Position numbers and translations under genes: made by a program. 62,320 bases of DNA from Lachnospiraceae bacterium UBA1818 (GTDB lineage: Bacteria > Bacillota > Clostridia > Lachnospirales > Lachnospiraceae). The stretch is taken from the NCBI GenBank assembly GCA_904419285.1, contig CAJFQZ010000023.1, forward strand, positions 1 through 62,320, given 5' to 3'. The notes beneath the pieces were generated by a model, which did not search any database, was not told where the DNA came from, and saw nothing but the letters and a program-made list of their open reading frames with translations. Below, one piece after another: positions 1-62,320 of this stretch (the stretch's first letter is position 1; every line of letters begins with the position of its first letter).

Positions 1-262
1 AATTAGAAACTCATAATTTTACAGGTGTTTATCACACCTCATAGAACTTTAATAAAATCCTCCGAAAGCCTTGAAAACAAAGGATTTATCGCAATCAGTA
101 AACCTTATTTCTTTATATGGTTTCACACAATGTTACCCTTGTTCAGCACAATCATAAGGGCAAAATCAAGGGCAAAAAAATCTCATAACAAGATATAACA
201 GAGTGTGGCAATCGGAGAACTGTGACATATGTGCGAATATATTATACTGGAGGATTTATTAT
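1..262. other. AT-rich leader before tnpV, no gene seen
   Basis: No convincing reading frame was found here. Near 158-177 the block GGGCAAAA occurs twice with TCAA between the copies. The composition is AT-rich, like the following mobile-element genes, so this is probably the inner part of the same element. Its outer end lies beyond the window. Confidence 0.4.
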
Positions 263-640
263 ATGGACAAGTACATTTTTGATGAAGGCAATGGTTTATG
301 GTATGAACTGCAAGGAGATTATTATATTCCTTGCCTTACTTTACCAAACAAAAAAGAGCAGCCTGTCGGTTTGTGGGGACAGCGGCACTTGCAGTATCTG
401 AAAGAATTCCGCAAAAATACATATACAACGCTGCTTACAAGTGGTAAATTGAATGCTTACCTTGCTGACATTGACAGGCAAGCACAAGAGAGATTTGAAA
501 CACTTACAGAACAGATGAAACGAGTACAAGGTATTACGGAACAGCTAAAAGCGGAAAGTGTTTTAGAATGGACAGGACGAATGAATAACATTAGAACTTG
601 CGTTATTGAGATTGTCAATGAGGAAATAGTATACAGTTAA
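263..640 (+). CDS. tnpV: TnpV family transposon-encoded protein
   Basis: The 125-residue protein begins MDKYIFDEGNGLWYELQGDY and continues with a YIPCLTLP block, a GLWGQRHLQYLKE block and a helical charged tail, which is the usual look of TnpV proteins. These small proteins ride on Clostridia integrative and mobilisable elements, and their role is not established. The start at 263 is chosen because GGAGG lies 9-14 bases upstream; an in-frame ATG at 203 has no such site. A strong hairpin terminator follows at 674. Together with the relaxase tail at 2580 it marks this end of the window as part of a mobile element. Confidence 0.8.
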   Translation: MDKYIFDEGNGLWYELQGDYYIPCLTLPNKKEQPVGLWGQRHLQYLKEFRKNTYTTLLTSGKLNAYLADIDRQAQERFETLTEQMKRVQGITEQLKAESVLEWTGRMNNIRTCVIEIVNEEIVYS

Positions 641-673
641 AATAATGTAACGCATATAACCGTAAAATTGCGG

Positions 674-710
674 CGGGTAGGGTTAATAACCTTACCCGTT
701 TTGCTTTCTG
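674..710 (+). terminator. Intrinsic terminator after tnpV
   Basis: An 11-bp stem pairs 674-684 with 688-698 (CGGGTAGGGTT against AACCTTACCCG, one G-T pair). It has a 3-base loop and a T-rich tail. It ends the tnpV transcript before the TetR promoter. Confidence 0.75.
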
Positions 711-779
711 CTTTGCGAGACATTTTATAGGGTATTTTCCCTGAAAAATTGTTACAAATCTTCTGTTTGCCTCAATCGC

Positions 780-807
780 TTGACAAGGAAAAAGAAACGA
801 GTATAAT
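780..807 (+). promoter_or_regulatory. Sigma-A promoter for the TetR gene
   Basis: A perfect -35 box TTGACA (780-785) is followed after 16 bases by a perfect -10 box TATAAT (802-807), 46 bases before the TetR start. Between them and the gene lies GTTGCACAAC, a short dyad that could be an autoregulatory operator. Confidence 0.75.
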
Positions 808-853
808 AAGAAACATAAGTTGCACAACGATAGTTTTTTATGGAGGGAGATAG

Positions 854-1429
854 ATGCCACCTAAATTTAAGTTCACAAGAGAACAAATTGTAGCTGCCGC
901 TTTAGAGGTTACGAGAAAGAATGGAATAACAGGATTAACTGCAAGAGGACTAGCAGCAGAACTTGGCTCATCAGCAAAGCCAATTTTTGGTTTGTTTCAA
1001 AATATGGAAGAAGTACAGAGAGAGGTTGTATCTGCTGCGAATACGCTATATCAGTCTTACATCAAAAAAGGTATGGCAGATAACAAATTCCCGCCCTATA
1101 AAGCAAGCGGTATCGCCTATATTCAGTTTGCAAAGGAAGAAAAAGAGTTATTCAAACTACTTTTTATGCGTGACAGAACAGATGAAAAGATAGAAGAAAA
1201 CCGTGAAGAAATTCGTCCAATACTGGACCTCATTATGAAAAATTTAGGTATTGACGAAAATGAAGCGTACTTTTTTCATTTGGAACTGTGGCTGTATGTT
1301 CACGGTATTGCAACAATGATAGCAACAAATTATCTTGAATGGGACATTGAATTTATTGACAAGGCACTTACCGATGCCTATCAGGGATTAAAAAATCGTT
1401 ATGTAACAAGGAGTACAGATAATGAATGA
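854..1429 (+). CDS. TetR/AcrR family transcriptional regulator
   Basis: A 191-residue DNA-binding repressor. The first 50 residues form the TetR helix-turn-helix (REQIVAAALEV, then GLTARGLAAELGSS, then a PIFGLFQNMEEV recognition region). The rest is an all-helical ligand and dimer domain. The start is supported by GGAGGGAG a few bases upstream. The stop overlaps the start of the following alpha/beta hydrolase by 8 bases, so the two were one operon. TetR proteins usually repress their own promoter and the adjacent gene until a small ligand binds; the ligand here is unknown. Confidence 0.85.
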   Translation: MPPKFKFTREQIVAAALEVTRKNGITGLTARGLAAELGSSAKPIFGLFQNMEEVQREVVSAANTLYQSYIKKGMADNKFPPYKASGIAYIQFAKEEKELFKLLFMRDRTDEKIEENREEIRPILDLIMKNLGIDENEAYFFHLELWLYVHGIATMIATNYLEWDIEFIDKALTDAYQGLKNRYVTRSTDNE

Positions 1430-2323
1430 AAAAATTTATGAAAATCAAGGCATACGATTGAAATACTATGAATCCAGAAATAGTTTCCAGCCTTTGGTTT
1501 TAATTCACGCTCAAGGCGTAGACGGACAAAGTTATGCGAGTGTGGCAAAACAGCTTTCAAAAAAATTTCATATCTATTCGGTTGACTGCTACGGTCACGG
1601 CGGCAGTCTGCATAAGCCCGAAGAATATAATATAAAATCTATCGGAGCAGCCATAATAGATTTTATTGAGAATGAAATCGGTCAAAAGGTTTGGCTATTG
1701 GGACATTCTTCGGGAGGTCTGATTGCCGCTTATATTGCCGCCGAAACAGAACTCTGTGAAATGCTGATATTAGAAGACCCTCCTTTTTTCGCTTCTCAGG
1801 GAGAACGCAGAAAAAGCACATTCAACTATGTTGACTTTATATCACACAAGAAGAAAAAAGTGATTTTGTTCTTTACTACTTTTCTCATCAATATGCTTGG
1901 AACTTTTTCCCTGAACAATCAAGAGAGAAAGTGAAAGGGAAACTTATAAAAATGGCGGCAGCTTATCGCACAAAACACCCTGAAAAAGATTTGAAGGTGC
2001 TGTTTTGGCCGAAAGCTGCATTAGCAGGATTTCAGGGTATGAATCACTATGACCCTTTATTCGGAGAAGCGTTTTATACCGACAGTTTTCATTGTGGAAC
2101 TTTGCACGAAGATATTTTGAGAAAAATCAGATGTAAAACAATTTTTATGAAAGCAAAAACAAATATCAACTCTGACGGAATACTGATGGCTGCACTGAAT
2201 GACGATGATGTGAAAAGAGTTTCAGAGTTGATTGGGGATTGCAAAATCATTCATTTCGATTGCGGACACGGTATCCATATTGAAAAGCCAAAAGAATTTG
2301 TGAAATGCCTGTTAGACTTATAA
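1422..2323 (+). pseudogene. Alpha/beta hydrolase, frameshifted
   Basis: The gene reads as an alpha/beta-fold hydrolase of about 300 residues split over two frames. The first frame (1422-1934) has the oxyanion-side HAQGVDGQ block and the nucleophile elbow GHSSGG. The second frame, which carries the coding sense to 2323, supplies the cap region and the catalytic-His end (CGHGIHIEKP). The sense switches near 1836-1838, where a run of three T would need one more base to restore a YITQEEKSDF continuation. This therefore looks like a one-base deletion in a T run. It is translationally coupled to the TetR gene upstream. A sequencing error is the alternative. Confidence 0.75.
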
Positions 2324-2356
2324 AACGTAAAAGGCAAACATTGTGGAGGTGATGAT

Positions 2357-2524
2357 ATGAACACAACAGCGTGGGTATATTGTCCTGTCTGCGGTAATAA
2401 AACCCGCACTATGATACGGGAGGACACCGAGATGAAGAACTTCCCGCTCTACTGTCCGAAGTGCAAAAAAGAAACAATCATCAATGTCGAAGATATGGAA
2501 GTCACACTTGCAGAACACAAATAG
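2357..2524 (+). CDS. Cysteine-rich KTR domain protein
   Basis: A 55-residue zinc-ribbon-like protein with two CPxC knuckles: CPVC at residues 9-12 and CPKC at 33-36. The first is followed by GNKTRT, the feature behind the KTR name. The start has GGAGGTGAT just upstream. Such proteins are common passengers of Tn916-like and mobilisable elements in Firmicutes, usually next to regulators, and their function is unknown. It sits directly after the broken hydrolase. Confidence 0.75.
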   Translation: MNTTAWVYCPVCGNKTRTMIREDTEMKNFPLYCPKCKKETIINVEDMEVTLAEHK

Positions 2525-2579
2525 GATTTCGTATGTATACCGCCGCTATGGGTAAAACCGTAACGGCGGTTTTCAATGC

Positions 2580-3182
2580 CTATCGGCTGTCTCTTTCAAA
2601 GGATTTTTTACGCTGCCTTTGTGGCGGTTTCTGCCTGTTTCGTTCCTGTATCTCCCGCAGATGTTTTAGCACGCTCTGCTTTTCGGGCGGTCGGTATTGT
2701 TCTTTGGCGGCTGTCGGTTTCCTGCTGACTTGGTATTCCCACTCGGCAAGGTCACGGTTATATTGCTCTACAACGCTTTCCATTTCTCCGAAAGTCCGCA
2801 TAAAGACTTGCACATCGGGATAACCGTCCTCTTTGAGTGTATCGGGGATTTTATCCAGCCTGTCAGAAATCTCAGCTTCGGTTTCTTTGATTTTTACCTC
2901 CAACGCTTTTCGTTCTTTGCCTTTGAAAAGTCCCTTTGTATCGGCAATCTGCTGTTTCAACTGCGGCAAGACTTTATCCTGCAAATGTTTAATCTCCCTT
3001 GCCTTGTCCTGTACTTTTATCATCAGGCTTCGCATATGACGGAACTCTGCCATATCCATATCAAGCGTGGGCTTGGGCGGCATATCCTTTTCTCGGATAA
3101 GTTTTTGCAGGAAGTCTTTTGCCTTGCTTACAATATGGGTGTAATAAACTTGACACATAAAGAGTTTTCTGTTCGACTGCAT
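2580..3182 (-). pseudogene. C-terminal remnant of a MobA/MobL-type relaxase
   Basis: About 180 residues of highly charged helical sequence (MPPKPTLDMDMAEFRHMRS, then long Lys/Glu-rich coiled-coil segments, then a basic KPPQRQRKKSFERDSR end) resemble the C-terminal half of MobA/MobL relaxases from Clostridia mobilisable elements. The nicking domain with its His triad is absent. The first 18 or so residues of the open frame look unrelated, so the break lies near 3130-3145 and marks the edge of the deleted element. Family assignment is by eye. Confidence 0.55.
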
Positions 3183-3292
3183 ATGCTGCGACCGACTGCT
3201 GTCGGGAGCTAAAATGTTTTCCTATATTTGAATGATCACAGTGTCTTAAAACATAGAAAAACACCGAGGGTATGGGGTGCGGAACCCCCCAT

Positions 3293-3366
3293 CAAGAGCA
3301 AGACCACAAAGAATACAGAAAGCAGAAAATCTGCTTTTTGTATTACGGGGTGGATCTTGCTCTTTG
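3293..3366. repeat. Nested inverted repeat at the edge of the mobile remnant
   Basis: A 15-bp stem pairs 3312-3326 with 3330-3344 around a 3-base loop, with one G-T pair. It is enclosed by a second imperfect inverted repeat, CAAGAGCAAGACC (3293-3305) against GGATCTTGCTCTTTG (3352-3366). The inner part could terminate transcription in either direction. The outer part could be an element end. It lies between the relaxase scar and the AAA ATPase tail. Confidence 0.5.
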
Positions 3367-3379
3367 AAGATATTACGCC

Positions 3380-5326
3380 CTATGTCTGTTGTGAATAAAC
3401 AAAACCTATGGTTTGTTTTTTTTCTCTTTTTATTTCCGGCAGTTCGATATCCCCGGCCTGTAAGGTTACAATATCTCTATCCGAAATCCGGTCATAATCC
3501 TGGTCAAGCAGCCGCACGGCCTGGGCCATCTGTGCTTTTTCGATCACATTGCGGACGTATCTGCCGTTCCCGAAATTATCCTGAACAGTTGTTCCATTTT
3601 TTCGCAGGCACCTTCTGAAAGCTCTAATCCTTTTCTCTTTGCAATCAGGTGTGCGATATCGCAGAGTTCTTCCGTGCTGTAATCGGCAAATGGTACATGA
3701 AAAGCTATGCGAGAGCGAAGCCCGGGATTTTTCCGCAGAAAAGTCTTCATTTTATCAGGATATCCTGCGAAGATCACGACTACATTATCCCTGTGATTTT
3801 CCATTTCCTGAACAATGGTATTGATCGCTTCATCGCCGTAGGAACCGTCCCGGTCATCGACCAGGGAGTAGGCTTCATCAATAAATAATACGCCGCCTTC
3901 TGCCTGCTTAAACTTTTTCTGTATCATCGGCGCAGTCCAACCGACATATTTTCCTATGAGATCGCCGCGGCCGACTTCGATCAGGTTTCCTTTGGAAAGC
4001 AGGCGGTTTTCTCTCATGATCCGGGCAAAGAGCCGGGCAACCGTTGTCTTGGCTGTACCCGGATTCCCGGAAAATACCATATGCATGGACAGGTGACCGG
4101 CTGCCATGCCTTTTTTCGAGAAGAGCTTCTGTGCCTTGGCATAGGCAAGCGCCTGGCGGATGATCTTTTTTGCTTCAGCCAGTCCGATCATTTCCATCAG
4201 TTCTGTATAAGCCGAACCCTTTGGCGCAGATTTCAGGACAGTCTGATCCGTCGTTTTGACAGCGCAATACTGTGGGTAGACAGATGTTTTCAGTTTTTGG
4301 TCGTACCAGGTATCGAAGAGAGTATGCAGGTTCGGGGCCAGATAATTCTTATCCTCTTCCAGCATGGAAAAAAGTTTCTTATCACATCTGACGCCATAAT
4401 TTCCCGCAAGTCCTTTCAGAAAATTCACCGCTGTGTCGCCACTCATAAAATCTTCTTTTAATTCAACAAAGCTGGTACTCCCGAGATTTTCATAAAAAAT
4501 ATCCTTTAGGCTCGTACACTCTCTTGGAAGTGCAAAGATGGTGAGAACCTGATTTCGGTATTTCTTCATAGTTTTACAAAGCTGTTCGATTATGTACCGG
4601 CCGCTTGAAGCATGGTCATCCTCGGTATCATCACCGGTGAGGTAACTGACGATCAAAGCGCCGCCGATGCAGCTTTGATAAAGACAGCCATAGGTGGAAC
4701 TGGAAAACTGTTCGCCCGGACAGAAACGGACCAGACAGCAGCGCCGGCTTCTCAGCCTGCCGTTGGCATAGAGAGCCTGGAGCAGAAGGCGGCAGAGTTT
4801 CTGCCTTATGTCCGAGTCATCTGTCTGTACCATATAATGGACCGGGTGGCCGATCGCTTTCTTCATGGATTTCCCGGCATAGATTCGGTCAAGTTCCGGG
4901 CGGAGAGACTCTCCGGCAGAGAAGGTATCTGCCTCTCTATATACAGTGGATCTGGCAGCTTTATCTATAATTTTTTCATCGTAGGTCGATATAATCATGG
5001 CGGCAGGCTGTCTGGAGCATGGAATGGGCAGCGTTAAACGTAATTTCTTCCATATGGAGATCCTTTACAGAAAGATTCAGTGCTTTTAAATAAGCCTGTA
5101 TCTGTTCCGGAAGTCCGGAAGATTCCTGACTGATGATCCCGGCATGAAAAATATTGTCGGATGCATCGGTTACATAGAAGCAGGACTGCCCCTTGAGCGT
5201 CTGATTAAAACTGGTGGTTTTCAGGCAGATTTTTCTCGCCCTTTCACGCAGGATATGTCTCTTATCATTTTCTTCTGTCCAGTCCGGGTTGGTTATAATT
5301 CCTTCAAATTTATAAAACTGCATCAC
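3380..5326 (-). pseudogene. SpoVK/CbxX-type AAA+ ATPase, two frame breaks
   Basis: Read from 5326 downward, a 110-residue N-terminal part ends in the frame HDYIDLR, but DEKIIDKA continues one frame over at about 4985. The main part carries the AAA+ core of the CbxX/CfxQ/SpoVK group: Walker A GNPGTAKTT, the pore-side GRGDLIGKYVGWTAP, Walker B LFIDEAYS, sensor VVIFAGYPDKM and an arginine-finger region GLRSRIAF. Near 3585 the frame breaks again. The family-typical NFGNGRYVRNVIEKAQMAQA and a tail to TAG at 3380-3382 continue in another frame; restoring one G would rejoin them. The first junction could instead be two genes overlapping by 23 bases. It is divergent from the WYL regulator. Confidence 0.65.
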
Positions 5327-5541
5327 AGTACCTCCGATCTGTTGTGTAATGCATATTCTTTACGAGTAAAAGATACCAGTACCCATGGCCCAAAAACAGG
5401 TCACGAAGAAAGAGCGCAGTGTGTCCTCATTTTGACTCATGTTATGAGTTATCCTGTAGAAAAGTAAGAGGAATTGTTATTTACTTTTAAGGGACACAAT
5501 GCAATAATAAATGAAAGAAACAAGAGACAGAGGAGTTATTT

Positions 5542-6622
5542 ATGTATGTAAAACAGCCCAAAAAACTGCTGATCCTGAATATCCTTGATATCCTGCGGAA
5601 GTATACGGATGAAGATCACCGTCTGAGCCAGAAGGAGATCGCTGAAATCCTGAAAAATGAATATGACATGAAGGCAGACCGATCTGTTGAATCTGATGGA
5701 CTGCGGATACGAGATCGAGTACAGTGAAACGATCCGGAATGTTCCGGTGAAGGACAAGAAGACCGGAGAAGTCCTAAGAGACAAGGATACCGGAGAGCCT
5801 GTGATGGAGGAGAACGAACTCTGGTCGGATTTTTATCTGAAGAGACAGTTTACGGACGGGGAACTCAGACTTCTGATCGACAGCCTGCTTTTTTCCAGGC
5901 ACATTCCCTACAGTCAGTGCAAAGATCTGGTGGAAAAGCTGGAAGATCTTTCCAATATATATTTTAAATCCAGAGTCCGCTATATTTCCACACTGCCGGA
6001 GGACAAGACGGATAATCGCCAGCTTTTTTATAATATCGAGATGCTGGATGAGGCCATCAGCAAAAACCGTAAGGTTTCCTTTCGATATGTGGAATATCAG
6101 ACAGATAAAAAACTGCATGAAAAGAGACGGCCGGACGGGAGTATCCGGGAGTATGTGATCACACCTTATCAGATGGCAGCAAGGGAAGGGAAATATTATC
6201 TGATCTGCAATTATGATAAATACGATGATGTATCCAATTACCGGCTGGACCGCATCCGGGATATCCGGATACTGGATGAACCGGGAAAACCATTTTCAGA
6301 GCTGAAATGGTCCGGAAACCGGAAGCTGGATCTTGGCGAGTATATGAAAGAGCATGTGTATATGTATTCCAGTGAAAATGTTCATGTGAAGTTCCGGATC
6401 GTAAAGCCGATGATCACGGATGTGATTGATATGTTCGGAAAAGAGGTAGTATTTTCGGATGAAGATGAGACACATGTGACGGTTGCCGTAAAGACAAACG
6501 AGCGGGCGATGGAGCAGTTCGCAAAGAACTTTGCTCCGGATGTAGAAGTGCTTCAGCCGGAGAGTCTGAGGGAGAAACTGAAGGAAGAATTGAAAAGGGC
6601 AGTGGAAGTGTATAGGAGGTAA
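5542..6622 (+). pseudogene. WYL-domain transcriptional regulator, broken in its HTH
   Basis: The first 50 residues form a winged helix-turn-helix (LLILNILDILRKYTDEDHRLSQKEIAEIL). After DR, where family members usually have about six residues (KSVKRN-like) before LLNL, only one base remains before CTGTTGAATCTG, so roughly 17 bases seem to be lost at about 5686. The second frame continues to 6622 with the WYL ligand domain (RKVSFRYVEY, then ITPYQMAAREGKYYLICNYD, then YRLDRIRDIRIL). WYL proteins often regulate defence or stress islands. The loss removes part of the DNA-recognition helix. Confidence 0.75.
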
Positions 6623-6626
6623 GAAG

Positions 6627-7212
6627 ATGGAGAAATTTGACAGTAAGCAACAAGTGTTTGATTTTATTTTCGTGATGGCAATGCGGGATGCTGTCATGCA
6701 AAAAGCATATAAAGGATGAATGCATGTATGTTCGAAATGAAATCTGGAAATTTATTGATAATCAGATTTTGAGGGGGAAATTTGATCATCAGAAAAAACA
6801 GGAAGACTATGATAAGGAATTTTTACGATTAGCTATAGATATTTGTAACACGATAAACAAAGTGGAAAATTCTAAGGAGTTTACATTCGGAAATGCGCAG
6901 AAATTAATCAATATGATGTGCAAATATTTTTATATCTTGGTCTATAATGACGAAAGCTTGCGAAAACATTTTGTATGTTGTCATTGCCCAATGGACAGTA
7001 TTATGTTGGATATCGTATGGAGAAAAAGAGTTAAAGACAGGAAAGATCAATACGGAATATTTGGAAAAGACTTTAAGGATAGTTGGGGAAATGAAGATTT
7101 TTTAGATAAGAATATACCAAAGCGATATGCTATTTTCCAAAAAGCTGTGCGTGATTTAATCGCTGATAAATCAGGTATTGAGAATGGGATAGAATTTGAT
7201 TATAGTGAATAG
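6627..7212 (+). pseudogene. Unknown protein, likely one gene with a frameshift
   Basis: A short frame starts at 6627 behind a perfect AGGAGGT and gives MEKFDSKQQVFDFIFVMAMR, ending at a TGA near 6719. The next frame over continues from about 6705 as DECMYVRNEIWKFIDNQILR and runs to 7212. Joined, they give about 190 residues, rich in charged and aromatic residues. A one-base change in the AAAG stretch near 6708 would unite them. The family was not recognised. It sits between the WYL regulator and the DUF2779 gene and is more AT-rich than either. Confidence 0.5.
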
Positions 7213-7340
7213 GAATAGTATTAGAGGGGGTGCTGTGTTGAATTTTATAGGCATTTAGATATCTAATCAGTCTGTATAATCGAATAATCTGAAACTATAT
7301 GTACCAACGATCAGTTTGGTGATTTTAGGAGAATAATGCA

Positions 7341-8819
7341 ATGGAATACAATATCTCCAAATCTCGGTACTGTTCTGCCGTTCAGTGCCCGAAGATCTTA
7401 TGGTTAAAAAAGAATATGCCGGAAGAGTTTGACTCATCCGTTGTGAATCAGGCGGTATTGGATGCGGGTTCGGCTGTCGGAGACCTTGCGATGGGATTGT
7501 TCGGCGACTTTGTGGAAGTTCCTTTTGGCAATCTGAGCGATATGGTTGCAAAGACGAAGCAGCTCATGGACTTGCAGACACCGGTTATTGCAGAAGCGTC
7601 CTTCTCTACGGATGGACTGTTCTGCAGTGTAGATATCCTGAAGGTTCTAAATGATACCGAAGTGGAATTATATGAAGTAAAAAGCTCCACTTCGGTGCAT
7701 GATATTTATTATCACGATGCGGCATTTCAGTATTATGTGTTAAGTAAGCTTGGTTATAAGGTCCGGTCTTGCAACATCGTTCATATCAATAATCAATATG
7801 AACGGAACGGAGAGTTGGACATCCATGAGCTTTTTACCATCAAAGAGGTTACTGCTGACGTAATAGCTTTACAACATGAAGTGGAAGTGAATATCCGGAT
7901 GCTTCGTGAATATATGAAACAGATAGAAGAACCGGAAGATGATATCGGGGAGCAATGTTTCTCACCTTATCCCTGCGGATTTTTCGCCTACTGCTCCAGA
8001 CATTTGCCAACGCCGAATATTTTTCAGGTAGCCGGTGCCAGGACAACCACGAAACTGAAATGCTACCGCAAGGGGATAGTGTCTTTTGAAGATTTGAATA
8101 CCTGTGATTTACTGTCTGGCGCTCAATATAAACAGATCGAACATGAATTATTTCATTATCCGCCTTACATAGACAAAGAAAGAATCGGGGAATTCATGCA
8201 AACAATCACGTATCCTCTGTACTTCCTTGATTTTGAATCTTTTCAGCCGGCAATTCCACTGTATGATCATTCTCATCCGTATGAGCAGATTGTTTTTCAA
8301 TACTCCCTGCATTATATTGAGAGCGAGGGCGGGGAGTTAAAGCACAAAGAGTTTTTAGCATACCCCGGAGAAGATCCACGGCGTAAGCTGGCAGGACAGC
8401 TCTGTGCGGATATTCCTCTGGATGTATGCACTACAGCTTATAATATGGGCTTTGAAAAGGGAAGGATACGTGGGCTTGCGGCACTATTTCCTGACTTGAG
8501 AGAGCATCTTATGAATATACATGATCATATTGTGGATCTTATGATCCCGTTTCAGAAAAAATGGTATTACTGCAGGGCCATGCAAGGTTCTTATTCTATA
8601 AAGTATGTTTTGCCTGCTTTGTTTCCTGATGATCCTGCGTTGGATTACCATAATCTGGAAGGAATCCATAATGGCGGCGAGGCTTCGGATGCTTTTGCAA
8701 AAATGAAAGCGATGACAGAAGATGAGATTGAAATAACAAGAGAACATCTTCTGAAATACTGTGGCTTAGACACTTTTGCTATGGTAAAAGTGTGGGAAAA
8801 ATTAAAGGAAGCTATTTAG
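7341..8819 (+). CDS. DUF2779 protein, Cas4-like nuclease fused to a DnaQ-like exonuclease
   Basis: A 492-residue protein. The N-terminal half resembles a Cas4/RecB-type PD-(D/E)XK region: SRYCSAVQCPKILWLKK, then VDILKV and LYEVKSS as the D...ExK core, with cysteines at CSAVQCP and at CFSPYPCGFFAYCSRH that could hold an Fe-S cluster. The C-terminal half has a 3'-5' exonuclease-like pattern: YFLDFESF (motif I), AYNMGFEKGRI (motif II) and YCGLDTFAMV (motif III). DUF2779 proteins have this two-domain plan. It is likely to act on nucleic acid. Substrate and role are unknown. It is intact among broken neighbours. Confidence 0.75.
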   Translation: MEYNISKSRYCSAVQCPKILWLKKNMPEEFDSSVVNQAVLDAGSAVGDLAMGLFGDFVEVPFGNLSDMVAKTKQLMDLQTPVIAEASFSTDGLFCSVDILKVLNDTEVELYEVKSSTSVHDIYYHDAAFQYYVLSKLGYKVRSCNIVHINNQYERNGELDIHELFTIKEVTADVIALQHEVEVNIRMLREYMKQIEEPEDDIGEQCFSPYPCGFFAYCSRHLPTPNIFQVAGARTTTKLKCYRKGIVSFEDLNTCDLLSGAQYKQIEHELFHYPPYIDKERIGEFMQTITYPLYFLDFESFQPAIPLYDHSHPYEQIVFQYSLHYIESEGGELKHKEFLAYPGEDPRRKLAGQLCADIPLDVCTTAYNMGFEKGRIRGLAALFPDLREHLMNIHDHIVDLMIPFQKKWYYCRAMQGSYSIKYVLPALFPDDPALDYHNLEGIHNGGEASDAFAKMKAMTEDEIEITREHLLKYCGLDTFAMVKVWEKLKEAI

Positions 8820-8865
8820 TCCACAATATTTTTGAAATTTATTGATCGAAAAAGGAAAGATTTCT

Positions 8866-9340
8866 ATGAAATGTTGTTTTACTGGGCACCGGTATTTCCC
8901 GTGGAGTTCTGATCCGGAATCTTCTGAATACCAGGTATTGATAGAACGATTAGATCGGGCAATCGACCAGGTGCTTGCTAAAGGTGTTATCCATTTTATT
9001 TGTGGTAATGCGATTGGCGTAGATACATGGGCCGCCGAGATTGTTTTGCAGAGAAAAAGCTAATAATCCGGAAATATTTCTTGAGATTGCCCTGCCCTTT
9101 TCCGACCATAACAGACACGAACCCGGTTGTCAGAATATTCAATCTAAAGCAGATCTTGTCCATGTCGTCAGCACGGAGAAATCCAGGATAGCCGCTTTCT
9201 GCAAGAGGGATACATACATGGTAGATCAGAGCAACATTCTGATTGCAGTATATGATAAAAACCGCTCTCACAGCGGTACAGCAAAAACCGTGGCTTATGC
9301 GAGAAAACAAGGACTGGAAATCATAGAAATCCAGCCGTAA
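8866..9340 (+). pseudogene. SLOG family protein (DUF1273/YpsA-like), frameshifted
   Basis: The start MKCCFTGHRYFPW and then HFICGNAIGVDTWAAEIVL match the SLOG nucleotide-binding fold of the YpsA/DUF1273 group, where GHR and the GxxxGxD loop shape the pocket. At about 9045-9058 the frame ends in QRKS-stop. The adjacent frame continues with NNPEIFLEIALPFSDHN, RDTYMVDQSNILIAVYD and GTAKTVAYARKQGLEIIEI, the usual C-terminal half. A one-base change near the AAAAA run would join them. The start at 8866 has AAAGGAAAG upstream. SLOG proteins are thought to sense or process nucleotide-derived ligands. Confidence 0.75.
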
Positions 9341-9350
9341 ACCGTTTCTT

Positions 9351-10424
9351 TTACTCATTGTCGTTCTCCATAATATCGAGGAACTCTTCAAAATCCATTC
9401 CTGCCGGGACTTTTGCGATTTGCATGGTAATAAAGAGCCCGTCTCCGTCATCATCTGCTTTAGTCTCTTCAGACACAGCAGGAGGGAGTAAAAGATCGTG
9501 ATAGTCGTTTATGAGTTCTGCAAAATCCCACGGATCCAGAGCAATATTCTTCCCTTTTAAGAATTTGCTTATCAGGGGAAAAATCCGGTAACACTCAGAC
9601 AGAGCCTCCACCGGATAATATTCGCAGTCTATCAGCTGTGGATAAAGATGGCATATCCTGTCCGGCCTGTTATCATACAGGAAAAATCCCCCGTCACAGC
9701 GCTGAGATTTTGTCTCTACAGCGATGAAGACACCGCCGCAGAACATTCCTTCCGGCATGTTTGGATTGTAGAGAATATCTCCGGAGCGAAAGGGCAGAGG
9801 AATATTTTTCCAAGTAGAAACTCTGCCTATATAATAGAGCACACCGGTATACAGAGCCCATTTGTCTTTGGACATATTACAGGCACACATGGATCCCGGA
9901 CGCGCATCCATAAATGCAAGCCTTTGATCCGGGAGAAATCTGGCAGCCATCAGGAAATCCCCCTTGGAATTCTCTTTATAAATCGTGATATAGATGATAT
10001 CTCCCTCATTTTTTGGAATCGCCTGCAAAGTTGATTCCAGAGTGGGGAAGCCTTCTTCGATACTGCGATGTTCTCGCCAGAAGAGTTTTCCTTTTGGAAG
10101 AATTTGATATTCTGCATGATAAACCGCAGGTTCATCGGCTTGATAAAATGCGGCTGTCAGTTCTTTCTGCTGTGCAATATATGCTTGCAGAAAAGCGTGT
10201 GTACTGTCTTTATACGATGTTTTTAGCCAAGCTGTACGGCTGTCAGTGGAACAATCCGGGAGAGTGTCGATAATCTCCTGCCAGGCGGTATATTTTTCTT
10301 CTAAACTGATCGTTTCGCACTGCCAGACGAGCCAGGCGGCTTCCAGAGCGGTTGGCTGATAGCGGATTTGTTGTAAATGATTACGGACGGCATTGGAATT
10401 GACAAATTTTGTAAAATCTATCAT
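9351..10424 (-). CDS. Unknown protein with PF..GDIL core, paralog A
   Basis: A 357-residue soluble protein of no recognised family. Its N-terminus (VNSNAVRNHLQQIRYQPTA, then AWLVWQCETISLEEKYTAWQ and EIIDTLPDCS) clearly resembles the N-terminus of the broken gene at 10574, transcribed in the opposite direction. A later core PLPFRSGDILYNPNMPEGMF corresponds to PF/PY..GDIL blocks in the genes at 10574, 11630 and 13531. The C-terminal 40 residues are acidic. The start has AAAGGAGCC upstream. The four relatives clustered with a phosphatase and a receiver-domain gene suggest a lineage-specific family, perhaps recognition or immunity proteins, but this is speculation. Confidence 0.6.
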   Translation of the reverse strand: MIDFTKFVNSNAVRNHLQQIRYQPTALEAAWLVWQCETISLEEKYTAWQEIIDTLPDCSTDSRTAWLKTSYKDSTHAFLQAYIAQQKELTAAFYQADEPAVYHAEYQILPKGKLFWREHRSIEEGFPTLESTLQAIPKNEGDIIYITIYKENSKGDFLMAARFLPDQRLAFMDARPGSMCACNMSKDKWALYTGVLYYIGRVSTWKNIPLPFRSGDILYNPNMPEGMFCGGVFIAVETKSQRCDGGFFLYDNRPDRICHLYPQLIDCEYYPVEALSECYRIFPLISKFLKGKNIALDPWDFAELINDYHDLLLPPAVSEETKADDDGDGLFITMQIAKVPAGMDFEEFLDIMENDNE

Positions 10425-10573
10425 CGATGTGGCTCCTTTCTTTTTGTTTCAGACTGTGTTTTTACAGGAAATACGATATCATTTGCGGTGGCCTGATTTT
10501 GCCCCATGCGTTCTGTTATATTGATTGCACAGAAAGGGAAAAATATGAATGCAACAAAAAGGAGAGACGAAAG

Positions 10574-11655
10574 ATGAATATTTTCCGTTTTATTAATTCA
10601 AAAGATATCCGCAGACATTTAAGAGAACTTCAGTACCAGTTTACGGTTCCTGAGGCGGCTTTTCTGATTTTTATGAGCAGAATTGTTCCCTTAAAAGAAA
10701 AGTTTGATGCATGGCAGGAAATCATCAACACCATGCCGGATTGTTCTCTGGAAGAGAGACCTAATATGAAGGCGCTCCCAAGTTTTCATCAGTTTCTGAA
10801 AGACTACATGGCACTGCAGAAGAAAATGCTGACCGGGTTTTATCAGCAGGAGAAAGCAGTATATACGATAGAATGTTACGAAATGGAACTGGGAAAAAAT
10901 GATTGGGTTGATTTGGGTTTATATTTTCCGGATTACCAGACAGCAGTTTCAAATTTAACAGAGAACTGGCTGGAAGACGATGTAGAAAAGATCCGAATTA
11001 CAAAACATTACTTTGCTGATGGAGCGGCAAAACAGAAAAAGGAACTGTGGATTGAGACAGATCGGCAATTAAATGTCCTTTCGCTGGGGGAATTACATTT
11101 GAGGGAATGTGGTTCCCTTTTCCCACACCGTTTCACAGGGGAGATATCCTGATTGATCAAAAGGCTCCCGACACTCCAATTGTCCTGCAGGATATATCCA
11201 CGTGGGGACGGGAAGAACTCTTAAGAAATGGATTTTCAGGAGACGACTCATTTGTAAAAAATGCAGAAAAAAGACTGGAACATTACCAGAGACATGGCGA
11301 CACCTCGGACATGAATTATTACGCATATTATCTGTCGGCTGACAGGACAGGGGAAGATCATCTTTATTCAGAAGTTTTTTGTTCCTATCTGGATCTGGAA
11401 AGATATGAGAAACCCCTGGAGGGAGAGACAAAGATCTTGTCTGTAGTTGCCGGAGGAATTCTGTCTGACCGTCAGAAGCGGGCAGATATAGAGCTTGTCT
11501 GTAATGCGGTTCGTCTCTTCATACAGGAGGAACAGTGCCGGAAGTTGAGAAAATGGATGGAAGAAATATATACCAAAGAGAGTCTGGAAGCATTGGGGAT
11601 GGTAAAAAAATGTCTGGGAGACAAGAGATATGAAGATGGAGAAGGAAACATTTGA
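10574..11655 (+). pseudogene. Unknown protein with PF..GDIL core, paralog B, frameshifted
   Basis: The first frame starts at 10574 (AAGGAGAGACGAAAG just upstream) as MNIFRFINSKDIRRHLRELQ and shares EAAFLIFMSR, LKEKFDAWQEIINTMPDCS with the divergent paralog at 9351. Its sense ends near LHLRE at about 11107. The next frame over carries MWFPFPTPFHRGDILIDQ and continues to 11655. Adding one A in GGGAATGTGG would rejoin the halves into about 360 residues. The two paralogs are divergent across 149 bases. The family is unknown. Confidence 0.6.
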
Positions 11656-12826
11656 TGTACTTGTAAAGAAGGTAAAGGATGCGGTTATAGAAGATCTGAC
11701 TTTCATAGATCCGACCAGAACGATTTTGAAGGCACGTATCTGGTGCAGAGATGATGAGGATCAGTTTGATCTCTATTGCCTGTATGATTTCGGTCCATAT
11801 ATGGATATGCTTTTTCGTAGGTTTAAACCGGATGTTACAGAATGGATCCGGGAGCAATGTGAATGTCTGAAAGAACGTTTTATGGAAAAAGAGCGGACGG
11901 GAGTAGATATCAGGGAAACAAATCGTTATGCCTATCGATTGGAGACATACTCAGAAGAAGAAATATACCGCAAGTTTTATATTAGTGTTACAAAATATGT
12001 TGAAATTAATGGAAGAATGACAATCCTTTATAGTGCGGATTTTTCTTTGAAAGGGGAAGTTATTGCGATCGATGATCCGACAGGATATTATACAGGATTC
12101 CAATACGAAGGTTACGAACTGTCAAAATCAGAAAAAATCATTTCAGATAATCTGTCGTTGTTTTTTCGAGGGATAGCGGGAGTATTTTCTGAAGAACTGT
12201 ATCAGAAAGGCGATATTCTGTATGTGGATGGCAGTCCCTATGAAAGTCCTTTCTATGCAGTGGACTGTGGAAAACGCCTTTTGTACATAGAAAATGCAGA
12301 AAGCGTGACCCGCTGCTTACAATATGATCTTGCCCCGCGATCTTATCCAAAACGAGAGATAGAACTAAGGTATCGAGATGCGATTCCGCTTTGCTATAAA
12401 GTGCGGATAGTAGAGGAATGCAGATACAAGTGTCTTACCGAAGCGAGCAGACTGATAAAATCAGGTTTGGATGAGGAAGAGGATATAAAAGAAAAGGTTG
12501 GAGGAATATTTTTGGAGGAATTCAGGTATACGCCGGTTAAAAGCGAATATCAGAGTGAAAGCCGGATAAAAGAAATAGCCGGGTTAATTACTGAACTGAG
12601 TGAAAAATATCCGGAAATGCCTTTTACAGCATTTTTTCGAGAATTTAAAGATTGGATGGAAGATACAAGAAAAATCAGTGATTGGAATCGGGCTGATATG
12701 GATGATAAATGGCTGCTTGCATTTCTTTCTGAATATAGCGGTCGGAATTTGAAGCTTTACAGATACCAGAGAGAAAAATTTAAGAGAAAATGTCAGGAGC
12801 GGAATCCCGTTTTTGAAGATATGTAA
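11630..12826 (+). CDS. Unknown protein with GDILYVD core, paralog C
   Basis: A 398-residue soluble protein with no recognised family. Visible blocks are KARIWCRDDEDQFDLYCLYD near the N-terminus and KFYISVTKYVEINGRMTILYSADFSL, both with close counterparts in the protein at 13531 (RYRDDEDCLYADCS and WEVTKYFRC...AVIYSLKLEIL). The central core KGDILYVDGSPYESPFYAVDC aligns with YHPGDILYVDANPFGKPFYAVYC there. The last 120 residues are extra. Its start overlaps the end of the upstream broken paralog by 26 bases, so they share a transcript. Confidence 0.65.
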   Translation: MKMEKETFDVLVKKVKDAVIEDLTFIDPTRTILKARIWCRDDEDQFDLYCLYDFGPYMDMLFRRFKPDVTEWIREQCECLKERFMEKERTGVDIRETNRYAYRLETYSEEEIYRKFYISVTKYVEINGRMTILYSADFSLKGEVIAIDDPTGYYTGFQYEGYELSKSEKIISDNLSLFFRGIAGVFSEELYQKGDILYVDGSPYESPFYAVDCGKRLLYIENAESVTRCLQYDLAPRSYPKREIELRYRDAIPLCYKVRIVEECRYKCLTEASRLIKSGLDEEEDIKEKVGGIFLEEFRYTPVKSEYQSESRIKEIAGLITELSEKYPEMPFTAFFREFKDWMEDTRKISDWNRADMDDKWLLAFLSEYSGRNLKLYRYQREKFKRKCQERNPVFEDM

Positions 12827-12885
12827 CAGAGTAATTTTCACCATATATGACTACTTTAGAATATTTCTGGAGGATTAAGTGAAGG

Positions 12886-13368
12886 ATGAAAATAAAGATT
12901 TTCAGCAGACGTCAAATCGAAGAATTGCTCCGGGAAGGTTTCCCGGAGAAAACAGCAGTCATCAGTTTCTATGATCCTGAGACATCACGCTTTATTGCTG
13001 AAGATTACAGACCGGTTGATTATAAAGAAAAAACAGACCGATTATTCCAAGTTTCCCTGCATGACATTGATCTGTCTGTTCTCCCGGAGTATGGTCTGAC
13101 TTATGAGACATATTTTCCAGAGGCAGACGCATTGGCAGAATTTATCTATTCTGCGAAAGCGGATGGATATGATATTATCTGTCAGTGCGAGTACGGGGAA
13201 AGCAGAAGTTCCGGGTGTGCAGCTGCGATACTGGAGCATTTCTACAAAAATGGGATCTCAGTTTTTGCGGATTACAGATATTATCCGAATCAGGTCGTAT
13301 ATCATAAAGTGTTGGAGGCATTAGAGAAGTTCTATGAAACCAGTAAAAGGAGTTTTTTGGATCGTTGA
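12886..13368 (+). CDS. Tyrosine/dual-specificity phosphatase-like protein
   Basis: A 160-residue single-domain protein with the CX5R phosphate-binding loop at residues 101-107 (CEYGESR, followed by SSGCAAAILEHF), the signature of cysteine-dependent phosphatases. A preceding VISFYDPE and FQVSLHDIDL may supply the general-acid aspartate. The protein lacks signal or membrane segments, so it acts in the cytoplasm on an unknown phosphorylated target. The start is preceded by GGAGGATTAAGTGAAGG. It sits between the two GDIL paralogs C and D, which suggests a shared pathway. Confidence 0.7.
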   Translation: MKIKIFSRRQIEELLREGFPEKTAVISFYDPETSRFIAEDYRPVDYKEKTDRLFQVSLHDIDLSVLPEYGLTYETYFPEADALAEFIYSAKADGYDIICQCEYGESRSSGCAAAILEHFYKNGISVFADYRYYPNQVVYHKVLEALEKFYETSKRSFLDR

Positions 13369-13382
13369 GTGCAGTTGTATAT

Positions 13383-13526
13383 ATGAATCCGAATATTGGA
13401 GAAGACTACATAAAAGATATTATGGAGATTTATCGGCTTTCAGAGTATCCCTGCATAAAATTTGATTACAGCAGACATTATAAATGTTATCTTGATGCGG
13501 GATGGAAAGCTGAAGGAAGACGTTGA
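13383..13526 (+). CDS. Possible small protein or remnant
   Basis: A 47-residue frame begins MNPNIGEDYIKDIMEIYRLS and ends shortly before the start of paralog D in another frame. It has no clear ribosome binding site. It could be the end of a decayed gene or simply an accidental frame between the phosphatase and paralog D. Confidence 0.25.
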   Translation: MNPNIGEDYIKDIMEIYRLSEYPCIKFDYSRHYKCYLDAGWKAEGRR

Positions 13527-13530
13527 CAGG

Positions 13531-14481
13531 ATGAGAAAGATGAGTGTTTTTAAGAAAATACAGAATATCACACTGGAAGAATACCTTACTCTTCTTGAAC
13601 AGATGAAACAGGCAGCTCTCAGTGATATGGATTCGTTTCCGGAAAAAGAAAAGTATATGGGAGATGTTCAGCCGGGTTCATTTTTAGGCGTAAGACTCCG
13701 ATACCGGGATGATGAGGACTGTCTGTATGCCGATTGTTCCTCAGCGGGACCACGGCCTTTTGCGAGACTGCGTCCGTATCTCTGGCAATTTATGGAGGAA
13801 GAGTCGGAAGAACTGCTGGGTAATAAGGATTTTGATGAACCGGCAGAAAACAAATTCTACTGGGAAGTAACAAAATATTTTAGATGCAGGGATCGCTTTT
13901 ATGAGCAGTACGCGGTAATATATTCCTTGAAACTGGAAATATTGGGCGTTGAGGGATATCCGTATGATTTTGAACGCAGGACATTTCGGGATTTAAATTA
14001 TGAGGAATGTTTTACGGAGGAACAGAAGTTTATCCTGGGGCGTGCGAGGCAACTGAAAAATCCGATGAATGTTGTGCTGCCATATCATCCGGGAGATATC
14101 CTGTATGTGGATGCAAATCCGTTCGGGAAACCATTTTATGCAGTATATTGCGCAGAGACAGTATCGGACAGAGAGCATTTTGAATGGACGAAAAAGGAGT
14201 ATGGATTTTATAAACGGGAGCATCCATGTCTTTATATTTCAGAAGACAGAAAGGGGCTGGACATTACGAATCTGTGCGGATGGTTTACGGATTATATACC
14301 GTTTCCTTATGCCCCGCTTGATCGGATTAAAGTGGTGGATACCTGTTGTGATCCGGCCCTTTTAAAAGCTGCGGAGATGCTAAAAGAGAATCCGGCCATT
14401 TTTTGGAAGTGGCTGGATTGGAGAGAAACCGGGCAATCGTTGGAAGAAAAAATCCTTGCTGTGAGAGGTGTAAGTATATGA
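13531..14481 (+). CDS. Unknown protein with GDILYVD core, paralog D
   Basis: A 316-residue soluble protein of the same unrecognised family as the gene at 11630. It has RLRYRDDEDCLYADCS, a WEVTKYF block, IYSLKLEILGVEGYPYDF and the core YHPGDILYVDANPFGKPFYA. It is shorter at the C-terminus than paralog C. The ATG at 13531 is preferred because AAGGAAG lies 12-18 bases upstream; a TTG at 13462 keeps the frame open further but lacks a site. The stop overlaps the start of the cREC gene by 4 bases (ATGA), so they are translationally coupled. Confidence 0.65.
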   Translation: MRKMSVFKKIQNITLEEYLTLLEQMKQAALSDMDSFPEKEKYMGDVQPGSFLGVRLRYRDDEDCLYADCSSAGPRPFARLRPYLWQFMEEESEELLGNKDFDEPAENKFYWEVTKYFRCRDRFYEQYAVIYSLKLEILGVEGYPYDFERRTFRDLNYEECFTEEQKFILGRARQLKNPMNVVLPYHPGDILYVDANPFGKPFYAVYCAETVSDREHFEWTKKEYGFYKREHPCLYISEDRKGLDITNLCGWFTDYIPFPYAPLDRIKVVDTCCDPALLKAAEMLKENPAIFWKWLDWRETGQSLEEKILAVRGVSI

Positions 14482-14756
14482 AAATCTGGTTGGATGATAT
14501 TCGGCCGGCACCGGATGGATATGTGTGGTGCCGGAGCGTTAATGAGGTAATAGGTGTTATAAGTAATACGAACGATAAAATAGAATTGATAGACTGCGAT
14601 CACGATCTGGGCGAATATGCGAGAGATGGTGGAGACGGGATTAAGCTGCTTGATTGGTTGGCAGAACATGGACTTTTCTATAAAATACATTTACATACGA
14701 TGAATCCTGTCGGGAAAGCAAAGGAACGATTGATCAGAAGATACTGGAAAGAATAA
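14478..14756 (+). CDS. Cyclic-phosphate processing receiver (cREC) domain protein
   Basis: A 92-residue stand-alone domain. It opens MKIWLDDIRPAPDGY, with the paired aspartates D6 and D7, has the central IDCDHDLGEYARDGGDG block (residues 38-54), and then HLHTMNPVGKAKERL. This pattern fits the REC-like family named cyclic-phosphate processing receiver domain, described by others as linked to nucleotide-processing systems. Unlike normal response regulators there is no output domain. It is the last gene of the run of GDIL paralogs, starts inside the stop of paralog D, and is closed by a terminator at 14770. Confidence 0.7.
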   Translation: MKIWLDDIRPAPDGYVWCRSVNEVIGVISNTNDKIELIDCDHDLGEYARDGGDGIKLLDWLAEHGLFYKIHLHTMNPVGKAKERLIRRYWKE

Positions 14757-14769
14757 AAATAATGTTTAC

Positions 14770-14804
14770 AGTCTTCAGGTAAAGAAAACCTGAGGACTTT
14801 TTTT
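14770..14804 (+). terminator. Intrinsic terminator of the GDIL/cREC operon
   Basis: An 11-bp stem, AGTCTTCAGGT (14770-14780) against ACCTGAGGACT (14788-14798) with one wobble pair, is followed by seven T. It ends the operon after the cREC gene. Confidence 0.85.
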
Positions 14805-14968
14805 ATGTCCAAAATAATCAACACGTATTGTATAAATCTCTCTTTTCTGTATGAATAGTGAAGGGAAAAATATCCAATTGTCAGATGTGAGATTCTTTGA
14901 AAAGTCATTAAAATAAAATCCTTTTTATAATTTCACCCTGTAAAATTGACCGATTTCATTTCTATATA

Positions 14969-14994
14969 TGAAGGGATAGGAATAATTCCCTTCA
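14969..14994. promoter_or_regulatory. Inverted repeat upstream of the primase-like gene
   Basis: Perfect 8-bp arms TGAAGGGA and TCCCTTCA are separated by 10 bases, 35 bases before the CHC2 gene. It could be an operator or a weak hairpin. The rest of 14805-15028 shows no gene. Confidence 0.35.
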
Positions 14995-15028
14995 AAGACT
15001 GTTGCAAAGTGAAAGGAAGGGATAGGAG

Positions 15029-15652
15029 ATGAATGTGTATGAAGCAGTCAAAAGCACAGTGACCACCAGGCAGGCGGCGGAATATTACGGGATCAAAGTG
15101 ACAGGCAGGGGAATGGCACTCTGTCCGTTCCATCATGACCGGCATCCCAGCATGAAGCTGGATCAGAGATTTCATTGTTTCGGGTATCAGGCAGACGGGG
15201 ATGTGCTTGATTTCGTGGCGGGATATTTTAGCCTGTCTGTCCGTGAAGTAGCCATGAAACTGGCAGAAGATTTCGGGATCCGGTATGAGAAGCAGCGGCC
15301 GCCAGACCGGGGAAAACGAAAAAAGAAGGTAAAAGCAGCGCCATTGGAACAGAACTATAAAAAACTGGAAAGACGGTGCTTTTCTATACTTGGGCAGTAT
15401 TGGGAACATCTTTTGTTTTGGAAAAAACAGTATGCCCCGGGAGAACCGGATGCGGACTGGGATCTCAGGTTTTGTGAAGCGCTGGATCGGATTCCCAGAG
15501 TGGAGTATCTGATGGATATTCTGTTGTATGCTCCTCTGGAAGAACGGGTGGAACTTCTGCTGTCCGCCGGAAAGGAGATCCTCGGGTATGCAGGAAGACT
15601 TCAAGAGCCTGAAACCGGAACAGCTGGAAGCTCTGAAACAGTTGTTGGGTGA
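15029..15652 (+). CDS. CHC2 zinc-finger primase-like protein with a missing ligand
   Basis: A 207-residue protein. The N-terminal 75 residues form a DnaG-type CHC2 zinc-binding fold: LCPFHHDRHPSMKL gives Cys32 and His35, and FHCFGYQADGDVLDFV gives Cys50. The fourth position (residue 53), a cysteine in CFGC-type fingers, is tyrosine. The remainder is helical and unrecognised, with no TOPRIM catalytic domain, so it is the short accessory primase type carried by phages and integrative elements. The start has GGAAGGGATAGGAG upstream. Its end overlaps the following VapE-like stub in another frame. Confidence 0.7.
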   Translation: MNVYEAVKSTVTTRQAAEYYGIKVTGRGMALCPFHHDRHPSMKLDQRFHCFGYQADGDVLDFVAGYFSLSVREVAMKLAEDFGIRYEKQRPPDRGKRKKKVKAAPLEQNYKKLERRCFSILGQYWEHLLFWKKQYAPGEPDADWDLRFCEALDRIPRVEYLMDILLYAPLEERVELLLSAGKEILGYAGRLQEPETGTAGSSETVVG

Positions 15653-15917
15653 GGCATATAATGTACAGCTTCCTGATGCTTCGGACTGGTTTGACGGGAA
15701 GCAGATTGATGAGATCGCTTTCGGAGAGTACCTGCTACGGAAGAAAGAACGGAAATGTATCCACGGCAAACTTTATGATCTGGATGGAGAAATCAGTGAT
15801 GAGGTGATTCGCAAAGAGATCCTGGATGAGATCCGGCCATATCAGAAAACCAATGTGGCAAAGATGGTGGATCTTAATGATCGGGATTCTCCTTCTCATA
15901 TTTGCGGGGATCATTAA
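15588..15917 (+). pseudogene. N-terminal stub of a VapE/primase-helicase-like replication protein
   Basis: The start at 15588 follows AAAGGAGATC. The frame opens MQEDFKSLKPEQLEALKQLL and contains RKCIHGKLYDLDGEISDEVI and RPYQKTNVAK. Family proteins usually continue from here into a large helicase domain. Here, after KTNVAK at about 15863, the frame runs into an unrelated stretch and stops at 15917. The lost part has been replaced by the end of a DUF2975 gene, so this is a deletion scar of a phage-like or integrative-element replication module. Confidence 0.55.
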
Positions 15918-15960
15918 AGAGGGATTTTCCATGCAGAATGAATTGGATGAAGTACTGTAG
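15871..15960 (+). pseudogene. C-terminal remnant of a DUF2975 membrane protein
   Basis: In a frame different from the VapE-like stub, 15871-15960 encodes ILMIGILLLIFAGIIKEGFS followed by MQNELDEVL and a stop. A final transmembrane helix plus a short acidic tail of this form is the end of DUF2975 proteins. DUF2975 genes are typically followed by a YozG-like XRE regulator, and exactly such a gene starts at 15969. The 5' part has been deleted, with the junction at about 15865-15871. Confidence 0.6.
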
Positions 15961-15968
15961 GTGAGAGT

Positions 15969-16208
15969 ATGGCGATTATATTACGATTGGATCGTGTAAT
16001 GGCTGACCGAAAGATGTCGTTGAAGGAGCTTTCGGAAAAGGTCGGGGTTTCAAATGTTAATTTATCTAAGATCAAGACCGGGAAGATCAGCGCCATCCGG
16101 TTTTCTACGCTGGAGGCGATCTGCGAGACGCTGGACTGCCAGCCGGGCGATATCTTGGAGTACCGCCGGGATGAGAAGAGCAGGAATAAGAAGCAGGAAC
16201 AGAAATAA
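15969..16208 (+). CDS. XRE-family (YozG-like) transcriptional regulator
   Basis: A 79-residue Cro/CI-type helix-turn-helix protein: MAIILRLDRVMADRKMSLKE, LSEKVGVSNVNLSKIKTGKI, then FSTLEAICETLDCQPGDILE and a basic tail rich in Lys and Arg. This compact form is the usual partner of DUF2975 membrane proteins, whose remnant lies directly upstream. It is therefore an orphaned half of that pair. GTGAGAGT precedes the start. It may still bind DNA, but its usual partner is gone. Confidence 0.8.
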   Translation: MAIILRLDRVMADRKMSLKELSEKVGVSNVNLSKIKTGKISAIRFSTLEAICETLDCQPGDILEYRRDEKSRNKKQEQK

Positions 16209-16305
16209 GAAGCAGAAACGAAGGGGCAACAGGAATAAGAAGGAGTCCGGACAGTCATACTAATCATTGATCCCTGATGACAGAAAAGAAAACGGAGGAC
16301 TCATC

Positions 16306-17253
16306 ATGTGCACCTGCATCACCTATGACAACGGCAGTTTTTATTTCGGACGCAACCTGGATCTGGACGGTTCTTTCGGCGAGACGGTTACAGTCACTCC
16401 GAGAAATTTTACGCTGTATTTCCGCAGGGCAGGCAGGATGGAGCGCCACTATGCCATGATCGGCATGGCGGCGGAGCAGGACCGGTTCCCGCTCTATGCG
16501 GAGGCAGTCAATGAAAAGGGGCTGTGCATGGCAGGGCTGAACTTTCCCGGAAACGCATACTATCAGGAAGCGGGAACTGATGGGCTGGAGCTGGCGTCCT
16601 ATGAGGTGATCCCGTGGCTGCTGGGAAAGTATGCGTCTGTTGCGGAAGCAGAGGAATCTCTGGAAAAGATGCGGATCGTGGATCTGGCATTTTCTAAGCA
16701 GATGCAGCCGGCGCCGCTTCACTGGATGCTGGCTGATCGGGAGAGGTGCGTTGTGCTGGAGGCGGTCAGAGAAGGGCTTAAGGTTTATGAGAATCCATTT
16801 GGGGTGCTGACGAACAATCCGCCTTTTGACTACCACAGGATGAATATGGATAATTATCTTAATCTGACGGCGGAGAGTCCGGAGAACCGTTTTTCGGACA
16901 GACTGGATCTGAAACCCCGCTCTCAGGGGATGGGAGCGGTCGGACTGCCGGGAGACGCATCGTCTGTTTCACGGTTTGTGAGAGCGGCTTTCCTGAAATG
17001 GAACTCGGCGGCTCCGGCGGATGAGGCGTCGAGTGTGTCACAGTTTTTCCATATTCTGGACGGCGTGACAATGGTGAGAGGAACTGTGATTACGGGGGAA
17101 GGGAAATATGATCTTACAACCTATTCCTGCTGTGTGAATGCGCAGACAGGAACTTACTATTATAAAACATATGATGACAGCCGGATACGGAAGGAGGTCC
17201 TGCAGGAGTATGATCTGGACGAAACTCGTCTGCTCCATGGAGCGTCAGAGTAA
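16306..17253 (+). CDS. Choloylglycine hydrolase family protein (bile salt hydrolase type)
   Basis: A 315-residue Ntn-hydrolase. Removal of Met1 would expose the nucleophile Cys2 (MCTC). Other family residues are visible: Arg16 and Asp19 in FGRNLD, Asn79 in GLNFPG, Asn170/Asn171 in LTNNP, and Arg226 in SRFVRAAF. The family cleaves the amide of conjugated bile acids, and some members cleave penicillin V or acyl-homoserine lactones, so the substrate is not proven. No signal peptide is seen, so it is cytoplasmic. The start with Cys at position 2 is required for activity and has CGGAGG upstream; a frame extension to 16267 would bury the nucleophile. Confidence 0.85.
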   Translation: MCTCITYDNGSFYFGRNLDLDGSFGETVTVTPRNFTLYFRRAGRMERHYAMIGMAAEQDRFPLYAEAVNEKGLCMAGLNFPGNAYYQEAGTDGLELASYEVIPWLLGKYASVAEAEESLEKMRIVDLAFSKQMQPAPLHWMLADRERCVVLEAVREGLKVYENPFGVLTNNPPFDYHRMNMDNYLNLTAESPENRFSDRLDLKPRSQGMGAVGLPGDASSVSRFVRAAFLKWNSAAPADEASSVSQFFHILDGVTMVRGTVITGEGKYDLTTYSCCVNAQTGTYYYKTYDDSRIRKEVLQEYDLDETRLLHGASE

Positions 17254-17318
17254 AAGTCGGCGGGAAGAGAAAATGTGCCGGCGGTAACTGTTCACACCTA
17301 ATCGCGAATGGGAAAATG

Positions 17319-17347
17319 TTGACATTTTCGCTTTCGAGTGATAAAGT
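17319..17347 (+). promoter_or_regulatory. Promoter of the T-box leader
   Basis: TTGACA (17319-17324) is separated by 17 bases from TAAAGT (17342-17347), immediately upstream of the T-box leader RNA. Confidence 0.65.
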
Positions 17348-17349
17348 GT

Positions 17350-17628
17350 TACCAAACCAGTGAGAAAGAGCAAGTAACTTCAGCGATCCGTTACAGAGAG
17401 CTGCGGGCGGTGGAAACGCGGTATGAGAGGACTGGAGCGAATGGGCTTTTGAGGGCGAGTTGAAAGTACAGTAGGCGAGCCGGAGAATGAACTCCGTTAT
17501 CAAAGAACGCATATGTCGGTATGCATGAGAGGATGCAGTACAGCATCAAGCCGGGTGGCACCGCAGGAGTATGGATAACAGCTCTTGTCCCTGCAATAGT
17601 TTAATTGCGCGGGACAGGAGCTTTTTTA
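17350..17628 (+). promoter_or_regulatory. T-box riboswitch, tryptophan specifier
   Basis: Stem I is recognisable: lower helix AAGAGC (17366-17371) with GCTTTT (17445-17450), the AGTA side of the specifier loop at 17373-17376, the distal AGAGAG at 17395, and on the 3' side GAA followed by TGG (17442-17444), a Trp codon. The conserved antiterminator sequence GGGTGGCACCGC lies at 17553-17564. Its TGGC bulge would pair with a GCCA end, that is a G discriminator, which is what bacterial tRNA-Trp carries. A 12-bp terminator stem (17580-17591 with 17611-17622) and a T run follow. Uncharged tRNA-Trp would therefore allow transcription of the dehydrogenase and transporter downstream. Confidence 0.88.
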
Positions 17629-17746
17629 TGTTTGGGATGAGCAAAGTCCGGTCCTGTGCGGGATCTGGCGACCGGCTGTGATTATGAAAGCTGCTTTTTG
17701 GAACGATCGGTGAGAAATGACGTGCAGATGAAAGGAGATACAGAAT

Positions 17747-18856
17747 ATGAAACTTGAGAACTACGAAGTACACCTGCCGAATTATTCTATCGGGGATAAG
17801 ATCTATGACAAGATCGGCCCGGTGTGTGAATCTTATGGGAGGAAGATCCTTGTGATCGGCGGAAGGAAAGCCCTTGCAGCCGCCTATGACAAGATTGAAT
17901 CTTATGTAAAGCAGACCGGCCTTGAAATCATCGGAAAGGAGATTTACGGAGAAAACTGTACTTACGCGACAGTTGAGAAACTGCGCCGAATGCCGCTTTA
18001 TCAGGAGGCGGACATGGTGTTCGGCGTAGGAGGAGGCAAAGCGCTGGATACGGTGAAGTGTCTCTGTATTACGGATGACAAGCCGGTCTTTGCCTTTCCG
18101 ACGATCGCCTCCAACTGTTCTGCATGTACCTCTGTCTCGATTATGTACAATGAGGACGGAACATTCCTGAAGCCCCATTTCTTTGTGCGCCCGGTCATGC
18201 ATTCGTTCATTGATACAGAGATCATTGCGAAGGCGCCGAGCCAGTATATGTGGGCAGGAATCGGGGATACTTATGCAAAATATTATGAGGCGACGATCTC
18301 GTCCAGGGATGAACGGCTGGAGCACTTTACCGCTCTGGGCGTGGCTGTCAGCCGCATGTGCAGGGATCCGCTGATCGAGTATGGACCGAAAGCATATGAA
18401 GATCATAAGAAGGGGCTCTGCACCTATGACGTGGAACAGGTCGTCCTTGCCATCGTCGTCACAACAGGGATCGCGTCGATCTTTCTGACAAAGGATTTTA
18501 CTCCGGACTACAACAGCGGACTGGCCCATGCCGTCTTCTATGCCATGACCTCTTATCCGGTGATCGAGGAAAGGCATCTGCACGGCGAGGTGGTTGGATT
18601 CGGCGTCCTCCTGGCGCTTCTTGTGGATCAGCAGCATGAGGAGTTTGAGAAGATCTATGAGCTGAATAAAGCCATTGCGCTTCCGGTCTCCTTAAGTGAT
18701 ATCGAGATCACGGAGGAGCAGTGGGAGGAGTGCATGGACCGCATTCCGGATATGTCGGATGTGGCGCACTATCCGTACAAGGTGACAAGAGAGATGCTGG
18801 AAGACGCAATGAACAGGCTGAAGGAGAGAGTGAGAAAAGACGATGAAGAAAAATAA
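17747..18856 (+). CDS. Iron-containing alcohol/glycerol dehydrogenase family protein
   Basis: A 369-residue oxidoreductase of the GldA-like group. The NAD-binding half has KILVIGGRKAL and the GVGGGKALDTVK loop. The metal-binding half has GIGDTYAKYYE (Asp), GLAHAVFYAM (His) and HLHGEVVGFGV (His). It would interconvert an alcohol and a carbonyl with NAD(H); the substrate is unknown. The AAAGGAGAT site supports the start. Control by the Trp T-box and a 14-base overlap with the transporter gene suggest a role in tryptophan or aromatic keto/hydroxy acid metabolism, but that is inference. Confidence 0.8.
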   Translation: MKLENYEVHLPNYSIGDKIYDKIGPVCESYGRKILVIGGRKALAAAYDKIESYVKQTGLEIIGKEIYGENCTYATVEKLRRMPLYQEADMVFGVGGGKALDTVKCLCITDDKPVFAFPTIASNCSACTSVSIMYNEDGTFLKPHFFVRPVMHSFIDTEIIAKAPSQYMWAGIGDTYAKYYEATISSRDERLEHFTALGVAVSRMCRDPLIEYGPKAYEDHKKGLCTYDVEQVVLAIVVTTGIASIFLTKDFTPDYNSGLAHAVFYAMTSYPVIEERHLHGEVVGFGVLLALLVDQQHEEFEKIYELNKAIALPVSLSDIEITEEQWEECMDRIPDMSDVAHYPYKVTREMLEDAMNRLKERVRKDDEEK

Positions 18857-20027
18857 GACCGGCGCCGTCATACTCGGTGTGGCATTTGTGTGGTTTACGA
18901 CTCATTTTGGGGGCGGCTTTGCCTCCGGAGCACAGATTTACAGTTATTTTGTGAGATACGGCATATGGTGTCTGATCATGCCGGTGCTGGCGATGCTGTA
19001 CAATACTGTTTTCTTTGCATACAGTCTGCGTTTCGCGAGAAAGCATGAAGTGTATGATTACCGTTCCTATAATAATGCATTTTACGGAAGGTTCGCACCG
19101 GTCTTTTCAAACCTCTTCGAGGTGCTGTATATCTGCGTGATGTGTGTGGCGCCTGCCGTCGCTTTCGCCACAGGCGGGGCCACGCTGAGTGAACTGACAG
19201 GGCTTCCGTACCTGCTGTGCACCTTCCTGATCGGCGTGTTCATTTTTGTCGTGGCGATCTTCGGGACCGACCTGGTGCGGAAGGTGGCGTCTGTTCTGTC
19301 CATCTGTATCATTGCAGGACTGCTGATCGTCTATATCCCGAACATTGTCTCGAACTTTTCCGGGATCGCAGATGCAGTGGATAGTATGACAGCGGCGAAA
19401 CTCCCGTTCGGTGATGCGCTGTACTCCGCGTTTCTGTACGGAACATTTCAGCTGTCCAACATTGCAGTGTTTGTCCAGCACGCCAGGTCTTTTGAAAAAC
19501 CTGGTGATGCGGTGAAGAGCATGGGAGTCGGATTCGCAGTCAATTCTCTTATGATGGTCATGGTCGTGCTGGGATTGATGACGATCTATACAAGCCCGGA
19601 TGCAGCTCAGCAGAGTATTCCGACACTGTTCATGGTGCAGAACGGTGTGGGCGCTTCCTTTATGACGCCGCTGATCTCAATCCTGATCATTCTTGGCGCG
19701 GTCTCGACAGCGGTCAATATGGTGGCCGCCATGGTAAAGCGCATCTGCAAGGAGTCAGGAAGAGAGACATCCGTGGAACAGAAGAAAGAGACGGATGCAG
19801 GCCGGAAGACAGCCGGAGAGAGCACGGCGGGCTTCAAAGTTACAAAGAAAGAGATCGCTGCGGCGCTCTTATGCTGTCTTGTGGATTTCGGGATCGCACA
19901 GTTCGGGCTGCTGACCCTGATCCAGAAGGCTTACAGCGGGATCGCATATCTGGCGATACCGGTGATCCTGATTCCATATATTGTACATATGATCGTGACA
20001 AGATTTGATACAAAGCCGGCAAAATAG
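18843..20027 (+). CDS. YkvI-like membrane transporter
   Basis: A 394-residue integral membrane protein with about ten or eleven hydrophobic segments. The opening FVWFTTHFGGGFASGAQIYS carries the glycine-rich unwound first helix seen in APC-fold transporters and matches the YkvI-type proteins. A hydrophilic Lys/Glu/Thr-rich loop of about 40 residues (roughly 300-340) precedes the last two helices. It starts within the dehydrogenase gene and shares its T-box, so it most likely moves tryptophan or a related compound. Substrate and direction are not shown by the sequence. A terminator follows at once. Confidence 0.75.
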   Translation: MKKNKTGAVILGVAFVWFTTHFGGGFASGAQIYSYFVRYGIWCLIMPVLAMLYNTVFFAYSLRFARKHEVYDYRSYNNAFYGRFAPVFSNLFEVLYICVMCVAPAVAFATGGATLSELTGLPYLLCTFLIGVFIFVVAIFGTDLVRKVASVLSICIIAGLLIVYIPNIVSNFSGIADAVDSMTAAKLPFGDALYSAFLYGTFQLSNIAVFVQHARSFEKPGDAVKSMGVGFAVNSLMMVMVVLGLMTIYTSPDAAQQSIPTLFMVQNGVGASFMTPLISILIILGAVSTAVNMVAAMVKRICKESGRETSVEQKKETDAGRKTAGESTAGFKVTKKEIAAALLCCLVDFGIAQFGLLTLIQKAYSGIAYLAIPVILIPYIVHMIVTRFDTKPAK

Positions 20028-20037
20028 AAAAAAACGG

Positions 20038-20076
20038 ACTGCACAAAATTTCACTGCAGATTTTGTGCAGTTTTTC
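20038..20076 (+). terminator. Terminator of the T-box operon
   Basis: A perfect 12-bp stem, ACTGCACAAAAT (20038-20049) with ATTTTGTGCAGT (20060-20071), is followed by a T run. Confidence 0.9.
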
Positions 20077-20358
20077 TATGCCCTTTTCGTTGACGGATCC
20101 TCTGAAAAAAGCTAAAGTTAAAGAACACAGAAAATAGTTCTGCAGAGGAAGGAACTGTTTGTCTCATGGAATTCTGTATTTCATGACCGCATATCTGTTT
20201 TGGATATGTCTCTTCTCTATCGATATCTTGAATCGGTCCCGTTTCGGGAAAGCTTCCGGATTGATACATGCAATAAAATAATATGGGATGCCGGGAATTG
20301 GTTTTCTGCTGCGCTGATCGGTTCCTTTACGCAGACGCCCGGCAGGAAAGGACAGTGT

Positions 20359-20745
20359 ATGGAAAATGATTTGAACTACAGGGCGTTTTGTTCGCAGCTT
20401 GACACTTATTTCAGACGAAATGAAAACAGATTCCGCAAGAGTGTCAGGGAAGGCAAAGAAGAAGTCAGATACCGCTTTTTCCCGAAAGGATTTACCGCGG
20501 TGCGCAAGGGAGATGCAGAGTTTGTCCGCGATACGAATGTAAAGTATTATCATCTTGGAACGGACAGGCTGCAGGGAGATTTTGCGGTCCTGAAGAGCAG
20601 CGGAGGGGAGGACCTGCAGGCATACTGCCGTTTTTCTGTGGAAGAAATGTTCAGAGAATATCAGGAGTACGGCTGGAGCGGAGTCAGGGGATTCGTGGAA
20701 AGTAATCTCGCAGATACTTTGATGGATAAATGCTGTAACAGATAA
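20359..20745 (+). CDS. Hypothetical protein
   Basis: A 128-residue soluble protein of no recognised family, starting MENDLNYRAFCSQLDTYFRR. It is rich in aromatic and charged residues (VRYRFFPKGF, NVKYYHLGTD, YQEYGWSGVRGFVESN) and ends in DKCCNR. The ATG at 20359 has AAAGGA upstream; the frame is open to an ATG at 20200, but that extension looks non-coding. The 280 bases before it (20077-20358) show no gene. It stands alone between two terminated operons. Confidence 0.5.
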   Translation: MENDLNYRAFCSQLDTYFRRNENRFRKSVREGKEEVRYRFFPKGFTAVRKGDAEFVRDTNVKYYHLGTDRLQGDFAVLKSSGGEDLQAYCRFSVEEMFREYQEYGWSGVRGFVESNLADTLMDKCCNR

Positions 20746-20767
20746 ATGCTGTAATGCAATAAATTGT

Positions 20768-20796
20768 TTTACATCCTCCTGGTTTTGTTATATACT
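20768..20796 (+). promoter_or_regulatory. Promoter of the AGCS symporter
   Basis: TTTACA (20768-20773), a 17-base spacer and TATACT (20791-20796) lie about 100 bases before the gene. The leader between them contains several GC-rich complementary blocks, but no known riboswitch was recognised. Confidence 0.6.
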
Positions 20797-20899
20797 GGAC
20801 AGACAGCGGTATTGTTCCAAAGGTCAGAGAGCGCAGACAGACGCGCTGCTGTACAGAAGGGGAACTGCCGGTCATCAAAAGAAATGAGAGGATAAATAT

Positions 20900-22294
20900 A
20901 TGGCGATCTTTCGAGCTGTCTATAATATACTCTGGGGAGATATCATCAGCATCCCGCTGCCCGGCGGGAGCAGCCTCGGGCTTTCCCTCCTGGTGCTGAT
21001 CCTGGTCCCGGCGGGGATCTACTTTACGATACGGACGAGGTTCCTTCCGTTCCGGATGTTCCCGGAGATGATCAAGGTGACACTGGAAAATAATAAGAAG
21101 ACAGAGCGGGAGGGAATCTCCGGGGTGCAGGCGCTGATTGTCTCAACCGCCTGCCGCGTGGGCATGGGCAATCTGGTGGGCGTGGTCGCCGCGATCTCCG
21201 CCGGCGGCGCGGGAGCCGTGTTCTGGATGTGGGTGATCGCACTGGTCGGTTCCTCCACAGCTTTCATCGAAGCCACGCTGGCGCAGATCTATAAGGAGAA
21301 AGATCCGCTCTACGGCGGTTTCCGGGGAGGTCCGGCATACTATATCCACCATCTGTTCATCAAAAAGAACAGTCTGCGGAAGCACTCTGTTATAGCGGTG
21401 CTTTTTGCACTGTCCGGACTGATCTGCTGGTGCGGGATCAGCCAGGTAATCGGAAATTCGATCTCCTCATCCTTTGAGAACGCATTTCATGTGCCGCCGA
21501 TCTATTCAACGGTCGTGCTGGTAGTGATCGCTGCAGTCATCGTTCTCAGAAAGAATGCCACGGTGAAAGTGCTGGATATTATGGTGCCGATCATGGCGGC
21601 GTGTTACTTTTTTATCACGATCTTTATCATTGTGAAGAATGCAGGACAGCTTCCGGCGGTCTTTGAGCGGATCTTTTCGGAGGCGTTCGGTTTCCGTCAG
21701 GTCGTGGGAGGCGGCATCGGAGCAGTGATCATGAACGGTGCGAAGAGAGGCCTCTTTTCCAATGAGGCAGGTTCAGGTTCCGCACCCTGCGCCGCGGCGG
21801 CAGCGGACATCAGCCATCCTGCAAAGGAAGGACTGCTCCAGGCGCTGGGCGTCTTTATCGACACGCTTGTGATCTGCAGCTGTTCTGCCATGATCATGCT
21901 GCTGACGCCGGAGAGCATGACAAAGGGGCTGGAAGGAATGGATCTTCTCCAGACCGCCATGCAGTACCATCTCGGGGAGTTCGGCGTGATATTCATTGCA
22001 GTGATCCTCTTTCTGTTCAGTTTCTCTACATTCCTGGGTATCCTGTTCTACGCAAGACCGAATGTGGCATACCTCTTCGGGGATAACTGGACATCCCAGA
22101 CGCTGTATAAAGTGCTGGCTCTCGTTATGCTTTTTGTCGGAGGACTTGCCGCATATCAGTTTGTCTGGGATCTGGGAGATCTGGGCGTGGGACTGATGAC
22201 AGTGTTCAATATGATCGCACTGATCCCGCTGGCGCCGAAAGCACTCGCGTCCTTGAAGGATTATGAGAAAAATGAGATGAAAAAAGGAAAATAG
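20900..22294 (+). CDS. Alanine/glycine:cation symporter (AGCS family)
   Basis: A 464-residue transporter with about eleven membrane segments. Family signatures are FRMFPEMIKVTL, the ACRVGMGNLVGVVAAISAGG block, FIEATLAQIYK, GGPAYYIHH and the later NEAGSGSAPCAAAAA. AGCS proteins import alanine, glycine or glutamine with Na+ or H+. The start is supported by GAGAGG. It stands alone with its own promoter and terminator, so it is a single-gene unit. Confidence 0.88.
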   Translation: MAIFRAVYNILWGDIISIPLPGGSSLGLSLLVLILVPAGIYFTIRTRFLPFRMFPEMIKVTLENNKKTEREGISGVQALIVSTACRVGMGNLVGVVAAISAGGAGAVFWMWVIALVGSSTAFIEATLAQIYKEKDPLYGGFRGGPAYYIHHLFIKKNSLRKHSVIAVLFALSGLICWCGISQVIGNSISSSFENAFHVPPIYSTVVLVVIAAVIVLRKNATVKVLDIMVPIMAACYFFITIFIIVKNAGQLPAVFERIFSEAFGFRQVVGGGIGAVIMNGAKRGLFSNEAGSGSAPCAAAAADISHPAKEGLLQALGVFIDTLVICSCSAMIMLLTPESMTKGLEGMDLLQTAMQYHLGEFGVIFIAVILFLFSFSTFLGILFYARPNVAYLFGDNWTSQTLYKVLALVMLFVGGLAAYQFVWDLGDLGVGLMTVFNMIALIPLAPKALASLKDYEKNEMKKGK

Positions 22295-22298
22295 ACTA

Positions 22299-22330
22299 GA
22301 AAAACGGTCCTGATGCCAGGGCCGTTTTTC
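22299..22330 (+). terminator. Terminator after the AGCS symporter
   Basis: The stem GAAAAACGG...CCTG pairs with CAGG...CCGTTTTTC around a 4-base loop, with one G-T pair, giving a hairpin with A and T tails that can work in both directions. Confidence 0.85.
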
Positions 22331-22394
22331 TATGGCAGTGAGTCGCTGATCCATGGTGCGCTGTATCTGGTATGCAGTTCTCATTTTGAAGGCT

Positions 22395-22766
22395 TCAGAT
22401 CCCTCTGCGGAACAGCCAGAAGGAATAGATACACGGAATCACAGCGCATAAGAGAATGATCCCGAACACAAGAATGAGGGAGCCTTCCTCTCCGAGAACG
22501 CCGCCGCTGAATCCGCCGAGGATCATCAGGATACCGCCGACGATAAAAAGCCTGCCGCCCAGCCGGTGTGTGCGGTTCCAGTTCTCTGTGCTGTTCAGCG
22601 TCCAGGGCATCTTTATGCCCACGGTATAGTTCTGCTGAAGGTTGGGCATATAATTGCCAAACACGATAAAAACGATTCCTATAAGGACAAAGCAGATCAC
22701 GAATACGTCAATGTCCGCGCCCATGGCAGTGAGGTAGACAATCCCGTTTGTGACCAGAGACAGCAC
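22395..22766 (-). pseudogene. SdpI-family membrane protein lacking its N-terminal DUF1648 part
   Basis: The 123-residue frame contains the C-terminal SdpI region: FGNYMPNLQQNYTVGIKMPW, TLNSTENWNRTHRLGGRLFI and two or three hydrophobic helices. SdpI proteins are normally about 200 residues with a DUF1648 segment first. Here an in-frame stop precedes the sequence at about 22783, and only the last part of the first domain (VIPVLSLVTNGIVYL) remains. SdpI confers immunity to a cannibalism toxin in Bacillus; related proteins are widespread. The 5' loss makes function doubtful. Confidence 0.6.
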
Positions 22767-22821
22767 AGGGATAACAGAAAGTCAATAAGCGTTTAGAAAA
22801 ATTTCTAAATTCTGCTCTGTT

Positions 22822-23760
22822 TTATTCCGACTGGATCTGAGCGCTTTTTCTGCATTCTTTCGGCGTACATCCAAAGCTTTCACGGAACAGCTTGGAAAAA
22901 TAGCTGAGATGCCCGAATCCGCAGGCTGTCGCCGCCTCTGTCACACTGAGTCCGTCCTCCAGCAGCAGACGCCGGCTGACCTGGAGCCGGTACTGATTGA
23001 GGAAATCAATGGGAGTCTGCTGCAGACAGTCCCGGAAGATCCGGCAGCATTTGCTCCGGCTGACATGTCCTGCGGCGGCGATATCGTCCAGGGTGATCCT
23101 GACTGAATAATTCTGGAAGATATAGGAGACCATGGCACGCTGGGCAGCGCCGTCCGGATCCGGCCGGGAGAGTGGGGACGCCGGGTCTGCGGAAGGACAG
23201 AGAAGTCCGCGGGAGATGAGGCGCCCAAGAAGGAGATGCATGAGCCCGATGATCTCGAGTTCATAGCCGGGGCTTTGTCTCTCGCGGAGCCGGACCGCCT
23301 GTTCCAGCAGAGAGGAAATTTCGCCGGATATTTCCGCGCTGTCCTCCATACCGGCGTCTGCCGAAGCAGGAAAATAGAGAAAGCCGGCCTGTTCATTTTT
23401 AATAAAAGGGCGGATGTAACGGTCGTAAAGGGTTCGGTTAGCGGAAAAGAGCCGGGGATGAACAAGGATGCACAGGAAGCGGCATTCCTTTCTGTCCCAG
23501 GAGTACCCGTAGTGCATCTGGCGTGAGTTGACGATCAGGCAGTCGCCCTCCTTCAGAAGGACAGTCCGGCTGCCGATTTTGTAGTACATCTCACCCTCTC
23601 TGATGCGGATAAACTCCAGGTCATCATGCCAGTGGCAGAGGGCGCGCATTCCGGGATACTCGGAGAGGGCGTCAGATTTTACATAGAGCGGGATCCCCGC
23701 TGAGTCATAGTGGACGATCTCTGAGGCGTCCTTCATGAGATCATGCTTTGTCTTAGCCAT
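22822..23760 (-). CDS. AraC family transcriptional regulator
   Basis: A 312-residue regulator. The N-terminal cupin part has CHWHDDLEFIRIREGEMYYK and a GDCLIVNSRQMHYGYS block. The C-terminal part has two helix-turn-helix units: LDDIAAAGHVSRSKCCRIFR, then VSRRLLLEDGLSVTEAATAC and GFGHLSYFSKLFRESFGCTP. AraC proteins with this cupin usually sense a small carbohydrate-like ligand. The GAAAGGGG site precedes the start. It is divergent from the MATE remnant at 23954, perhaps once its target. Confidence 0.85.
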   Translation of the reverse strand: MAKTKHDLMKDASEIVHYDSAGIPLYVKSDALSEYPGMRALCHWHDDLEFIRIREGEMYYKIGSRTVLLKEGDCLIVNSRQMHYGYSWDRKECRFLCILVHPRLFSANRTLYDRYIRPFIKNEQAGFLYFPASADAGMEDSAEISGEISSLLEQAVRLRERQSPGYELEIIGLMHLLLGRLISRGLLCPSADPASPLSRPDPDGAAQRAMVSYIFQNYSVRITLDDIAAAGHVSRSKCCRIFRDCLQQTPIDFLNQYRLQVSRRLLLEDGLSVTEAATACGFGHLSYFSKLFRESFGCTPKECRKSAQIQSE

Positions 23761-23953
23761 GGTGCTGCCCCTTTCGTGAAATTCTATAAAGATTCTCTAT
23801 AAAGATCCGCAGCGCGCAGGACAGACCGGGACGGCGTCCGGATCCGGGAACGCCGTGATCTGGGATAAAAATATGATAATTGATACGATTTTTATAATAT
23901 ATAGAGAAAATCGTGATAGAATTCTCTTTTTCAAAATACTATCATGTCATTAT

Positions 23954-24217
23954 GTGCTTGGCAAGGTCGGAAAGTCGCTCAATTCGACAGTGGTCGCAGG
24001 GATCTTCTGCGCAGGAGGGGATACGAAGTTCGGCTTTTTCTGCGATACGGTCGTCATGTGGGCGGTGATCATCCCGGTGGGACTGACAGCGGCGTTTGTC
24101 CTTCGGCTGCCGGTCCTGACTGTATACTTTCTGCTGAACCTGGATGAGCTGATCAAGCTGCCGGCTGTGTACAGGCATTACAGGAAGCACAGATGGGTAA
24201 GGGATCTTACCAGATAG
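23954..24217 (+). pseudogene. C-terminal remnant of a MATE efflux transporter
   Basis: About 87 residues from LGKVGKSLNSTVVAGIFCAG onward (GDTKFGFFCDTVVMWAVIIP, then LPVLTVYFLLNLDELIKLPA) match the last three helices of MATE transporters. The first roughly 360 residues are missing; the sequence before 23950 is AT-rich and non-coding. A full MATE gene exists at 30847 but is not an obvious duplicate of this one. The frame is open up to 23855, but that extension has no family sense. Confidence 0.65.
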
Positions 24218-24404
24218 GAGCTGCGCCCTTGTGAGACAGGGAGCGGACGCCGTGGGGCGGCAGAGGCGCCCGATACAGAGAAAGTCTCTTGTAATCATAT
24301 GACTGGGGAGATAAAATGATATTGGCAGAGGATCAGAGCCTCCGGGAATACAGGAGGCAGAGCTGAATTCTGCTTTATGGTATGAAAAACAGGAGGACAA
24401 GAGT

Positions 24405-25238
24405 ATGGCGCTGATCCAGGTGAATTTTTTATCGGAGGCATTGATGAGGACCGTGCCGGTGCAGGTGATCCTGCCGGTAGATAAGATGGGAGTCCCCGGA
24501 AGTACGGTGCGGAAAGAGAAGCCTTTTAAGACGCTTTATCTTCTGCATGGTATTTTCGGCAATTATACGGACTGGGTATCAGGGACGAACATCCAGAGGT
24601 GGGCAGAAGAGCGGAGCCTGGCGGTAGTGATGCCGTCGGGGGACAATATGTTCTATGTGGACCAGAAGGAAGGACACAATTTCTATGGAGAGTACATCGG
24701 GAGAGAACTCGTGGAGATGACAAGAAGGATGTTCCCTCTCTCCAGAAAGCGGGAGGATACCTATATCGGCGGATTGTCCATGGGAGGATACGGGGCGCTT
24801 CGGAACGGACTGAAATACAGCGGGACATTCGGCTGCATTGCATCGTTGTCCGGAGCAATGCTCATAGACGATATTGCAGAGAGAACGGATGACACAGCAT
24901 CTTTCATCGATTCCAGAACCTATGCGCAGAGTGTGTTCGGGAATCTGGAGCAGGCTGCGGAGAGCGACAAGAACCCGAAATGGCTTGTGAGGAGACTGAA
25001 GGAGGAAGGAAAAGACATCCCGAAGATCTATCTGACCTGCGGGAGACAGGACTCTCTTCTTGGTCCGAACCGCGAGTTTCGTGATTTCCTGAAGAAACAG
25101 GGTGTGGACGTTACTTATGTGGAAGGAGACGGCGGGCATGAGTGGGACTTCTGGAACCGCTCGATCCGGGAGGTGCTCGAATGGCTTCCGCTGGAGACGT
25201 GCGAAGCAGGGATAAACAGTGGAAATGTAGGACTGTAA
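24405..25238 (+). CDS. Esterase family protein (alpha/beta hydrolase, EstA/esterase D-like)
   Basis: A 277-residue serine hydrolase. KTLYLLHGIFGNYTDW forms the oxyanion region, GLSMGGYGALR (Ser125) is the nucleophile elbow, LTCGRQDSLLGPN supplies the acid and GGHEWDFWNRSI the histidine. This matches the putative-esterase family (feruloyl, tributyrin and S-formylglutathione type esterases). No signal peptide is seen. ACAGGAGGACAA supports the start. It is followed 24 bases later by an acetyltransferase gene, so the pair may handle ester or acetyl groups on sugars. Confidence 0.85.
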   Translation: MALIQVNFLSEALMRTVPVQVILPVDKMGVPGSTVRKEKPFKTLYLLHGIFGNYTDWVSGTNIQRWAEERSLAVVMPSGDNMFYVDQKEGHNFYGEYIGRELVEMTRRMFPLSRKREDTYIGGLSMGGYGALRNGLKYSGTFGCIASLSGAMLIDDIAERTDDTASFIDSRTYAQSVFGNLEQAAESDKNPKWLVRRLKEEGKDIPKIYLTCGRQDSLLGPNREFRDFLKKQGVDVTYVEGDGGHEWDFWNRSIREVLEWLPLETCEAGINSGNVGL

Positions 25239-25262
25239 GCAAGAGAAAAGGAGGAGAAAAGA

Positions 25263-25883
25263 ATGAACAATATTGAAAGAAGAGACAGGGAGATGGCGTA
25301 TATTTCTGATGATGCCGTGATGGAAGAACAGAAGGTCTGCCGCAGGATCCTTCAGCGGCTGAACACTGTGGACCGGTCGGATTTTGACGAGATCGGAAAG
25401 ATCGTGAAGGAACTGCTGGGAAAATCTGAGGATGCATTTATCAATCCTCCGTTCTACTGCGATTATGGTTCGCACATTGAAGTTGGAAAGAATTTTTTTG
25501 CCAATTATAACTGCACCATCATTGATGTGGCGAAAGTGAAGATCGGAGACAACTGCCAGATGGCGCCAAATGTCGCGATCTATACAGCGGGACATCCGCT
25601 TCATCCGGTGGCGAGAAATTCGATGTATGAGTACGGGATCAGTGTTACCATAGGCGACAATGTTTGGATCGGAGGGAATACAGTGATCATGCCCGGAGTG
25701 CACATCGGGAGCAACACGGTGATCGGCGCGGGAAGCGTTGTGACAAAGGATATCCCGGACTGGTCGGTGGCGGTCGGCAATCCGTGCAGGGTCATTAAGA
25801 AGATCACGGAAGAGGATAAGAAGTATTACTATAAGGACAGAGAATTCGACAGCGAGGCGTGGGAAGTGATCTCAAAGCTGTAA
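25263..25883 (+). CDS. Sugar O-acetyltransferase (maltose/galactoside acetyltransferase type)
   Basis: A 206-residue left-handed beta-helix enzyme. An N-terminal helical Mac-type segment (ERRDREMAYISDDAVMEEQK) precedes hexapeptide repeats such as VGKNFFANYNCTIIDVAKVK and IGDNVWIGGNTVIMPGVHIG. The catalytic His lies in YTAGHPLHPVAR, and a GAGSVVTKDIPDWSVAVGNP end block is typical. It transfers acetyl from acetyl-CoA to a sugar hydroxyl. AAGGAGGAG precedes the start. It is in one operon with the esterase upstream. Confidence 0.88.
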   Translation: MNNIERRDREMAYISDDAVMEEQKVCRRILQRLNTVDRSDFDEIGKIVKELLGKSEDAFINPPFYCDYGSHIEVGKNFFANYNCTIIDVAKVKIGDNCQMAPNVAIYTAGHPLHPVARNSMYEYGISVTIGDNVWIGGNTVIMPGVHIGSNTVIGAGSVVTKDIPDWSVAVGNPCRVIKKITEEDKKYYYKDREFDSEAWEVISKL

Positions 25884-26059
25884 GAGCGGCAGCGCAGATG
25901 CAGCGGCCGGAGGGACAGAGACAGCGGTTCTGACGATGGCAGCGGCGCTGTTTATCATTATCCGAATTACAGATGTGCAGACCGGAAGTCGGGGAATACG
26001 GCGCACGAACCGAAGGTGACCGGAGATCTGTTCAGAGTGGAGCGGCATATAAAATATAT

Positions 26060-26088
26060 TTTACCCGGCTATGGACGTATGCTATAAT
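26060..26088 (+). promoter_or_regulatory. Promoter of the HAD hydrolase/LysR pair
   Basis: TTTACC (26060-26065), a 17-base spacer and a perfect TATAAT (26083-26088) lie 51 bases before the HAD gene. The rest of 25884-26139 shows no gene. Confidence 0.65.
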
Positions 26089-26139
26089 CATACTTGTTGA
26101 AAATCAAAGACAATCTACAGACAGCAGGGTGATAAGAAG

Positions 26140-26862
26140 ATGAGCATAAAAAATATTTTGTTTGATCTGGATGGGACGCTGCTTCCCATGGTCCAGGATG
26201 AATTTGTCAGATTCTACATGCCGCTTCTGGCAAAGGCCTATATCTTAGCCGGGATCAAGGTGGAGCCGAAATCATTCATCAGCTCAGTGTGGAAGGGCTA
26301 TGAGGCGATGGTAAAGAACGACGGCAGCAGGACGAATCGGGAGGCGTTCTGGAGCTTTATGGAAGAGAGCCTTCCGACTTCGATTGAAGAGTCAGAGGCG
26401 CTGGCGGTAAGATTCTATGATACGGACTTCAACCAGGCGGTTCAGGCGACCAGCCCGTCGCCTTTTGCCGATGCGGCGGTCAAAGAAGCAAAGAATAGGG
26501 GGCTCGGCACATTTCTTGCCACGAACCCGGTGTTCCCGCGCTGTGCGACCATGAACCGGATCCGCTGGGCAGGACTTGACGCGGACGATTTCGGACTGAT
26601 CACCACGTATGAGGATTACTCCTACTGCAAGCCGAACATTGAGTATTTCCGGACAGTTCTTGACGAGCTGTCACTGGACCCGGCAGAATGCCTGATGGTT
26701 GGAAATGACGTTGAGGAAGACCTGGTCGTCCGTGATCTTGGGGTAAAGACATATCTTGTGACAGATACGATGGAGAACAGGAAAGGTCTTCCGATCAGGA
26801 CGGACTACATGGGAAGCCTGAAGGAACTGGTAGATTTTGTCCGGACGATTCCGGAGAGATAG
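26140..26862 (+). CDS. HAD family hydrolase
   Basis: A 240-residue phosphatase-like protein. Motif I is FDLDGTLL (Asp9, Asp11), motif II LATNPVFPR, with a Lys-containing CKPNIEYFRT (motif III), and motif IV GNDVEEDLVVRDLGV. The cap helical region (residues 20-100) fits subfamily I enzymes that dephosphorylate small metabolites. The substrate is unknown. The following LysR gene starts 14 bases after the stop and probably shares its transcript. Confidence 0.85.
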   Translation: MSIKNILFDLDGTLLPMVQDEFVRFYMPLLAKAYILAGIKVEPKSFISSVWKGYEAMVKNDGSRTNREAFWSFMEESLPTSIEESEALAVRFYDTDFNQAVQATSPSPFADAAVKEAKNRGLGTFLATNPVFPRCATMNRIRWAGLDADDFGLITTYEDYSYCKPNIEYFRTVLDELSLDPAECLMVGNDVEEDLVVRDLGVKTYLVTDTMENRKGLPIRTDYMGSLKELVDFVRTIPER

Positions 26863-26876
26863 AAAGGAAAGAGCGT

Positions 26877-27764
26877 ATGGAAATTCGTGTGCTGAAATAT
26901 TTCCTCGCAGTGGCCCGGGAGGAAAATATATCCAGGGCAGCGGAGGTGCTCCACATAACCCAGCCAACGCTGAGCCGACAGATCTCCCAGCTTGAGGAGG
27001 AGCTTGGGGTGCAGCTCTTTGTGAGAGGCCGGCATCTTATGCTCACGGACGCAGGGATCATGCTCCGCCGCCGGGCGGAAGAAGTCACAGAACTGGTGGA
27101 CCGGATCGAGGCGGAATTCGCCGAGCCGGAAGAGGTTGGAGGAAAGATATCCATCGGCGAGGGGGCGCTCCGGTCTTCAGAGCTTCTCATGAATGCCATG
27201 GTCAGATTTCGCGGAAAGTATCCAAAGGTACAGTATGAGATCTATTCTAATACGTCAGATTTTATAAAGGAGCGTCTGGACAAAGGACTGTGCGACTTCG
27301 GCCTGCTGCTGGAACCCATCGATATCGAAAAGTATGATTTTATCCGTCTCCCGGTCAAGGAGCGATGGGGGCTGTTCATGGAGAAGGACCATCCTCTGGC
27401 GGAGAAGAACGTGATCGAGAGGGAGGATATAGGGAAGTTCCCCATTATCACAGCAAGCAGGAACTCGATGCAGAAAGAGATCGCCAACTGGCTGGGAGGG
27501 GATACAGAACAGCTGAATATATTTGCGACATGTAATATTATTACCAATGCCCAGATCATGGTGGATCCGGGGGAGATCTGCTTTATGACCGTTGAGGGCG
27601 CCATGGACAGCTTCCAGAAAGAAAATCTTGTATTTCGTCCCCTTTCACCGGCGCTGGAACTTTCATCCGTGCTCGTGTGGAAGAAGTTTCAGCCCTTTTC
27701 AAGGGCGGCTGGACGTTTCCTGGAAGAATTCAGATATATGCTCGAAGAGTATGAGGGCGCATAA
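26877..27764 (+). CDS. LysR family transcriptional regulator
   Basis: A 295-residue regulator. The N-terminal winged helix-turn-helix is clear: VLKYFLAVAREENISRAAEV, LHITQPTLSRQISQLEEELG, VQLFVRGRHLMLTDAG. The effector domain follows (ISIGEGALRSSELLMNAMVR, LCDFGLLLEPID). AGAAAGGAAAG precedes the start. It is on the same strand as the HAD gene rather than divergent, so its target is not obvious from position. Confidence 0.88.
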   Translation: MEIRVLKYFLAVAREENISRAAEVLHITQPTLSRQISQLEEELGVQLFVRGRHLMLTDAGIMLRRRAEEVTELVDRIEAEFAEPEEVGGKISIGEGALRSSELLMNAMVRFRGKYPKVQYEIYSNTSDFIKERLDKGLCDFGLLLEPIDIEKYDFIRLPVKERWGLFMEKDHPLAEKNVIEREDIGKFPIITASRNSMQKEIANWLGGDTEQLNIFATCNIITNAQIMVDPGEICFMTVEGAMDSFQKENLVFRPLSPALELSSVLVWKKFQPFSRAAGRFLEEFRYMLEEYEGA

Positions 27765-27926
27765 AAGATAAGCATTGGACAGCAGAAGAAGGAAAACCTA
27801 GAATGAAAGTACAGAAGGGAAGCGGATGCTTCTCTGCCTGTACTTCTTTTTTTATCCGCAGATGTATGAGAAGGAAACAGGAAAGCAGAACTGGATTGCC
27901 GGGAACGGCAGGGAAGGAAAGAAAAC

Positions 27927-28274
27927 ATGACGATTAAGGAGATAGGAGAAAGATTCTGTATTCCGGCTGAGAAGCTGAGGCAGTATGAAGCCGAAGGGCT
28001 GATCACCGGGACAGGGCTGGGAGACGGCACGACAGACTTCAGTGAGGCAGAAGTCAGGGATCTGGGGATGATCTGCATTTTTACAAAGGCCGGCTTTACC
28101 TGTGAGGAGATCCGGCAGTATCTTGCACTTGACGGGACAAAAGACGGGGCGGAACGCCAGGTGCGGATGCTCAGGAAGAAGAGAGGAGAGCTGTTGGAAA
28201 GGATCCATTGCGAGCAGAAGCTGCTCGATAAGATAGACTATATCATCAGGGAGAAGAAAAACGGTGATTTTTGA
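27927..28274 (+). CDS. Short MerR family regulator
   Basis: A 115-residue MerR-like protein. IKEIGERFCIPAEKLRQYEA gives the helix-turn-helix with its wing (EGLITGTGLGDGTTDFSEAE), then IFTKAGFTCEEIRQYL, then a coiled coil (RQVRMLRKKRGELLERIHCE). The usual R-Y-Y/W-E contact residue pattern is altered (LRQYEAEG). There is no C-terminal sensing domain, as in small members. It precedes the ABC importer trio, whose promoter starts inside its stop codon. Confidence 0.75.
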   Translation: MTIKEIGERFCIPAEKLRQYEAEGLITGTGLGDGTTDFSEAEVRDLGMICIFTKAGFTCEEIRQYLALDGTKDGAERQVRMLRKKRGELLERIHCEQKLLDKIDYIIREKKNGDF

Positions 28275-28299
28275 CATGTCTGTCTCTCTCTGCTAAAAT
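28271..28299 (+). promoter_or_regulatory. Promoter of the ABC importer trio
   Basis: A perfect TTGACA (28271-28276, overlapping the MerR stop codon) and TAAAAT (28294-28299) are 17 bases apart. The trio therefore has its own promoter. Confidence 0.7.
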
Positions 28300-28324
28300 A
28301 CCTGTGGATGGCGAAGCCATATCA

Positions 28325-28376
28325 GTACAGGCAGTTCTGTACGATCTTCAGGGGCTGCCTGTTCTATGACAGGAGG
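28325..28376 (+). promoter_or_regulatory. Leader with mutually exclusive hairpins over the ribosome binding site
   Basis: Three stems share bases. Stem 1 is GTACAG (28325-28330) with CTGTAC (28337-28342). Stem 2 is ACAGGCAG (28327-28334) with CTGCCTGT (28355-28362). Stem 3 is CCTGT (28358-28362) with ACAGG (28369-28373), which covers part of the AGGAGG site at 28371-28376. Stem 1 excludes stem 2, and stem 2 excludes stem 3, so the arrangement could switch translation. No known riboswitch class was recognised. Confidence 0.4.
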
Positions 28377-28383
28377 AGATAAC

Positions 28384-29424
28384 ATGAAAAAGATCATATC
28401 ACTTATCACAGCGTTCATGCTTACAGCAGCGCTTCTCGCAGGATGCGGCAGCACAGGAAACGGCACTGCGGATCAGACAGACAAGCAGGAGAACAGCGGG
28501 ACGCAGACCCAGGCAGAACCTGTGGATGTCAATGTAATGGCGCTGAAAGGACCTACAGCCATGGGAATGGTAAAACTTATGGATGACGCGGACTCTGGAA
28601 ATGTGGATACAGAGAACTATAGTTTTGAGATCGCGGCTTCCGCGGATGAAGTGACGCCGAAACTGATCCAGGGAGAAACGGACATCGCTGCGGTCCCGGC
28701 AAATCTGGCGTCGGTCCTTTATAATAAGACCGAGGGGCAGATCCAGGTGCTGGCAGTGAACACGCTGGGCGTGCTCTATATCGTGGAGAACGGGGATTCC
28801 ATACATTCTGTCTCAGATCTTGCAGGCAGGACAATCTACGCCAGCGGAAAAGGGTCCACTCCGGAATATGCACTCAACTTTATTCTTGAAAAGAACGGAC
28901 TTACACCCGGAACAGACGTGACGATCGAGTGGAAAAGCGAGCATTCTGAGTGTGTCAGCGCGCTTGCCCAGGATCCGGAGGGAATCGCAATGCTCCCGCA
29001 GCCCTTTGTGACGACTGCCCAGGCGAAGAATCCGAATCTTAAGGTGGCTCTTGACCTGACAGAAGAGTGGGACAAAGTGATGGAAAATGAGGAGACGAAG
29101 AGCAGCCTGCTGACAGGCGTGGTCGTTGTGAGAAAGGAGTTCGCAGAGGAGAATCCGGAGGCTGTGGAGGACTTCATGGACCGGTATGCGGATTCTGTGA
29201 AGTATGTCAATGACAATGTGGAAGAAGCAGCAAAGCTGGTAGGAAACTATGACATCGTTACCGAGGATGTGGCGGTCAAGGCGATACCGGAGTGCAACAT
29301 CGTCTGCATAACAGGAGAGGATATGAAGGAACAGCTTTCCGGTTATCTTGCGGTCCTGAAGGACGCAAATCCGGAATCAATAGGAGGAGAACTGCCGGGT
29401 GATGACTTCTACTATATCCAGTAA
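28384..29424 (+). CDS. ABC transporter substrate-binding lipoprotein (SsuA/NitT/ThiY type)
   Basis: A 346-residue exported protein. The signal peptide ends in a lipobox LLAGC with Cys21, so it is anchored outside the membrane. The mature part has PVDVNVMALKGPTAMGMVKL, IQGETDIAAVPANLASVLYN and LAGRTIYASGKGSTPEYALN, a pattern of the NMT1/SsuA-like group that binds sulfonates, nitrate-like or thiamine-precursor ligands. The actual ligand is unknown. The start at 28384 follows AGGAGGAGAT. The permease gene starts within its last codons. Confidence 0.8.
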   Translation: MKKIISLITAFMLTAALLAGCGSTGNGTADQTDKQENSGTQTQAEPVDVNVMALKGPTAMGMVKLMDDADSGNVDTENYSFEIAASADEVTPKLIQGETDIAAVPANLASVLYNKTEGQIQVLAVNTLGVLYIVENGDSIHSVSDLAGRTIYASGKGSTPEYALNFILEKNGLTPGTDVTIEWKSEHSECVSALAQDPEGIAMLPQPFVTTAQAKNPNLKVALDLTEEWDKVMENEETKSSLLTGVVVVRKEFAEENPEAVEDFMDRYADSVKYVNDNVEEAAKLVGNYDIVTEDVAVKAIPECNIVCITGEDMKEQLSGYLAVLKDANPESIGGELPGDDFYYIQ

Positions 29425-30175
29425 CAGAAAAAAATCAAACATCAAGCTCTGGGCTGCCGCGGTCTGGCTGATCGTCTGGCAGGCCGCGAGCATGTGGATC
29501 GGACAGGAGATACTGCTTGTATCTCCTGTTGCTGTAATCAGGAGACTTTTCGAGCTGGTGCAGACTGCGCCTTTCTGGCAGTCTCTTGCCTGTTCCTTCC
29601 TGAGGATCCTGTCAGGATTCCTGCTGGGGATGATCAGCGGCGTGCTGCTGGCCGCGGCTGCCGCGGCGTCCCGGCGGATCGACGAACTTCTGGAACCCTT
29701 CGTACAGACGATCAAGTCAGTCCCGGTAGCATCTTTTATCATTCTTGTGCTGATCTGGGTTTCGCCGGAGAACCTGTCGGTGATCATCTCTTTGCTGATG
29801 GTGTTCCCTGTGATCTATACAAATGTAAAGGACGGCATCCGCAGCATGGATCGGAACCTGACGGAGATGGCGGATCTGTTTGCAGTGCCGATTACTCTCA
29901 GGATCCGGTATATTTACGCTTCCCAGATCCTGCCCTTTTTCCGCGCGGGATGCTCGCTGGCTCTGGGACTGTGCTGGAAATCCGGCATCGCGGCGGAGGT
30001 GATCGGGCTTCCGGAAAATATGATCGGAGAGAATCTGTACAATGCCAAGATCTACCTGAATACACCGGATTTGTTTGCGTGGACGCTTGTGATCGTCGTG
30101 GTCAGCGTTCTCTTTGAACGAATTTTTTTAAGACTGATCGACCTCGGTGTGAGGCGCGTGGAAAGGATGAGATAA
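29399..30175 (+). CDS. ABC transporter permease (SsuC/ThiX type)
   Basis: A 258-residue membrane protein with six helices. The start is a GTG (or the adjacent ATG at 29402) overlapping the binding-protein gene, with AGGAGG upstream. The cytoplasmic coupling loop near residue 150 (DRNLTEMADLFAVPITLRIR) and a LGLCWKSGIAAEVIGLPENM block are typical of the BPD-transporter permeases that pair with SsuA-like binding proteins. It forms the membrane channel of the importer. Confidence 0.85.
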   Translation: MMTSTISSNRKKSNIKLWAAAVWLIVWQAASMWIGQEILLVSPVAVIRRLFELVQTAPFWQSLACSFLRILSGFLLGMISGVLLAAAAAASRRIDELLEPFVQTIKSVPVASFIILVLIWVSPENLSVIISLLMVFPVIYTNVKDGIRSMDRNLTEMADLFAVPITLRIRYIYASQILPFFRAGCSLALGLCWKSGIAAEVIGLPENMIGENLYNAKIYLNTPDLFAWTLVIVVVSVLFERIFLRLIDLGVRRVERMR

Positions 30176-30176
30176 G

Positions 30177-30758
30177 ATGGAGATAAGGATCAGCGGACTG
30201 CAGAAATCTTATGGAGAGCACAGAGTGCTGGATGATTTCCATGCGGTCATCCCGTGGGGAAAGACCACCTGTATCATGGGGCCTTCCGGCTGCGGGAAGA
30301 CAACGCTCCTGCGGATCCTGATGGGTCTGGAGAAGGCGGACGGCGGCAGCGTGGAAGGAATACCGGAAAAGAAGAGCGCAGTGTTTCAGGAGGACAGGCT
30401 CTGCTTCAGCCTGAGCGCGAAGACGAATATCCGTCTCGTTTGTCCCAGGCGGGATGTGGCTGAGATCGAAGAGGGTCTGAGGAAGCTTGGCCTGTATGAA
30501 TGTATGGACCAGCCGGTGCGGGAATACTCCGGGGGAATGCGCCGGAGAACGGCTGTGCTCCGGGCGCTCTGTGCTGACTGGGATATCCTGTTCCTTGATG
30601 AGCCGCTGAAAGGGCTGGATGATGAGATGAAAGCAGTGACAGCCGGATATATCCGGACACAGGCGGCAGGAAAGACCGTGGTCTGCGTGACACATGACCG
30701 GGAGGATATCGAACTTCTGGGAGCCGGTCAGGTAATACAGATGAACTATAGAAAATAA
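30177..30758 (+). CDS. ABC transporter ATP-binding protein
   Basis: A 193-residue ATPase, shorter than the usual 240-260 for this group. Walker A is GPSGCGKTT (residues 35-43), a short Q-loop region VFQEDRL, the signature YSGGMRRR, Walker B ILFLDEP and the H-loop CVTHDRED. It ends soon after the H-loop, lacking the small C-terminal extension. It starts one base after the permease stop. It powers the importer encoded upstream. Confidence 0.88.
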   Translation: MEIRISGLQKSYGEHRVLDDFHAVIPWGKTTCIMGPSGCGKTTLLRILMGLEKADGGSVEGIPEKKSAVFQEDRLCFSLSAKTNIRLVCPRRDVAEIEEGLRKLGLYECMDQPVREYSGGMRRRTAVLRALCADWDILFLDEPLKGLDDEMKAVTAGYIRTQAAGKTVVCVTHDREDIELLGAGQVIQMNYRK

Positions 30759-30846
30759 GCATATGTATCTATAAAAGACAGGTATTTGTGGTTCCTCCAC
30801 TGAGGTGATAAAGTAGGATCTGAAAAAAGAGGATGGAGAACAGAAA

Positions 30847-32205
30847 ATGGAAGAGAACGAGAAGGGGATTGCCGAACGGATCAGCAGGGATAAGGAAATG
30901 ACGCGCGAAGAAAAACTGTCTGTCGTGTGGCAGCTCAGTGTCCCGGCGATCCTTGCGCAGATCTCGTCCATCATCATGCAGTATATCGATGCGGCTATGG
31001 TGGGCGGTCTCGGAGCACTGGCTTCAGCTTCGATCGGCGTGGTATCGACAAGCACCTGGCTCCTGAGCGGCCTGTGCAGTGCGCTGTCCGTCGGTTTCTC
31101 AGTGCAGACGGCACATCAGATCGGTGCGGGAAATGAAAGACAGGCGAGAAAAATTGTGAAAAGCGGTCTCCTCGCTGCAGTACTCTTTTCTCTGCTCCTT
31201 CTTTGTGCGGGAATCGCGGTAAGCGGGCGACTTCCGGGCTGGCTGGGAGCGGAGAGCGCGATCCGCAGGGACGCCTCAGCATACTTTTTTATCTACGCGT
31301 GTTCACTTCCGGCAGTGCAGCTGAGCAGTCTTGCAGGGTCTATGCTCCAGTGCAGCGGAGATATGAAGACGCCGGGACTGCTGAACGCCTGTATGTGCGG
31401 GGAAGATGTGGTCTTCAATATGATCTTCATCAGCCGGTATGGAGTTGCCGGAGCAGCCATCGGAACCGCGCTCGCACAGGTATTGACTGCAGTTCTGATG
31501 TTATGGAGGCTGTGCATCTGTTCACCGGCGCTGAAAATGCGAAGAGGAGAATCCTGGATGCCTGAGAAACAGATCTTCGTGCGCGCTGTGAAGATCGGAC
31601 TGCCTATGAGCTTTGAGCACATCGCCCTCTGCGGCGCCCAGATCGCATCAACAAAGATCATTGCACCGCTGGGCTCTGTGGCAATCGCAGCCAATTCCTT
31701 TGCAGTCACCGCGGAGAGCCTCTGCTATATGCCGGGATACGGGATCGGGACGGCTGCCACAACACTGGTGGGCCAGAGCATGGGAGCGGGAAAAAAGAGG
31801 CTGGCGAAGAATTTCGCAGATCTTTCTGTACTTCTGGGATGTCTTGTCATGACAGCGTGCGGGATCGTGATGTACTTCCTGTGTCCGGCGGTATTCGCCA
31901 TGCTGACCCCGGATCCCCAGGTGAGGGAGCTGGGCGTGCGTGTTCTCCGGATCGAGCTGTTCGCAGAACCCTTTTACGCGGCGTCTATCGTGTCTTCGGG
32001 AGCACTGAGAGGCGCGGGCGATACTCTTATTCCAAGCATACTGAATCTGATCAGCATGTGGGGCGTAAGGCTGACGATATCTGTGATCCTGGTGGGAAGG
32101 ATCGGTCTTGCCGGAGCATGGATCGCCATGGCGGTCGAGCTGTGCGTGAGGGGAATCCTTCTGTTCCTTCGTCTTCAGAGAGGAAAATGGTTAGGAGGAA
32201 AATAG
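30847..32205 (+). CDS. MATE family efflux transporter
   Basis: A 452-residue membrane protein with twelve helices. VVWQLSVPAILAQISSIIMQ and YIDAAMVGGLGALASASIGV open the first repeat; MPGYGIGTAATTLVGQSMGA marks the second. MATE pumps expel drugs or metabolites in exchange for Na+ or H+. The stop is followed after one base by the iron-sulfur aldo/keto reductase gene, so they form an operon. The upstream 30759-30846 holds no gene. Confidence 0.88.
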   Translation: MEENEKGIAERISRDKEMTREEKLSVVWQLSVPAILAQISSIIMQYIDAAMVGGLGALASASIGVVSTSTWLLSGLCSALSVGFSVQTAHQIGAGNERQARKIVKSGLLAAVLFSLLLLCAGIAVSGRLPGWLGAESAIRRDASAYFFIYACSLPAVQLSSLAGSMLQCSGDMKTPGLLNACMCGEDVVFNMIFISRYGVAGAAIGTALAQVLTAVLMLWRLCICSPALKMRRGESWMPEKQIFVRAVKIGLPMSFEHIALCGAQIASTKIIAPLGSVAIAANSFAVTAESLCYMPGYGIGTAATTLVGQSMGAGKKRLAKNFADLSVLLGCLVMTACGIVMYFLCPAVFAMLTPDPQVRELGVRVLRIELFAEPFYAASIVSSGALRGAGDTLIPSILNLISMWGVRLTISVILVGRIGLAGAWIAMAVELCVRGILLFLRLQRGKWLGGK

Positions 32206-32206
32206 A

Positions 32207-33301
32207 ATGGAATACAGAAAACTGCCGAAGGGCGGTGAACAGATCAGTATCCTGGGGCTCGGAAACAGCTCCATGGGCGCATCCGGTGAGAAGGAAGCGG
32301 AAGCGGCCGTCACGATGGCGGTGGAAAACGGGATCAATTATTTTGACATGGCGGCTGCAGATGCAGTGCCTTTTGCTCCGTTCGGAAGAGCGGTTGAGGG
32401 CTGCAGGGACAAGGTGTATTTTCAGGTGCATTTCGGGGCTGAGTACAGAACCGGGACCTACGGCTGGACGCTGAACCTGGAGAAGATAAAGAGATCGGTG
32501 GACTGGCAGCTTGAGATGCTGAAGACGGACTATATTGATTTTGGTTTCATCCACTGTATCGATGAGGCGGCGGACCTTGAGAAAGTGATCTCAGGCGGAA
32601 CGCTGGATTATATGAAAGAACTGAAAGCGGACGGTGTGATCCGGCACATCGGCCTTTCCTCCCACACGCCGGAGATCGTGGAAAAGGTGCTCGATATGGG
32701 ACTGATCGACATGCTCATGTTCAGTATCAATCCGGCGTATGACTACCGTCATGGAGAATATGCCATCGGAAGCGTGGATGAGAGAACCGCGCTTTACCGC
32801 AGATGTGAGGCTGAAGGTGTGGGAATCTCCGTTATGAAAGCGTTCAGTGCCGGCCAGCTGTTAAATGCGAAAACCTCACCCTTTAAGCAGGCGCTGACAG
32901 AATACCAGTGTATCCAGTATGCCCTGGATAAACCGGGAGTTGTGACCGTACTGCCGGGCGTCCGGGGGCGGGAAGATTTAAAGCGTATCCTGGGATTCCT
33001 TGATGCAGCGCCGGAGGAAAAGGACTATTCAGTCCTCGGGACTTTTGCGCCGCAGGATGCAGAAGGAATCTGTGTCTACTGCAATCACTGCCAGCCATGT
33101 CCTGCCGGGCTGGACGTGGGACTGATCAATAAATACTATGATCTGGCGCAGGCAGGGGATGTGCTGGCGAAGGATCATTATATGAACCTGGAGAAGACTG
33201 CGTCGGACTGTATCGCCTGCGGACACTGCGATTCGCGATGTCCGTTCCATGTGGAGCAGGTGAAGCGGATGGAGGAGATCCGGGGATATTTTGGAAAGTG
33301 A
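32207..33301 (+). CDS. Aldo/keto reductase with C-terminal 4Fe-4S clusters
   Basis: A 364-residue fusion. The barrel part shows GLGNSSMG, NYFDMAAADA, LKTDYIDFGFIHCIDEAADL and IRHIGLSSHTPE. The catalytic tetrad is degenerate compared with classical reductases. From about residue 285 come two cysteine clusters, CVYCNHCQPCP and CIACGHCDSRCPFHV, that would each bind a 4Fe-4S cluster. Such anaerobe proteins are thought to pass electrons between clusters and a carbonyl substrate, unknown here. GGAGGAAAA precedes the start. It follows the MATE gene in one operon. Confidence 0.85.
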   Translation: MEYRKLPKGGEQISILGLGNSSMGASGEKEAEAAVTMAVENGINYFDMAAADAVPFAPFGRAVEGCRDKVYFQVHFGAEYRTGTYGWTLNLEKIKRSVDWQLEMLKTDYIDFGFIHCIDEAADLEKVISGGTLDYMKELKADGVIRHIGLSSHTPEIVEKVLDMGLIDMLMFSINPAYDYRHGEYAIGSVDERTALYRRCEAEGVGISVMKAFSAGQLLNAKTSPFKQALTEYQCIQYALDKPGVVTVLPGVRGREDLKRILGFLDAAPEEKDYSVLGTFAPQDAEGICVYCNHCQPCPAGLDVGLINKYYDLAQAGDVLAKDHYMNLEKTASDCIACGHCDSRCPFHVEQVKRMEEIRGYFGK

Positions 33302-33313
33302 CATGGCGTTCGC

Positions 33314-33441
33314 CATGCGGCAGCTCGAATCCGCTGCTGCGCAGCTTCTTCTCGCTGTATGGCGTTCGCCATATGTTGAAAAGCCCATCAACCGCTTTAT
33401 GCAAGCCAGCTTGCAGTGGAAATTGATGGCCTTTTCACTGC
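33314..33441. repeat. Palindromic repeat element, copy 1
   Basis: About 128 bases that recur at 33465-33594 with roughly 85 percent identity. It holds a short palindrome TGGCGTTCGCCA (also just before, at 33304-33315), the hairpin GCAAG-CCAG-CTTGC, and outer arms GAAAAGCCCATCAA against TTGATGGCCTTTTC (one mismatch). It begins 12 bases after the aldo/keto reductase stop and encodes nothing convincing. Confidence 0.7.
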
Positions 33442-33460
33442 AGAAACAGAGGGAGACAGT

Positions 33461-33600
33461 TCCCCATGCGGCAGCTCGAATCCGCTGCTGCGCAGCTTCT
33501 TCTCGCTGTATGGCGTTCGCCATATGATGAAAAGATCACCAACCGCCTTATGCAAGCCAGCTTGCAACGGCTATTGATGATCTTTTCACCGCATGGGGAA
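33461..33600. repeat. Palindromic repeat element, copy 2
   Basis: The second copy is bounded by a perfect 12-bp inverted repeat, TTCCCCATGCGG at 33461 and CCGCATGGGGAA ending at 33600. Inside are the same TGGCGTTCGCCA palindrome, GCAAG-CCAG-CTTGC hairpin, and arms GAAAAGATCACCAA against TTGATGATCTTTTC. Relative to copy 1, the bases that differ change on both arms, keeping pairing. It looks like a dispersed extragenic palindromic or MITE-like element. Confidence 0.7.
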
Positions 33601-33729
33601 TTGTTCGGCAAAGAATACAAGGAAATCTCTAGGCAAATTTTTTTTGACATGATATCATTAGGGATAGGGAAAATAGGCATCAGAGGGTATGGCAAGAGTG
33701 AAATTATGTGAATCATGGAGGGAAGAATT

Positions 33730-35178
33730 TTGAGGTACGCAGACGCTAATGTTATCAAGATCAAACATGCAGTGTTAGAGGAAGTAGCGCGGCTGGCTTT
33801 CGCCGGAGAGCTGGAGGAGCGTAAGGATGAGATCCCGATGAAACTGATCCCGGGACCGACTGCTCAGTTCCGCTGCTGTATTTACAAGGAGAGAGAGATC
33901 ATCAGACAGCGTGTCCGTCTGGCAGAGGGAAAGGCTCCGGGGCTTAAGGATGACGGCAATGTGATCCAGGTCATCAGCTCCGCATGTGAGGACTGTCCGA
34001 TCTCCAGCTATACAGTGACGGAGAACTGCCAGAACTGTATTGGTAAGGCATGTATCAATGCATGTAAGTTCGGCGCGATTGAGGCAGGACGCACCCGCTC
34101 ACATATCGATCCTTCAAAATGTAAAGAATGCGGAAAATGTGCAGAGGCCTGTCCGTACAATGCCATCGCACATCTTCAGAGACCGTGTAAGTTCAGCTGC
34201 CCGGTGGACGCGATTTCTTACGACGAGTACGGCATCTCTGTGATCGATGAAGAGAAATGTATCCGCTGCGGAAAATGTATCCACAGCTGTCCGTTCGGCG
34301 CGATCGGCTCTAAGACATGGATCGTGGACGTTATCAATGCGATCAAGTCCGGAAAGCATGTCTATGCGATGCTTGCTCCGGCGACAGAAGGACAGTTTGG
34401 ACCGGATATCACAATGGCAAGCTGGAGAAAGGCAATGAAAGAGCTGGGATTCACAGAGTTTGTGGAAGTAGGACTTGGCGGAGACCTGACTGCGAAGAGC
34501 GAGGCAGAAGAGTGGCGTGAGGCATACGCTGAGGGCAAGAAGAAAGTGACGTCCTGCTGTCCGGGATTTGTCAATATGGTAAGGAAACACTATCCTGAGC
34601 TCAGCGATGCGATCTCTACAACTGTTTCTCCGATGTGCGGTGTGTCACGTCTGATCAAGGCAAAGGATCCGGAAGCAGTGACTGTATTTATCGGTCCATG
34701 TATTGCGAAGAAATCCGAGGTTGTAGACCAGAAGATCGAAGGAAATGCAGATTATGCCATGACATACAGCGAGATCCGTGCAATGATGAGAGCAAAAGGA
34801 GTTGCGCTTGAGCCGGTGGAGAATACTTATCAGGAATCTTCAGTATTCGGCAAGAGATTCGGCAATTCCGGCGGAGTCGCAGCGGCTGTTCAGGAAAGCC
34901 TGAAAGAGTCCGGAAATGACATTGACATCAAAGTCTGCAAGGCAAACGGAGCGGATGAGTGTAAGAAAGCGCTTCTGCTCATGAAGGTCGGAAGACTTCC
35001 GGAAGACTTCATCGAAGGTATGGCGTGCGACGGAGGATGCGTCGGAGGACCGAGCTCCTTCAAGGATCAGAAGCTGGCGAAGAAGTCAAGAGACGCACTG
35101 ATCAAGGAAGCAGACGACAGAGGAATCTATTCGAACCTGAGCAACTACGATGAGGATTCCTTCTCAATGCACAGATAG
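33730..35178 (+). CDS. Monomeric [FeFe] hydrogenase, group B
   Basis: A 482-residue enzyme. Cys-rich N-terminal clusters (CEDCPISSYTVTENCQNCIG, CINACKFGAIEAG, CKECGKCAEACPYNAI, CIRCGKCIHSCPFGAI) bind 4Fe-4S centres. The H-cluster motifs follow: TSCCPGF, then IGPCIAKKSE, then MACDGGCVGGP. The TSCCPGF form and cluster layout suit group B hydrogenases, whose partner and direction are poorly known. The TTG at 33730 is chosen because GGAGGGAAG sits 5-13 bases upstream; an in-frame ATG at 33715 lies inside that site. A strong hairpin ends the gene. Confidence 0.88.
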   Translation: MRYADANVIKIKHAVLEEVARLAFAGELEERKDEIPMKLIPGPTAQFRCCIYKEREIIRQRVRLAEGKAPGLKDDGNVIQVISSACEDCPISSYTVTENCQNCIGKACINACKFGAIEAGRTRSHIDPSKCKECGKCAEACPYNAIAHLQRPCKFSCPVDAISYDEYGISVIDEEKCIRCGKCIHSCPFGAIGSKTWIVDVINAIKSGKHVYAMLAPATEGQFGPDITMASWRKAMKELGFTEFVEVGLGGDLTAKSEAEEWREAYAEGKKKVTSCCPGFVNMVRKHYPELSDAISTTVSPMCGVSRLIKAKDPEAVTVFIGPCIAKKSEVVDQKIEGNADYAMTYSEIRAMMRAKGVALEPVENTYQESSVFGKRFGNSGGVAAAVQESLKESGNDIDIKVCKANGADECKKALLLMKVGRLPEDFIEGMACDGGCVGGPSSFKDQKLAKKSRDALIKEADDRGIYSNLSNYDEDSFSMHR

Positions 35179-35203
35179 AAAGAAAAAGAACAGATAATAC
35201 ATA

Positions 35204-35244
35204 AGAGGGCGGGGAGCATGACGAAAGATCTTGCTCCCCGCTCT
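35204..35244 (+). terminator. Hairpin after the hydrogenase
   Basis: A stem of about 13 bp (AGAGGGCGGGGAGCA region 35204-35218 with TGCTCCCCGCTCT 35232-35244) follows the stop codon by 25 bases. There is little T tail, so it may act as a transcript-stabilising hairpin or a weak terminator. Confidence 0.6.
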
Positions 35245-35325
35245 GTATTTCGAGAAGGCGGCAAGTTCCTCCGGAAAGAACGGAGAGAACAATATGCCGG
35301 TGAAAACAATAAGGAGGTGCTGCAT

Positions 35326-35859
35326 ATGGACTTCAGCAGGCTGGAGAAGAATATCAGTGACGTGATCAAAGAACAGCAGGCCAAGCTCGGCTATATGAGG
35401 GAAAAAGTACGGCTGTACTATCCGCTGAATTCACTGAATCATTTTTTCGGTACTGAGGCGGATGAGAATGAGATGAACAGGATACTGGAAGGATTTCCCG
35501 TCGCTGTCCGGGACAGGCTGGGCGAGGTTAAGATTTCCAATATGGGGGACAGGTTCTGCTTTCTGATCCCGGAACAGGGCGCAGAGTACGTCCGAAGCGT
35601 GACAGGAGAACATGAATTTATCAGCGAACTGATCGAACTGGTCAGAAGACACGGGTGCACGATCGATCAGATCCGGGAACTGTTCAGCAGATACTCGGAT
35701 AAAGTTTATTTTGAGAAGGTGCATAACGGAGAATTTGATTATCTCCTCAGATTTGAGGGGGATGCAGCGGATCAGTATATCTATTGTTTCAAAGAAGAAG
35801 GATGCCATATTACTTATCACCGGTTTCTTCCGGAAGATTATAAAGAGTTGATGGCGTGA
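35326..35859 (+). CDS. DUF3877 family protein
   Basis: A 177-residue soluble protein opening MDFSRLEKNISDVIKEQQAK, with LYYPLNSLNHFFG, ISNMGDRFCFLIPEQGAEYV and HITYHRFLPEDYKELM. These blocks match DUF3877, a family restricted mainly to Lachnospiraceae-type Clostridia, of unknown function. The ATG at 35326 has AAGGAGGTG upstream; the longer open frame from 35218 covers the hairpin and is not credible. No membrane segment or signal is present. Confidence 0.7.
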   Translation: MDFSRLEKNISDVIKEQQAKLGYMREKVRLYYPLNSLNHFFGTEADENEMNRILEGFPVAVRDRLGEVKISNMGDRFCFLIPEQGAEYVRSVTGEHEFISELIELVRRHGCTIDQIRELFSRYSDKVYFEKVHNGEFDYLLRFEGDAADQYIYCFKEEGCHITYHRFLPEDYKELMA

Positions 35860-36022
35860 TATTTCACCGTGTATGGGGTTAAAAACAGACGGAGATCAGT
35901 CAGACAAAATCATTATCTTACATGGATTTAATTTTTCTCTAATGGTTTTACTATATTTCTGTGCTACATTATCGTTAATGCGAATAAAATTTCAGAAAAT
36001 AGCAAGATGGGAGCGCAGAAGT

Positions 36023-36157
36023 ATGAGAAAAGAAAGAAGAAAAGTGAAACATATCAAAATGGATCTTGCACGCAGCTATTCCGGGATGGAAGCAAAGGTG
36101 GACGCCAGGGCAAAGGAAGTCTTTAAGAGAAAGCCGTATACGGTTGTCCATTCATAA
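36023..36157 (+). CDS. Small basic protein, uncertain
   Basis: A 44-residue frame begins MRKERRKVKHIKMDLARSYS and ends RKPYTVVHS. It is strongly basic, with a GMEAKVDARAKEVF segment that could be helical. GGGAG lies about 10 bases upstream. No family was recognised. It may be a genuine small protein because the amino acid pattern is not that of random frame, but evidence is thin. It stands alone between DUF3877 and the MerR promoter. Confidence 0.4.
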   Translation: MRKERRKVKHIKMDLARSYSGMEAKVDARAKEVFKRKPYTVVHS

Positions 36158-36233
36158 CCTGAGCTTTCGGAATCTCAGAGAGATCCACCTGTTGTGAAAA
36201 CAGAAAAAATCATCTATACTTCTCCTTAGAGGA

Positions 36234-36264
36234 TTGACATTATACCCTGTATAACCTTTATAAA
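36234..36264 (+). promoter_or_regulatory. MerR-type promoter with operator in a 19-bp spacer
   Basis: TTGACA (36234-36239) and TATAAA (36259-36264) are 19 bases apart, the over-long spacing used by MerR activators. The spacer starts with the perfect dyad TTATAC-CCT-GTATAA (36240-36254). The MerR gene starts 104 bases downstream, so autoregulation is likely. Confidence 0.75.
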
Positions 36265-36367
36265 AAGAGTATAAGAACATAGATCAGATGGGCGGCGGCT
36301 CCCGTCTCTGCAGGCGGTGGGCAGCAAATCAGCATCTGTGTGAGGGGAAAGGAGAAGGATAGGGCTT

Positions 36368-37234
36368 ATGGGAATCAAGGAAGCAGAAGAGGCAACGGGC
36401 ATAAGCAGACAGAATATCCGTTTCTATGAGAGACAGGGACTGCTGCATCCTGCGAGAAATAAAAATAATTCTTACAGAGAATATACAGAAGAAGATATCC
36501 TGAGGCTGAAAGAAATCCGCCTTCTGAGGAAACTGGGGATGCCGGTGGAAGAGATCCGCCGTCTCCTGGACGGGGAGACGCAGCTTCAGCCGGCGCTTGC
36601 CGAACAGGAGCGGCGGCTGGAAGCAGAGGCCGAGAAACTGAAAGCGTGCTGCAGGTTCTGCAGAAAGATACATGAATCCAGCTTAAAAGAGATGGATGTC
36701 GATCAGTATCTCAATCAGATGGAAGAGGAAGAGAAGAAAGGCGCTGTATTTGCGAAATTTATAGAGGACTATAAAAATGTTACGATTTCGGAGGCGCGGA
36801 GGTCTTTCGACTTTAAGCCGGATACGATGTGTATGACGCCGGAGGAGTTTACGATGGAGCTCTGTAAATATGCAGAGCAGAATCATCTTGACCTGGTGAT
36901 CACAAAGGAGGGGCTTCTTCCGGAATTCACCATATACGGCATCGAATATACGGCATCCAGATCCTTCGGGAGATTCGGGGCTACTGTGCACTGTGTGATG
37001 AAGCATCCGGAGGATTATATGCCGCCGGAGATGTCAGAGAAGCGGTATAAGCGGATCCGCAGGATCTGCCAGATATGCAATCTGTGCCTTCTGCCAGTCA
37101 TTTTCATATGCATGATACTGGCAGGGGAGGGAATCTGGCTGCCTCTGGTCCTGTGCCTTCCTGCAGCAGTGGTCTATATAGGAGTTCAGATCTGGTGGGT
37201 CCAGAAGAAAAACGATAAATACAGGGACAGCTGA
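36368..37234 (+). CDS. MerR family regulator with C-terminal membrane helices
   Basis: A 288-residue protein. The MerR DNA-binding part is complete: IKEAEEATGISRQNIRFYER, QGLLHPARNKNNSYREYTEE, DILRLKEIRLLRKLGMPVEE. A coiled-coil dimer region follows. The middle (residues 110-225) is soluble and unrecognised. At the end two hydrophobic helices (NLCLLPVIFICMILAGEGIW and LPLVLCLPAAVVYIGVQIWW) predict membrane anchoring, unusual for MerR proteins. GGGGAAAGGAGAAGG precedes the start. It likely senses something at the membrane and controls its own promoter at 36234. Confidence 0.8.
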   Translation: MGIKEAEEATGISRQNIRFYERQGLLHPARNKNNSYREYTEEDILRLKEIRLLRKLGMPVEEIRRLLDGETQLQPALAEQERRLEAEAEKLKACCRFCRKIHESSLKEMDVDQYLNQMEEEEKKGAVFAKFIEDYKNVTISEARRSFDFKPDTMCMTPEEFTMELCKYAEQNHLDLVITKEGLLPEFTIYGIEYTASRSFGRFGATVHCVMKHPEDYMPPEMSEKRYKRIRRICQICNLCLLPVIFICMILAGEGIWLPLVLCLPAAVVYIGVQIWWVQKKNDKYRDS

Positions 37235-37268
37235 TTTTCCAGCTGCCCCATATTATTTTCAGTTATCC

Positions 37269-38861
37269 TCAGTTCAGAATTTCCGCAAGGTCCTTCTCCG
37301 GCGTTGTGACCGGCCGGATACCGTAATTCTCCACGAGAAACTTCAGTACGCCCGGCGATACGAACGCAGGAAGCGTCGGTCCGAGATAAATATTGCGGAT
37401 GCCCAGATGAAGCAGAGTGAGGAGGATGCAGACGGCCTTCTGTTCGTACCAGGAAAGGACCAGAGTCAGAGGAAGGTCGTTGATCCCACAGCCGAACGCA
37501 TCAGCAAGTGCAGCGGCGGCTTTGATCGCGCTGTACGCGTCGTTGCACTGTCCCATGTCCATGATCCGCGGGAGTCCTCCGACAGTACCAAGATCGAGGT
37601 CGTTAAACCGGTACTTTCCGCAGGCGAGGGTGAGGACTGCAGTATCTGCCGGGGTCTGTTTTACAAATTCGGTATAGTAGCTGCGTCCTCTGCGGGCGCC
37701 GTCGCATCCGCCCACGAGGAAGATATGCTTTAGCGCACCGGCTTTGACGGCTTCAATGATCGTATCAGCCACGGACAGTACAGTATTATGTGCAAATCCC
37801 GTGGTGACGGATGTCCCGCCGTTGATGCCTGTGAATTCTCTGTCTTCCTGATATCCGCCCAGTTCCAGCGCTTTTTCTATGACCGGGGTAAAATTCTTAT
37901 CCTCTCCGATATGGGTGACTCCGGGATAAGAGACAACTTCTGTCGTGAATACACGGTCCGCGTAGCTGCTCTTCGGCGGCATCAGGCAGTTGGTCGTGAA
38001 CAGGACCGGCGCCGGGATGTCCGCGAATTCTTTCTGCTGGTTATGCCATGCGGTCCCGAAATTCCCTTTCAGATGCGGATAAGCCTTTAATTTAGGATAA
38101 GCGTGTGCGGGTAGCATCTCGCCGTTGGTGTAGATGTTGATCCCTTTTCCCTCGGTCTGTTCCAGAAGAAGCTGAAGATCCTTCAGATCATGACCGCTGA
38201 TCACGATGAAGGGACCCTTTTCAACAGTGAGCGGAACAGTGACAGGTTCGGGACTGCCGTAGGTCTCTGTGTTTGCCCGGTCCAGGAGCGCCATACATTT
38301 CAGATTGATCTCTCCGACTTTCAGGACAACGGGCAGCAGCTGCTCCATAGTCCATTCTTCGCCGACAGCGCAGAGCCCTTCGTAAAAGAAGGCGTTTACC
38401 TCTTCATCAGAATATCCCAGCACCATCGCATGGAAGGCATACGCTGCCATGCCACGCAGTCCGAACAGGATGAGGGATTTCAGAGAGCGGGTATCCTCGT
38501 CTGCATTCCAGAGAAGGTCCATGTCATAATCTTCGTTCCCTGTACATGGCTGACTGCCGTCTCCGAACCCGGCGGTAAGAACATTCTTTTCTTTTTTTAC
38601 ATTTTCAATCTGTTCCCGGATTCTTTCTTCATCAAAGCTGACATTTGTGATGGTCGTAAAAAGTCCCTCTATCATTGCGCGGCGGGAGCTTTCCGAGGGA
38701 GTTTTCCCGCGGGATGACCGGGCAAGCCCGATCAGCGCGCCTGTGAGCTGATCCTGGAGTTTCGCTGTATCTGCAGTTTTTCCGCAGACTCCGGCGCTGC
38801 CTGTGCATCCGGCGCACCCTGCGGTCTGTTCACACTGAAAACAAAACATCTTATCTGACAT
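37269..38861 (-). CDS. hcp: Hydroxylamine reductase (hybrid cluster protein)
   Basis: A 530-residue enzyme. The N-terminus MFCFQCEQTAGCAGCTGSAG with a further VCGK supplies the first Fe-S cluster. Later GINGGTSVTTGFAHNT, VGGCDGARRGRSYY, LACGKYRFND and GQCNDAYSAIKAA hold ligands of the hybrid 4Fe-2S-2O cluster. Hcp reduces hydroxylamine and, in enterobacteria, nitric oxide, protecting against nitrosative stress. The start at 38861 follows AGGAGGAGACG; the frame is open to 39044 but that extension covers the promoter. It is divergent from a Crp/Fnr gene. Confidence 0.92.
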   Translation of the reverse strand: MSDKMFCFQCEQTAGCAGCTGSAGVCGKTADTAKLQDQLTGALIGLARSSRGKTPSESSRRAMIEGLFTTITNVSFDEERIREQIENVKKEKNVLTAGFGDGSQPCTGNEDYDMDLLWNADEDTRSLKSLILFGLRGMAAYAFHAMVLGYSDEEVNAFFYEGLCAVGEEWTMEQLLPVVLKVGEINLKCMALLDRANTETYGSPEPVTVPLTVEKGPFIVISGHDLKDLQLLLEQTEGKGINIYTNGEMLPAHAYPKLKAYPHLKGNFGTAWHNQQKEFADIPAPVLFTTNCLMPPKSSYADRVFTTEVVSYPGVTHIGEDKNFTPVIEKALELGGYQEDREFTGINGGTSVTTGFAHNTVLSVADTIIEAVKAGALKHIFLVGGCDGARRGRSYYTEFVKQTPADTAVLTLACGKYRFNDLDLGTVGGLPRIMDMGQCNDAYSAIKAAAALADAFGCGINDLPLTLVLSWYEQKAVCILLTLLHLGIRNIYLGPTLPAFVSPGVLKFLVENYGIRPVTTPEKDLAEILN

Positions 38862-38944
38862 ATTCGTCTCCTCCTGATATGATTGATTTTTATTATCTAC
38901 TTGATTTTTCGTGTTAAGAATAATACGATATTTAAAACAAATCA

Positions 38945-38958
38945 GTTGTAAATACAAC
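38945..38958. promoter_or_regulatory. Perfect palindrome between hcp and the Crp/Fnr gene
   Basis: GTTGTAAATACAAC is a perfect 14-bp palindrome. On the hcp strand it ends 19 bases before a TATTAT -10 candidate, so its centre lies near -40, the position for activation by Crp/Fnr proteins. On the other strand it is 13 bases before the start codon of the regulator, where it would repress. It is the likely binding site of the adjacent regulator. Confidence 0.65.
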
Positions 38959-38970
38959 GGAAAGGTGAAT

Positions 38971-39630
38971 ATGGAAACAGATATTACTCTTTTAAAAAAT
39001 TCAAAATTATTCCAGGGGATCAGTGAAACAGAGATTTTTCCCATGCTGGAATGCCTTCTGGCAGTTACAAAGACCTATCAGAAAGGCGAAGCTGTGTTCC
39101 GGCGGGGGGAGCGCATCGAAAACGTGGCAATGCTGCTGGAGGGGAGCGTTCATATCCAGAAGGAAGACTACTGGGGCAATCTGAGTATCCTGAGCGAGAT
39201 TTCGGCTGGTGAGATGTTCGGCGAGGTATATGCCTGTCTTGGCAGTGATGAGATTCTGAATGATGCTGTCGCGGTGAAGCAGAGCAGAGTGCTTTTTCTT
39301 AACATGAAGCGGATCCTGATCATGTGCCCGTCAGCCTGTCAGTTCCATGGCCGGCTGATCCGGAATCTGCTCTCCGTGCTGGCGGTGAAGAATAAGGTGC
39401 TCACACAGAAGCTGGAGCATATGTCGAAGCGGACGACAAGGGAAAAGCTTTTGTCCTATCTGTCAGAACAGTCTCAGAGGGCGGGAAGCCCGGAGTTTGA
39501 TATTCCGTTTAACCGGCAGCAGATGGCAGATTATCTGTCAGTGGACCGGAGCGCCATGTCCGCGGAGCTTGGAAGGATGAGAGACGAGGGGCTGCTGGCG
39601 TTTGAGCGGAATCATTTCAGACTGCGGTGA
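38971..39630 (+). CDS. Crp/Fnr family regulator, probable controller of hcp
   Basis: A 219-residue regulator. The cyclic-nucleotide-type beta barrel spans residues 10-120 (YQKGEAVFRRGERIENVAML, GEMFGEVYACLG). The C-terminal winged helix (FNRQQMADYLSVDRSAMSAE) binds DNA. The N-terminus lacks the Fnr-type cysteine cluster, so it is not an Fnr-like oxygen sensor; HcpR-type regulators of hcp sense nitrosative stress, and this position suggests that role. GGAAAGGTGA precedes the ATG at 38971. Confidence 0.85.
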   Translation: METDITLLKNSKLFQGISETEIFPMLECLLAVTKTYQKGEAVFRRGERIENVAMLLEGSVHIQKEDYWGNLSILSEISAGEMFGEVYACLGSDEILNDAVAVKQSRVLFLNMKRILIMCPSACQFHGRLIRNLLSVLAVKNKVLTQKLEHMSKRTTREKLLSYLSEQSQRAGSPEFDIPFNRQQMADYLSVDRSAMSAELGRMRDEGLLAFERNHFRLR

Positions 39631-39677
39631 TCCTTCAGATCCAATAGAGGAGAGTAGCTTAATACGGCGGCGGAGAT

Positions 39678-40559
39678 TCATTCTCCGCTGCCGTATTCTT
39701 TGCACAAATTGATGAAGGCGTTCATACTGTTCGTCAGATACTTGCTTTTATGATAGATAATGTTGAGTTTTCGTGTCAGGGGCAGGGTAAATGGAATCAT
39801 TTTTACAGCGTGTTCCTCGATGCTTTTTTTGACCAGAAGGCAGGGGAGGACTGCCACGCCCAGTCCCTCGGCAACGCCTCGGACGATGGCCTGCGTACTG
39901 GAGCTCTCCCAGAGAGGACGCACAGCAATCTGCCGGAGAGCAAAGCAGGCGTCCAGGATCTCCCGGCCTGCACTCCCTTTCTCGCGCATGAGAAACGGAT
40001 ATTCGGCAAGCTGCTCCAGAGTGATCTCGCTGCATTCTGCAAGCGGATGGTCCGGGGCGACGATCGCCTGCAGAAAGTCTTCCATGAACGGAAGCGCGAT
40101 GATGTCAGGATGCTCCGGCTGATTTTCTATCAGACCGATATCAATGTCGTTATCAAGGATATGGTGTTCGACTGCTGCGGATTTCTTGATCATAACCTCT
40201 GTCCGCAGGTCAGGATAGTCAGACTGGTATCTTTTGAGAAGCGGAGGGAGTATGTGGGTTCCGATGGTAATGCTGGCGCCGATCCGGATCGTCCCGATAG
40301 CGTCCCAGTTGCGTATCTTTTTCTCCATTTCATCGAACATGGACACAATGTGCAGTGCATATCCGAAAAATTCTTTCCCGGTCTCTGTCGGAGTAATCCG
40401 TTTTCCGATACGTTCAAACAGGCGGATGCCGTAATAATCTTCCAGCTCTTTGATGGCAAAGCTGACAGAGGGCTGGGCGAGATGAAGTTCATCGGCTGCC
40501 CGAGTCACATTGCTGTGGCGGAATACAGATACGAAAATTTTCATGTGCCGAAGAGTCAT
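39678..40559 (-). CDS. LysR family transcriptional regulator
   Basis: A 293-residue regulator. The DNA-binding part is MKIFVSVFRHSNVTRAADEL, HLAQPSVSFAIKELEDYYGI, RLFERIGKRITPTETGKEFF. The ligand domain has IRIGASITIGTHILPPLL and DIDIGLIENQPEHPDIIALP. AGGAGGCGC precedes the start. It is transcribed away from the chromate transporter pair across 106 bases containing a 15-bp AT palindrome, so it most likely controls that pair. Confidence 0.9.
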   Translation of the reverse strand: MTLRHMKIFVSVFRHSNVTRAADELHLAQPSVSFAIKELEDYYGIRLFERIGKRITPTETGKEFFGYALHIVSMFDEMEKKIRNWDAIGTIRIGASITIGTHILPPLLKRYQSDYPDLRTEVMIKKSAAVEHHILDNDIDIGLIENQPEHPDIIALPFMEDFLQAIVAPDHPLAECSEITLEQLAEYPFLMREKGSAGREILDACFALRQIAVRPLWESSSTQAIVRGVAEGLGVAVLPCLLVKKSIEEHAVKMIPFTLPLTRKLNIIYHKSKYLTNSMNAFINLCKEYGSGE

Positions 40560-40583
40560 ATGAGTGCGCCTCCTATATAAGAA

Positions 40584-40598
40584 AAATATTATATATTT
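40584..40598. promoter_or_regulatory. AT-rich palindrome between LysR and the chromate transporter
   Basis: AAATAT-TAT-ATATTT is a perfect 15-bp palindrome in the divergent intergenic region. LysR proteins usually bind such AT-rich T-N11-A type dyads. It is a candidate operator only. Confidence 0.45.
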
Positions 40599-40665
40599 AA
40601 TAGAATAATAGTATTTCCGCTATAAATCAAGAAGCAATATACTTGAGGAAAAGGAGGAAAGAACA

Positions 40666-41232
40666 ATGCAGAAAAAAAGAAAAGTCCTATTGAAGATTTT
40701 TGTATCAACACTTTATCTGAGCGCTTTTACATTCGGCGGCGGATATGTGATCGTGACTCTGATGAAGAAGAAGTTCGTGGATGAGTACCACTGGATCGAG
40801 GAGGACGAGATGCTGGATCTGATCGCCATCGCACAGTCCGCTCCTGGAGCAATCGCGGTCAACGGGGCAATCGTGGTGGGATACAAGCTGGCGGGGATGA
40901 TCGGTGCCCTGACGGCGATCATTGCGACGATTATTCCGCCGTTTCTAATCATTTCACTGATCTCTGTTTTTTACAGTGCTTTCCGCAGCAATTATATCGT
41001 AAGTGAGATGCTGGAGGGAATGCAGGCAGGAGTAGGAGCGGTGATTGCGGCTGTCGTATTTGAGATGGCGGGCGGGATCGTCCACGGGAGAAGCCCGATA
41101 TCTATTACGATCATGATTCTTGCATTTATTGCGACATGTTTTTGCGGAGTAAATGTGATCTATGTTGTCCTTGTCTGTGGTGCGATCGGAGCGGTGAGGA
41201 CATTGATTGGGAAAAGGAGGGAGAAGAAATGA
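40666..41232 (+). CDS. Chromate transporter, first half
   Basis: A 188-residue membrane protein, one of two short CHR proteins that together form the transporter. It has the signature FGGGYVIVTLMKKKFV near the N-terminus and IAIAQSAPGAIAVNGAIVVG, followed by four or five helices. CHR proteins export chromate or related oxyanions, though in gut anaerobes the native anion is unknown. AAAAGGAGGAAAG precedes the start. The stop overlaps the next start (ATGA). Confidence 0.88.
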   Translation: MQKKRKVLLKIFVSTLYLSAFTFGGGYVIVTLMKKKFVDEYHWIEEDEMLDLIAIAQSAPGAIAVNGAIVVGYKLAGMIGALTAIIATIIPPFLIISLISVFYSAFRSNYIVSEMLEGMQAGVGAVIAAVVFEMAGGIVHGRSPISITIMILAFIATCFCGVNVIYVVLVCGAIGAVRTLIGKRREKK

Positions 41233-41792
41233 TCTATCTTGAATTATTCTGGAGTTTCCTTCAGATCGGGCTGTTCAGCTTCGGCGGAGGATATGCGGCG
41301 ATGCCGCTGATCCAGGGACAGGTGGTGACGGATCACGGCTGGCTGAGCATGACGGAATTTACGGATCTGATCACGATTTCGCAGATGACACCCGGTCCTA
41401 TTGCGATCAATTCGGCGACATTTGTGGGGATCAAGATCGCAGGCATACCGGGAGCGCTGGTGGCAACGATCGGCTGCATCCTTCCATCCTGCATTATTGT
41501 AACGCTGGTTGCAAAGCTGTATCTGAAGTACAGGAACATGGCGGTGCTTCAGGGGATCCTGAATTCACTCAGACCGGCAGTGGTGGCGATGATCGCCTCG
41601 GCAGGGATTTCAATCCTGATTACAGCGTTCTGGGGAAACGAAGCGGCAGTCATTCTGTCACAGACGAACTGGGTTATGGTGCTTATATTTGCCGGCTGTA
41701 TCGTTCTGCTGCAGAAGTTCAGGATGAATCCAATCTGGGTAATGATCCTGGCAGGAGTAGTTAATACGGCTGTATCATTGATTGGAGGGTGA
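41229..41792 (+). CDS. Chromate transporter, second half
   Basis: A 187-residue membrane protein homologous to the gene before it: FSFGGGYAAMPLIQGQVV, then LITISQMTPGPIAINSATFV. The two halves probably sit in opposite orientation in the membrane. The ATG at 41229 lies inside the previous stop and has AAAAGGAGGGAGAAG upstream; the frame is open back to 41136, but the coupled start is preferred. The tubby-like gene follows 5 bases after the stop. Confidence 0.88.
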   Translation: MIYLELFWSFLQIGLFSFGGGYAAMPLIQGQVVTDHGWLSMTEFTDLITISQMTPGPIAINSATFVGIKIAGIPGALVATIGCILPSCIIVTLVAKLYLKYRNMAVLQGILNSLRPAVVAMIASAGISILITAFWGNEAAVILSQTNWVMVLIFAGCIVLLQKFRMNPIWVMILAGVVNTAVSLIGG

Positions 41793-41797
41793 GAAGG

Positions 41798-42292
41798 ATG
41801 AGATTTACAGTAAAATATGAGATAAACCAGTACAGAATATTTGATGAAGACAGGAAGCCGGCGGGTGTGCTGCGGAGGAGTCTGACCTCCGGGAACAGTC
41901 TGGAGATATTTGATGCATCAGGACAAAGAATCGGCCGCGCGGTCCGCGGCAGCGGCGAGATCATAGTAGAAGAGACCGGGAATGAAGATCTGCACTGTGT
42001 CCTTGAATATCCGTCTGATGCGGAGGGGCATATCATCCAGGAAGCCTATACAAGACCGCCGATGCCGCAGCGGACAGTCATCGGACTGCCTGGGAAACAG
42101 ATAGAATTATGCCAGACAAGGCGTCGGGAGTTCCAGATTCGGACGGACGGCAGAGAGATCGGAAGGATGACGCATATGCAGTCTGCCGGGAAAAAAATGA
42201 CGCTTCCGGACGGGTTCCCGGAGAAATACTGCGGGGTGGTCTTCGCGGTAGGCTTTCTGATGCTGCATGATGATGATATTGAGATCGTCTAA
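41798..42292 (+). CDS. Hypothetical protein, possible tubby/LURP-like fold
   Basis: A 164-residue soluble protein starting MRFTVKYEINQYRIFDEDRK. Repeated beta-strand patterns such as SLEIFDASGQRIGRAVRG, REFQIRTDGREIGRMTHM and a final FAVGFLMLHDDDIEIV recall LURP-one-related/tubby C-terminal barrels, but this is a weak resemblance. GGAGGGTGAGAAGG precedes the ATG; a GTG at 41789 is an alternative. It follows the chromate pair and overlaps the convergent GNAT gene by 4 bases. Confidence 0.5.
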   Translation: MRFTVKYEINQYRIFDEDRKPAGVLRRSLTSGNSLEIFDASGQRIGRAVRGSGEIIVEETGNEDLHCVLEYPSDAEGHIIQEAYTRPPMPQRTVIGLPGKQIELCQTRRREFQIRTDGREIGRMTHMQSAGKKMTLPDGFPEKYCGVVFAVGFLMLHDDDIEIV

Positions 42293-42708
42293 GTCAGCTC
42301 TTTTTGCATCCAGATATGAGGACAGTCCTCATCAAAATCCGGCTCCCCGTAAACAGAATATCCCTGCTTTTCGTAGAATGGCCTCGCCTGCTGCTGGGCG
42401 TGGAGAATCACCTTTCTTCCGCCCAGCATGCGGATCTCCGACTCTGCAGCGGCGAGCACCCGGGAGCCGAGGCTGTGCCCGCGGTATTCTTTACGTACGG
42501 CGATCCGCCCGACGATATATTCCCCCTGCGGCTGCCCCGAGAAAAAGCGGCATGTCGCGGCGGGGATATTTTCTATATATAAGACAATGTGTGAGGCAGT
42601 CTGATCCGTCTCGTCAAATTCATCATGAAATCCCTGTTCTTTCATAAAGACCTCTTCCCGGATCGTGACCGCGTCTCCGGGGAGCGTGTGATAAACTCTG
42701 ATATTCAT
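42289..42708 (-). CDS. GNAT family N-acetyltransferase
   Basis: A 139-residue acetyltransferase. EVFMKEQGFHDEFDETDQTA opens it, IGRIAVRKEYRGHSLGSRVL is the acetyl-CoA-binding motif A, and ILHAQQQARPFYEKQGYSVY is motif B. This layout is close to the ElaA/YjcF-type subgroup. The substrate is unknown. AAAGGATC precedes the start. It ends tail-to-tail with the tubby-like gene. Confidence 0.85.
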   Translation of the reverse strand: MNIRVYHTLPGDAVTIREEVFMKEQGFHDEFDETDQTASHIVLYIENIPAATCRFFSGQPQGEYIVGRIAVRKEYRGHSLGSRVLAAAESEIRMLGGRKVILHAQQQARPFYEKQGYSVYGEPDFDEDCPHIWMQKELT

Positions 42709-42889
42709 TTCTTAAGATCCTTTCGTTAGAAAATCGTTTTTATTCAGATGAGATTAACTTATCACCCTGGCGCGGCGGCGTCAAGTGTTTTGAACCGTTA
42801 CATTCCATGTCCATAAGTATGGTGCGGACAGTAGCTTCTCGACGAAGGAAATACTGATATAATATACAATAACGGGTTAGCTTTATGTA

Positions 42890-42918
42890 TTGACAAACCC
42901 TCTTGCTTCCAATAAACT
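42890..42918 (+). promoter_or_regulatory. Promoter of potABCD
   Basis: A perfect TTGACA (42890-42895), a 17-base spacer and TAAACT (42913-42918) lie 46 bases before potA. The dyad TAAC-TAG-GTTA lies just after. The remaining 42709-42889 shows no gene. Confidence 0.6.
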
Positions 42919-42963
42919 TAACTAGGTTATACTTTTAGAAGATACATGGTAAGGAGTGAGACC

Positions 42964-44403
42964 ATGAGTGAGAATATCATTGAGTTGAAAAATATCAAGA
43001 AAGTCTTCGACGATACAGTCGTTGTGGAGGACTTCAATCTGACCGTGAAAAAGGGCGAGTTCGTTACCTTTCTCGGTCCGTCCGGCTGCGGCAAGACGAC
43101 CACGCTGCGAATGATCGCCGGTTTTGAATTTCCGACCGAGGGTGAGATCCTTCTGAACGGGGAAGATATCAGCCATATCCCGCCGAACTTAAGGCCGATC
43201 AACACGGTGTTCCAGCGGTATGCGCTCTTCCCCCATCTGAACGTCTACGAGAATGTTGCGTTCGGACTGAACCTGAAGAAGCTGCCCAAGTCTGTTATTC
43301 GTGAGAAGGTCAGAAGGGTGCTGGAGGTAGTGGATCTGGAGGGATTCGAGAAGCGTAAGATATCCACCCTGTCCGGCGGGCAGCAGCAGAGGATCGCCAT
43401 TGCCCGCGCGATCGTAAATGAGCCGGATATCCTGCTCCTCGATGAGCCGTTAGGAGCGCTGGACCTGAAGATGCGCCAGGAGATGCAGCTTGAGCTGAAG
43501 TCTATGCATGAGCAGCTTGGAATCACATTTATCTATGTGACCCACGACCAGGAAGAAGCGCTGACCATGTCCGATAAGGTAGTCGTCATGTCGGACGGAA
43601 TGATCCAGCAGATCGGAACACCGGAGGAGATCTACAATGAACCGAAGAACGCCTTTGTCGCCGACTTCATCGGCGAGAGCAATATCTTCGAGGGGAGAAT
43701 GACAGCTTCCATGACAGTGGAGTTCTGTCAGACCCAGTTTCCCTGTGTGGACAATGTCCCGAAGGATACCCGGGTGGATGTGGTGGTAAGGCCGGAGGAT
43801 GTGCTGATCACCAGACCGGAGGACGGTCAGCTGAAAGGAATCGTGGATTCTGTTGTATTCAAGGGTATGTACTATGAGATCACTGCTCTGTGCGGGGAGA
43901 ATGAGATCGTGATCCAGAGCACGAGAAGTGCTCAGCCGGGCACTGAGATCGGGATGCGCATCGATCCTGACGGGATCCATGTCATGCCGGCGGGCGTCAT
44001 GATGAATGTGTTCGACGGAGTGATCACAAAGGAAGGAAGGGCGGCATTTGCCGGCGGCTCTTATGCCTGCGATCTCACCCAGCTCTATGAAGGATCCCGC
44101 AGAAGCGGCGACTGCACTGTGATCACCGCTGACGGAGAAGAGATCAGCCTGGCAGGAATGGAAGTAACCGTGGAGGTGCCTGTCAAGGCGGTCTCCATGA
44201 GCGATGAACCGAAGGAATACCGGGCTCACGGACATATCATTTCTTTCATATATAAAGGAAGCCACTATAACTATACGGTGCGTACAGAGGATGAGGAAGA
44301 CTTCGTTCTGGATGAGGATGATCTGTGGAACGAGGGCGACCATGTCAGTCTGATGATACCGGAGGACCAGATTCTATTAAAAAGAAAGCAGGGTGTGATA
44401 TGA
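42964..44403 (+). CDS. potA: Spermidine/putrescine ABC transporter ATPase PotA
   Basis: A 479-residue ATPase. Walker A is GPSGCGKTT, Q-loop VFQRYALFPHL, signature LSGGQQQR, Walker B ILLLDEPLGALD and the H-loop THDQEEAL. The usual regulatory beta-barrel (VVVRPEDVLITR) follows. A further 120 or so residues add what looks like a second barrel (RAHGHIISFIYKGSHYNY, WNEGDHVSLMIPEDQI), making it about 100 residues longer than common PotA proteins. The ATG at 42964 has AAGGAGTGAG upstream. It energises polyamine import with the next three genes. Confidence 0.9.
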   Translation: MSENIIELKNIKKVFDDTVVVEDFNLTVKKGEFVTFLGPSGCGKTTTLRMIAGFEFPTEGEILLNGEDISHIPPNLRPINTVFQRYALFPHLNVYENVAFGLNLKKLPKSVIREKVRRVLEVVDLEGFEKRKISTLSGGQQQRIAIARAIVNEPDILLLDEPLGALDLKMRQEMQLELKSMHEQLGITFIYVTHDQEEALTMSDKVVVMSDGMIQQIGTPEEIYNEPKNAFVADFIGESNIFEGRMTASMTVEFCQTQFPCVDNVPKDTRVDVVVRPEDVLITRPEDGQLKGIVDSVVFKGMYYEITALCGENEIVIQSTRSAQPGTEIGMRIDPDGIHVMPAGVMMNVFDGVITKEGRAAFAGGSYACDLTQLYEGSRRSGDCTVITADGEEISLAGMEVTVEVPVKAVSMSDEPKEYRAHGHIISFIYKGSHYNYTVRTEDEEDFVLDEDDLWNEGDHVSLMIPEDQILLKRKQGVI

Positions 44404-45197
44404 TGAACATTCGATTCAGCAGGAAGCAGCTGTGCATCCCATATGCTCTGTTCCTGATCTGCTTTGTCATCCTTCCGCTTGCGGTCATCGTGTACTATGC
44501 GTTCACTGACGGGAGCGGCAGATTCACACTGGAGAACCTGCTCAGCTTCTTTACAAACGGAAATACGATCGGGACACTCTGTTACAGTCTTGTGATCGCG
44601 GCAGTCGTGACTGCAGTCTGTCTTCTGGTCGCCTATCCGGCTGCCTATGTGCTGGCGAGGAGCGGCCTGAAGCGGGGACCGGTGATCCTGATGCTCTTTA
44701 TCCTGCCGATGTGGATCAATTTTACGCTGAGGATCACAGCTCTGAAAGAGATCCTGACCGTGCTGGAGGGCAATCTGTCGCTTCACCCGTTCCTGAACAC
44801 GGTGATCGGTATGACTTATGATTATCTGCCGTTCATGATCCTGCCGCTGTACACCACACTCCTTCAGCTGGACGAGAGTCTGCTGGAGGCGGCGAGTGAT
44901 CTGGGGGCCGGTCCGGCAGCGGTCTTTATGCGCGTTACACTGCCGCTGTCCATGCCCGGCATCGTGAGCGGGGTCACGATGACGTTTCTTCCGGCGATGA
45001 CGAACTACGTTATCCTGGATATGATGTACAACAGTACCTATATCATGGGTTCCCTGATCGGAAGTTATTTCAATATTTACGACTGGAACAACGGATCCAT
45101 GATCTCACTGATCCTGTTTGCGGTGATCTGTATCATTACATTGTTTACCGGAAGAGAGGATCAGAATAATGCGGAGAACAGGGGGGCTGTGCTGTAA
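44400..45197 (+). CDS. potB: Spermidine/putrescine ABC transporter permease PotB
   Basis: A 265-residue membrane protein with six helices. FLICFVILPLAVIVYYAF is the first, and EAASDLGAGPAAVFMRVTLP is the ATPase-coupling loop. The ATG at 44400 overlaps the potA stop (ATGA), so translation is coupled. It pairs with PotC to form the channel. Confidence 0.9.
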   Translation: MMNIRFSRKQLCIPYALFLICFVILPLAVIVYYAFTDGSGRFTLENLLSFFTNGNTIGTLCYSLVIAAVVTAVCLLVAYPAAYVLARSGLKRGPVILMLFILPMWINFTLRITALKEILTVLEGNLSLHPFLNTVIGMTYDYLPFMILPLYTTLLQLDESLLEAASDLGAGPAAVFMRVTLPLSMPGIVSGVTMTFLPAMTNYVILDMMYNSTYIMGSLIGSYFNIYDWNNGSMISLILFAVICIITLFTGREDQNNAENRGAVL

Positions 45198-46021
45198 TGA
45201 AAAAGATAGTTTCTTATTCCTGGCTTGCCCTTGTGGCGCTGTTTATGTATGTGCCGGTACTGATCCTGGCATTTTACAGCTTTACAGATTCAACGACGAT
45301 CGGAGCTGTCAGGGGATTTTCCCTGCACAATTACGTGACGCTGTTCACGACAGAAGAACTCAGGAACATGATCATCGGGACAGTGCTTCTCGCGCTGGGC
45401 GCGGCCCTGATCGCGTCGATCCTGGGAACGGCTGGGGCTGTCGGAGTCTTCTATTCCAGACCGGCCGTGAGAACGGCTGTGGAGACGGCGAATCAGGTGC
45501 CGGTAGTTAATGCCGACGTTGTGACGGCGTTTTCCATATGCATCCTGCTCATTGTCGTGTTCGGGATCGAGAAGAATACATTTGTTCCGCTGGTGATCGG
45601 ACATGTAGTGCTCTGTGCGCCGTTCGTATATCTTGCGGTCATGCCGAGACTTAAGCAGATGGACAGCGGGCTTTATGAGGCGGCGCTGGATCTGGGGGCG
45701 ACACCCTTCCAGGCGCTGTATAAGATCGTGCTCCCGCAGATCGTTCCGGGGATCGTCTCCGGATTTATGCTCTCGGTCACGCTGTCCCTGGATGACTATT
45801 TCATTTCGACTTACACGAAGCCGGCAACATTCGATACGATCAGCACTTATGTGGTAAATGCCACAAGAGGCGCTCAGACAGAGATCAAGACTGCGCTGTG
45901 GGCGCTGTCCACGGTGATCTTTCTTGTCGTGATCCTTGTGGTGGTCCTCATGAACCTGGCGTCATCGAAGACGGCAAAAAGGCAGGAGGTGAATGCGTAT
46001 GACAGCAGAGAAAAAGACTGA
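45197..46021 (+). CDS. potC: Spermidine/putrescine ABC transporter permease PotC
   Basis: A 274-residue membrane protein. MKKIVSYSWLALVALFMYVP opens it, LILAFYSFTDS follows, and EAALDLGATPFQALYKIVLP is the coupling loop; LDDYFISTYTKP is typical of PotC. The start shares one base with the potB stop (TAATG). The potD gene starts inside its last codons. Confidence 0.9.
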   Translation: MKKIVSYSWLALVALFMYVPVLILAFYSFTDSTTIGAVRGFSLHNYVTLFTTEELRNMIIGTVLLALGAALIASILGTAGAVGVFYSRPAVRTAVETANQVPVVNADVVTAFSICILLIVVFGIEKNTFVPLVIGHVVLCAPFVYLAVMPRLKQMDSGLYEAALDLGATPFQALYKIVLPQIVPGIVSGFMLSVTLSLDDYFISTYTKPATFDTISTYVVNATRGAQTEIKTALWALSTVIFLVVILVVVLMNLASSKTAKRQEVNAYDSREKD

Positions 46022-47600
46022 TCAGCTCTCCTGCGGAAAAGGCGGAAGACGTCACAGAAGACTCCGGCTTCTTGCCGGGACTGCGGCGCTTCTGGCAGTC
46101 TCCGCATCCTGTCTGCAGGGCGGAGTGCTCAGAGTATCAGCGGCTCCGGCTTCCGGACAGACGGATGAGAGCAGCGGAAAGGTTACGCTTAGGATCGCCA
46201 ACTGGGAAGAGTACATTGATGAGGGAGACTGGGACGAGGAGGAAGCGATCGATCTGGATGACCGGGAAGGCACGGTGATCCTTGGTGAGAACTCGATGGT
46301 GGAGGATTTTGAAGAGTGGTACAGGGAAACATATGGCATAGAGGTAGATGTGGAGTATTCTACTTTCGGCACCAACGAGGATCTCTATAATCAGCTCACT
46401 CTTGGAAATGACTTTGACCTTGTCTGTCCCTCTGAGTATATGTTCATGAAGCTGATCGCCGAGGATCGGCTCCAGCCCCTGTCAGAGGAGTTCTTTGACA
46501 CAGAGAATGAGAAAAATTACTATGTCCGGGGCGTCTCGGATTATATAAGAAATATATTTGATACAAATACCATTCACGGTGAGCCGTGGAGTAAATATGC
46601 CGCCGGGTACATGTGGGGAACAACAGGCATCGTCTACAATCCGGAAGAGATTTCCAAAGAGGATGCTTCCCACTGGTTGATCCTGGCGGATCCGCGCTAT
46701 AAGGGTCAGGTGACGATCAAGGACAATGTCCGGGACAGCTACTTTGCCGCTCTGGGGATCCTGAACGAAGAAGAACTTCTGCAGCCGGATTTCATCAATT
46801 CACCGGACCGCCTGGAGCGGATCGCCGAGCTGATGAATCGGACGGACGAGGATACAGTGAACGCTGCTGAAGAGATCCTCAAGCAGATGAAAGAGAACGC
46901 CTACTCCTTTGAATCCGACAGCGGCAAGGCGGATATGGTGACCGGCAAAGTGCTGGCGAATTATCAGTGGTCCGGAGATGCGGTCTATACGCTGGATCAG
47001 GCGGAGATCGATGACTACTATCTCGCCTATGCGGTGCCGGAGGAGTGTACGAACGTCTGGTTTGACGGCTGGGTCATGCTGAAAGACGGCATCGGCGGCG
47101 ATGCGGCGAAACAGCAGGCCGCAGAAGCGTTCATCAACTTTATGTCGCGGCCGGATAACGTAGTTCGCAATATGTATTACATCGGATATACTTCGGTCAT
47201 TGCGGGCGGAGACAGCGATATCATCTACGCCTATGCAGACTGGTGCTACGGCGCGGAGGACAGCGCAGAAGATACAATAGAGTATCCTGTGGGATTCTTC
47301 TTCAGCGGAGACAATTCCGATCCGGACTATGTGATCACAGCCGAGGCTGATCAGGCAGACCGGCAGCTCTATGCACAGTATCCGCCGCAGGACGTCCTGG
47401 AGAGAGCTGTGGTCATGCAGTACTTTGACCAGGAGAATAACCAGAGGATCAATCAGATGTGGGTGAATGTCCGGTGCTTCAACCTGGCGTCTCTCACCTG
47501 GCAGGATTGGGCGAAGATCGGGGCCGGCGTGATCGTGGTGATCGCTGCCGTGTTGATCTTCCTCAAGAGGGATGATATCTTCCGCAGACGGGAGCGGTGA
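45999..47600 (+). CDS. potD: Spermidine/putrescine-binding protein PotD with a C-terminal membrane anchor
   Basis: A 533-residue exported protein. A basic N-terminus (RRHRRLRLLAGTAALLAVSA) and a VSAAP site form the signal. The binding domain has LRIANWEEYIDEGDWDEEEA, FGTNEDLYNQLTLGNDFDLV and VWFDGWVMLKDG. At the C-terminus WAKIGAGVIVVIAAVLIFLK followed by RDD and Arg residues predicts a membrane anchor instead of a lipid anchor. AGGAGG at 45984-45989 fits the ATG at 45999; the ATG at 45993 is only 3 bases from it. Confidence 0.88.
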   Translation: MTAEKKTDQLSCGKGGRRHRRLRLLAGTAALLAVSASCLQGGVLRVSAAPASGQTDESSGKVTLRIANWEEYIDEGDWDEEEAIDLDDREGTVILGENSMVEDFEEWYRETYGIEVDVEYSTFGTNEDLYNQLTLGNDFDLVCPSEYMFMKLIAEDRLQPLSEEFFDTENEKNYYVRGVSDYIRNIFDTNTIHGEPWSKYAAGYMWGTTGIVYNPEEISKEDASHWLILADPRYKGQVTIKDNVRDSYFAALGILNEEELLQPDFINSPDRLERIAELMNRTDEDTVNAAEEILKQMKENAYSFESDSGKADMVTGKVLANYQWSGDAVYTLDQAEIDDYYLAYAVPEECTNVWFDGWVMLKDGIGGDAAKQQAAEAFINFMSRPDNVVRNMYYIGYTSVIAGGDSDIIYAYADWCYGAEDSAEDTIEYPVGFFFSGDNSDPDYVITAEADQADRQLYAQYPPQDVLERAVVMQYFDQENNQRINQMWVNVRCFNLASLTWQDWAKIGAGVIVVIAAVLIFLKRDDIFRRRER

Positions 47601-47651
47601 GAAAAAACAGACATTTCCGGGGTTCAGATGAGAACTGAAACGAGAAGAATG

Positions 47652-47700
47652 AAAAGAGGCCGGCAGACTTCCTTGCTTTGGAAGCCTGCCGGCCTCTTTT
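47652..47700. terminator. Bidirectional terminator between potD and the exporter
   Basis: A 21-bp stem with one mismatch (AAAAGAGGCCGGCAG...CTTCC pairing with GGAAG...CTGCCGGCCTCTTTT) closes a 7-base loop. A and T tails on the two sides let it serve both converging operons. Confidence 0.9.
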
Positions 47701-47744
47701 CTGCGATGGAGCCGACTCCACAGAATGTACAGCGGAAGCTCGCA

Positions 47745-49073
47745 TCAGGTACAGTGCCGGAAGGATCTGTCCGTGATAATGCGGGCGCAGATCAGTCCGA
47801 GCGGCAGCATCATGATGATCAGCAGTGCGGAGACGAACCAGTTGGCTGATACAGACAGCGACATCTCGCCCATGTTGTAGACCGCACGGAACAGATAGAG
47901 CCCCGGTACCATGATCACGATGGAAGGAACTGTGACGGAGATCCTGGGATATCCCAGACGCTTCATCAGGAAGGAGGCAAGCAGCCCGGCTGTCAGTGCT
48001 CCGAGAAATGCAGCAACTGCTGACGGGCATCCTGCCAGGTCCACAAGCTCCAGCCGGAAGGTGTTCGCAACTGCCCCGATCACCGCAGCGGCGGATGCAA
48101 TAGCCGGCGGGCTGTTGAACATGATGGAGAATCCAAAGACTCCAACAAAGCTTGCCGCAAGCCTGAACAGCAGATGGAGCATCGGAGGGATGGATAATTC
48201 TGCAAAGTTCGCCGGATGTACTCCCAGGATGGAAGACATGATCCAGCCGGTGATCGTTGCGGCCACAACGATGATCACTGCGTAGGCAAGCCGTTCCAGT
48301 CCGGAGCGCATATCCAGCTTCGCCAGGTCAATGCCGCTGGTGATGAACGGGAAGCCGGGAATAATGAAAAGCATGGCGCAGATATATCCGGCCTCGTGGT
48401 TCCCCGGCAGCGTAAAGATCATGTCGAACAGCCGCAGCGACAGGACATACGACAGACAGGCGAGCGCCACAGAAGAGATCACGCACAGATATAAGGTAAA
48501 GTGCCGTTTGATCAGGTGACAGCGAAGGAAGTTCCCCACGCCGGCGCCGATGAATGCGCAGAGCATCTCGATCGGCCCGCCGCCCAGAAGAAAAGTGAAG
48601 GCGGAGCAGGCAAATGCCGCAGCAAGCCCGAGCTGAAACGGGGTGTACAGCCCCCGGATCTGTTCAATCTCGTCCAGCCTGTTGTGGAGCTGCTCGCCGG
48701 ACATATGTACTCCCTCTTTGGGAAAGTTCTTTACAAAACGTTCCAGCTGGTTCAGCTTGGAAGTGTTCACCCCGGTATTGTTCAGGGCGAGAGAATTCGT
48801 AAATGTCTTATGTCCGTCGAAGCAGGTGTAGACGATGGTCATCAGCCCGATGCTGGCGGTACATGTGACGCCGAGCTGCTCGGAGAGCGCGTTCATGGAG
48901 CTCCTTACCCGCCATGCTCCGGTCCCGCAGGAGAGGAGCATCAGCCCGACTCTTCCGATCAGAGCCGCCTTCACCGGAACGCTGGCCTCTGTGATCGGCT
49001 TGTCCTTGACATGGCCGGTATAGTCATGCCAGTAAATGTTCATGTGATTTGGGATGATATTATCTTTTACCAT
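47745..49073 (-). CDS. ThrE-type threonine/serine exporter family protein
   Basis: A 442-residue membrane protein combining the two ThrE parts. First comes a DUF1212-like part (LLSCGTGAWRVRSSMNALSE, then SIGLMTIVYTCFDGHKTFTN and five helices ending with the PGFPFITSGIDLAKLDMRSG loop). Then comes a smaller DUF3815-like part (FGFSIMFNSPPAIASAAAVI, VTVPSIVIMVPGLYLFRAVY). These usually export threonine or serine; some move other small acids. The start at 49073 has GAAAGGAA upstream. Confidence 0.82.
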   Translation of the reverse strand: MVKDNIIPNHMNIYWHDYTGHVKDKPITEASVPVKAALIGRVGLMLLSCGTGAWRVRSSMNALSEQLGVTCTASIGLMTIVYTCFDGHKTFTNSLALNNTGVNTSKLNQLERFVKNFPKEGVHMSGEQLHNRLDEIEQIRGLYTPFQLGLAAAFACSAFTFLLGGGPIEMLCAFIGAGVGNFLRCHLIKRHFTLYLCVISSVALACLSYVLSLRLFDMIFTLPGNHEAGYICAMLFIIPGFPFITSGIDLAKLDMRSGLERLAYAVIIVVAATITGWIMSSILGVHPANFAELSIPPMLHLLFRLAASFVGVFGFSIMFNSPPAIASAAAVIGAVANTFRLELVDLAGCPSAVAAFLGALTAGLLASFLMKRLGYPRISVTVPSIVIMVPGLYLFRAVYNMGEMSLSVSANWFVSALLIIMMLPLGLICARIITDRSFRHCT

Positions 49074-49349
49074 AATGATTCCTTTCGATAACATTTCCAG
49101 CTCTGCTGGATGTACTGTATCAATTATATATTTTTTTCTCATAAGAGTACAGTGGGAAATTGTTAAATAGTCAAGAAAAAGTCCTGTATCGGGACGCTGT
49201 CCGGACCGGAAAACGACATTGAAAATATTTTTTTGCCATGATACTATAATTGAGGGAAAATTTCTATATATTAGAAGATTCATCACATACTATTTACAAT
49301 AAGACAGCAGTGCCCGGAAGCGGGCTGCCGGAGAAAGGAGATGATGCAG

Positions 49350-50723
49350 ATGAGCAGGTATGATGTGATCATAATCGGAGCAGGCCCGGGAGGAATCTTT
49401 GCGGCATATGAGCTGATGAAGAAAGCGCCGGAGCTGAAGGTGGCGGTGTTTGAGGCGGGAAATCCGCTTGAGAAGAGAAAGTGCCCGATCGATGGGAAGA
49501 AGATAAAGAGCTGCATTAACTGCAGGACATGTGCGATCATGAGCGGGTTCGGCGGAGCAGGAGCGTTCTCTGACGGAAAATATAATATCACCAATGATTT
49601 CGGAGGAACACTTTACGAGTATATCGGGAAAGAGACGGCGACCAGTCTGATGCATTACGTGGATGAGATCAATGTCTCCCATGGCGGGGAAGGCACAAAA
49701 ATGTATTCCACTGCGGGCACCAGGTTCAAGAAGCTGTGCATGCAGAACAGGCTGAAGCTTCTGGATGCTTCAGTGCGGCATCTGGGAACGGATATCAACT
49801 ATGTGGTGCTGGAGAATCTGTTTAAAGAACTGAAAGATAAAGTGGAATTCCGGTTTAACTGCCATGTGGACGATCTTGAGATCACAGAGGGCGGCTATCG
49901 GGTGATCTCCGGGGACCAGGCCGATGAGTGTGGGAAATGTATCGTGTCCGTGGGAAGGAGCGGGAGCAAGTGGATGGAAAAGATCTGTGAGAGACTTGCG
50001 ATCCCCACCAAATCCAACCGAGTGGATATCGGCGTCAGGGTGGAGCTTCCGGCAGTGATCTTCTCCCACCTGACGGATGAGCTCTACGAGAGCAAGATCG
50101 TATACCGGACAGAGAAGTTCGAGGACAAGGTCAGGACCTTCTGTATGAATCCATGCGGGATCGTGGTAAATGAAAATACAAACGGGATCGTGACCGTAAA
50201 CGGGCACAGCTATGAGGATCCGGAAAAGCAGACCGAGAATACGAATTTCGCCCTTCTCGTGGAAAAGCATTTTTCCGAACCATTCAAGGACAGCAACGGG
50301 TATGGCGAGAGCATTGCACGTCTCTCCAATATGCTCGGGGGAGGAGTCCTTGTCCAGAGATTCGGAGACCTGATCCGCGGAAGGAGGAGCACGCCGGAGC
50401 GAATCGAAGAAGGATTCGTCCGTCCGACACTGTCCGCTGCGCCGGGAGACTTAAGTCTTGTACTTCCAAAGCGTATTCTGGACGGCATTATCGAGATGGT
50501 GTACGCTCTGGATAAGATCGCGCCTGGTACGGCGAACGATGATACCCTCCTCTACGGTGTGGAGGTGAAGTTCTACAATATGGAAGTGAAGCTGGACGAG
50601 CATCTGGAGACCATTCACAAAGGGCTGTATGTGATCGGGGACGGCAGCGGAGTGACCCATTCACTCTCCCATGCCTCGGCCAGCGGGATCTACGTCGCCA
50701 GAGAGATTGCAGAAAATGAATAA
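49350..50723 (+). CDS. NAD(P)/FAD-dependent oxidoreductase
   Basis: A 457-residue flavoprotein. YDVIIIGAGPGGIFAAYELM is the FAD-binding Rossmann motif, and KGLYVIGDGSGVTHSLSHAS is the C-terminal FAD motif. KRKCPIDGKKIKSCINCRTC holds several cysteines, then IMSGFGGAGAFSDGKYN. This layout belongs to a family of putative dehydrogenases in anaerobes with unknown substrate. The ATG at 49350 lies 9 bases after AAAGGAG; the ATGs at 49341 and 49344 are too close to it. Confidence 0.85.
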   Translation: MSRYDVIIIGAGPGGIFAAYELMKKAPELKVAVFEAGNPLEKRKCPIDGKKIKSCINCRTCAIMSGFGGAGAFSDGKYNITNDFGGTLYEYIGKETATSLMHYVDEINVSHGGEGTKMYSTAGTRFKKLCMQNRLKLLDASVRHLGTDINYVVLENLFKELKDKVEFRFNCHVDDLEITEGGYRVISGDQADECGKCIVSVGRSGSKWMEKICERLAIPTKSNRVDIGVRVELPAVIFSHLTDELYESKIVYRTEKFEDKVRTFCMNPCGIVVNENTNGIVTVNGHSYEDPEKQTENTNFALLVEKHFSEPFKDSNGYGESIARLSNMLGGGVLVQRFGDLIRGRRSTPERIEEGFVRPTLSAAPGDLSLVLPKRILDGIIEMVYALDKIAPGTANDDTLLYGVEVKFYNMEVKLDEHLETIHKGLYVIGDGSGVTHSLSHASASGIYVAREIAENE

Positions 50724-50766
50724 GGGCTCCGAGAATATGATATAGATATATAGACAGATAAAAGGG

Positions 50767-50800
50767 CGCGGCAGCAGCGGAAGATTCCGGTGCTGCCGCG
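50767..50800 (+). terminator. Hairpin terminator after the FAD oxidoreductase
   Basis: CGCGGCAGCA (50767-50776) pairs perfectly with TGCTGCCGCG (50791-50800), with inner pairing CGG/CCG. The T tail is weak. Confidence 0.7.
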
Positions 50801-50836
50801 TTACTATTCACAGAAAAGACTGAGCGAATATATCTC

Positions 50837-50880
50837 TTGACAAAATGTCCGTATAGCGCTAATATTTAGTCGTAAATATT
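50837..50880 (+). promoter_or_regulatory. MarR promoter with overlapping operator
   Basis: TTGACA (50837-50842), a 17-base spacer and TAATAT (50860-50865) form the promoter. The perfect inverted repeat AATATTTA-GTCG-TAAATATT (50861-50880) overlaps the -10 box, as expected for autorepression by the MarR protein encoded 31 bases downstream. Confidence 0.75.
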
Positions 50881-50910
50881 TTAAAAATAAATTATTTAAC
50901 GAGGCGAAAG

Positions 50911-51342
50911 ATGAATTACGCACTGGATACGCTGCTGTACGGAATGCAGTTCAGGAAATTGATGGAAAAAGAAATGCAGCCGATCGAGACTGAGTACGGA
51001 CTGTACAAGATCGATGTACAGATCCTGCTCTATCTGAAGCGCGCGGGAGAGCAGAATACGTCCAAGGATATCATGCAGATGAATATGTTTACAAGAGGGC
51101 ATATCTCCCAGTCGCTGAGCCGCCTTCAGAAGAAAGGCCTGGTCAGGATGGAACAGGATCAGGAAGACAGAAGATGTACGCACAACTATCTTACAGAGGA
51201 TGCTTCTGCCGTCATCAGAAAGATCGAGAAGATCTCAAAGAAGATCAGAGAGATCATTCTCGACGGGGTGACACAGGAAGAGCAGAAGGTGTTTGCATCC
51301 GTGGCTCAGAAGATGACGCATAATATAGAGAAAGTTCTATAG
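50911..51342 (+). CDS. MarR family transcriptional regulator
   Basis: A 143-residue regulator. MNYALDTLLYGMQFRKLMEK is the dimer helix, QNTSKDIMQMNMFTRGHISQ with SLSRLQKKGLVRMEQDQEDR is the winged helix, and NYLTEDASAVIRKIEK is the wing and following helix. MarR proteins respond to small aromatic or oxidising compounds. GAGGCGAAAG precedes the start. It likely represses itself at the palindrome overlapping its promoter. It is alone between terminators. Confidence 0.85.
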   Translation: MNYALDTLLYGMQFRKLMEKEMQPIETEYGLYKIDVQILLYLKRAGEQNTSKDIMQMNMFTRGHISQSLSRLQKKGLVRMEQDQEDRRCTHNYLTEDASAVIRKIEKISKKIREIILDGVTQEEQKVFASVAQKMTHNIEKVL

Positions 51343-51357
51343 AAAGCTTTCTTTGAC

Positions 51358-51392
51358 GAAGGTGTCCCGGAGCAGATGATCCGGACACCTTC
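51358..51392 (+). terminator. Terminator after the MarR gene
   Basis: GAAGGTGTCC-CGG pairs with CCGGACACCTTC with one bulged C, followed by ATTTCT. It ends the single-gene unit. Confidence 0.75.
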
Positions 51393-51552
51393 ATTTCTGA
51401 CAAATGATTTAAAAGTAAAATATTGATGAATATAATAAAGAAAGGAGAAAAACGGATGGATCGAACAGGTTGAATTCTGTGCCGGGAAACGCGGCATACT
51501 GAGCTTGATAGAAGCGAAAAACAATGTAAAATAAGAAGGAGGCATAATATAT

Positions 51553-52074
51553 ATGGAAAAACTAATCCTGTTTTACGATGATACGAAGCCGAGCTGCTGC
51601 AGGTGCATCAGCAGTTTCCAGAAGCATGAAAATGTAGAATGCAGAAAGATGTCTGATAATCAGGACAAAACGCTTATTTTTGCGACCGGGGCAAAGATCG
51701 GTCTTGTGTTCGAGAGTGAGAACGGAAAGGTTCCGTATACAGTGTCACATATTATATGGCGTGTTGTGGCAGATAAGAATCAGGAACACATGATCCTTGT
51801 GACCGGCGGAAAGCGCGAGCTGAAAGCAATCGAGACTGCCCAGAAAGATATGGACAAGAGGGGGTATCATACAGGGCATATTTATTTCAGATATCTGCTT
51901 GAAAAATATAAAGTGAAAGGGGAAGAAGCCACTGACAGGATCCTGAAAGATATGGAGACGAATGAGATCAGGGACCATGTCCGGGAAAAATATGGAAGTA
52001 TGACCAGGAGGGAAGTAGTGAAAAGCCTGCGGAAGGAATTTCGGACTTACAAAAAATATCAGAAGGCTCATTGA
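51553..52074 (+). CDS. Hypothetical protein
   Basis: A 173-residue protein of no recognised family. It opens MEKLILFYDDTKPSCCRCIS, with Cys at CCRC near residue 15, then has TLIFATGAKIGLVFESENGK and HMILVTGGKRELKAIETAQK, alternating strand and helix as in small nucleotide-binding or flavodoxin-like folds. The last 60 residues are basic. AGAAGGAGG precedes the start. It is followed 31 bases later by the arginase-family gene, so they may be coexpressed. Confidence 0.55.
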   Translation: MEKLILFYDDTKPSCCRCISSFQKHENVECRKMSDNQDKTLIFATGAKIGLVFESENGKVPYTVSHIIWRVVADKNQEHMILVTGGKRELKAIETAQKDMDKRGYHTGHIYFRYLLEKYKVKGEEATDRILKDMETNEIRDHVREKYGSMTRREVVKSLRKEFRTYKKYQKAH

Positions 52075-52105
52075 ACATGATGATCGGCAGTCGGGGTGGC
52101 AGAAT

Positions 52106-52894
52106 ATGAATTCAGCGAAGAAAAATGGAAATATCATTCTTGATTTTTCCCATATTTATCCGGAAAACATAGAAAAAGAGATCAAAGGGCTCAGCAGGAT
52201 CGACCTGAGCGATATCAGCGGTACGGATATGTACTGCTCTGAGGAGGCGGAAACAGAGATACGCAGAAGACTGGAACCTTACGGTCCCTGCGGGATACAT
52301 TTTCTCGACAGTGGAAATTACCACTATGTCACGAAGTTTTTTACGGAGAAGGTAACAGAGCCGTTTTCTCTTGTGCTCTATGATCACCACAGCGATATGC
52401 AGACGCCGATGCTTCCCCGGATGACAAGCTGCGGCAGCTGGGCGGCGGATGTGATGCGCACTAATCCGTATCTGACACAGATGATCCTTATAGGTCCGGA
52501 ACAGAAAAGTGTGGATGAGATCCCGCAGGATCTGAGAGAGAAGCTGGTCTGCATCAGCAGAGAGGAAGTCGAGGACGGGAAGATTGACGGAAAGCTCCGT
52601 CTTATCCGAATGGATCTTCCGATCTATATTTCTATAGACAAAGATGTCCTTGACCGCGGCGAGGCGAGAACAAACTGGAACCAGGGGGACATGCCTCTGT
52701 CTATACTGGAGAGACTCCTTCTGGAGGTATTTGAACATCAGAGGGTGATCGGAGTGGATATCTGCGGAGAATGCAGTATGGAGGAGCCGCTGCCGGAACT
52801 GATGGAGGATCAGAGGATCAATCGGGAGACGAATGAAAGTCTGTACCGCTTTCTCACAAGACTGTTTCATACTTTTTATGGAGAAAGACATTGA
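52106..52894 (+). CDS. Arginase/agmatinase family protein
   Basis: A 262-residue metalloenzyme-like protein. The Mn-binding motifs are visible: SGNYHYVT (His), YDHHSDMQ (Asp, His, Asp) and SIDKDVLD (two Asp). The first motif differs from the usual GGDHS. Family members hydrolyse ureido or guanidino groups (arginine, agmatine, formiminoglutamate); with polyamine genes nearby, agmatinase would be reasonable, but substrate residues are not convincing. The ribosome binding site is weak. Its last 60 bases overlap an extension of the following frame. Confidence 0.75.
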   Translation: MNSAKKNGNIILDFSHIYPENIEKEIKGLSRIDLSDISGTDMYCSEEAETEIRRRLEPYGPCGIHFLDSGNYHYVTKFFTEKVTEPFSLVLYDHHSDMQTPMLPRMTSCGSWAADVMRTNPYLTQMILIGPEQKSVDEIPQDLREKLVCISREEVEDGKIDGKLRLIRMDLPIYISIDKDVLDRGEARTNWNQGDMPLSILERLLLEVFEHQRVIGVDICGECSMEEPLPELMEDQRINRETNESLYRFLTRLFHTFYGERH

Positions 52895-52997
52895 TATCAG
52901 GGAGGATTTTCAGTATACTGAAACATTATGGCGGCAGTTCACAGTACCCGATGTACGGACAAATGCAGAATCAGACTGCCGCAGAGGGAGAACAGAT

Positions 52998-54905
52998 ATG
53001 GACTTTCAGACAATTTTCAGATCACGCTGCCTGGTCACAGACGGCGCAATGGGAACATATTACAGAGAAAAGTACGCAGAAGGAGCAGGAGCGCCCGAAC
53101 TGGACAATCTGACAGATCCGGAGAAGATCGCGTCGATCCACCGGGAATATATCGAAGCCGGAGCCGATATCATACGGACCAACAGCTTTTCATCCAATAT
53201 CCATACGCTCTGTCAGGACACATCCGGGCAGACAAGAGAGGAACAGCTGCGAACAGTCTATGAGAATACAGCCGCCGCCTGCCGGATCGCGCAGTCCGCG
53301 GCAGCAGACAAAGCAGAGGAGGGCGAAGGTTCTGCAGTGTGCCCGGATGCGTCGGAGAAGACGGGAGACAAGACAGGGACCGGAACAGTGCCGGGGGATA
53401 GGCGGAGAGAGATCTATATCGCCGGCGATATCGGACCGGTGCCGGAGACAGGAGCCTCTGACGAGCGGGAGAAAGAGATCATAGAAGAATATAAGACGAT
53501 CGCCAGGGCGCACCTGGATTCCGGGATCCGTCTGATCTGGTTTGAGACGTTTTCTGATTTTGACAGGATCCTGCCTGTGGCAGAGTGGATACGGTCCGTC
53601 AGCGATGCATTTATCATGGCAAGCTTTTCTGTCAATATGTTCGGATATACAAAGACCGGAATAGGGATGAGAGAACTGCTGAAGACCGCCAGGGAGAGCA
53701 GCCTGATCGACGGGATTGGCTTTAACTGCGGGATCGGGCCGTCCCATCTGGGCAGGCTTTTAAAGCGCTGTGACCTGGGGAATATGATTGTATCCGCAGT
53801 GCCTAATGCCGGGTATGCGGACCGGATCGAGAACAGAATGGTCTATCGGGACAACTCTGCATACTTCTGTGAGGCAATGGAAGAAATCGCCGGTCTTGGA
53901 GTCAATATCATCGGCGGATGCTGCGGAACGACACCGTCCTATACGAGAAAGCTGGCGGCTGCCGCCGGGAACAGGCCTGTTGCAAAACGTCCTTCGGACC
54001 GTCCGGAGGAGCGGAAGGAGTCAGAGATCCGGTACGATAACAATCTGTTCATCCGGCGTCTTTATTCCGGAGAAAAGGTTGTTATCGCGGAGCTGGACCC
54101 GCCTTTTGACGGGAACGACAAAAAGATGACCGAGGCGGCAGCTGTCCTGAAGCGAGCAGGCGTAGAGATGATCACGTTTTCTGATTCCCCGATGGGAAAG
54201 ATGCGGGCGTCCTCCGTACTGTCGGCGGTCAAGATCGCGGACCGGATCCAGATCGACACGATGCCGCACATTGCGTGCCGTGACAGGAATGCGATCGGGA
54301 TCGGCTCGGAAATACTGGGCGCTTATATGAACGGTATCCGGAATTTCCTTTTCGTGACAGGAGATCCGGTACCGTCAGGAGACAGAGGAAGCATCACATC
54401 TGTCTATGACTATCATTCGGTCACCCTGATGAACTATGTGAAGCAGCTGAACACGGAACATTTTTCAGATGATCCGATCGCGTACGGCGGAGCGCTGAAT
54501 TACGGAAGGGCGAATATTGATGCGGAGATCAGGAGGATGCAGAAAAAATGCGAGGCAGGAGCCTCCTTCTTCCTGACCCAGCCCATTTATTCTGACGAGG
54601 ATATCGAGAGGGTCCGATACATAAAGAGCAGGATCGACACGAAGATCATCTGCGGGATCATGCCCCTGGTGAGCTACCGCAATGCACTGTTCATGAAGAA
54701 CGAGATCACGGGAATCCATGTGCCGGATGAGATCATTGCACAGTATGACAAAGACATGAGCAGAGAGGAAGCGCAGGCAGTGGGAGTACGGATCGCAGCG
54801 GAGATCGCGGAGAAACTCAGAGGAGCTGCCGATGGATATTACTTTATGGTGCCGTTCAACCGGGCTGAGATGATCGCAGAGATTCTGGAGTCGCCTGCGC
54901 TTTGA
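52998..54905 (+). CDS. Bifunctional homocysteine S-methyltransferase/methylenetetrahydrofolate reductase
   Basis: A 635-residue fusion. The N-terminal half is a zinc methyltransferase: CLVTDGAMGTYYREKYAEGA, ADIIRTNSF, GFNCGIGPSHL and GGCCGTTPSYTRKLA, giving the three Cys ligands. The C-terminal half (from about residue 350) is an MTHFR barrel: VVIAELDPPFDGNDKK, HIACRDRNAIGIGSEILGAY and FLFVTGDPVPSGDRGS. Together the halves reduce methylene-THF and methylate homocysteine to methionine. The ATG at 52998 has GAGGGAGAAC upstream. Residues 140-165 are an extra acidic, Gly-rich loop. Confidence 0.9.
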   Translation: MDFQTIFRSRCLVTDGAMGTYYREKYAEGAGAPELDNLTDPEKIASIHREYIEAGADIIRTNSFSSNIHTLCQDTSGQTREEQLRTVYENTAAACRIAQSAAADKAEEGEGSAVCPDASEKTGDKTGTGTVPGDRRREIYIAGDIGPVPETGASDEREKEIIEEYKTIARAHLDSGIRLIWFETFSDFDRILPVAEWIRSVSDAFIMASFSVNMFGYTKTGIGMRELLKTARESSLIDGIGFNCGIGPSHLGRLLKRCDLGNMIVSAVPNAGYADRIENRMVYRDNSAYFCEAMEEIAGLGVNIIGGCCGTTPSYTRKLAAAAGNRPVAKRPSDRPEERKESEIRYDNNLFIRRLYSGEKVVIAELDPPFDGNDKKMTEAAAVLKRAGVEMITFSDSPMGKMRASSVLSAVKIADRIQIDTMPHIACRDRNAIGIGSEILGAYMNGIRNFLFVTGDPVPSGDRGSITSVYDYHSVTLMNYVKQLNTEHFSDDPIAYGGALNYGRANIDAEIRRMQKKCEAGASFFLTQPIYSDEDIERVRYIKSRIDTKIICGIMPLVSYRNALFMKNEITGIHVPDEIIAQYDKDMSREEAQAVGVRIAAEIAEKLRGAADGYYFMVPFNRAEMIAEILESPAL

Positions 54906-54972
54906 GGGGAAACTGTATTTCGTCACCAGCAGCCAGAAACAGGTATAGTAAGAATAAAAATGTAATTTACAG

Positions 54973-55035
54973 AAAGAACTCCTGTGACCGACTATAATCA
55001 AGACAGTCGAAGTCGGAACAGGGGTTCTTTTATTG
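54973..55035 (+). terminator. Terminator after the methionine/folate enzyme
   Basis: A long stem (AAAGAACTCCTGT..CCGACT pairing with AGTCGG.ACAGGGGTTCTTT, one wobble and a small internal loop) is followed by TTATTG. It ends the gene before the MFS remnant. Confidence 0.75.
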
Positions 55036-55071
55036 TCATATTTATAGAAGCAAATCTTCCGACCCCAATAA

Positions 55072-55376
55072 ATCCTTTGGGCATCCACAGCATATCTGCT
55101 TGCACTGGCTGTGGCGATTCCGGCAATCGGATGGGCAGAAGAAAAATTTTCTCAAAGAAATGGCTTGGGGAAGAACCGAAAGAGAAGAAATCCACTGCCA
55201 TGGGATTTTTCCAGGCGGTATATGCAATAGGAATGACTACGTTTCGGATGTTTACCGGAAGCATTGTCTCAGCGGGAGGTATGGAGTCCGGCTATCTGGT
55301 CCTGGCCGGGATTGCGATTCTGGGGATCATAATCGCAAAAGTATATTATACACAGGAAACCTGCAGAGGTATTTGA
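55072..55376 (+). pseudogene. C-terminal remnant of an MFS transporter, frameshifted
   Basis: One frame encodes LWASTAYLLALAVAIPAIGW followed by AEEKFSQRN, and another continues with WLGEEPKEKKSTAMGFFQAV, YAIGMTTFRMFTGSIVSAGG and LAGIAILGIIIAKVYYTQ. Together they are the last helices of a major facilitator transporter, with the frame switching near 55155. The N-terminal three quarters is absent; the sequence begins directly after the terminator of the preceding gene. A strong terminator follows at 55410. Confidence 0.6.
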
Positions 55377-55409
55377 GATGCCTGTACAACTTGAAAGAGA
55401 ATTAAACAT

Positions 55410-55451
55410 AAAAGATACCATGTCTGAGAATATTCAGTATGGTATCTTTTT
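55410..55451 (+). terminator. Strong terminator after the MFS remnant
   Basis: AAAAGATACCAT (55410-55421) pairs perfectly with ATGGTATCTTTT (55439-55450). An inner CTGA/TCAG stem adds stability, and T follows. It probably belonged to the lost transporter. Confidence 0.85.
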
Positions 55452-55598
55452 GCAACGGCGACCGCTTGCAATCCCGGAATGTGCCTTTGGGCACTTCCGG
55501 TGATTTAATAATTCAGAAATGTTTTAGAATAAAATCAGAAACAAAAGCATCCTAGAATACAGTCATCAAGTGGAAAACACATAAAGGAGGCTTTTATA

Positions 55599-55967
55599 AT
55601 GAAAAAGAAAAATTTTGTATCAATGATAATGGGAACTGTTGGTGGAATCCTTTTTGCCATCGGCATGTGTATGTGCCTGCTCCCCCAGTGGAATGCCTTT
55701 AACCAGGGAATTGTGATGGGAGCGGCAGGGGCGGTTATCCTGCTTGCCATGTTGATCGTACGCCGCAGGATGGAAGGAAAACCGGCGGTCAAACTGAACG
55801 GGAAAGCAGTCGGAACGATTCTTTTCGGCATCGTCGGAGCTCTGGCACTTGGCGTTGGCATGTGCATGGTCATGGTATGGAACATGTTGATTCAGGGAAT
55901 CCTGGTCGGTCTTGTGGGAATTGTCCTGCTGCTTTGCCTGATTCCGATTGTAAAAGGGTTAGAGTAA
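55599..55967 (+). CDS. Small membrane protein of unknown function
   Basis: A 122-residue protein with four hydrophobic helices arranged as two similar hairpins: VSMIMGTVGGILFAIGMCMC with GIVMGAAGAVILLAMLIV, then GTILFGIVGALALGVGMCMV with ILVGLVGIVLLLCLIPIV. The repeated G..GMCM pattern suggests an internal duplication. No family name was recognised. AAAGGAGG precedes the start. It is followed 36 bases later by the VVGGYKKIE protein gene and probably shares its transcript. Confidence 0.65.
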   Translation: MKKKNFVSMIMGTVGGILFAIGMCMCLLPQWNAFNQGIVMGAAGAVILLAMLIVRRRMEGKPAVKLNGKAVGTILFGIVGALALGVGMCMVMVWNMLIQGILVGLVGIVLLLCLIPIVKGLE

Positions 55968-56003
55968 GTGACTGTAATAAAATCATTGAGGAGGAAATGA
56001 AAA

Positions 56004-56333
56004 ATGGCAAAATCAAAATTAGTAAAGGCAAATGAAAAAATCGCGGAAAACGTCGTAGGAGGATACAAGAAAATTGAGGAAGGCGTTGTTGGCGGTTATA
56101 AGAAAATCGAAAACGGTGTTGTAGGAGGATACCGGAAATATCACAGCCCGGTCATATCAGCGGCAAGGAAAGTCAGCCTTGCCGCTGCGTTAGTTTCCAT
56201 GCTCTCACTGGAAACTGCCATGCTGATTTCGTCAGCTTATGACAGAATCTACAGGAGCAGGCATCTGCGCCATTATTGTCGGAATGGGCATTTTTATGAT
56301 AATTCACTCTACACGACGGTTAAAGTAAAATGA
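56004..56333 (+). CDS. Small repeat protein VVGGYKKIE, with an unusual C-terminus
   Basis: The 109-residue frame begins with three near-identical units: NVVGGYKKIEE, GVVGGYKKIEN, GVVGGYRKYHS. Such amphipathic repeats occur in small Clostridia proteins that usually continue with a charged helical tail. Here, from about residue 48, the sequence becomes SAARKVSLAAALVSMLSLET and a His/Arg/Tyr-rich end, unlike that tail. Another frame at 56239 encodes a tidy membrane helix, so a frame change or a deletion joining two genes is possible. GAGGAGGAAATG precedes the start. Confidence 0.6.
   Translation: MAKSKLVKANEKIAENVVGGYKKIEEGVVGGYKKIENGVVGGYRKYHSPVISAARKVSLAAALVSMLSLETAMLISSAYDRIYRSRHLRHYCRNGHFYDNSLYTTVKVK
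56239..56328 (+). CDS. Possible small membrane peptide or displaced gene end
   Basis: In a frame overlapping the repeat protein, 29 residues read MTESTGAGICAIIVGMGIFM followed by IIHSTRRLK and a stop. This is one transmembrane helix with a basic end, more protein-like than the overlapping frame. It has no clear ribosome binding site, so it may be the end of a deleted gene. Confidence 0.35.
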   Translation: MTESTGAGICAIIVGMGIFMIIHSTRRLK

Positions 56334-56437
56334 AAAGAAATATTGCGGTTATTATGGTCATCGCAGCTGCGGGCAGAGGCTTTTTGGAAGATCCACAGGT
56401 GCTGAATAAAAGATACTCGGATAAGTTTTACTTATAA
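56330..56437 (+). CDS. Possible small peptide
   Basis: A 35-residue frame opens MKRNIAVIMVIAAAGRGFLE and ends DKFYL. The first 14 residues resemble a signal or anchor helix. It starts one base after the stop of the preceding small frame. No recognisable binding site or family is present. Confidence 0.25.
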   Translation: MKRNIAVIMVIAAAGRGFLEDPQVLNKRYSDKFYL

Positions 56438-56508
56438 TCTTGATAGGAAAACAGAATTGCTGATTTTGTGAAAACATCTAAAATAATAAGAAAAAGGAGG
56501 AAGTTACA

Positions 56509-57042
56509 ATGAGCAAAACATTGATCGTTTATTATTCAAGAAAGGGTGAGAACTACTGGAACGGAAGCATACGGAATCTTACGAAAGGAAACACAGAGAT
56601 CGTAGCTGAGTTGATCTCGGATATAACAGGCGGGGATCTGTTTGAGGTGGATACCGTGAAGACATATCCGGCGGATTATTACGCATGCATAGATGAGGCG
56701 AAGGAAGAACTTCTCAGGAAAGACCGTCCGGAAGTGAAAGTGTATAAGGATGATCTGGAGGAATACGACACGATCTATGTAGGTTACCCTAACTGGTGGG
56801 GAACCATGCCGATGGTAATGTTCACTTTTCTGGAGCACTACGATCTGACAGGAAAGAAGATCATCCCGTTCTGCACGAATGAAGGAAGCGGAATGGGCGG
56901 AAGTGAGAGAGACCTGAAGAAGATCTGCAAAGGCGCAGATGTGAAGAGCGGGCTCTCCATCCATGGCGCTGAGGCGGCGCAGTCACGGTCCAAAGTTGAG
57001 GCATGGGTCAGAAAGATAAAGAAAGAGGTGTATTCATTATGA
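56509..57042 (+). CDS. Flavodoxin
   Basis: A 177-residue electron carrier or flavodoxin-like enzyme. MSKTLIVYYSRKGENYWNGS is the FMN phosphate loop region, YDTIYVGYPNWWGTMPMVMF the isoalloxazine-binding loop, and IIPFCTNEGSGMGGSERDLK the second loop. It resembles the flavodoxin_4 group often linked to oxidoreductases. AAAAAGGAGGAAG precedes the start. Its stop overlaps the SDR start (ATGA), so the two are coupled, and electron transfer between them is plausible. Confidence 0.85.
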   Translation: MSKTLIVYYSRKGENYWNGSIRNLTKGNTEIVAELISDITGGDLFEVDTVKTYPADYYACIDEAKEELLRKDRPEVKVYKDDLEEYDTIYVGYPNWWGTMPMVMFTFLEHYDLTGKKIIPFCTNEGSGMGGSERDLKKICKGADVKSGLSIHGAEAAQSRSKVEAWVRKIKKEVYSL

Positions 57043-57872
57043 AAAAAGATGTAATGATTTTAACAGGCGCGGGGCAGATCAGTATGGCGATCGCCCGCCG
57101 TATGGGATATGGCAAGAAAATCGTGATCGGAGACAAGAAACCGGAGAATGCTCAGACAATCGCAAAGATCATGAATGACGCAGGATTTGATGTGGAGGCC
57201 ATGGAGATGGATCTTTCCTCCAGGGAGTCTGTCAAAAATCTGATCGCAAAAGCTCAGGAGTATGGAGATATCTCCATGCTGGTAAATGCGGCAGGCGTTT
57301 CCCCGAGTCAGGCGCCCATAGAGGCAATCCTGAAAGTAGACCTGTACGGCACAGCCGTACTTCTTGAAGAGGTCGGCAGGGTGATAAAAGAAGGCGGAGT
57401 CGGCGTGACGATCTCAAGCCAGTCAGGGCACAGAATGCCGGCACTTACTCCTGAGGAGGATGAGCAGCTTGCGTGCACACCTACAGAAGAGCTTCTGAAC
57501 CTGGATATCCTTCAGCCGGAAAATATCAAAGATACGCTGCACGCTTATCAGATGGCAAAACGCTGCAATGAGAAGCGTGTGATGGCGGAGTCCGTGAAGT
57601 GGGGTGAGAAAGGCGCCCGGATCAATTCTATCTCTCCGGGAATTATTGTGACGCCCCTGGCAATCGATGAATTTAACGGACCGCGCGGCGACTTCTATAA
57701 AAATATGTTTGCAAAGTGTCCGGCAGGACGTCCGGGGACAGCGGATGAAGTCGCAAACGTGGCAGAACTTCTTATGAGCGATAAAGGAGCATTTATCACC
57801 GGGGCGGATTTCCTGATCGACGGAGGTGCGACAGCGTCTTATTTTTACGGATCGCTGAAACCGGAGAAATAA
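57039..57872 (+). CDS. SDR family oxidoreductase
   Basis: A 277-residue short-chain dehydrogenase. MILTGAGQISMAIARRMGYG is the cofactor-binding motif, VNAAGVSPSQAP corresponds to the NAG motif, and the active-site Ser region VGVTISSQSGHR precedes YQMAKRCNEK (Tyr and Lys). A 30-residue insert after SSQSGHR (PALTPEEDEQLACTPTEELL) is notable and known in a subgroup. It starts in the flavodoxin stop. The substrate is unknown. Confidence 0.87.
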   Translation: MKKDVMILTGAGQISMAIARRMGYGKKIVIGDKKPENAQTIAKIMNDAGFDVEAMEMDLSSRESVKNLIAKAQEYGDISMLVNAAGVSPSQAPIEAILKVDLYGTAVLLEEVGRVIKEGGVGVTISSQSGHRMPALTPEEDEQLACTPTEELLNLDILQPENIKDTLHAYQMAKRCNEKRVMAESVKWGEKGARINSISPGIIVTPLAIDEFNGPRGDFYKNMFAKCPAGRPGTADEVANVAELLMSDKGAFITGADFLIDGGATASYFYGSLKPEK

Positions 57873-58111
57873 TTAACTGTCAGAAATAAAAAAATAATCA
57901 TTATGTGAAGAATATGGTCAATGCCGGGCTGCCATCCGTGTTTTAGTATACGGAAAAAGTATGATTTCCCATAGCAGACAGGTATTAGACATTGAGAGGA
58001 AAACGTAAGATAATAAAGAAAGAGAATTGGGACGATCCAGAATTACAGTGAAGGGTCACGGCTCAATTACTCTGTTACCGGGAGAAAGAAATGAAATAAT
58101 AGTTTGCTATG

Positions 58112-58141
58112 AACCATGGGGCTTTTTATAGTTTCATGGTT
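58112..58141 (+). promoter_or_regulatory. Hairpin upstream of the aldo/keto reductase gene
   Basis: AACCATG (58112-58118) pairs with CATGGTT (58135-58141) around a T-rich loop, 24 bases before the gene start. It may end an upstream transcript or affect the leader. The remaining bases of 57873-58164 show no gene. Confidence 0.35.
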
Positions 58142-58164
58142 TTGACTTTTGAGGAGGCAGCGTT

Positions 58165-59031
58165 ATGGCAGGAAAAGTAAAATTGAATAACGGGATTGAA
58201 ATGCCGATGGAAGGATTCGGTGTTTTTCAGATCCCGGAAGAAGAATGTGAAGAGGTCGTGAGAAACGCTATCGGAGAAGGATACCGGCTGATCGATACGG
58301 CAAGCTCGTATCAGAATGAAGAAGCGGTGGGGAGAGCGGTCCGTGACTGCGGCGTTCCAAGGGAAGAACTGTTTATTACTACGAAAGCGTATATCCAGCA
58401 GATGGGTTACGAAAATACGAAAGCAGCCTTTGAAGAATCACTGAAAAAAATGGGGCTTGAATATCTGGATCTTTATCTTGTACATATGCCGTTCGGAGAT
58501 TATTACGGCTCCTGGAGGGCAATGGAAGAGCTGTATAAAGAAGGAAGGATCCGCGCGATCGGCGTGTGCAACTTCTGTCCGGACCGACTGCTGGATCTGT
58601 GCTATAATGTGGAGATCACACCGCAGATCAATCAGATCGAGCGGCACCCCCATTATCAGAGGAAAGAAGACCTTGAGATCATGAATGAACTGGGAGTGCA
58701 GCCCCAGGCATGGGCGCCTTTCGCGGAAGGGCTGAAAGGCATGTTTGACGAGCCGGTACTGAAGGAGATCGCAGAAAAATATGGGAAGACTCCGGCGCAG
58801 ATCATCCTGAGATGGAATGTGCAGCAGGGAGTGATCGTTATTCCCAAAACTGTTCATAAGGAACGCATGAGAGAAAATCTTAATATCTGGGATTTTGAAC
58901 TGGATGAGACAGATATGATGCAGATCGCCGGCCTGGACAAAGACTGCCCGTCTATGCTGGATACCCGTAAAATAAGCGAGGTCAGACGGGTCTATGATTA
59001 TTTAAATAACCCTGTTCTGACAAGTTTATAA
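58165..59031 (+). CDS. Aldo/keto reductase
   Basis: A 288-residue single-domain reductase of the AKR5-like group. GYRLIDTASSYQNEEAVGRA holds the catalytic Asp and Tyr, LFITTKAY the Lys and LYLVHMPFGDYY the His. The NADP-binding end shows VIVIPKTVHKERMRENLNIW. GAGGAGGCAGCG precedes the start. It lies in a run with SDR, flavodoxin and a second aldo/keto reductase, suggesting a redox-metabolism cluster. The substrate is unknown. Confidence 0.88.
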   Translation: MAGKVKLNNGIEMPMEGFGVFQIPEEECEEVVRNAIGEGYRLIDTASSYQNEEAVGRAVRDCGVPREELFITTKAYIQQMGYENTKAAFEESLKKMGLEYLDLYLVHMPFGDYYGSWRAMEELYKEGRIRAIGVCNFCPDRLLDLCYNVEITPQINQIERHPHYQRKEDLEIMNELGVQPQAWAPFAEGLKGMFDEPVLKEIAEKYGKTPAQIILRWNVQQGVIVIPKTVHKERMRENLNIWDFELDETDMMQIAGLDKDCPSMLDTRKISEVRRVYDYLNNPVLTSL

Positions 59032-59188
59032 GATGACGGAGGGAAAATAAAAACTGACACTTACAGATGAAGAATATTATTCTATTCAAAATATGTATGC
59101 TGAATGATAAGGGACAGATATTAGACTTAGTAATGGCTCTGTCTTACAATATATATTCAAATAAAATGTGAAGAAGGGACTGGTGAAT

Positions 59189-60193
59189 ATGGAGTACGCA
59201 AAATTAGGAAACACGGACATTGAGGTGTCTAAGCTCTGTGTAGGCTGCATGAGTTTCGGGAAACCCGGAACGATGCATGACTGGACGCTGGATGAAACCA
59301 GGACAGAGGAAATCGTAAAGCATGCTCTTGACCTGGGGATTAACTTTTTTGATACTGCAAACGGATATTCGGATGGAACCAGTGAAGAATATCTTGGAAA
59401 CGCACTCAGAAAAAATGTTTCAAGAGACAAAGTTGTGATCGCGTCCAAAGTCTATTTTAACCCAGGAAGGCTTTCTTCCGAAGCGATCCATCGGGAAATC
59501 GAAGGCAGTCTGAAACGACTTGGCACAGACTATCTGGACCTGTATATTATTCATCGTTTTGACTATGATACGCCGATCGAAGAGACGATGGAGGCGCTGA
59601 ATGATCTGGTGGTATCCGGAAAAGTACGGGCGATCGGAGCGTCAGCTATGTACGGATACCAGTTCTATAATATGCAGCTTGCCGCCCGGGATAACGGGTG
59701 GGCACAATTTGTGGCTATGGAGAATCATTACAATCTTCTTTACCGGGAAGACGAGCGTGAGCTGATCCCAATCTGCCGTCAGATGAATGTAGCCCTCATG
59801 CCCTACAGTCCTCTCGCGGCCGGACACCTGACCCGGCCGGAATGGAATTCGGATTCTATCCGCAGCAGAACAGACCGGGCGGCTATGGGAAAATATGACC
59901 GGACTCAGGAGCAGGATATGGAAATAGTCCGCAGGGTTTATCTTCTGGCAGAAAAATATGGCGTAAAAATGCAGCAGATCGCATTGGCATGGGAATGGGC
60001 CAAAGGAGTGACGGCGCCGATCATCGGGGCGACGAAAGCATCCCATTTTGATGATGCCGCCGGAGCGTTTTCGGTGAAATTAACAGAGGAAGACATCGCA
60101 TTTCTGGAAGAACCATATATGCCTCACAGAATCGTAGGAGCGATAGACTGTAATCCGCCGGAAGGGACTAAGCTGCTGGATGTGAAGAAATAA
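59189..60193 (+). CDS. Aldo/keto reductase
   Basis: A 334-residue reductase of the YajO/AKR-type with larger loops. MEYAKLGNTDIEVSKLCVGC opens it, GINFFDTANGYSDGTSEEYL carries Asp and Tyr, VVIASKVYFNPG the Lys and LYIIHRFDYDTPIEE the His. The C-terminal cofactor site is APIIGATKASHFDDA. The ATG at 59189 has AAGAAGGGACTGG upstream; a GTG at 59168 is less likely. A terminator follows. It is related in fold but not closely to the gene at 58165. Confidence 0.88.
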   Translation: MEYAKLGNTDIEVSKLCVGCMSFGKPGTMHDWTLDETRTEEIVKHALDLGINFFDTANGYSDGTSEEYLGNALRKNVSRDKVVIASKVYFNPGRLSSEAIHREIEGSLKRLGTDYLDLYIIHRFDYDTPIEETMEALNDLVVSGKVRAIGASAMYGYQFYNMQLAARDNGWAQFVAMENHYNLLYREDERELIPICRQMNVALMPYSPLAAGHLTRPEWNSDSIRSRTDRAAMGKYDRTQEQDMEIVRRVYLLAEKYGVKMQQIALAWEWAKGVTAPIIGATKASHFDDAAGAFSVKLTEEDIAFLEEPYMPHRIVGAIDCNPPEGTKLLDVKK

Positions 60194-60199
60194 TGCAGA

Positions 60200-60251
60200 G
60201 AAAACCGCAGAATTGTGACTGATTGAAAAGCAGCACAGTCCTGCGGTTTTC
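60200..60251. terminator. Bidirectional terminator
   Basis: GAAAACCGCAG (60200-60210) pairs perfectly with CTGCGGTTTTC (60241-60251), with A and T tails. It serves the aldo/keto reductase and the opposite Sir2 fragment. Confidence 0.8.
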
Positions 60252-60256
60252 AGGTA

Positions 60257-60529
60257 TTATAGTCGGTTTATCCAGTACAGCGCGGCAGCAATATCCCCGT
60301 CTGCTCCAATGGAGCGGTCTGCAATCTCATTCGGAATATAGATTTCCCCTTTATTGAATGTGATATAGGCGGAATGGGGCTCTGCAGCGGTAAGCTGCAT
60401 CAGGGGTTCCTTGATCATGCGGTTGCGCCAGCCGACTCCAAACTCCAGGATGACCAGTTTCTTTCCGTGGTATTTCCGGATGAAATTGTAATAGTCCTGC
60501 ATTTTCTTCCGGAATTGTCCTGTAAGCAT
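60257..60529 (-). pseudogene. C-terminal fragment of a Sir2-like protein
   Basis: The 90 residues contain YHGKKLVILEFGVGWRNRMI, KEPLMQLTAAEPHSAYITFN and YIPNEIADRSIGADGDIAAA. This is the end of Sir2-type NAD-dependent deacetylases, where LELGVG precedes the last Rossmann strand and a D-x-D near the end. The first two thirds, with the catalytic His and zinc cysteines, is missing. The upstream region holds an Rrf2 promoter on the other strand, so the deletion removed the start. Confidence 0.6.
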
Positions 60530-60565
60530 CGTTGACTTCCTTTTTTATGGGTGTTATTATTAAAA

Positions 60566-60602
60566 TTACATGGTGCATTATAGCATGTTAATTTATAAAT
60601 TA
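60566..60602 (+). promoter_or_regulatory. Rrf2 promoter with overlapping palindrome
   Basis: TTACAT (60566-60571), 17 bases, then TAATTT (60589-60594). The perfect 14-bp palindrome TAATTTA-TAAATTA (60589-60602) covers the -10 box, fitting autorepression by the Rrf2 protein encoded downstream. Confidence 0.6.
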
Positions 60603-60639
60603 CAAGCGGCGAAGAAAATTTTTAAGATGAGGTGCAGCA

Positions 60640-61122
60640 ATGAAATATTCGACGAAACTGAGCGACACGATCCATCTTCTTGTCTTTCTTTATCTGGCAG
60701 AGGGGGACAGGATAACAAGCGCAAAGATTGCGGAGAGTGTAAAGACAAATCCCGCCTATATCCGTCAGCTGATGTCTGCGTTAAAAAAGGGAGGGCTTAT
60801 TACCTCGGACCGGGGGCAGGCGAATGCTGCTCTGACGAGAAACGTGGACCGGATCACTATGCTGGATATCTACCGTGCGGTGGAAGGGGAAAAGCCACTT
60901 CTTCATCTGGATATACACACAAATCCGGAGTGCGGCGTGGGAGTCAATATCCAGCTGGCCATCGGTGATTTTTATCGGGAAGTACAGGATGCGGCAGAAC
61001 AGAAGATGAGGAAGATCACACTTAAGGATATCATTGAGCGTTACTATGAGAAGGCAGAGACCGCAGAACAGGAATTCGTGGACCTGACTGCCGTGATGAC
61101 AAATCAGACAGCATGGAAATGA
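60640..61122 (+). CDS. Rrf2 family transcriptional regulator
   Basis: A 160-residue regulator. The winged helix is STKLSDTIHLLVFLYLAEGD, RITSAKIAESVKTNPAYIRQ and LMSALKKGGLITSDRGQANA. The Fe-S-type cysteine triad of IscR/NsrR is not present; only one Cys (NPECGVG) is seen, so it is probably a cluster-free member sensing something else. GATGAGGTGC precedes the start. The patatin-like gene follows 16 bases later, so the pair is one operon. Confidence 0.87.
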   Translation: MKYSTKLSDTIHLLVFLYLAEGDRITSAKIAESVKTNPAYIRQLMSALKKGGLITSDRGQANAALTRNVDRITMLDIYRAVEGEKPLLHLDIHTNPECGVGVNIQLAIGDFYREVQDAAEQKMRKITLKDIIERYYEKAETAEQEFVDLTAVMTNQTAWK

Positions 61123-61138
61123 ACAGGAGGAGATCAGA

Positions 61139-61861
61139 ATGGAGAAACAGAAGAAAATCGGGCTGGTAGTAGAAGGAGGCGGAATGAAATGCGCTTACAA
61201 TGCAGGAATTCTGGATGCCTTTCTTGACCGTAAGATCACCTTTGACTACTGTATCGGTGTGTCGGGCGGATCGGGAAATGTAGCGTCTTATATAGCAGGG
61301 CAGAGAGGAAGGAATCTCCGGTTTTTTACAGACCATATTCATTCGCCGAAGTATTTCGGACTGAAAAGCCTGCTAAGGACGGGAAATTTGTTCGGGCTTG
61401 ACTACATTTATTCCGAACTGACTAATTCCACGGGGGAGGATCCGCTGGATTTTGCGGCGATCATGAAGAATCCCACGGAATATGAAGTTGTAGCGACCAA
61501 TGCCCTGACCGGAGAGGCTGAGTACTTTGGAAAAGAAGATATGAAACAGGATGATTATAAGCCAATCATGGCGTCCAGTGCGATCCCTGCGGCCTGCCGT
61601 CCAGTTGAGATTGACGGTATACCTTATTATGACGGCGGCATCGCTGACGCCATTCCGGTGCGCCATGCGTTAGAAAAGGAATGTGACCGTCTGGTGGTCA
61701 TTCTGTCCAAACGGCGGGATTATGTAAGAAAGCCTCAGGGAATGCGGTTCCTGTATTCCACAATCTGCCGGAAATATCCGAAGATCATAGAGGCGATCGA
61801 CCAGAGACATATTACATATACAAAAAATCAGAAAGAAGTTTATCATTTTCTACACCTATAA
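61139..61861 (+). CDS. Patatin-like phospholipase, probably shortened
   Basis: A 240-residue lipase-like protein. GLVVEGGGMKCAYNAGILDA is the oxyanion motif, IGVSGGSGNVASY holds the nucleophile Ser (GxSxG) and YYDGGIADAIPVRHA the catalytic Asp. Relatives of this type usually run to about 280 residues, but this frame ends in KEVYHFLHL where sequence from an opposite-strand GNAT gene begins, so the C-terminus is replaced. Both catalytic residues are intact. AACAGGAGGAG precedes the start. It is cotranscribed with Rrf2. Confidence 0.75.
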   Translation: MEKQKKIGLVVEGGGMKCAYNAGILDAFLDRKITFDYCIGVSGGSGNVASYIAGQRGRNLRFFTDHIHSPKYFGLKSLLRTGNLFGLDYIYSELTNSTGEDPLDFAAIMKNPTEYEVVATNALTGEAEYFGKEDMKQDDYKPIMASSAIPAACRPVEIDGIPYYDGGIADAIPVRHALEKECDRLVVILSKRRDYVRKPQGMRFLYSTICRKYPKIIEAIDQRHITYTKNQKEVYHFLHL

Positions 61862-62024
61862 ACTGGGACCCGCTGTAAATAGCGTCCCTTACCATGTCTT
61901 GTGAGGGAAATCCACCTTTATTTCCATCAGGCAGGAAATCCTTTTCGCCAAGGACTGCGCACATCACATTGTAAAATGATATGATTTTTTCAAAATCGCA
62001 CATTGAAGCTTGCTTAATCTTCAT
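61812..62024 (-). pseudogene. N-terminal remnant of a GNAT acetyltransferase
   Basis: Starting at 62024 with GAGGTAAGAAAATA upstream, the frame reads MKIKQASMCDFEKIISFYNV, then VLGEKDFLPDGNKGGFPSQD and AIYSGSQFIGVEN. This is the opening of a GNAT protein (first helix and strands). After about residue 63 the family sense ends, where the reverse strand is the end of the patatin-like gene. The acetyl-CoA-binding motif is lacking, so it cannot be active. Confidence 0.55.
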
Positions 62025-62160
62025 TATTTTCTTACCTCGTACACAGATTTTAAGATAGTCTATCACAGAAATCTAAAGATTTCCACTTAATACAAAACGT
62101 ATCCGTTTTACCATCAGGAATCCTGTTTTTCATGATTAATGACTCATTCCCCGAAAATTG

Positions 62161-62206
62161 AACAGGTCAGCGGCCGGCTGTCACCAACCTGCACCTCTGA
62201 CCTGTT
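62161..62206. terminator. Terminator for the gene entering from the right end
   Basis: AACAGGTCAG (62161-62170) pairs perfectly with CTGACCTGTT (62197-62206). Read on the minus strand it is followed by CAATTTTC; it lies 38 bases past the stop of the partial gene at 62244. Confidence 0.75.
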
Positions 62207-62243
62207 TTAAACGTCTTGCCTGTCTGTTATGGATCGGCTCGAT

Positions 62244-62320
62244 TTATGCAATTTTTGTAACTTTGTAATCCTGATCCTCCACGGCTTTTTTGAGTGCATC
62301 GTCGCTGACGTCAGCATCCA
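62244..62320 (-). CDS. Partial C-terminus, heavy-metal-associated (CopZ-like) domain
   Basis: Only the last 24 residues are in the window: DADVSDDALKKAVEDQDYKV followed by TKIA and a stop. This is the closing helix and strand of an HMA domain, as found in CopZ-type copper chaperones or at the end of copper P-type ATPases of Lachnospiraceae. Which of the two it is cannot be decided without the sequence beyond 62320. Confidence 0.55.
   Translation of the reverse strand, partial: DADVSDDALKKAVEDQDYKVTKIA

Follow-up and report, generated by a model that had tools for sequence, protein, structure and literature searches.

GDIL proteins, an unnamed superfamily sometimes fused to cREC and SLOG domains in gut and rumen Clostridia

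Introduction

What are the four related genes that accompany a predicted cyclic-phosphate-processing receiver (cREC) gene in Lachnospiraceae bacterium UBA1818, and do they form a system with the genes around them? The window that we analysed is the whole 62,320-nucleotide stretch of contig CAJFQZ010000023.1 (assembly GCA_904419285.1). To our knowledge, RNA-damage and nucleotide-signalling pathways in gut and rumen Clostridia are little described, and the island points to signalling of this kind. We call the proteins GDIL, a working name coined in this analysis, as are p119, p179 and QKxxNM. Their hosts are gut and rumen bacteria, where GDIL genes often lie beside, and are sometimes fused to, genes for proteins predicted to act on RNA ends or nucleotide signals. 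The superfamily thus offers a handle on two enzyme domains, cREC and SLOG, whose chemistry is predicted in PMC7824862 and PMC9503650, with the activities themselves described only as predictions in PMC9503650. The GDIL family may fill a gap in how bacteria respond to RNA damage or defend themselves.

Results

Gene content of the window

The SLOG, WYL, AAA+ and DUF2779 genes that the initial annotation placed near the GDIL genes are all in the window, the first three being frameshifted (Table 1). All four GDIL genes are also present, but the one starting at 10574 is a frameshifted gene in two open reading frames (ORFs), and the one at 9351 had to be reassigned to the minus strand. The described stop/start overlap is real: the cREC start falls inside the last codons of the 13531 gene.

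Table 1 Features of the GDIL island in the window
Feature	Coordinates	Strand	Basis
AAA+ gene, frameshifted (4976-5326 + 3544-4998)	3544..5326	minus	R. turbiniformis orthologue with PF00004 + PF17866
WYL regulator, frameshifted (5542-5727 + 5687-6622)	5542..6622	+	PF13280 E 8.4e-13
Short unannotated protein resembling the QKxxNM family	6688..7212	+	31.5% identity over 92 aa to R. turbiniformis member
DUF2779 predicted nuclease, intact	7341..8819	+	PF11074 in R. turbiniformis orthologue; NCBIfam UU173-like below cut-off
SLOG (YpsA family), frameshifted (8869-9063 + 9041-9340)	8869..9340	+	PF06908 on both pieces
GDIL subfamily A protein, 357 aa, intact	9351..10424	minus	ORF calls and pairwise comparison
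GDIL subfamily A, N-terminal piece of frameshifted gene	10574..11152	+	ORF calls, profile match
GDIL subfamily A, C-terminal piece of same gene (PTPFHRGDIL core)	11107..11655	+	profile match
GDIL subfamily B (divergent branch), 398 aa, intact	11630..12826	+	ORF calls, profile comparison
CX5R dual-specificity-phosphatase-like protein (PTP)	12886..13368	+	DSPc E 0.0038, below cut-off; PHROG 5614 E 9.5e-6
GDIL subfamily B (divergent branch), 316 aa, intact	13531..14481	+	ORF calls, pairwise comparison
cREC, cyclic-phosphate-processing receiver domain	14478..14756	+	PF20274 E 9.5e-22

The cREC assignment scored 77.9 bits against a Pfam cut-off of 27 and was the sole cREC match found in the source genome; its product is predicted to hydrolyse cyclic phosphates. 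The gene at 12886, read before as a cysteine phosphatase, does encode a CX5R loop (CEYGESR), but its match to Pfam DSPc (PF00782; 17.5 bits) does not reach the cut-off of 33.5. Both SLOG pieces pass the PF06908 cut-off of 27.7 (28.7 and 30.0 bits), one of the two doing so in the genome-level search. We take the AAA+ gene to be CbbX-like, and on clustering the short gene at 6688 fell outside the QKxxNM cluster.

GDIL proteins form one superfamily

Similarity within the two pairs was readily recovered, for 9351/10574 by BLASTP (E = 6e-25) and for 11630/13531 by phmmer (E of about 1e-12). Between the pairs, single sequences reached at best E = 0.004 (BLASTP) or 0.001 (phmmer --max, seven-protein database), so kinship was settled by family profiles. 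Those of subfamilies A (68 rows) and B (24 rows) aligned over 258 columns (Prob 99.0, E = 4.5e-18), and B matched the 11630/13531 branch with Prob 97.4 and E = 1.2e-11. Because A matched that branch directly with a Prob of only 58 over 75 columns, the link between them runs through B. Taken singly, the N-terminal (E = 5e-7, Prob 92), middle (E = 9e-5, Prob only 59) and GDIL (E = 2e-13, Prob 98) domains of A and B each found their counterparts, while mismatched domain pairs gave E = 0.029 or worse. Judged by their profiles, the four genes are members of one new, unnamed protein superfamily, and the homology first read from the GDIL core spans three domains. Residues common to A and B are limited to the P[FY]xxGD core, and the alignments revealed no candidate catalytic set common to both.

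In the libraries searched, GDIL matches no family that already has a name, whether housekeeping or phage, in keeping with the novelty proposed for it. Across 68 A members, Pfam found only cREC in four and DUF7599 in one (E = 0.00044), and NCBIfam found nothing; across 30 B members, Pfam found only SLOG in one, and NCBIfam left the GDIL body of the two B proteins scanned (P0004 and P0005) without a match. PHROGs gave zero matches for P0001, P0004, P0005 and a 372-aa member from Ruminococcus turbiniformis.

The structure, predicted with confidence, begins with a helical domain at the N-terminus, continues with an alpha/beta domain and ends in the beta-rich GDIL domain with its C-terminal helices. 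The order of elements is similar in the predicted models of the 9351 protein (AlphaFold; mean pLDDT 84.1, pTM 0.81) and the 13531 protein (mean pLDDT 75.2, pTM 0.77). Neither PDB nor BFVD held a fold match to the GDIL models at E = 0.001, and the superfamily probably represents a new fold.

The short GDI motif is like that of MazF/PemK toxins, which would make the GDIL domain a MazF/PemK-like barrel and the proteins RNases or RNase-like RNA binders. With a MazF profile of the 12 ORFs that passed a motif filter, drawn from 30 loci, hhalign aligned the motif close to where the MazF fold begins, at E = 0.0067-0.0075, against at least 0.029 for unrelated domains. The match covers only 13 columns at a probability of 5-6%, and no MazF structure is among the best 50 Foldseek matches listed per model. 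We rejected the kinship on the profile match, and regard the barrel reading as highly improbable.

Decay and selection relative to R. turbiniformis

The window carries a split (unfused), partly decayed form of the island. Relative to R. turbiniformis, the AAA+, WYL and SLOG genes and one GDIL gene are frameshifted; the intact counterparts are 685, 366 and 165 aa long, respectively, and the 10574 gene corresponds to a single 372-aa ORF. The 9351 protein is 77% identical to its orthologue (dN/dS 0.29) and PTP 98% (dN/dS 0.09). Across the GDIL pieces dN/dS was 0.18-0.29, substitution ratios that show purifying selection on the GDIL genes; two short SLOG and AAA fragments were omitted from this dN/dS set.

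GDIL dN (0.041-0.129) was above that of PTP, WYL and DUF2779 (0.008-0.016) and of the AAA, SLOG and cREC pieces (0.025-0.034). Together with the 1 to 5 GDIL ORFs of at least 250 aa per locus, this would suit a poly-immunity array whose copies neutralise toxins of neighbouring bacteria. GDIL dS is mostly higher too, however, so part of the dN difference is not specific to the proteins, and the cREC and SLOG fusions and WYL context described below also argue against such an array, which we consider very unlikely. Fusion to enzyme-like domains and a WYL context are not known as typical features of immunity proteins.

Fusions and overlapping gene pairs

Eight ORFs in three groups fuse GDIL-A to cREC, and six ORFs fuse SLOG to GDIL-B. 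These fusions are the strongest evidence for a link of GDIL to cREC and SLOG, which they confirm more directly than proximity does. At two loci (L070 and L071) the A-cREC gene is followed directly by a SLOG-B gene; elsewhere a SLOG-cREC-primase fusion adjoins GDIL-A (L086), and an ATPase-SLOG-p119 fusion occurs at L087 and L091.

The N-terminal regions at L070, L071, L078 and L104 have no Pfam match. We assign them to SLOG because their profile matches the Pfam-confirmed SLOG regions of L098 and L086 over 124 columns (Prob 93.6, E = 2e-7), where ten controls gave E = 0.046 or worse; against the YpsA cluster they reached a Prob of only 15. A and B members often form overlapping gene pairs: counting only ORFs of at least 280 aa, A-B neighbours overlapped 12 times in seven groups and A-A neighbours seven times in four.

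Recurring neighbours

The neighbourhood recurs in other genomes: with 67 loci collapsed to 41 groups, 30 groups had one or more members of a set of ten partner families (WYL, p119, CbbX-like AAA, AAA-M41, metallophosphoesterase, DUF2779, PTP, SLOG, QKxxNM and RtcB). The other 11 carried none, and all but one of these include a locus of at least 10 kb. WYL was found in 22/41 groups, SLOG in 11-13 and the DUF2779 cluster in nine. The recurrence with phosphatase, cREC and SLOG that had been proposed as a check holds for cREC and SLOG by their fusions, but is weaker for PTP, present in 7/41 groups and not enriched in the control test below.

RNA-end enzymes (RtcB, KptA, HAD-SAK or cREC) occurred in 14/41 groups, leaving 27 without. 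They were invisible to the initial annotation because the window lacks RtcB and KptA; cREC is its only RNA-end processing enzyme, and neither RtcB nor KptA found a match in the source genome. A Pfam check upheld KptA and HAD_SAK_2 in 3/3 proteins scanned each. Among 16 GDIL-bearing genomes, three of the four KptA genes (two being a tandem pair) lay within 10 kb of a GDIL gene. For RtcB the figure was 3/12, rising to 5/12 within 20 kb, with nine lying more than 10 kb away. cREC exceeded its cut-off in five of these genomes, in two of which (G224 and G562) it was not beside a GDIL gene.

In a small control test, WYL was found in 7/9 GDIL windows against 1/29 controls. PTP, SLOG and RtcB, each found in 1/9 against 0/29 (p = 0.24), were not significantly enriched. 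The profiles used in this test came from clusters to which most of these loci had contributed.

Gene order and content differ strongly between loci. This variation, the 11 groups with no listed partner and a tyrosine integrase (PF00589) adjoining the R. turbiniformis island, with the Tn916-type PF02920 just below its cut-off, are what accessory cargo in variable islands would produce, co-occurrence then marking a hotspot and no common function. A similar integrase was found at only 3/67 loci, whose flanks are short, and domain fusions tie GDIL, cREC, SLOG and p119 directly; we think cargo alone quite unlikely.

Discussion

We tentatively favour a reading in which GDIL A and B are non-enzymatic scaffolds or sensors that would join cREC (through A) and SLOG (through B) in a WYL-controlled island for RNA damage or nucleotide signals. 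We infer the scaffold role because a catalytic pattern is absent. The island's trigger would be either cleaved RNA or a signal of the ADP-ribose type. A metal-independent RNase would cut RNA to leave 2',3'-cyclic phosphate ends, from which KptA could make ADP-ribose phosphate; SLOG, cREC and linear phosphatases may then bind and process the cyclic ends or the ADP-ribose phosphate, with GDIL-A holding the cREC domain and GDIL-B the SLOG domain. RtcB, where present, would reseal the RNA, and WYL would turn the island on. A stronger version, which we judge unlikely, makes the A/B pair a receptor core that binds RNA ends or an ADP-ribose messenger via the new fold and passes it between SLOG and cREC. 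If so, RNA-damage signalling in Clostridia would set both RNA repair and WYL-controlled defence.

The closest known relatives of the island are the cREC-centred RNA-repair and NAD+/ADP-ribose networks of the Aravind group (PMC7824862, PMC9503650), which, as described there, share cREC, SLOG, KptA, RtcB, HAD-SAK, WYL and phosphatases with GDIL loci. GDIL, p119 and QKxxNM are absent from those networks as described and from the family libraries searched, and unlike those networks GDIL loci come mostly from bacterial genome contigs of Clostridia. Some GDIL loci also resemble the RtcAB RNA repair operon of E. coli and Salmonella, described with RtcB beside a ligand-sensing regulator (PMC7790460, PMC5175333). 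They differ in having WYL as regulator and in the presence of AAA+, SLOG, cREC and GDIL, and the genome of the window gave no RtcB match. Within the limited literature collection searched, no description of the GDIL gene set was found.

The initial annotation suggested an undescribed system, possibly of defence. An unnamed family with a recurring neighbourhood bears out the first part; defence is a candidate role. As an anti-phage system, GDIL A/B would be sensor or effector, a nucleotide signal would be produced or removed by SLOG and cREC, regulation would fall to WYL and AAA+, and the RNA-repair enzymes would limit self-damage. The patchy distribution (13/299 genomes at E = 0.01; 11/392 at 1e-4, own genome included) and the diverging tandem GDIL copies are consistent with this, as are the match of a neighbouring WYL protein to the WYL models of PADLOC and the weak similarity of AAA+ neighbours to IetA. 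Yet in PADLOC 2.0.0 P0001 (the only A member scanned), P0005, all 30 members of A9 (subfamily B), PTP and cREC matched no family, and no single effector-like family recurs among the clustered neighbours. An anti-phage role strikes us as somewhat unlikely.

Methods

The genome scan with a seven-row profile (A7) gave 58 loci, mostly in Clostridia. A phage or plasmid origin was rejected, tblastn giving zero matches with P0001 in phage records and with L068:10001-11068 in plasmid records. Left out of the counts were L037 (G149, E = 2.2e-4), which resembles TruB; L036 (G374, E = 8.5e-5), with neither a partner nor a GDIL match by phmmer; L003 and L007 (G046, E = 9e-4); L017-L020 (E > 0.002); L187 (G890); and L038 (G088, 224 aa, E = 0.0015), which may be a genuine member of short length. 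Judged by size and coordinates, the lone viral-contig match, L126, and L072 appear to be one contig.

GDIL genes as a superfamily

All four genes to which the initial annotation assigned a P(F/Y)..GDIL core were found, as were the CX5R phosphatase-like (PTP) and cyclic-phosphate-processing receiver domain (cREC) genes, and the division of the four into two related pairs held (BLASTP E 6e-25, phmmer E about 1e-12). Genes 9351 and 10574 belong to subfamily A, and 11630 and 13531 form a divergent branch of subfamily B. Single-sequence comparison between the pairs was marginal (E 0.004 by BLASTP and 0.001 by phmmer, in a database of 7 proteins). Alignments were built by iterating via relatives, giving 68 rows for subfamily A (A8) and 30 rows for subfamily B (A9). 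The A profile matched the main B group (24 rows) over 258 columns (Prob 99.0, E 4.5e-18). The 11630/13531 branch was matched by B at E 1.2e-11 but only weakly by A (Prob 58, 75 columns). Split into three domains, A and B matched at E 5e-7 (N), 9e-5 with a Prob of only 59 (middle) and 2e-13 (GDIL), with 0.029 the best among unlike domain pairs as a control, and neither profile matched reversed neighbourhood proteins at E 0.1. As judged by profile similarity, the GDIL genes are one superfamily.

Among the 68 A members, Pfam hits were limited to cREC, in 4 proteins, and a marginal DUF7599 in one; among the 30 B members, to a single SLOG. NCBIfam gave no match among the 68 A members and nothing close to cut-off for B members P0004 and P0005.

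Profile searches, own genome included, found GDIL proteins in 13 of the 299 genomes from the family at E 0.01 (several at 0.001–0.01 being doubtful), in 11 of the 392 from the order at 1e-4 and in 2 of the 299 from the phylum at 1e-4. Queried alone, 13531 matched 3 of 146 relatives, and a four-row B alignment matched 4 of 299. A scan of GTDB genomes yielded 58 loci, mainly from Lachnospiraceae, Ruminococcaceae and other Clostridia, with two from Erysipelotrichaceae, one from Spirochaetales and one from a Proteobacteria MAG; errors in MAG binning may distort such assignments. Ruminococcus turbiniformis was the nearest relative.

Predicted structure and function

Models of 9351 (mean pLDDT 84.1, pTM 0.81) and 13531 (mean pLDDT 75.2, pTM 0.77) had a similar layout, in which helices come first, followed by an alpha/beta region in the middle, the GDIL region rich in beta structure and further helices at the C-terminus. 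Foldseek found nothing at E ≤0.001 for either model among 350,542 PDB chains (best 0.10 for 9351 and 0.048 for 13531) or for 9351 in BFVD (best 0.014), and PDB sequence searches reached E 0.22 at best. From these models the overall GDIL fold is likely, though not proven, to be new. A few BFVD rows for 9351, small uncharacterised phage proteins of 71–141 residues, had Foldseek probabilities of 0.99–1.00 (E 0.014–0.043, 60–83 columns); a portion of the GDIL protein may be like a known small domain, which would count against a wholly new fold.

Because only the P[FY]xxGD core was common to GDIL-A and GDIL-B, with no shared candidate catalytic set found, we infer that GDIL may act as a scaffold or sensor. 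Subfamily A, taken by itself, retains several polar positions, among them S10, E28, D57 and H76, so it may have an activity of its own. A MazF-like RNase reading of GDIL failed when tested.

Recurring neighbours

ORFs were clustered across 67 loci (the 58 scan loci, the window’s first 20 kb, L030, L034, L035, L061–L064 and L066; L115 and L118, both in the set, are parts of one contig), which fell into 41 groups at 60% GDIL-A identity. As 9 of 66 loci were shorter than 8 kb, the neighbour counts are lower bounds.

Neighbour families by locus group, and in GDIL-bearing versus control 20-kb windows
Family	Groups (of 41)	GDIL windows (of 9)	Controls (of 29)	p
WYL	22 (two types, 17 and 6)	7	1	2e-5
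Second WYL type		4	0	
GDIL-B	17	5	0	
p119	13	4	0	
CbbX-like AAA	12			
AAA		4	1	
Metallophosphoesterase	10	2	0	0.051
AAA-M41	9	3	1	
DUF2779	9	3	0	
SLOG	9 (cluster)	1	0	0.24
RtcB	8	1	0	0.24
QKxxNM	8	3	0	
PTP	7	1	0	0.24
p179		0		

SLOG was counted in 11 groups from the YpsA cluster plus the Pfam-confirmed L098 and L086, or in 13 if the L070 type is included. RNA-end enzymes (RtcB, KptA, HAD-SAK or cREC) were present in 14 of the 41 groups, and RNA-end enzymes, SLOG or WYL in 32. Eleven groups had none of the ten main partners; short contigs do not explain this, since ten of them have a locus >10 kb. Published work predicts that cREC and SLOG act on cyclic phosphates and ADP-ribose derivatives, and that WYL would sense nucleotide ligands (PMC7824862, PMC9503650, PMC4012209). 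Alongside the reading of GDIL as a scaffold or sensor, a defence system is a real rival explanation of these loci.

The 29 control windows were hand-picked from the same contigs as the 9 GDIL windows; the test leans toward association because its profiles derive from clusters that contain most of the tested loci and p is uncorrected for 14 tests. The proposed recurrence with partners stood in part: cREC and SLOG fusions occurred and WYL was enriched, but PTP, present in seven groups, and SLOG were not significantly enriched over controls. In the 16 genomes searched whole, a GDIL gene lay ≤10 kb from 3 of 4 KptA genes (two forming a tandem pair), from 4 of 8 YpsA matches (the broken window gene counted once) and from 3 of 12 RtcB genes, the last figure rising to 5 of 12 at ≤20 kb. 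cREC exceeded the cut-off in five of these genomes, adjoining GDIL genes in the window genome, G020 (R. turbiniformis) and G681 and not in G224 or G562; weaker matches, mostly inside long ORFs, may be ordinary receiver domains.

Fusions and overlaps

GDIL-A was followed by cREC in one ORF eight times (three groups), and a SLOG-like domain preceded GDIL-B in six ORFs (L070, L071, L078, L098, L104 and, partial, L108), in L070 and L071 directly after an A–cREC gene. Pfam confirmed cREC in L082 and SLOG in L098 and returned no SLOG for L070, L071, L078 or L104; the L070-type profile was therefore compared with the L098 and L086 SLOG regions, which it matched over 124 columns (Prob 93.6, E 2e-7; ten unrelated profiles, 0.046 or worse), and against the YpsA cluster it reached only Prob 15, E 0.0018. 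In the window, the GDIL, cREC and SLOG domains sit on separate genes; as originally described, cREC and 13531 overlap, the first codon of cREC lying within the last codons of 13531. Among ORFs of at least 280 aa, overlapping neighbours were A–B 12 times (seven groups) and A–A seven times (four groups). Pfam matched neither of the two stand-alone p119 copies scanned.

Features with coordinates
Source	Position	Feature
Window	3544-5326	AAA, frameshifted versus R. turbiniformis
Window	5542-6622	WYL, frameshifted
Window	6688-7212	QKxxNM-like
Window	8869-9340	SLOG, frameshifted
Window	9351	GDIL-A, minus strand
Window	10574-11655	GDIL-A, frameshifted; two overlapping ORFs
Window	15029-15146	end of homology to R. 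turbiniformis, inside a primase-like ORF (by eye)
L006 (R. turbiniformis)	17000-19196	counterpart region, with primase-like ORF (by eye)
L006	8078-10032	RtcB and second CX5R phosphatase-like genes, neither in window
L086	12417-13934	SLOG (YAcAr) + cREC + DnaG-type primase/toprim fusion, adjoining GDIL-A ORFs
L087	4214-5824	ATPase-like part + SLOG + p119 (PRGRVEI); by eye, except a sub-cut-off DnaB_C match
L091	2193-3794	as L087
L082	2377-3657	short FtsH-like AAA + peptidase M41
L106 (R. turbiniformis)	2317-3045	QKxxNM
L058	1250-1933	QKxxNM
L063	16637-17281	QKxxNM

Short FtsH-like AAA plus peptidase M41 proteins recurred next to GDIL genes at other loci also, and QKxxNM, an unannotated recurrent family, often adjoined WYL.

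State of the window island

Neighbours of the four frameshifted genes are intact. A 3.6-kb block of R. turbiniformis (RtcB, second PTP and an extra GDIL-A copy) is missing from the window, and the window p119 gene lacks about 160 bp by the same comparison; neither RtcB nor KptA was matched in the window genome, which is only 94% complete. The frameshifts suggest decay or assembly error; since other parts of the window hold long uninterrupted ORFs, decay may be likelier than low sequence quality. The remaining reading frames are under purifying selection, with dN/dS against R. turbiniformis of 0.18–0.29 for the GDIL pieces, 0.09 for PTP, 0.17 for cREC and 0.56 for the short SLOG piece. Past the end of homology, the primase-like ORF of R. 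turbiniformis is followed by a tyrosine integrase, so an integrative element may carry the GDIL island as cargo.
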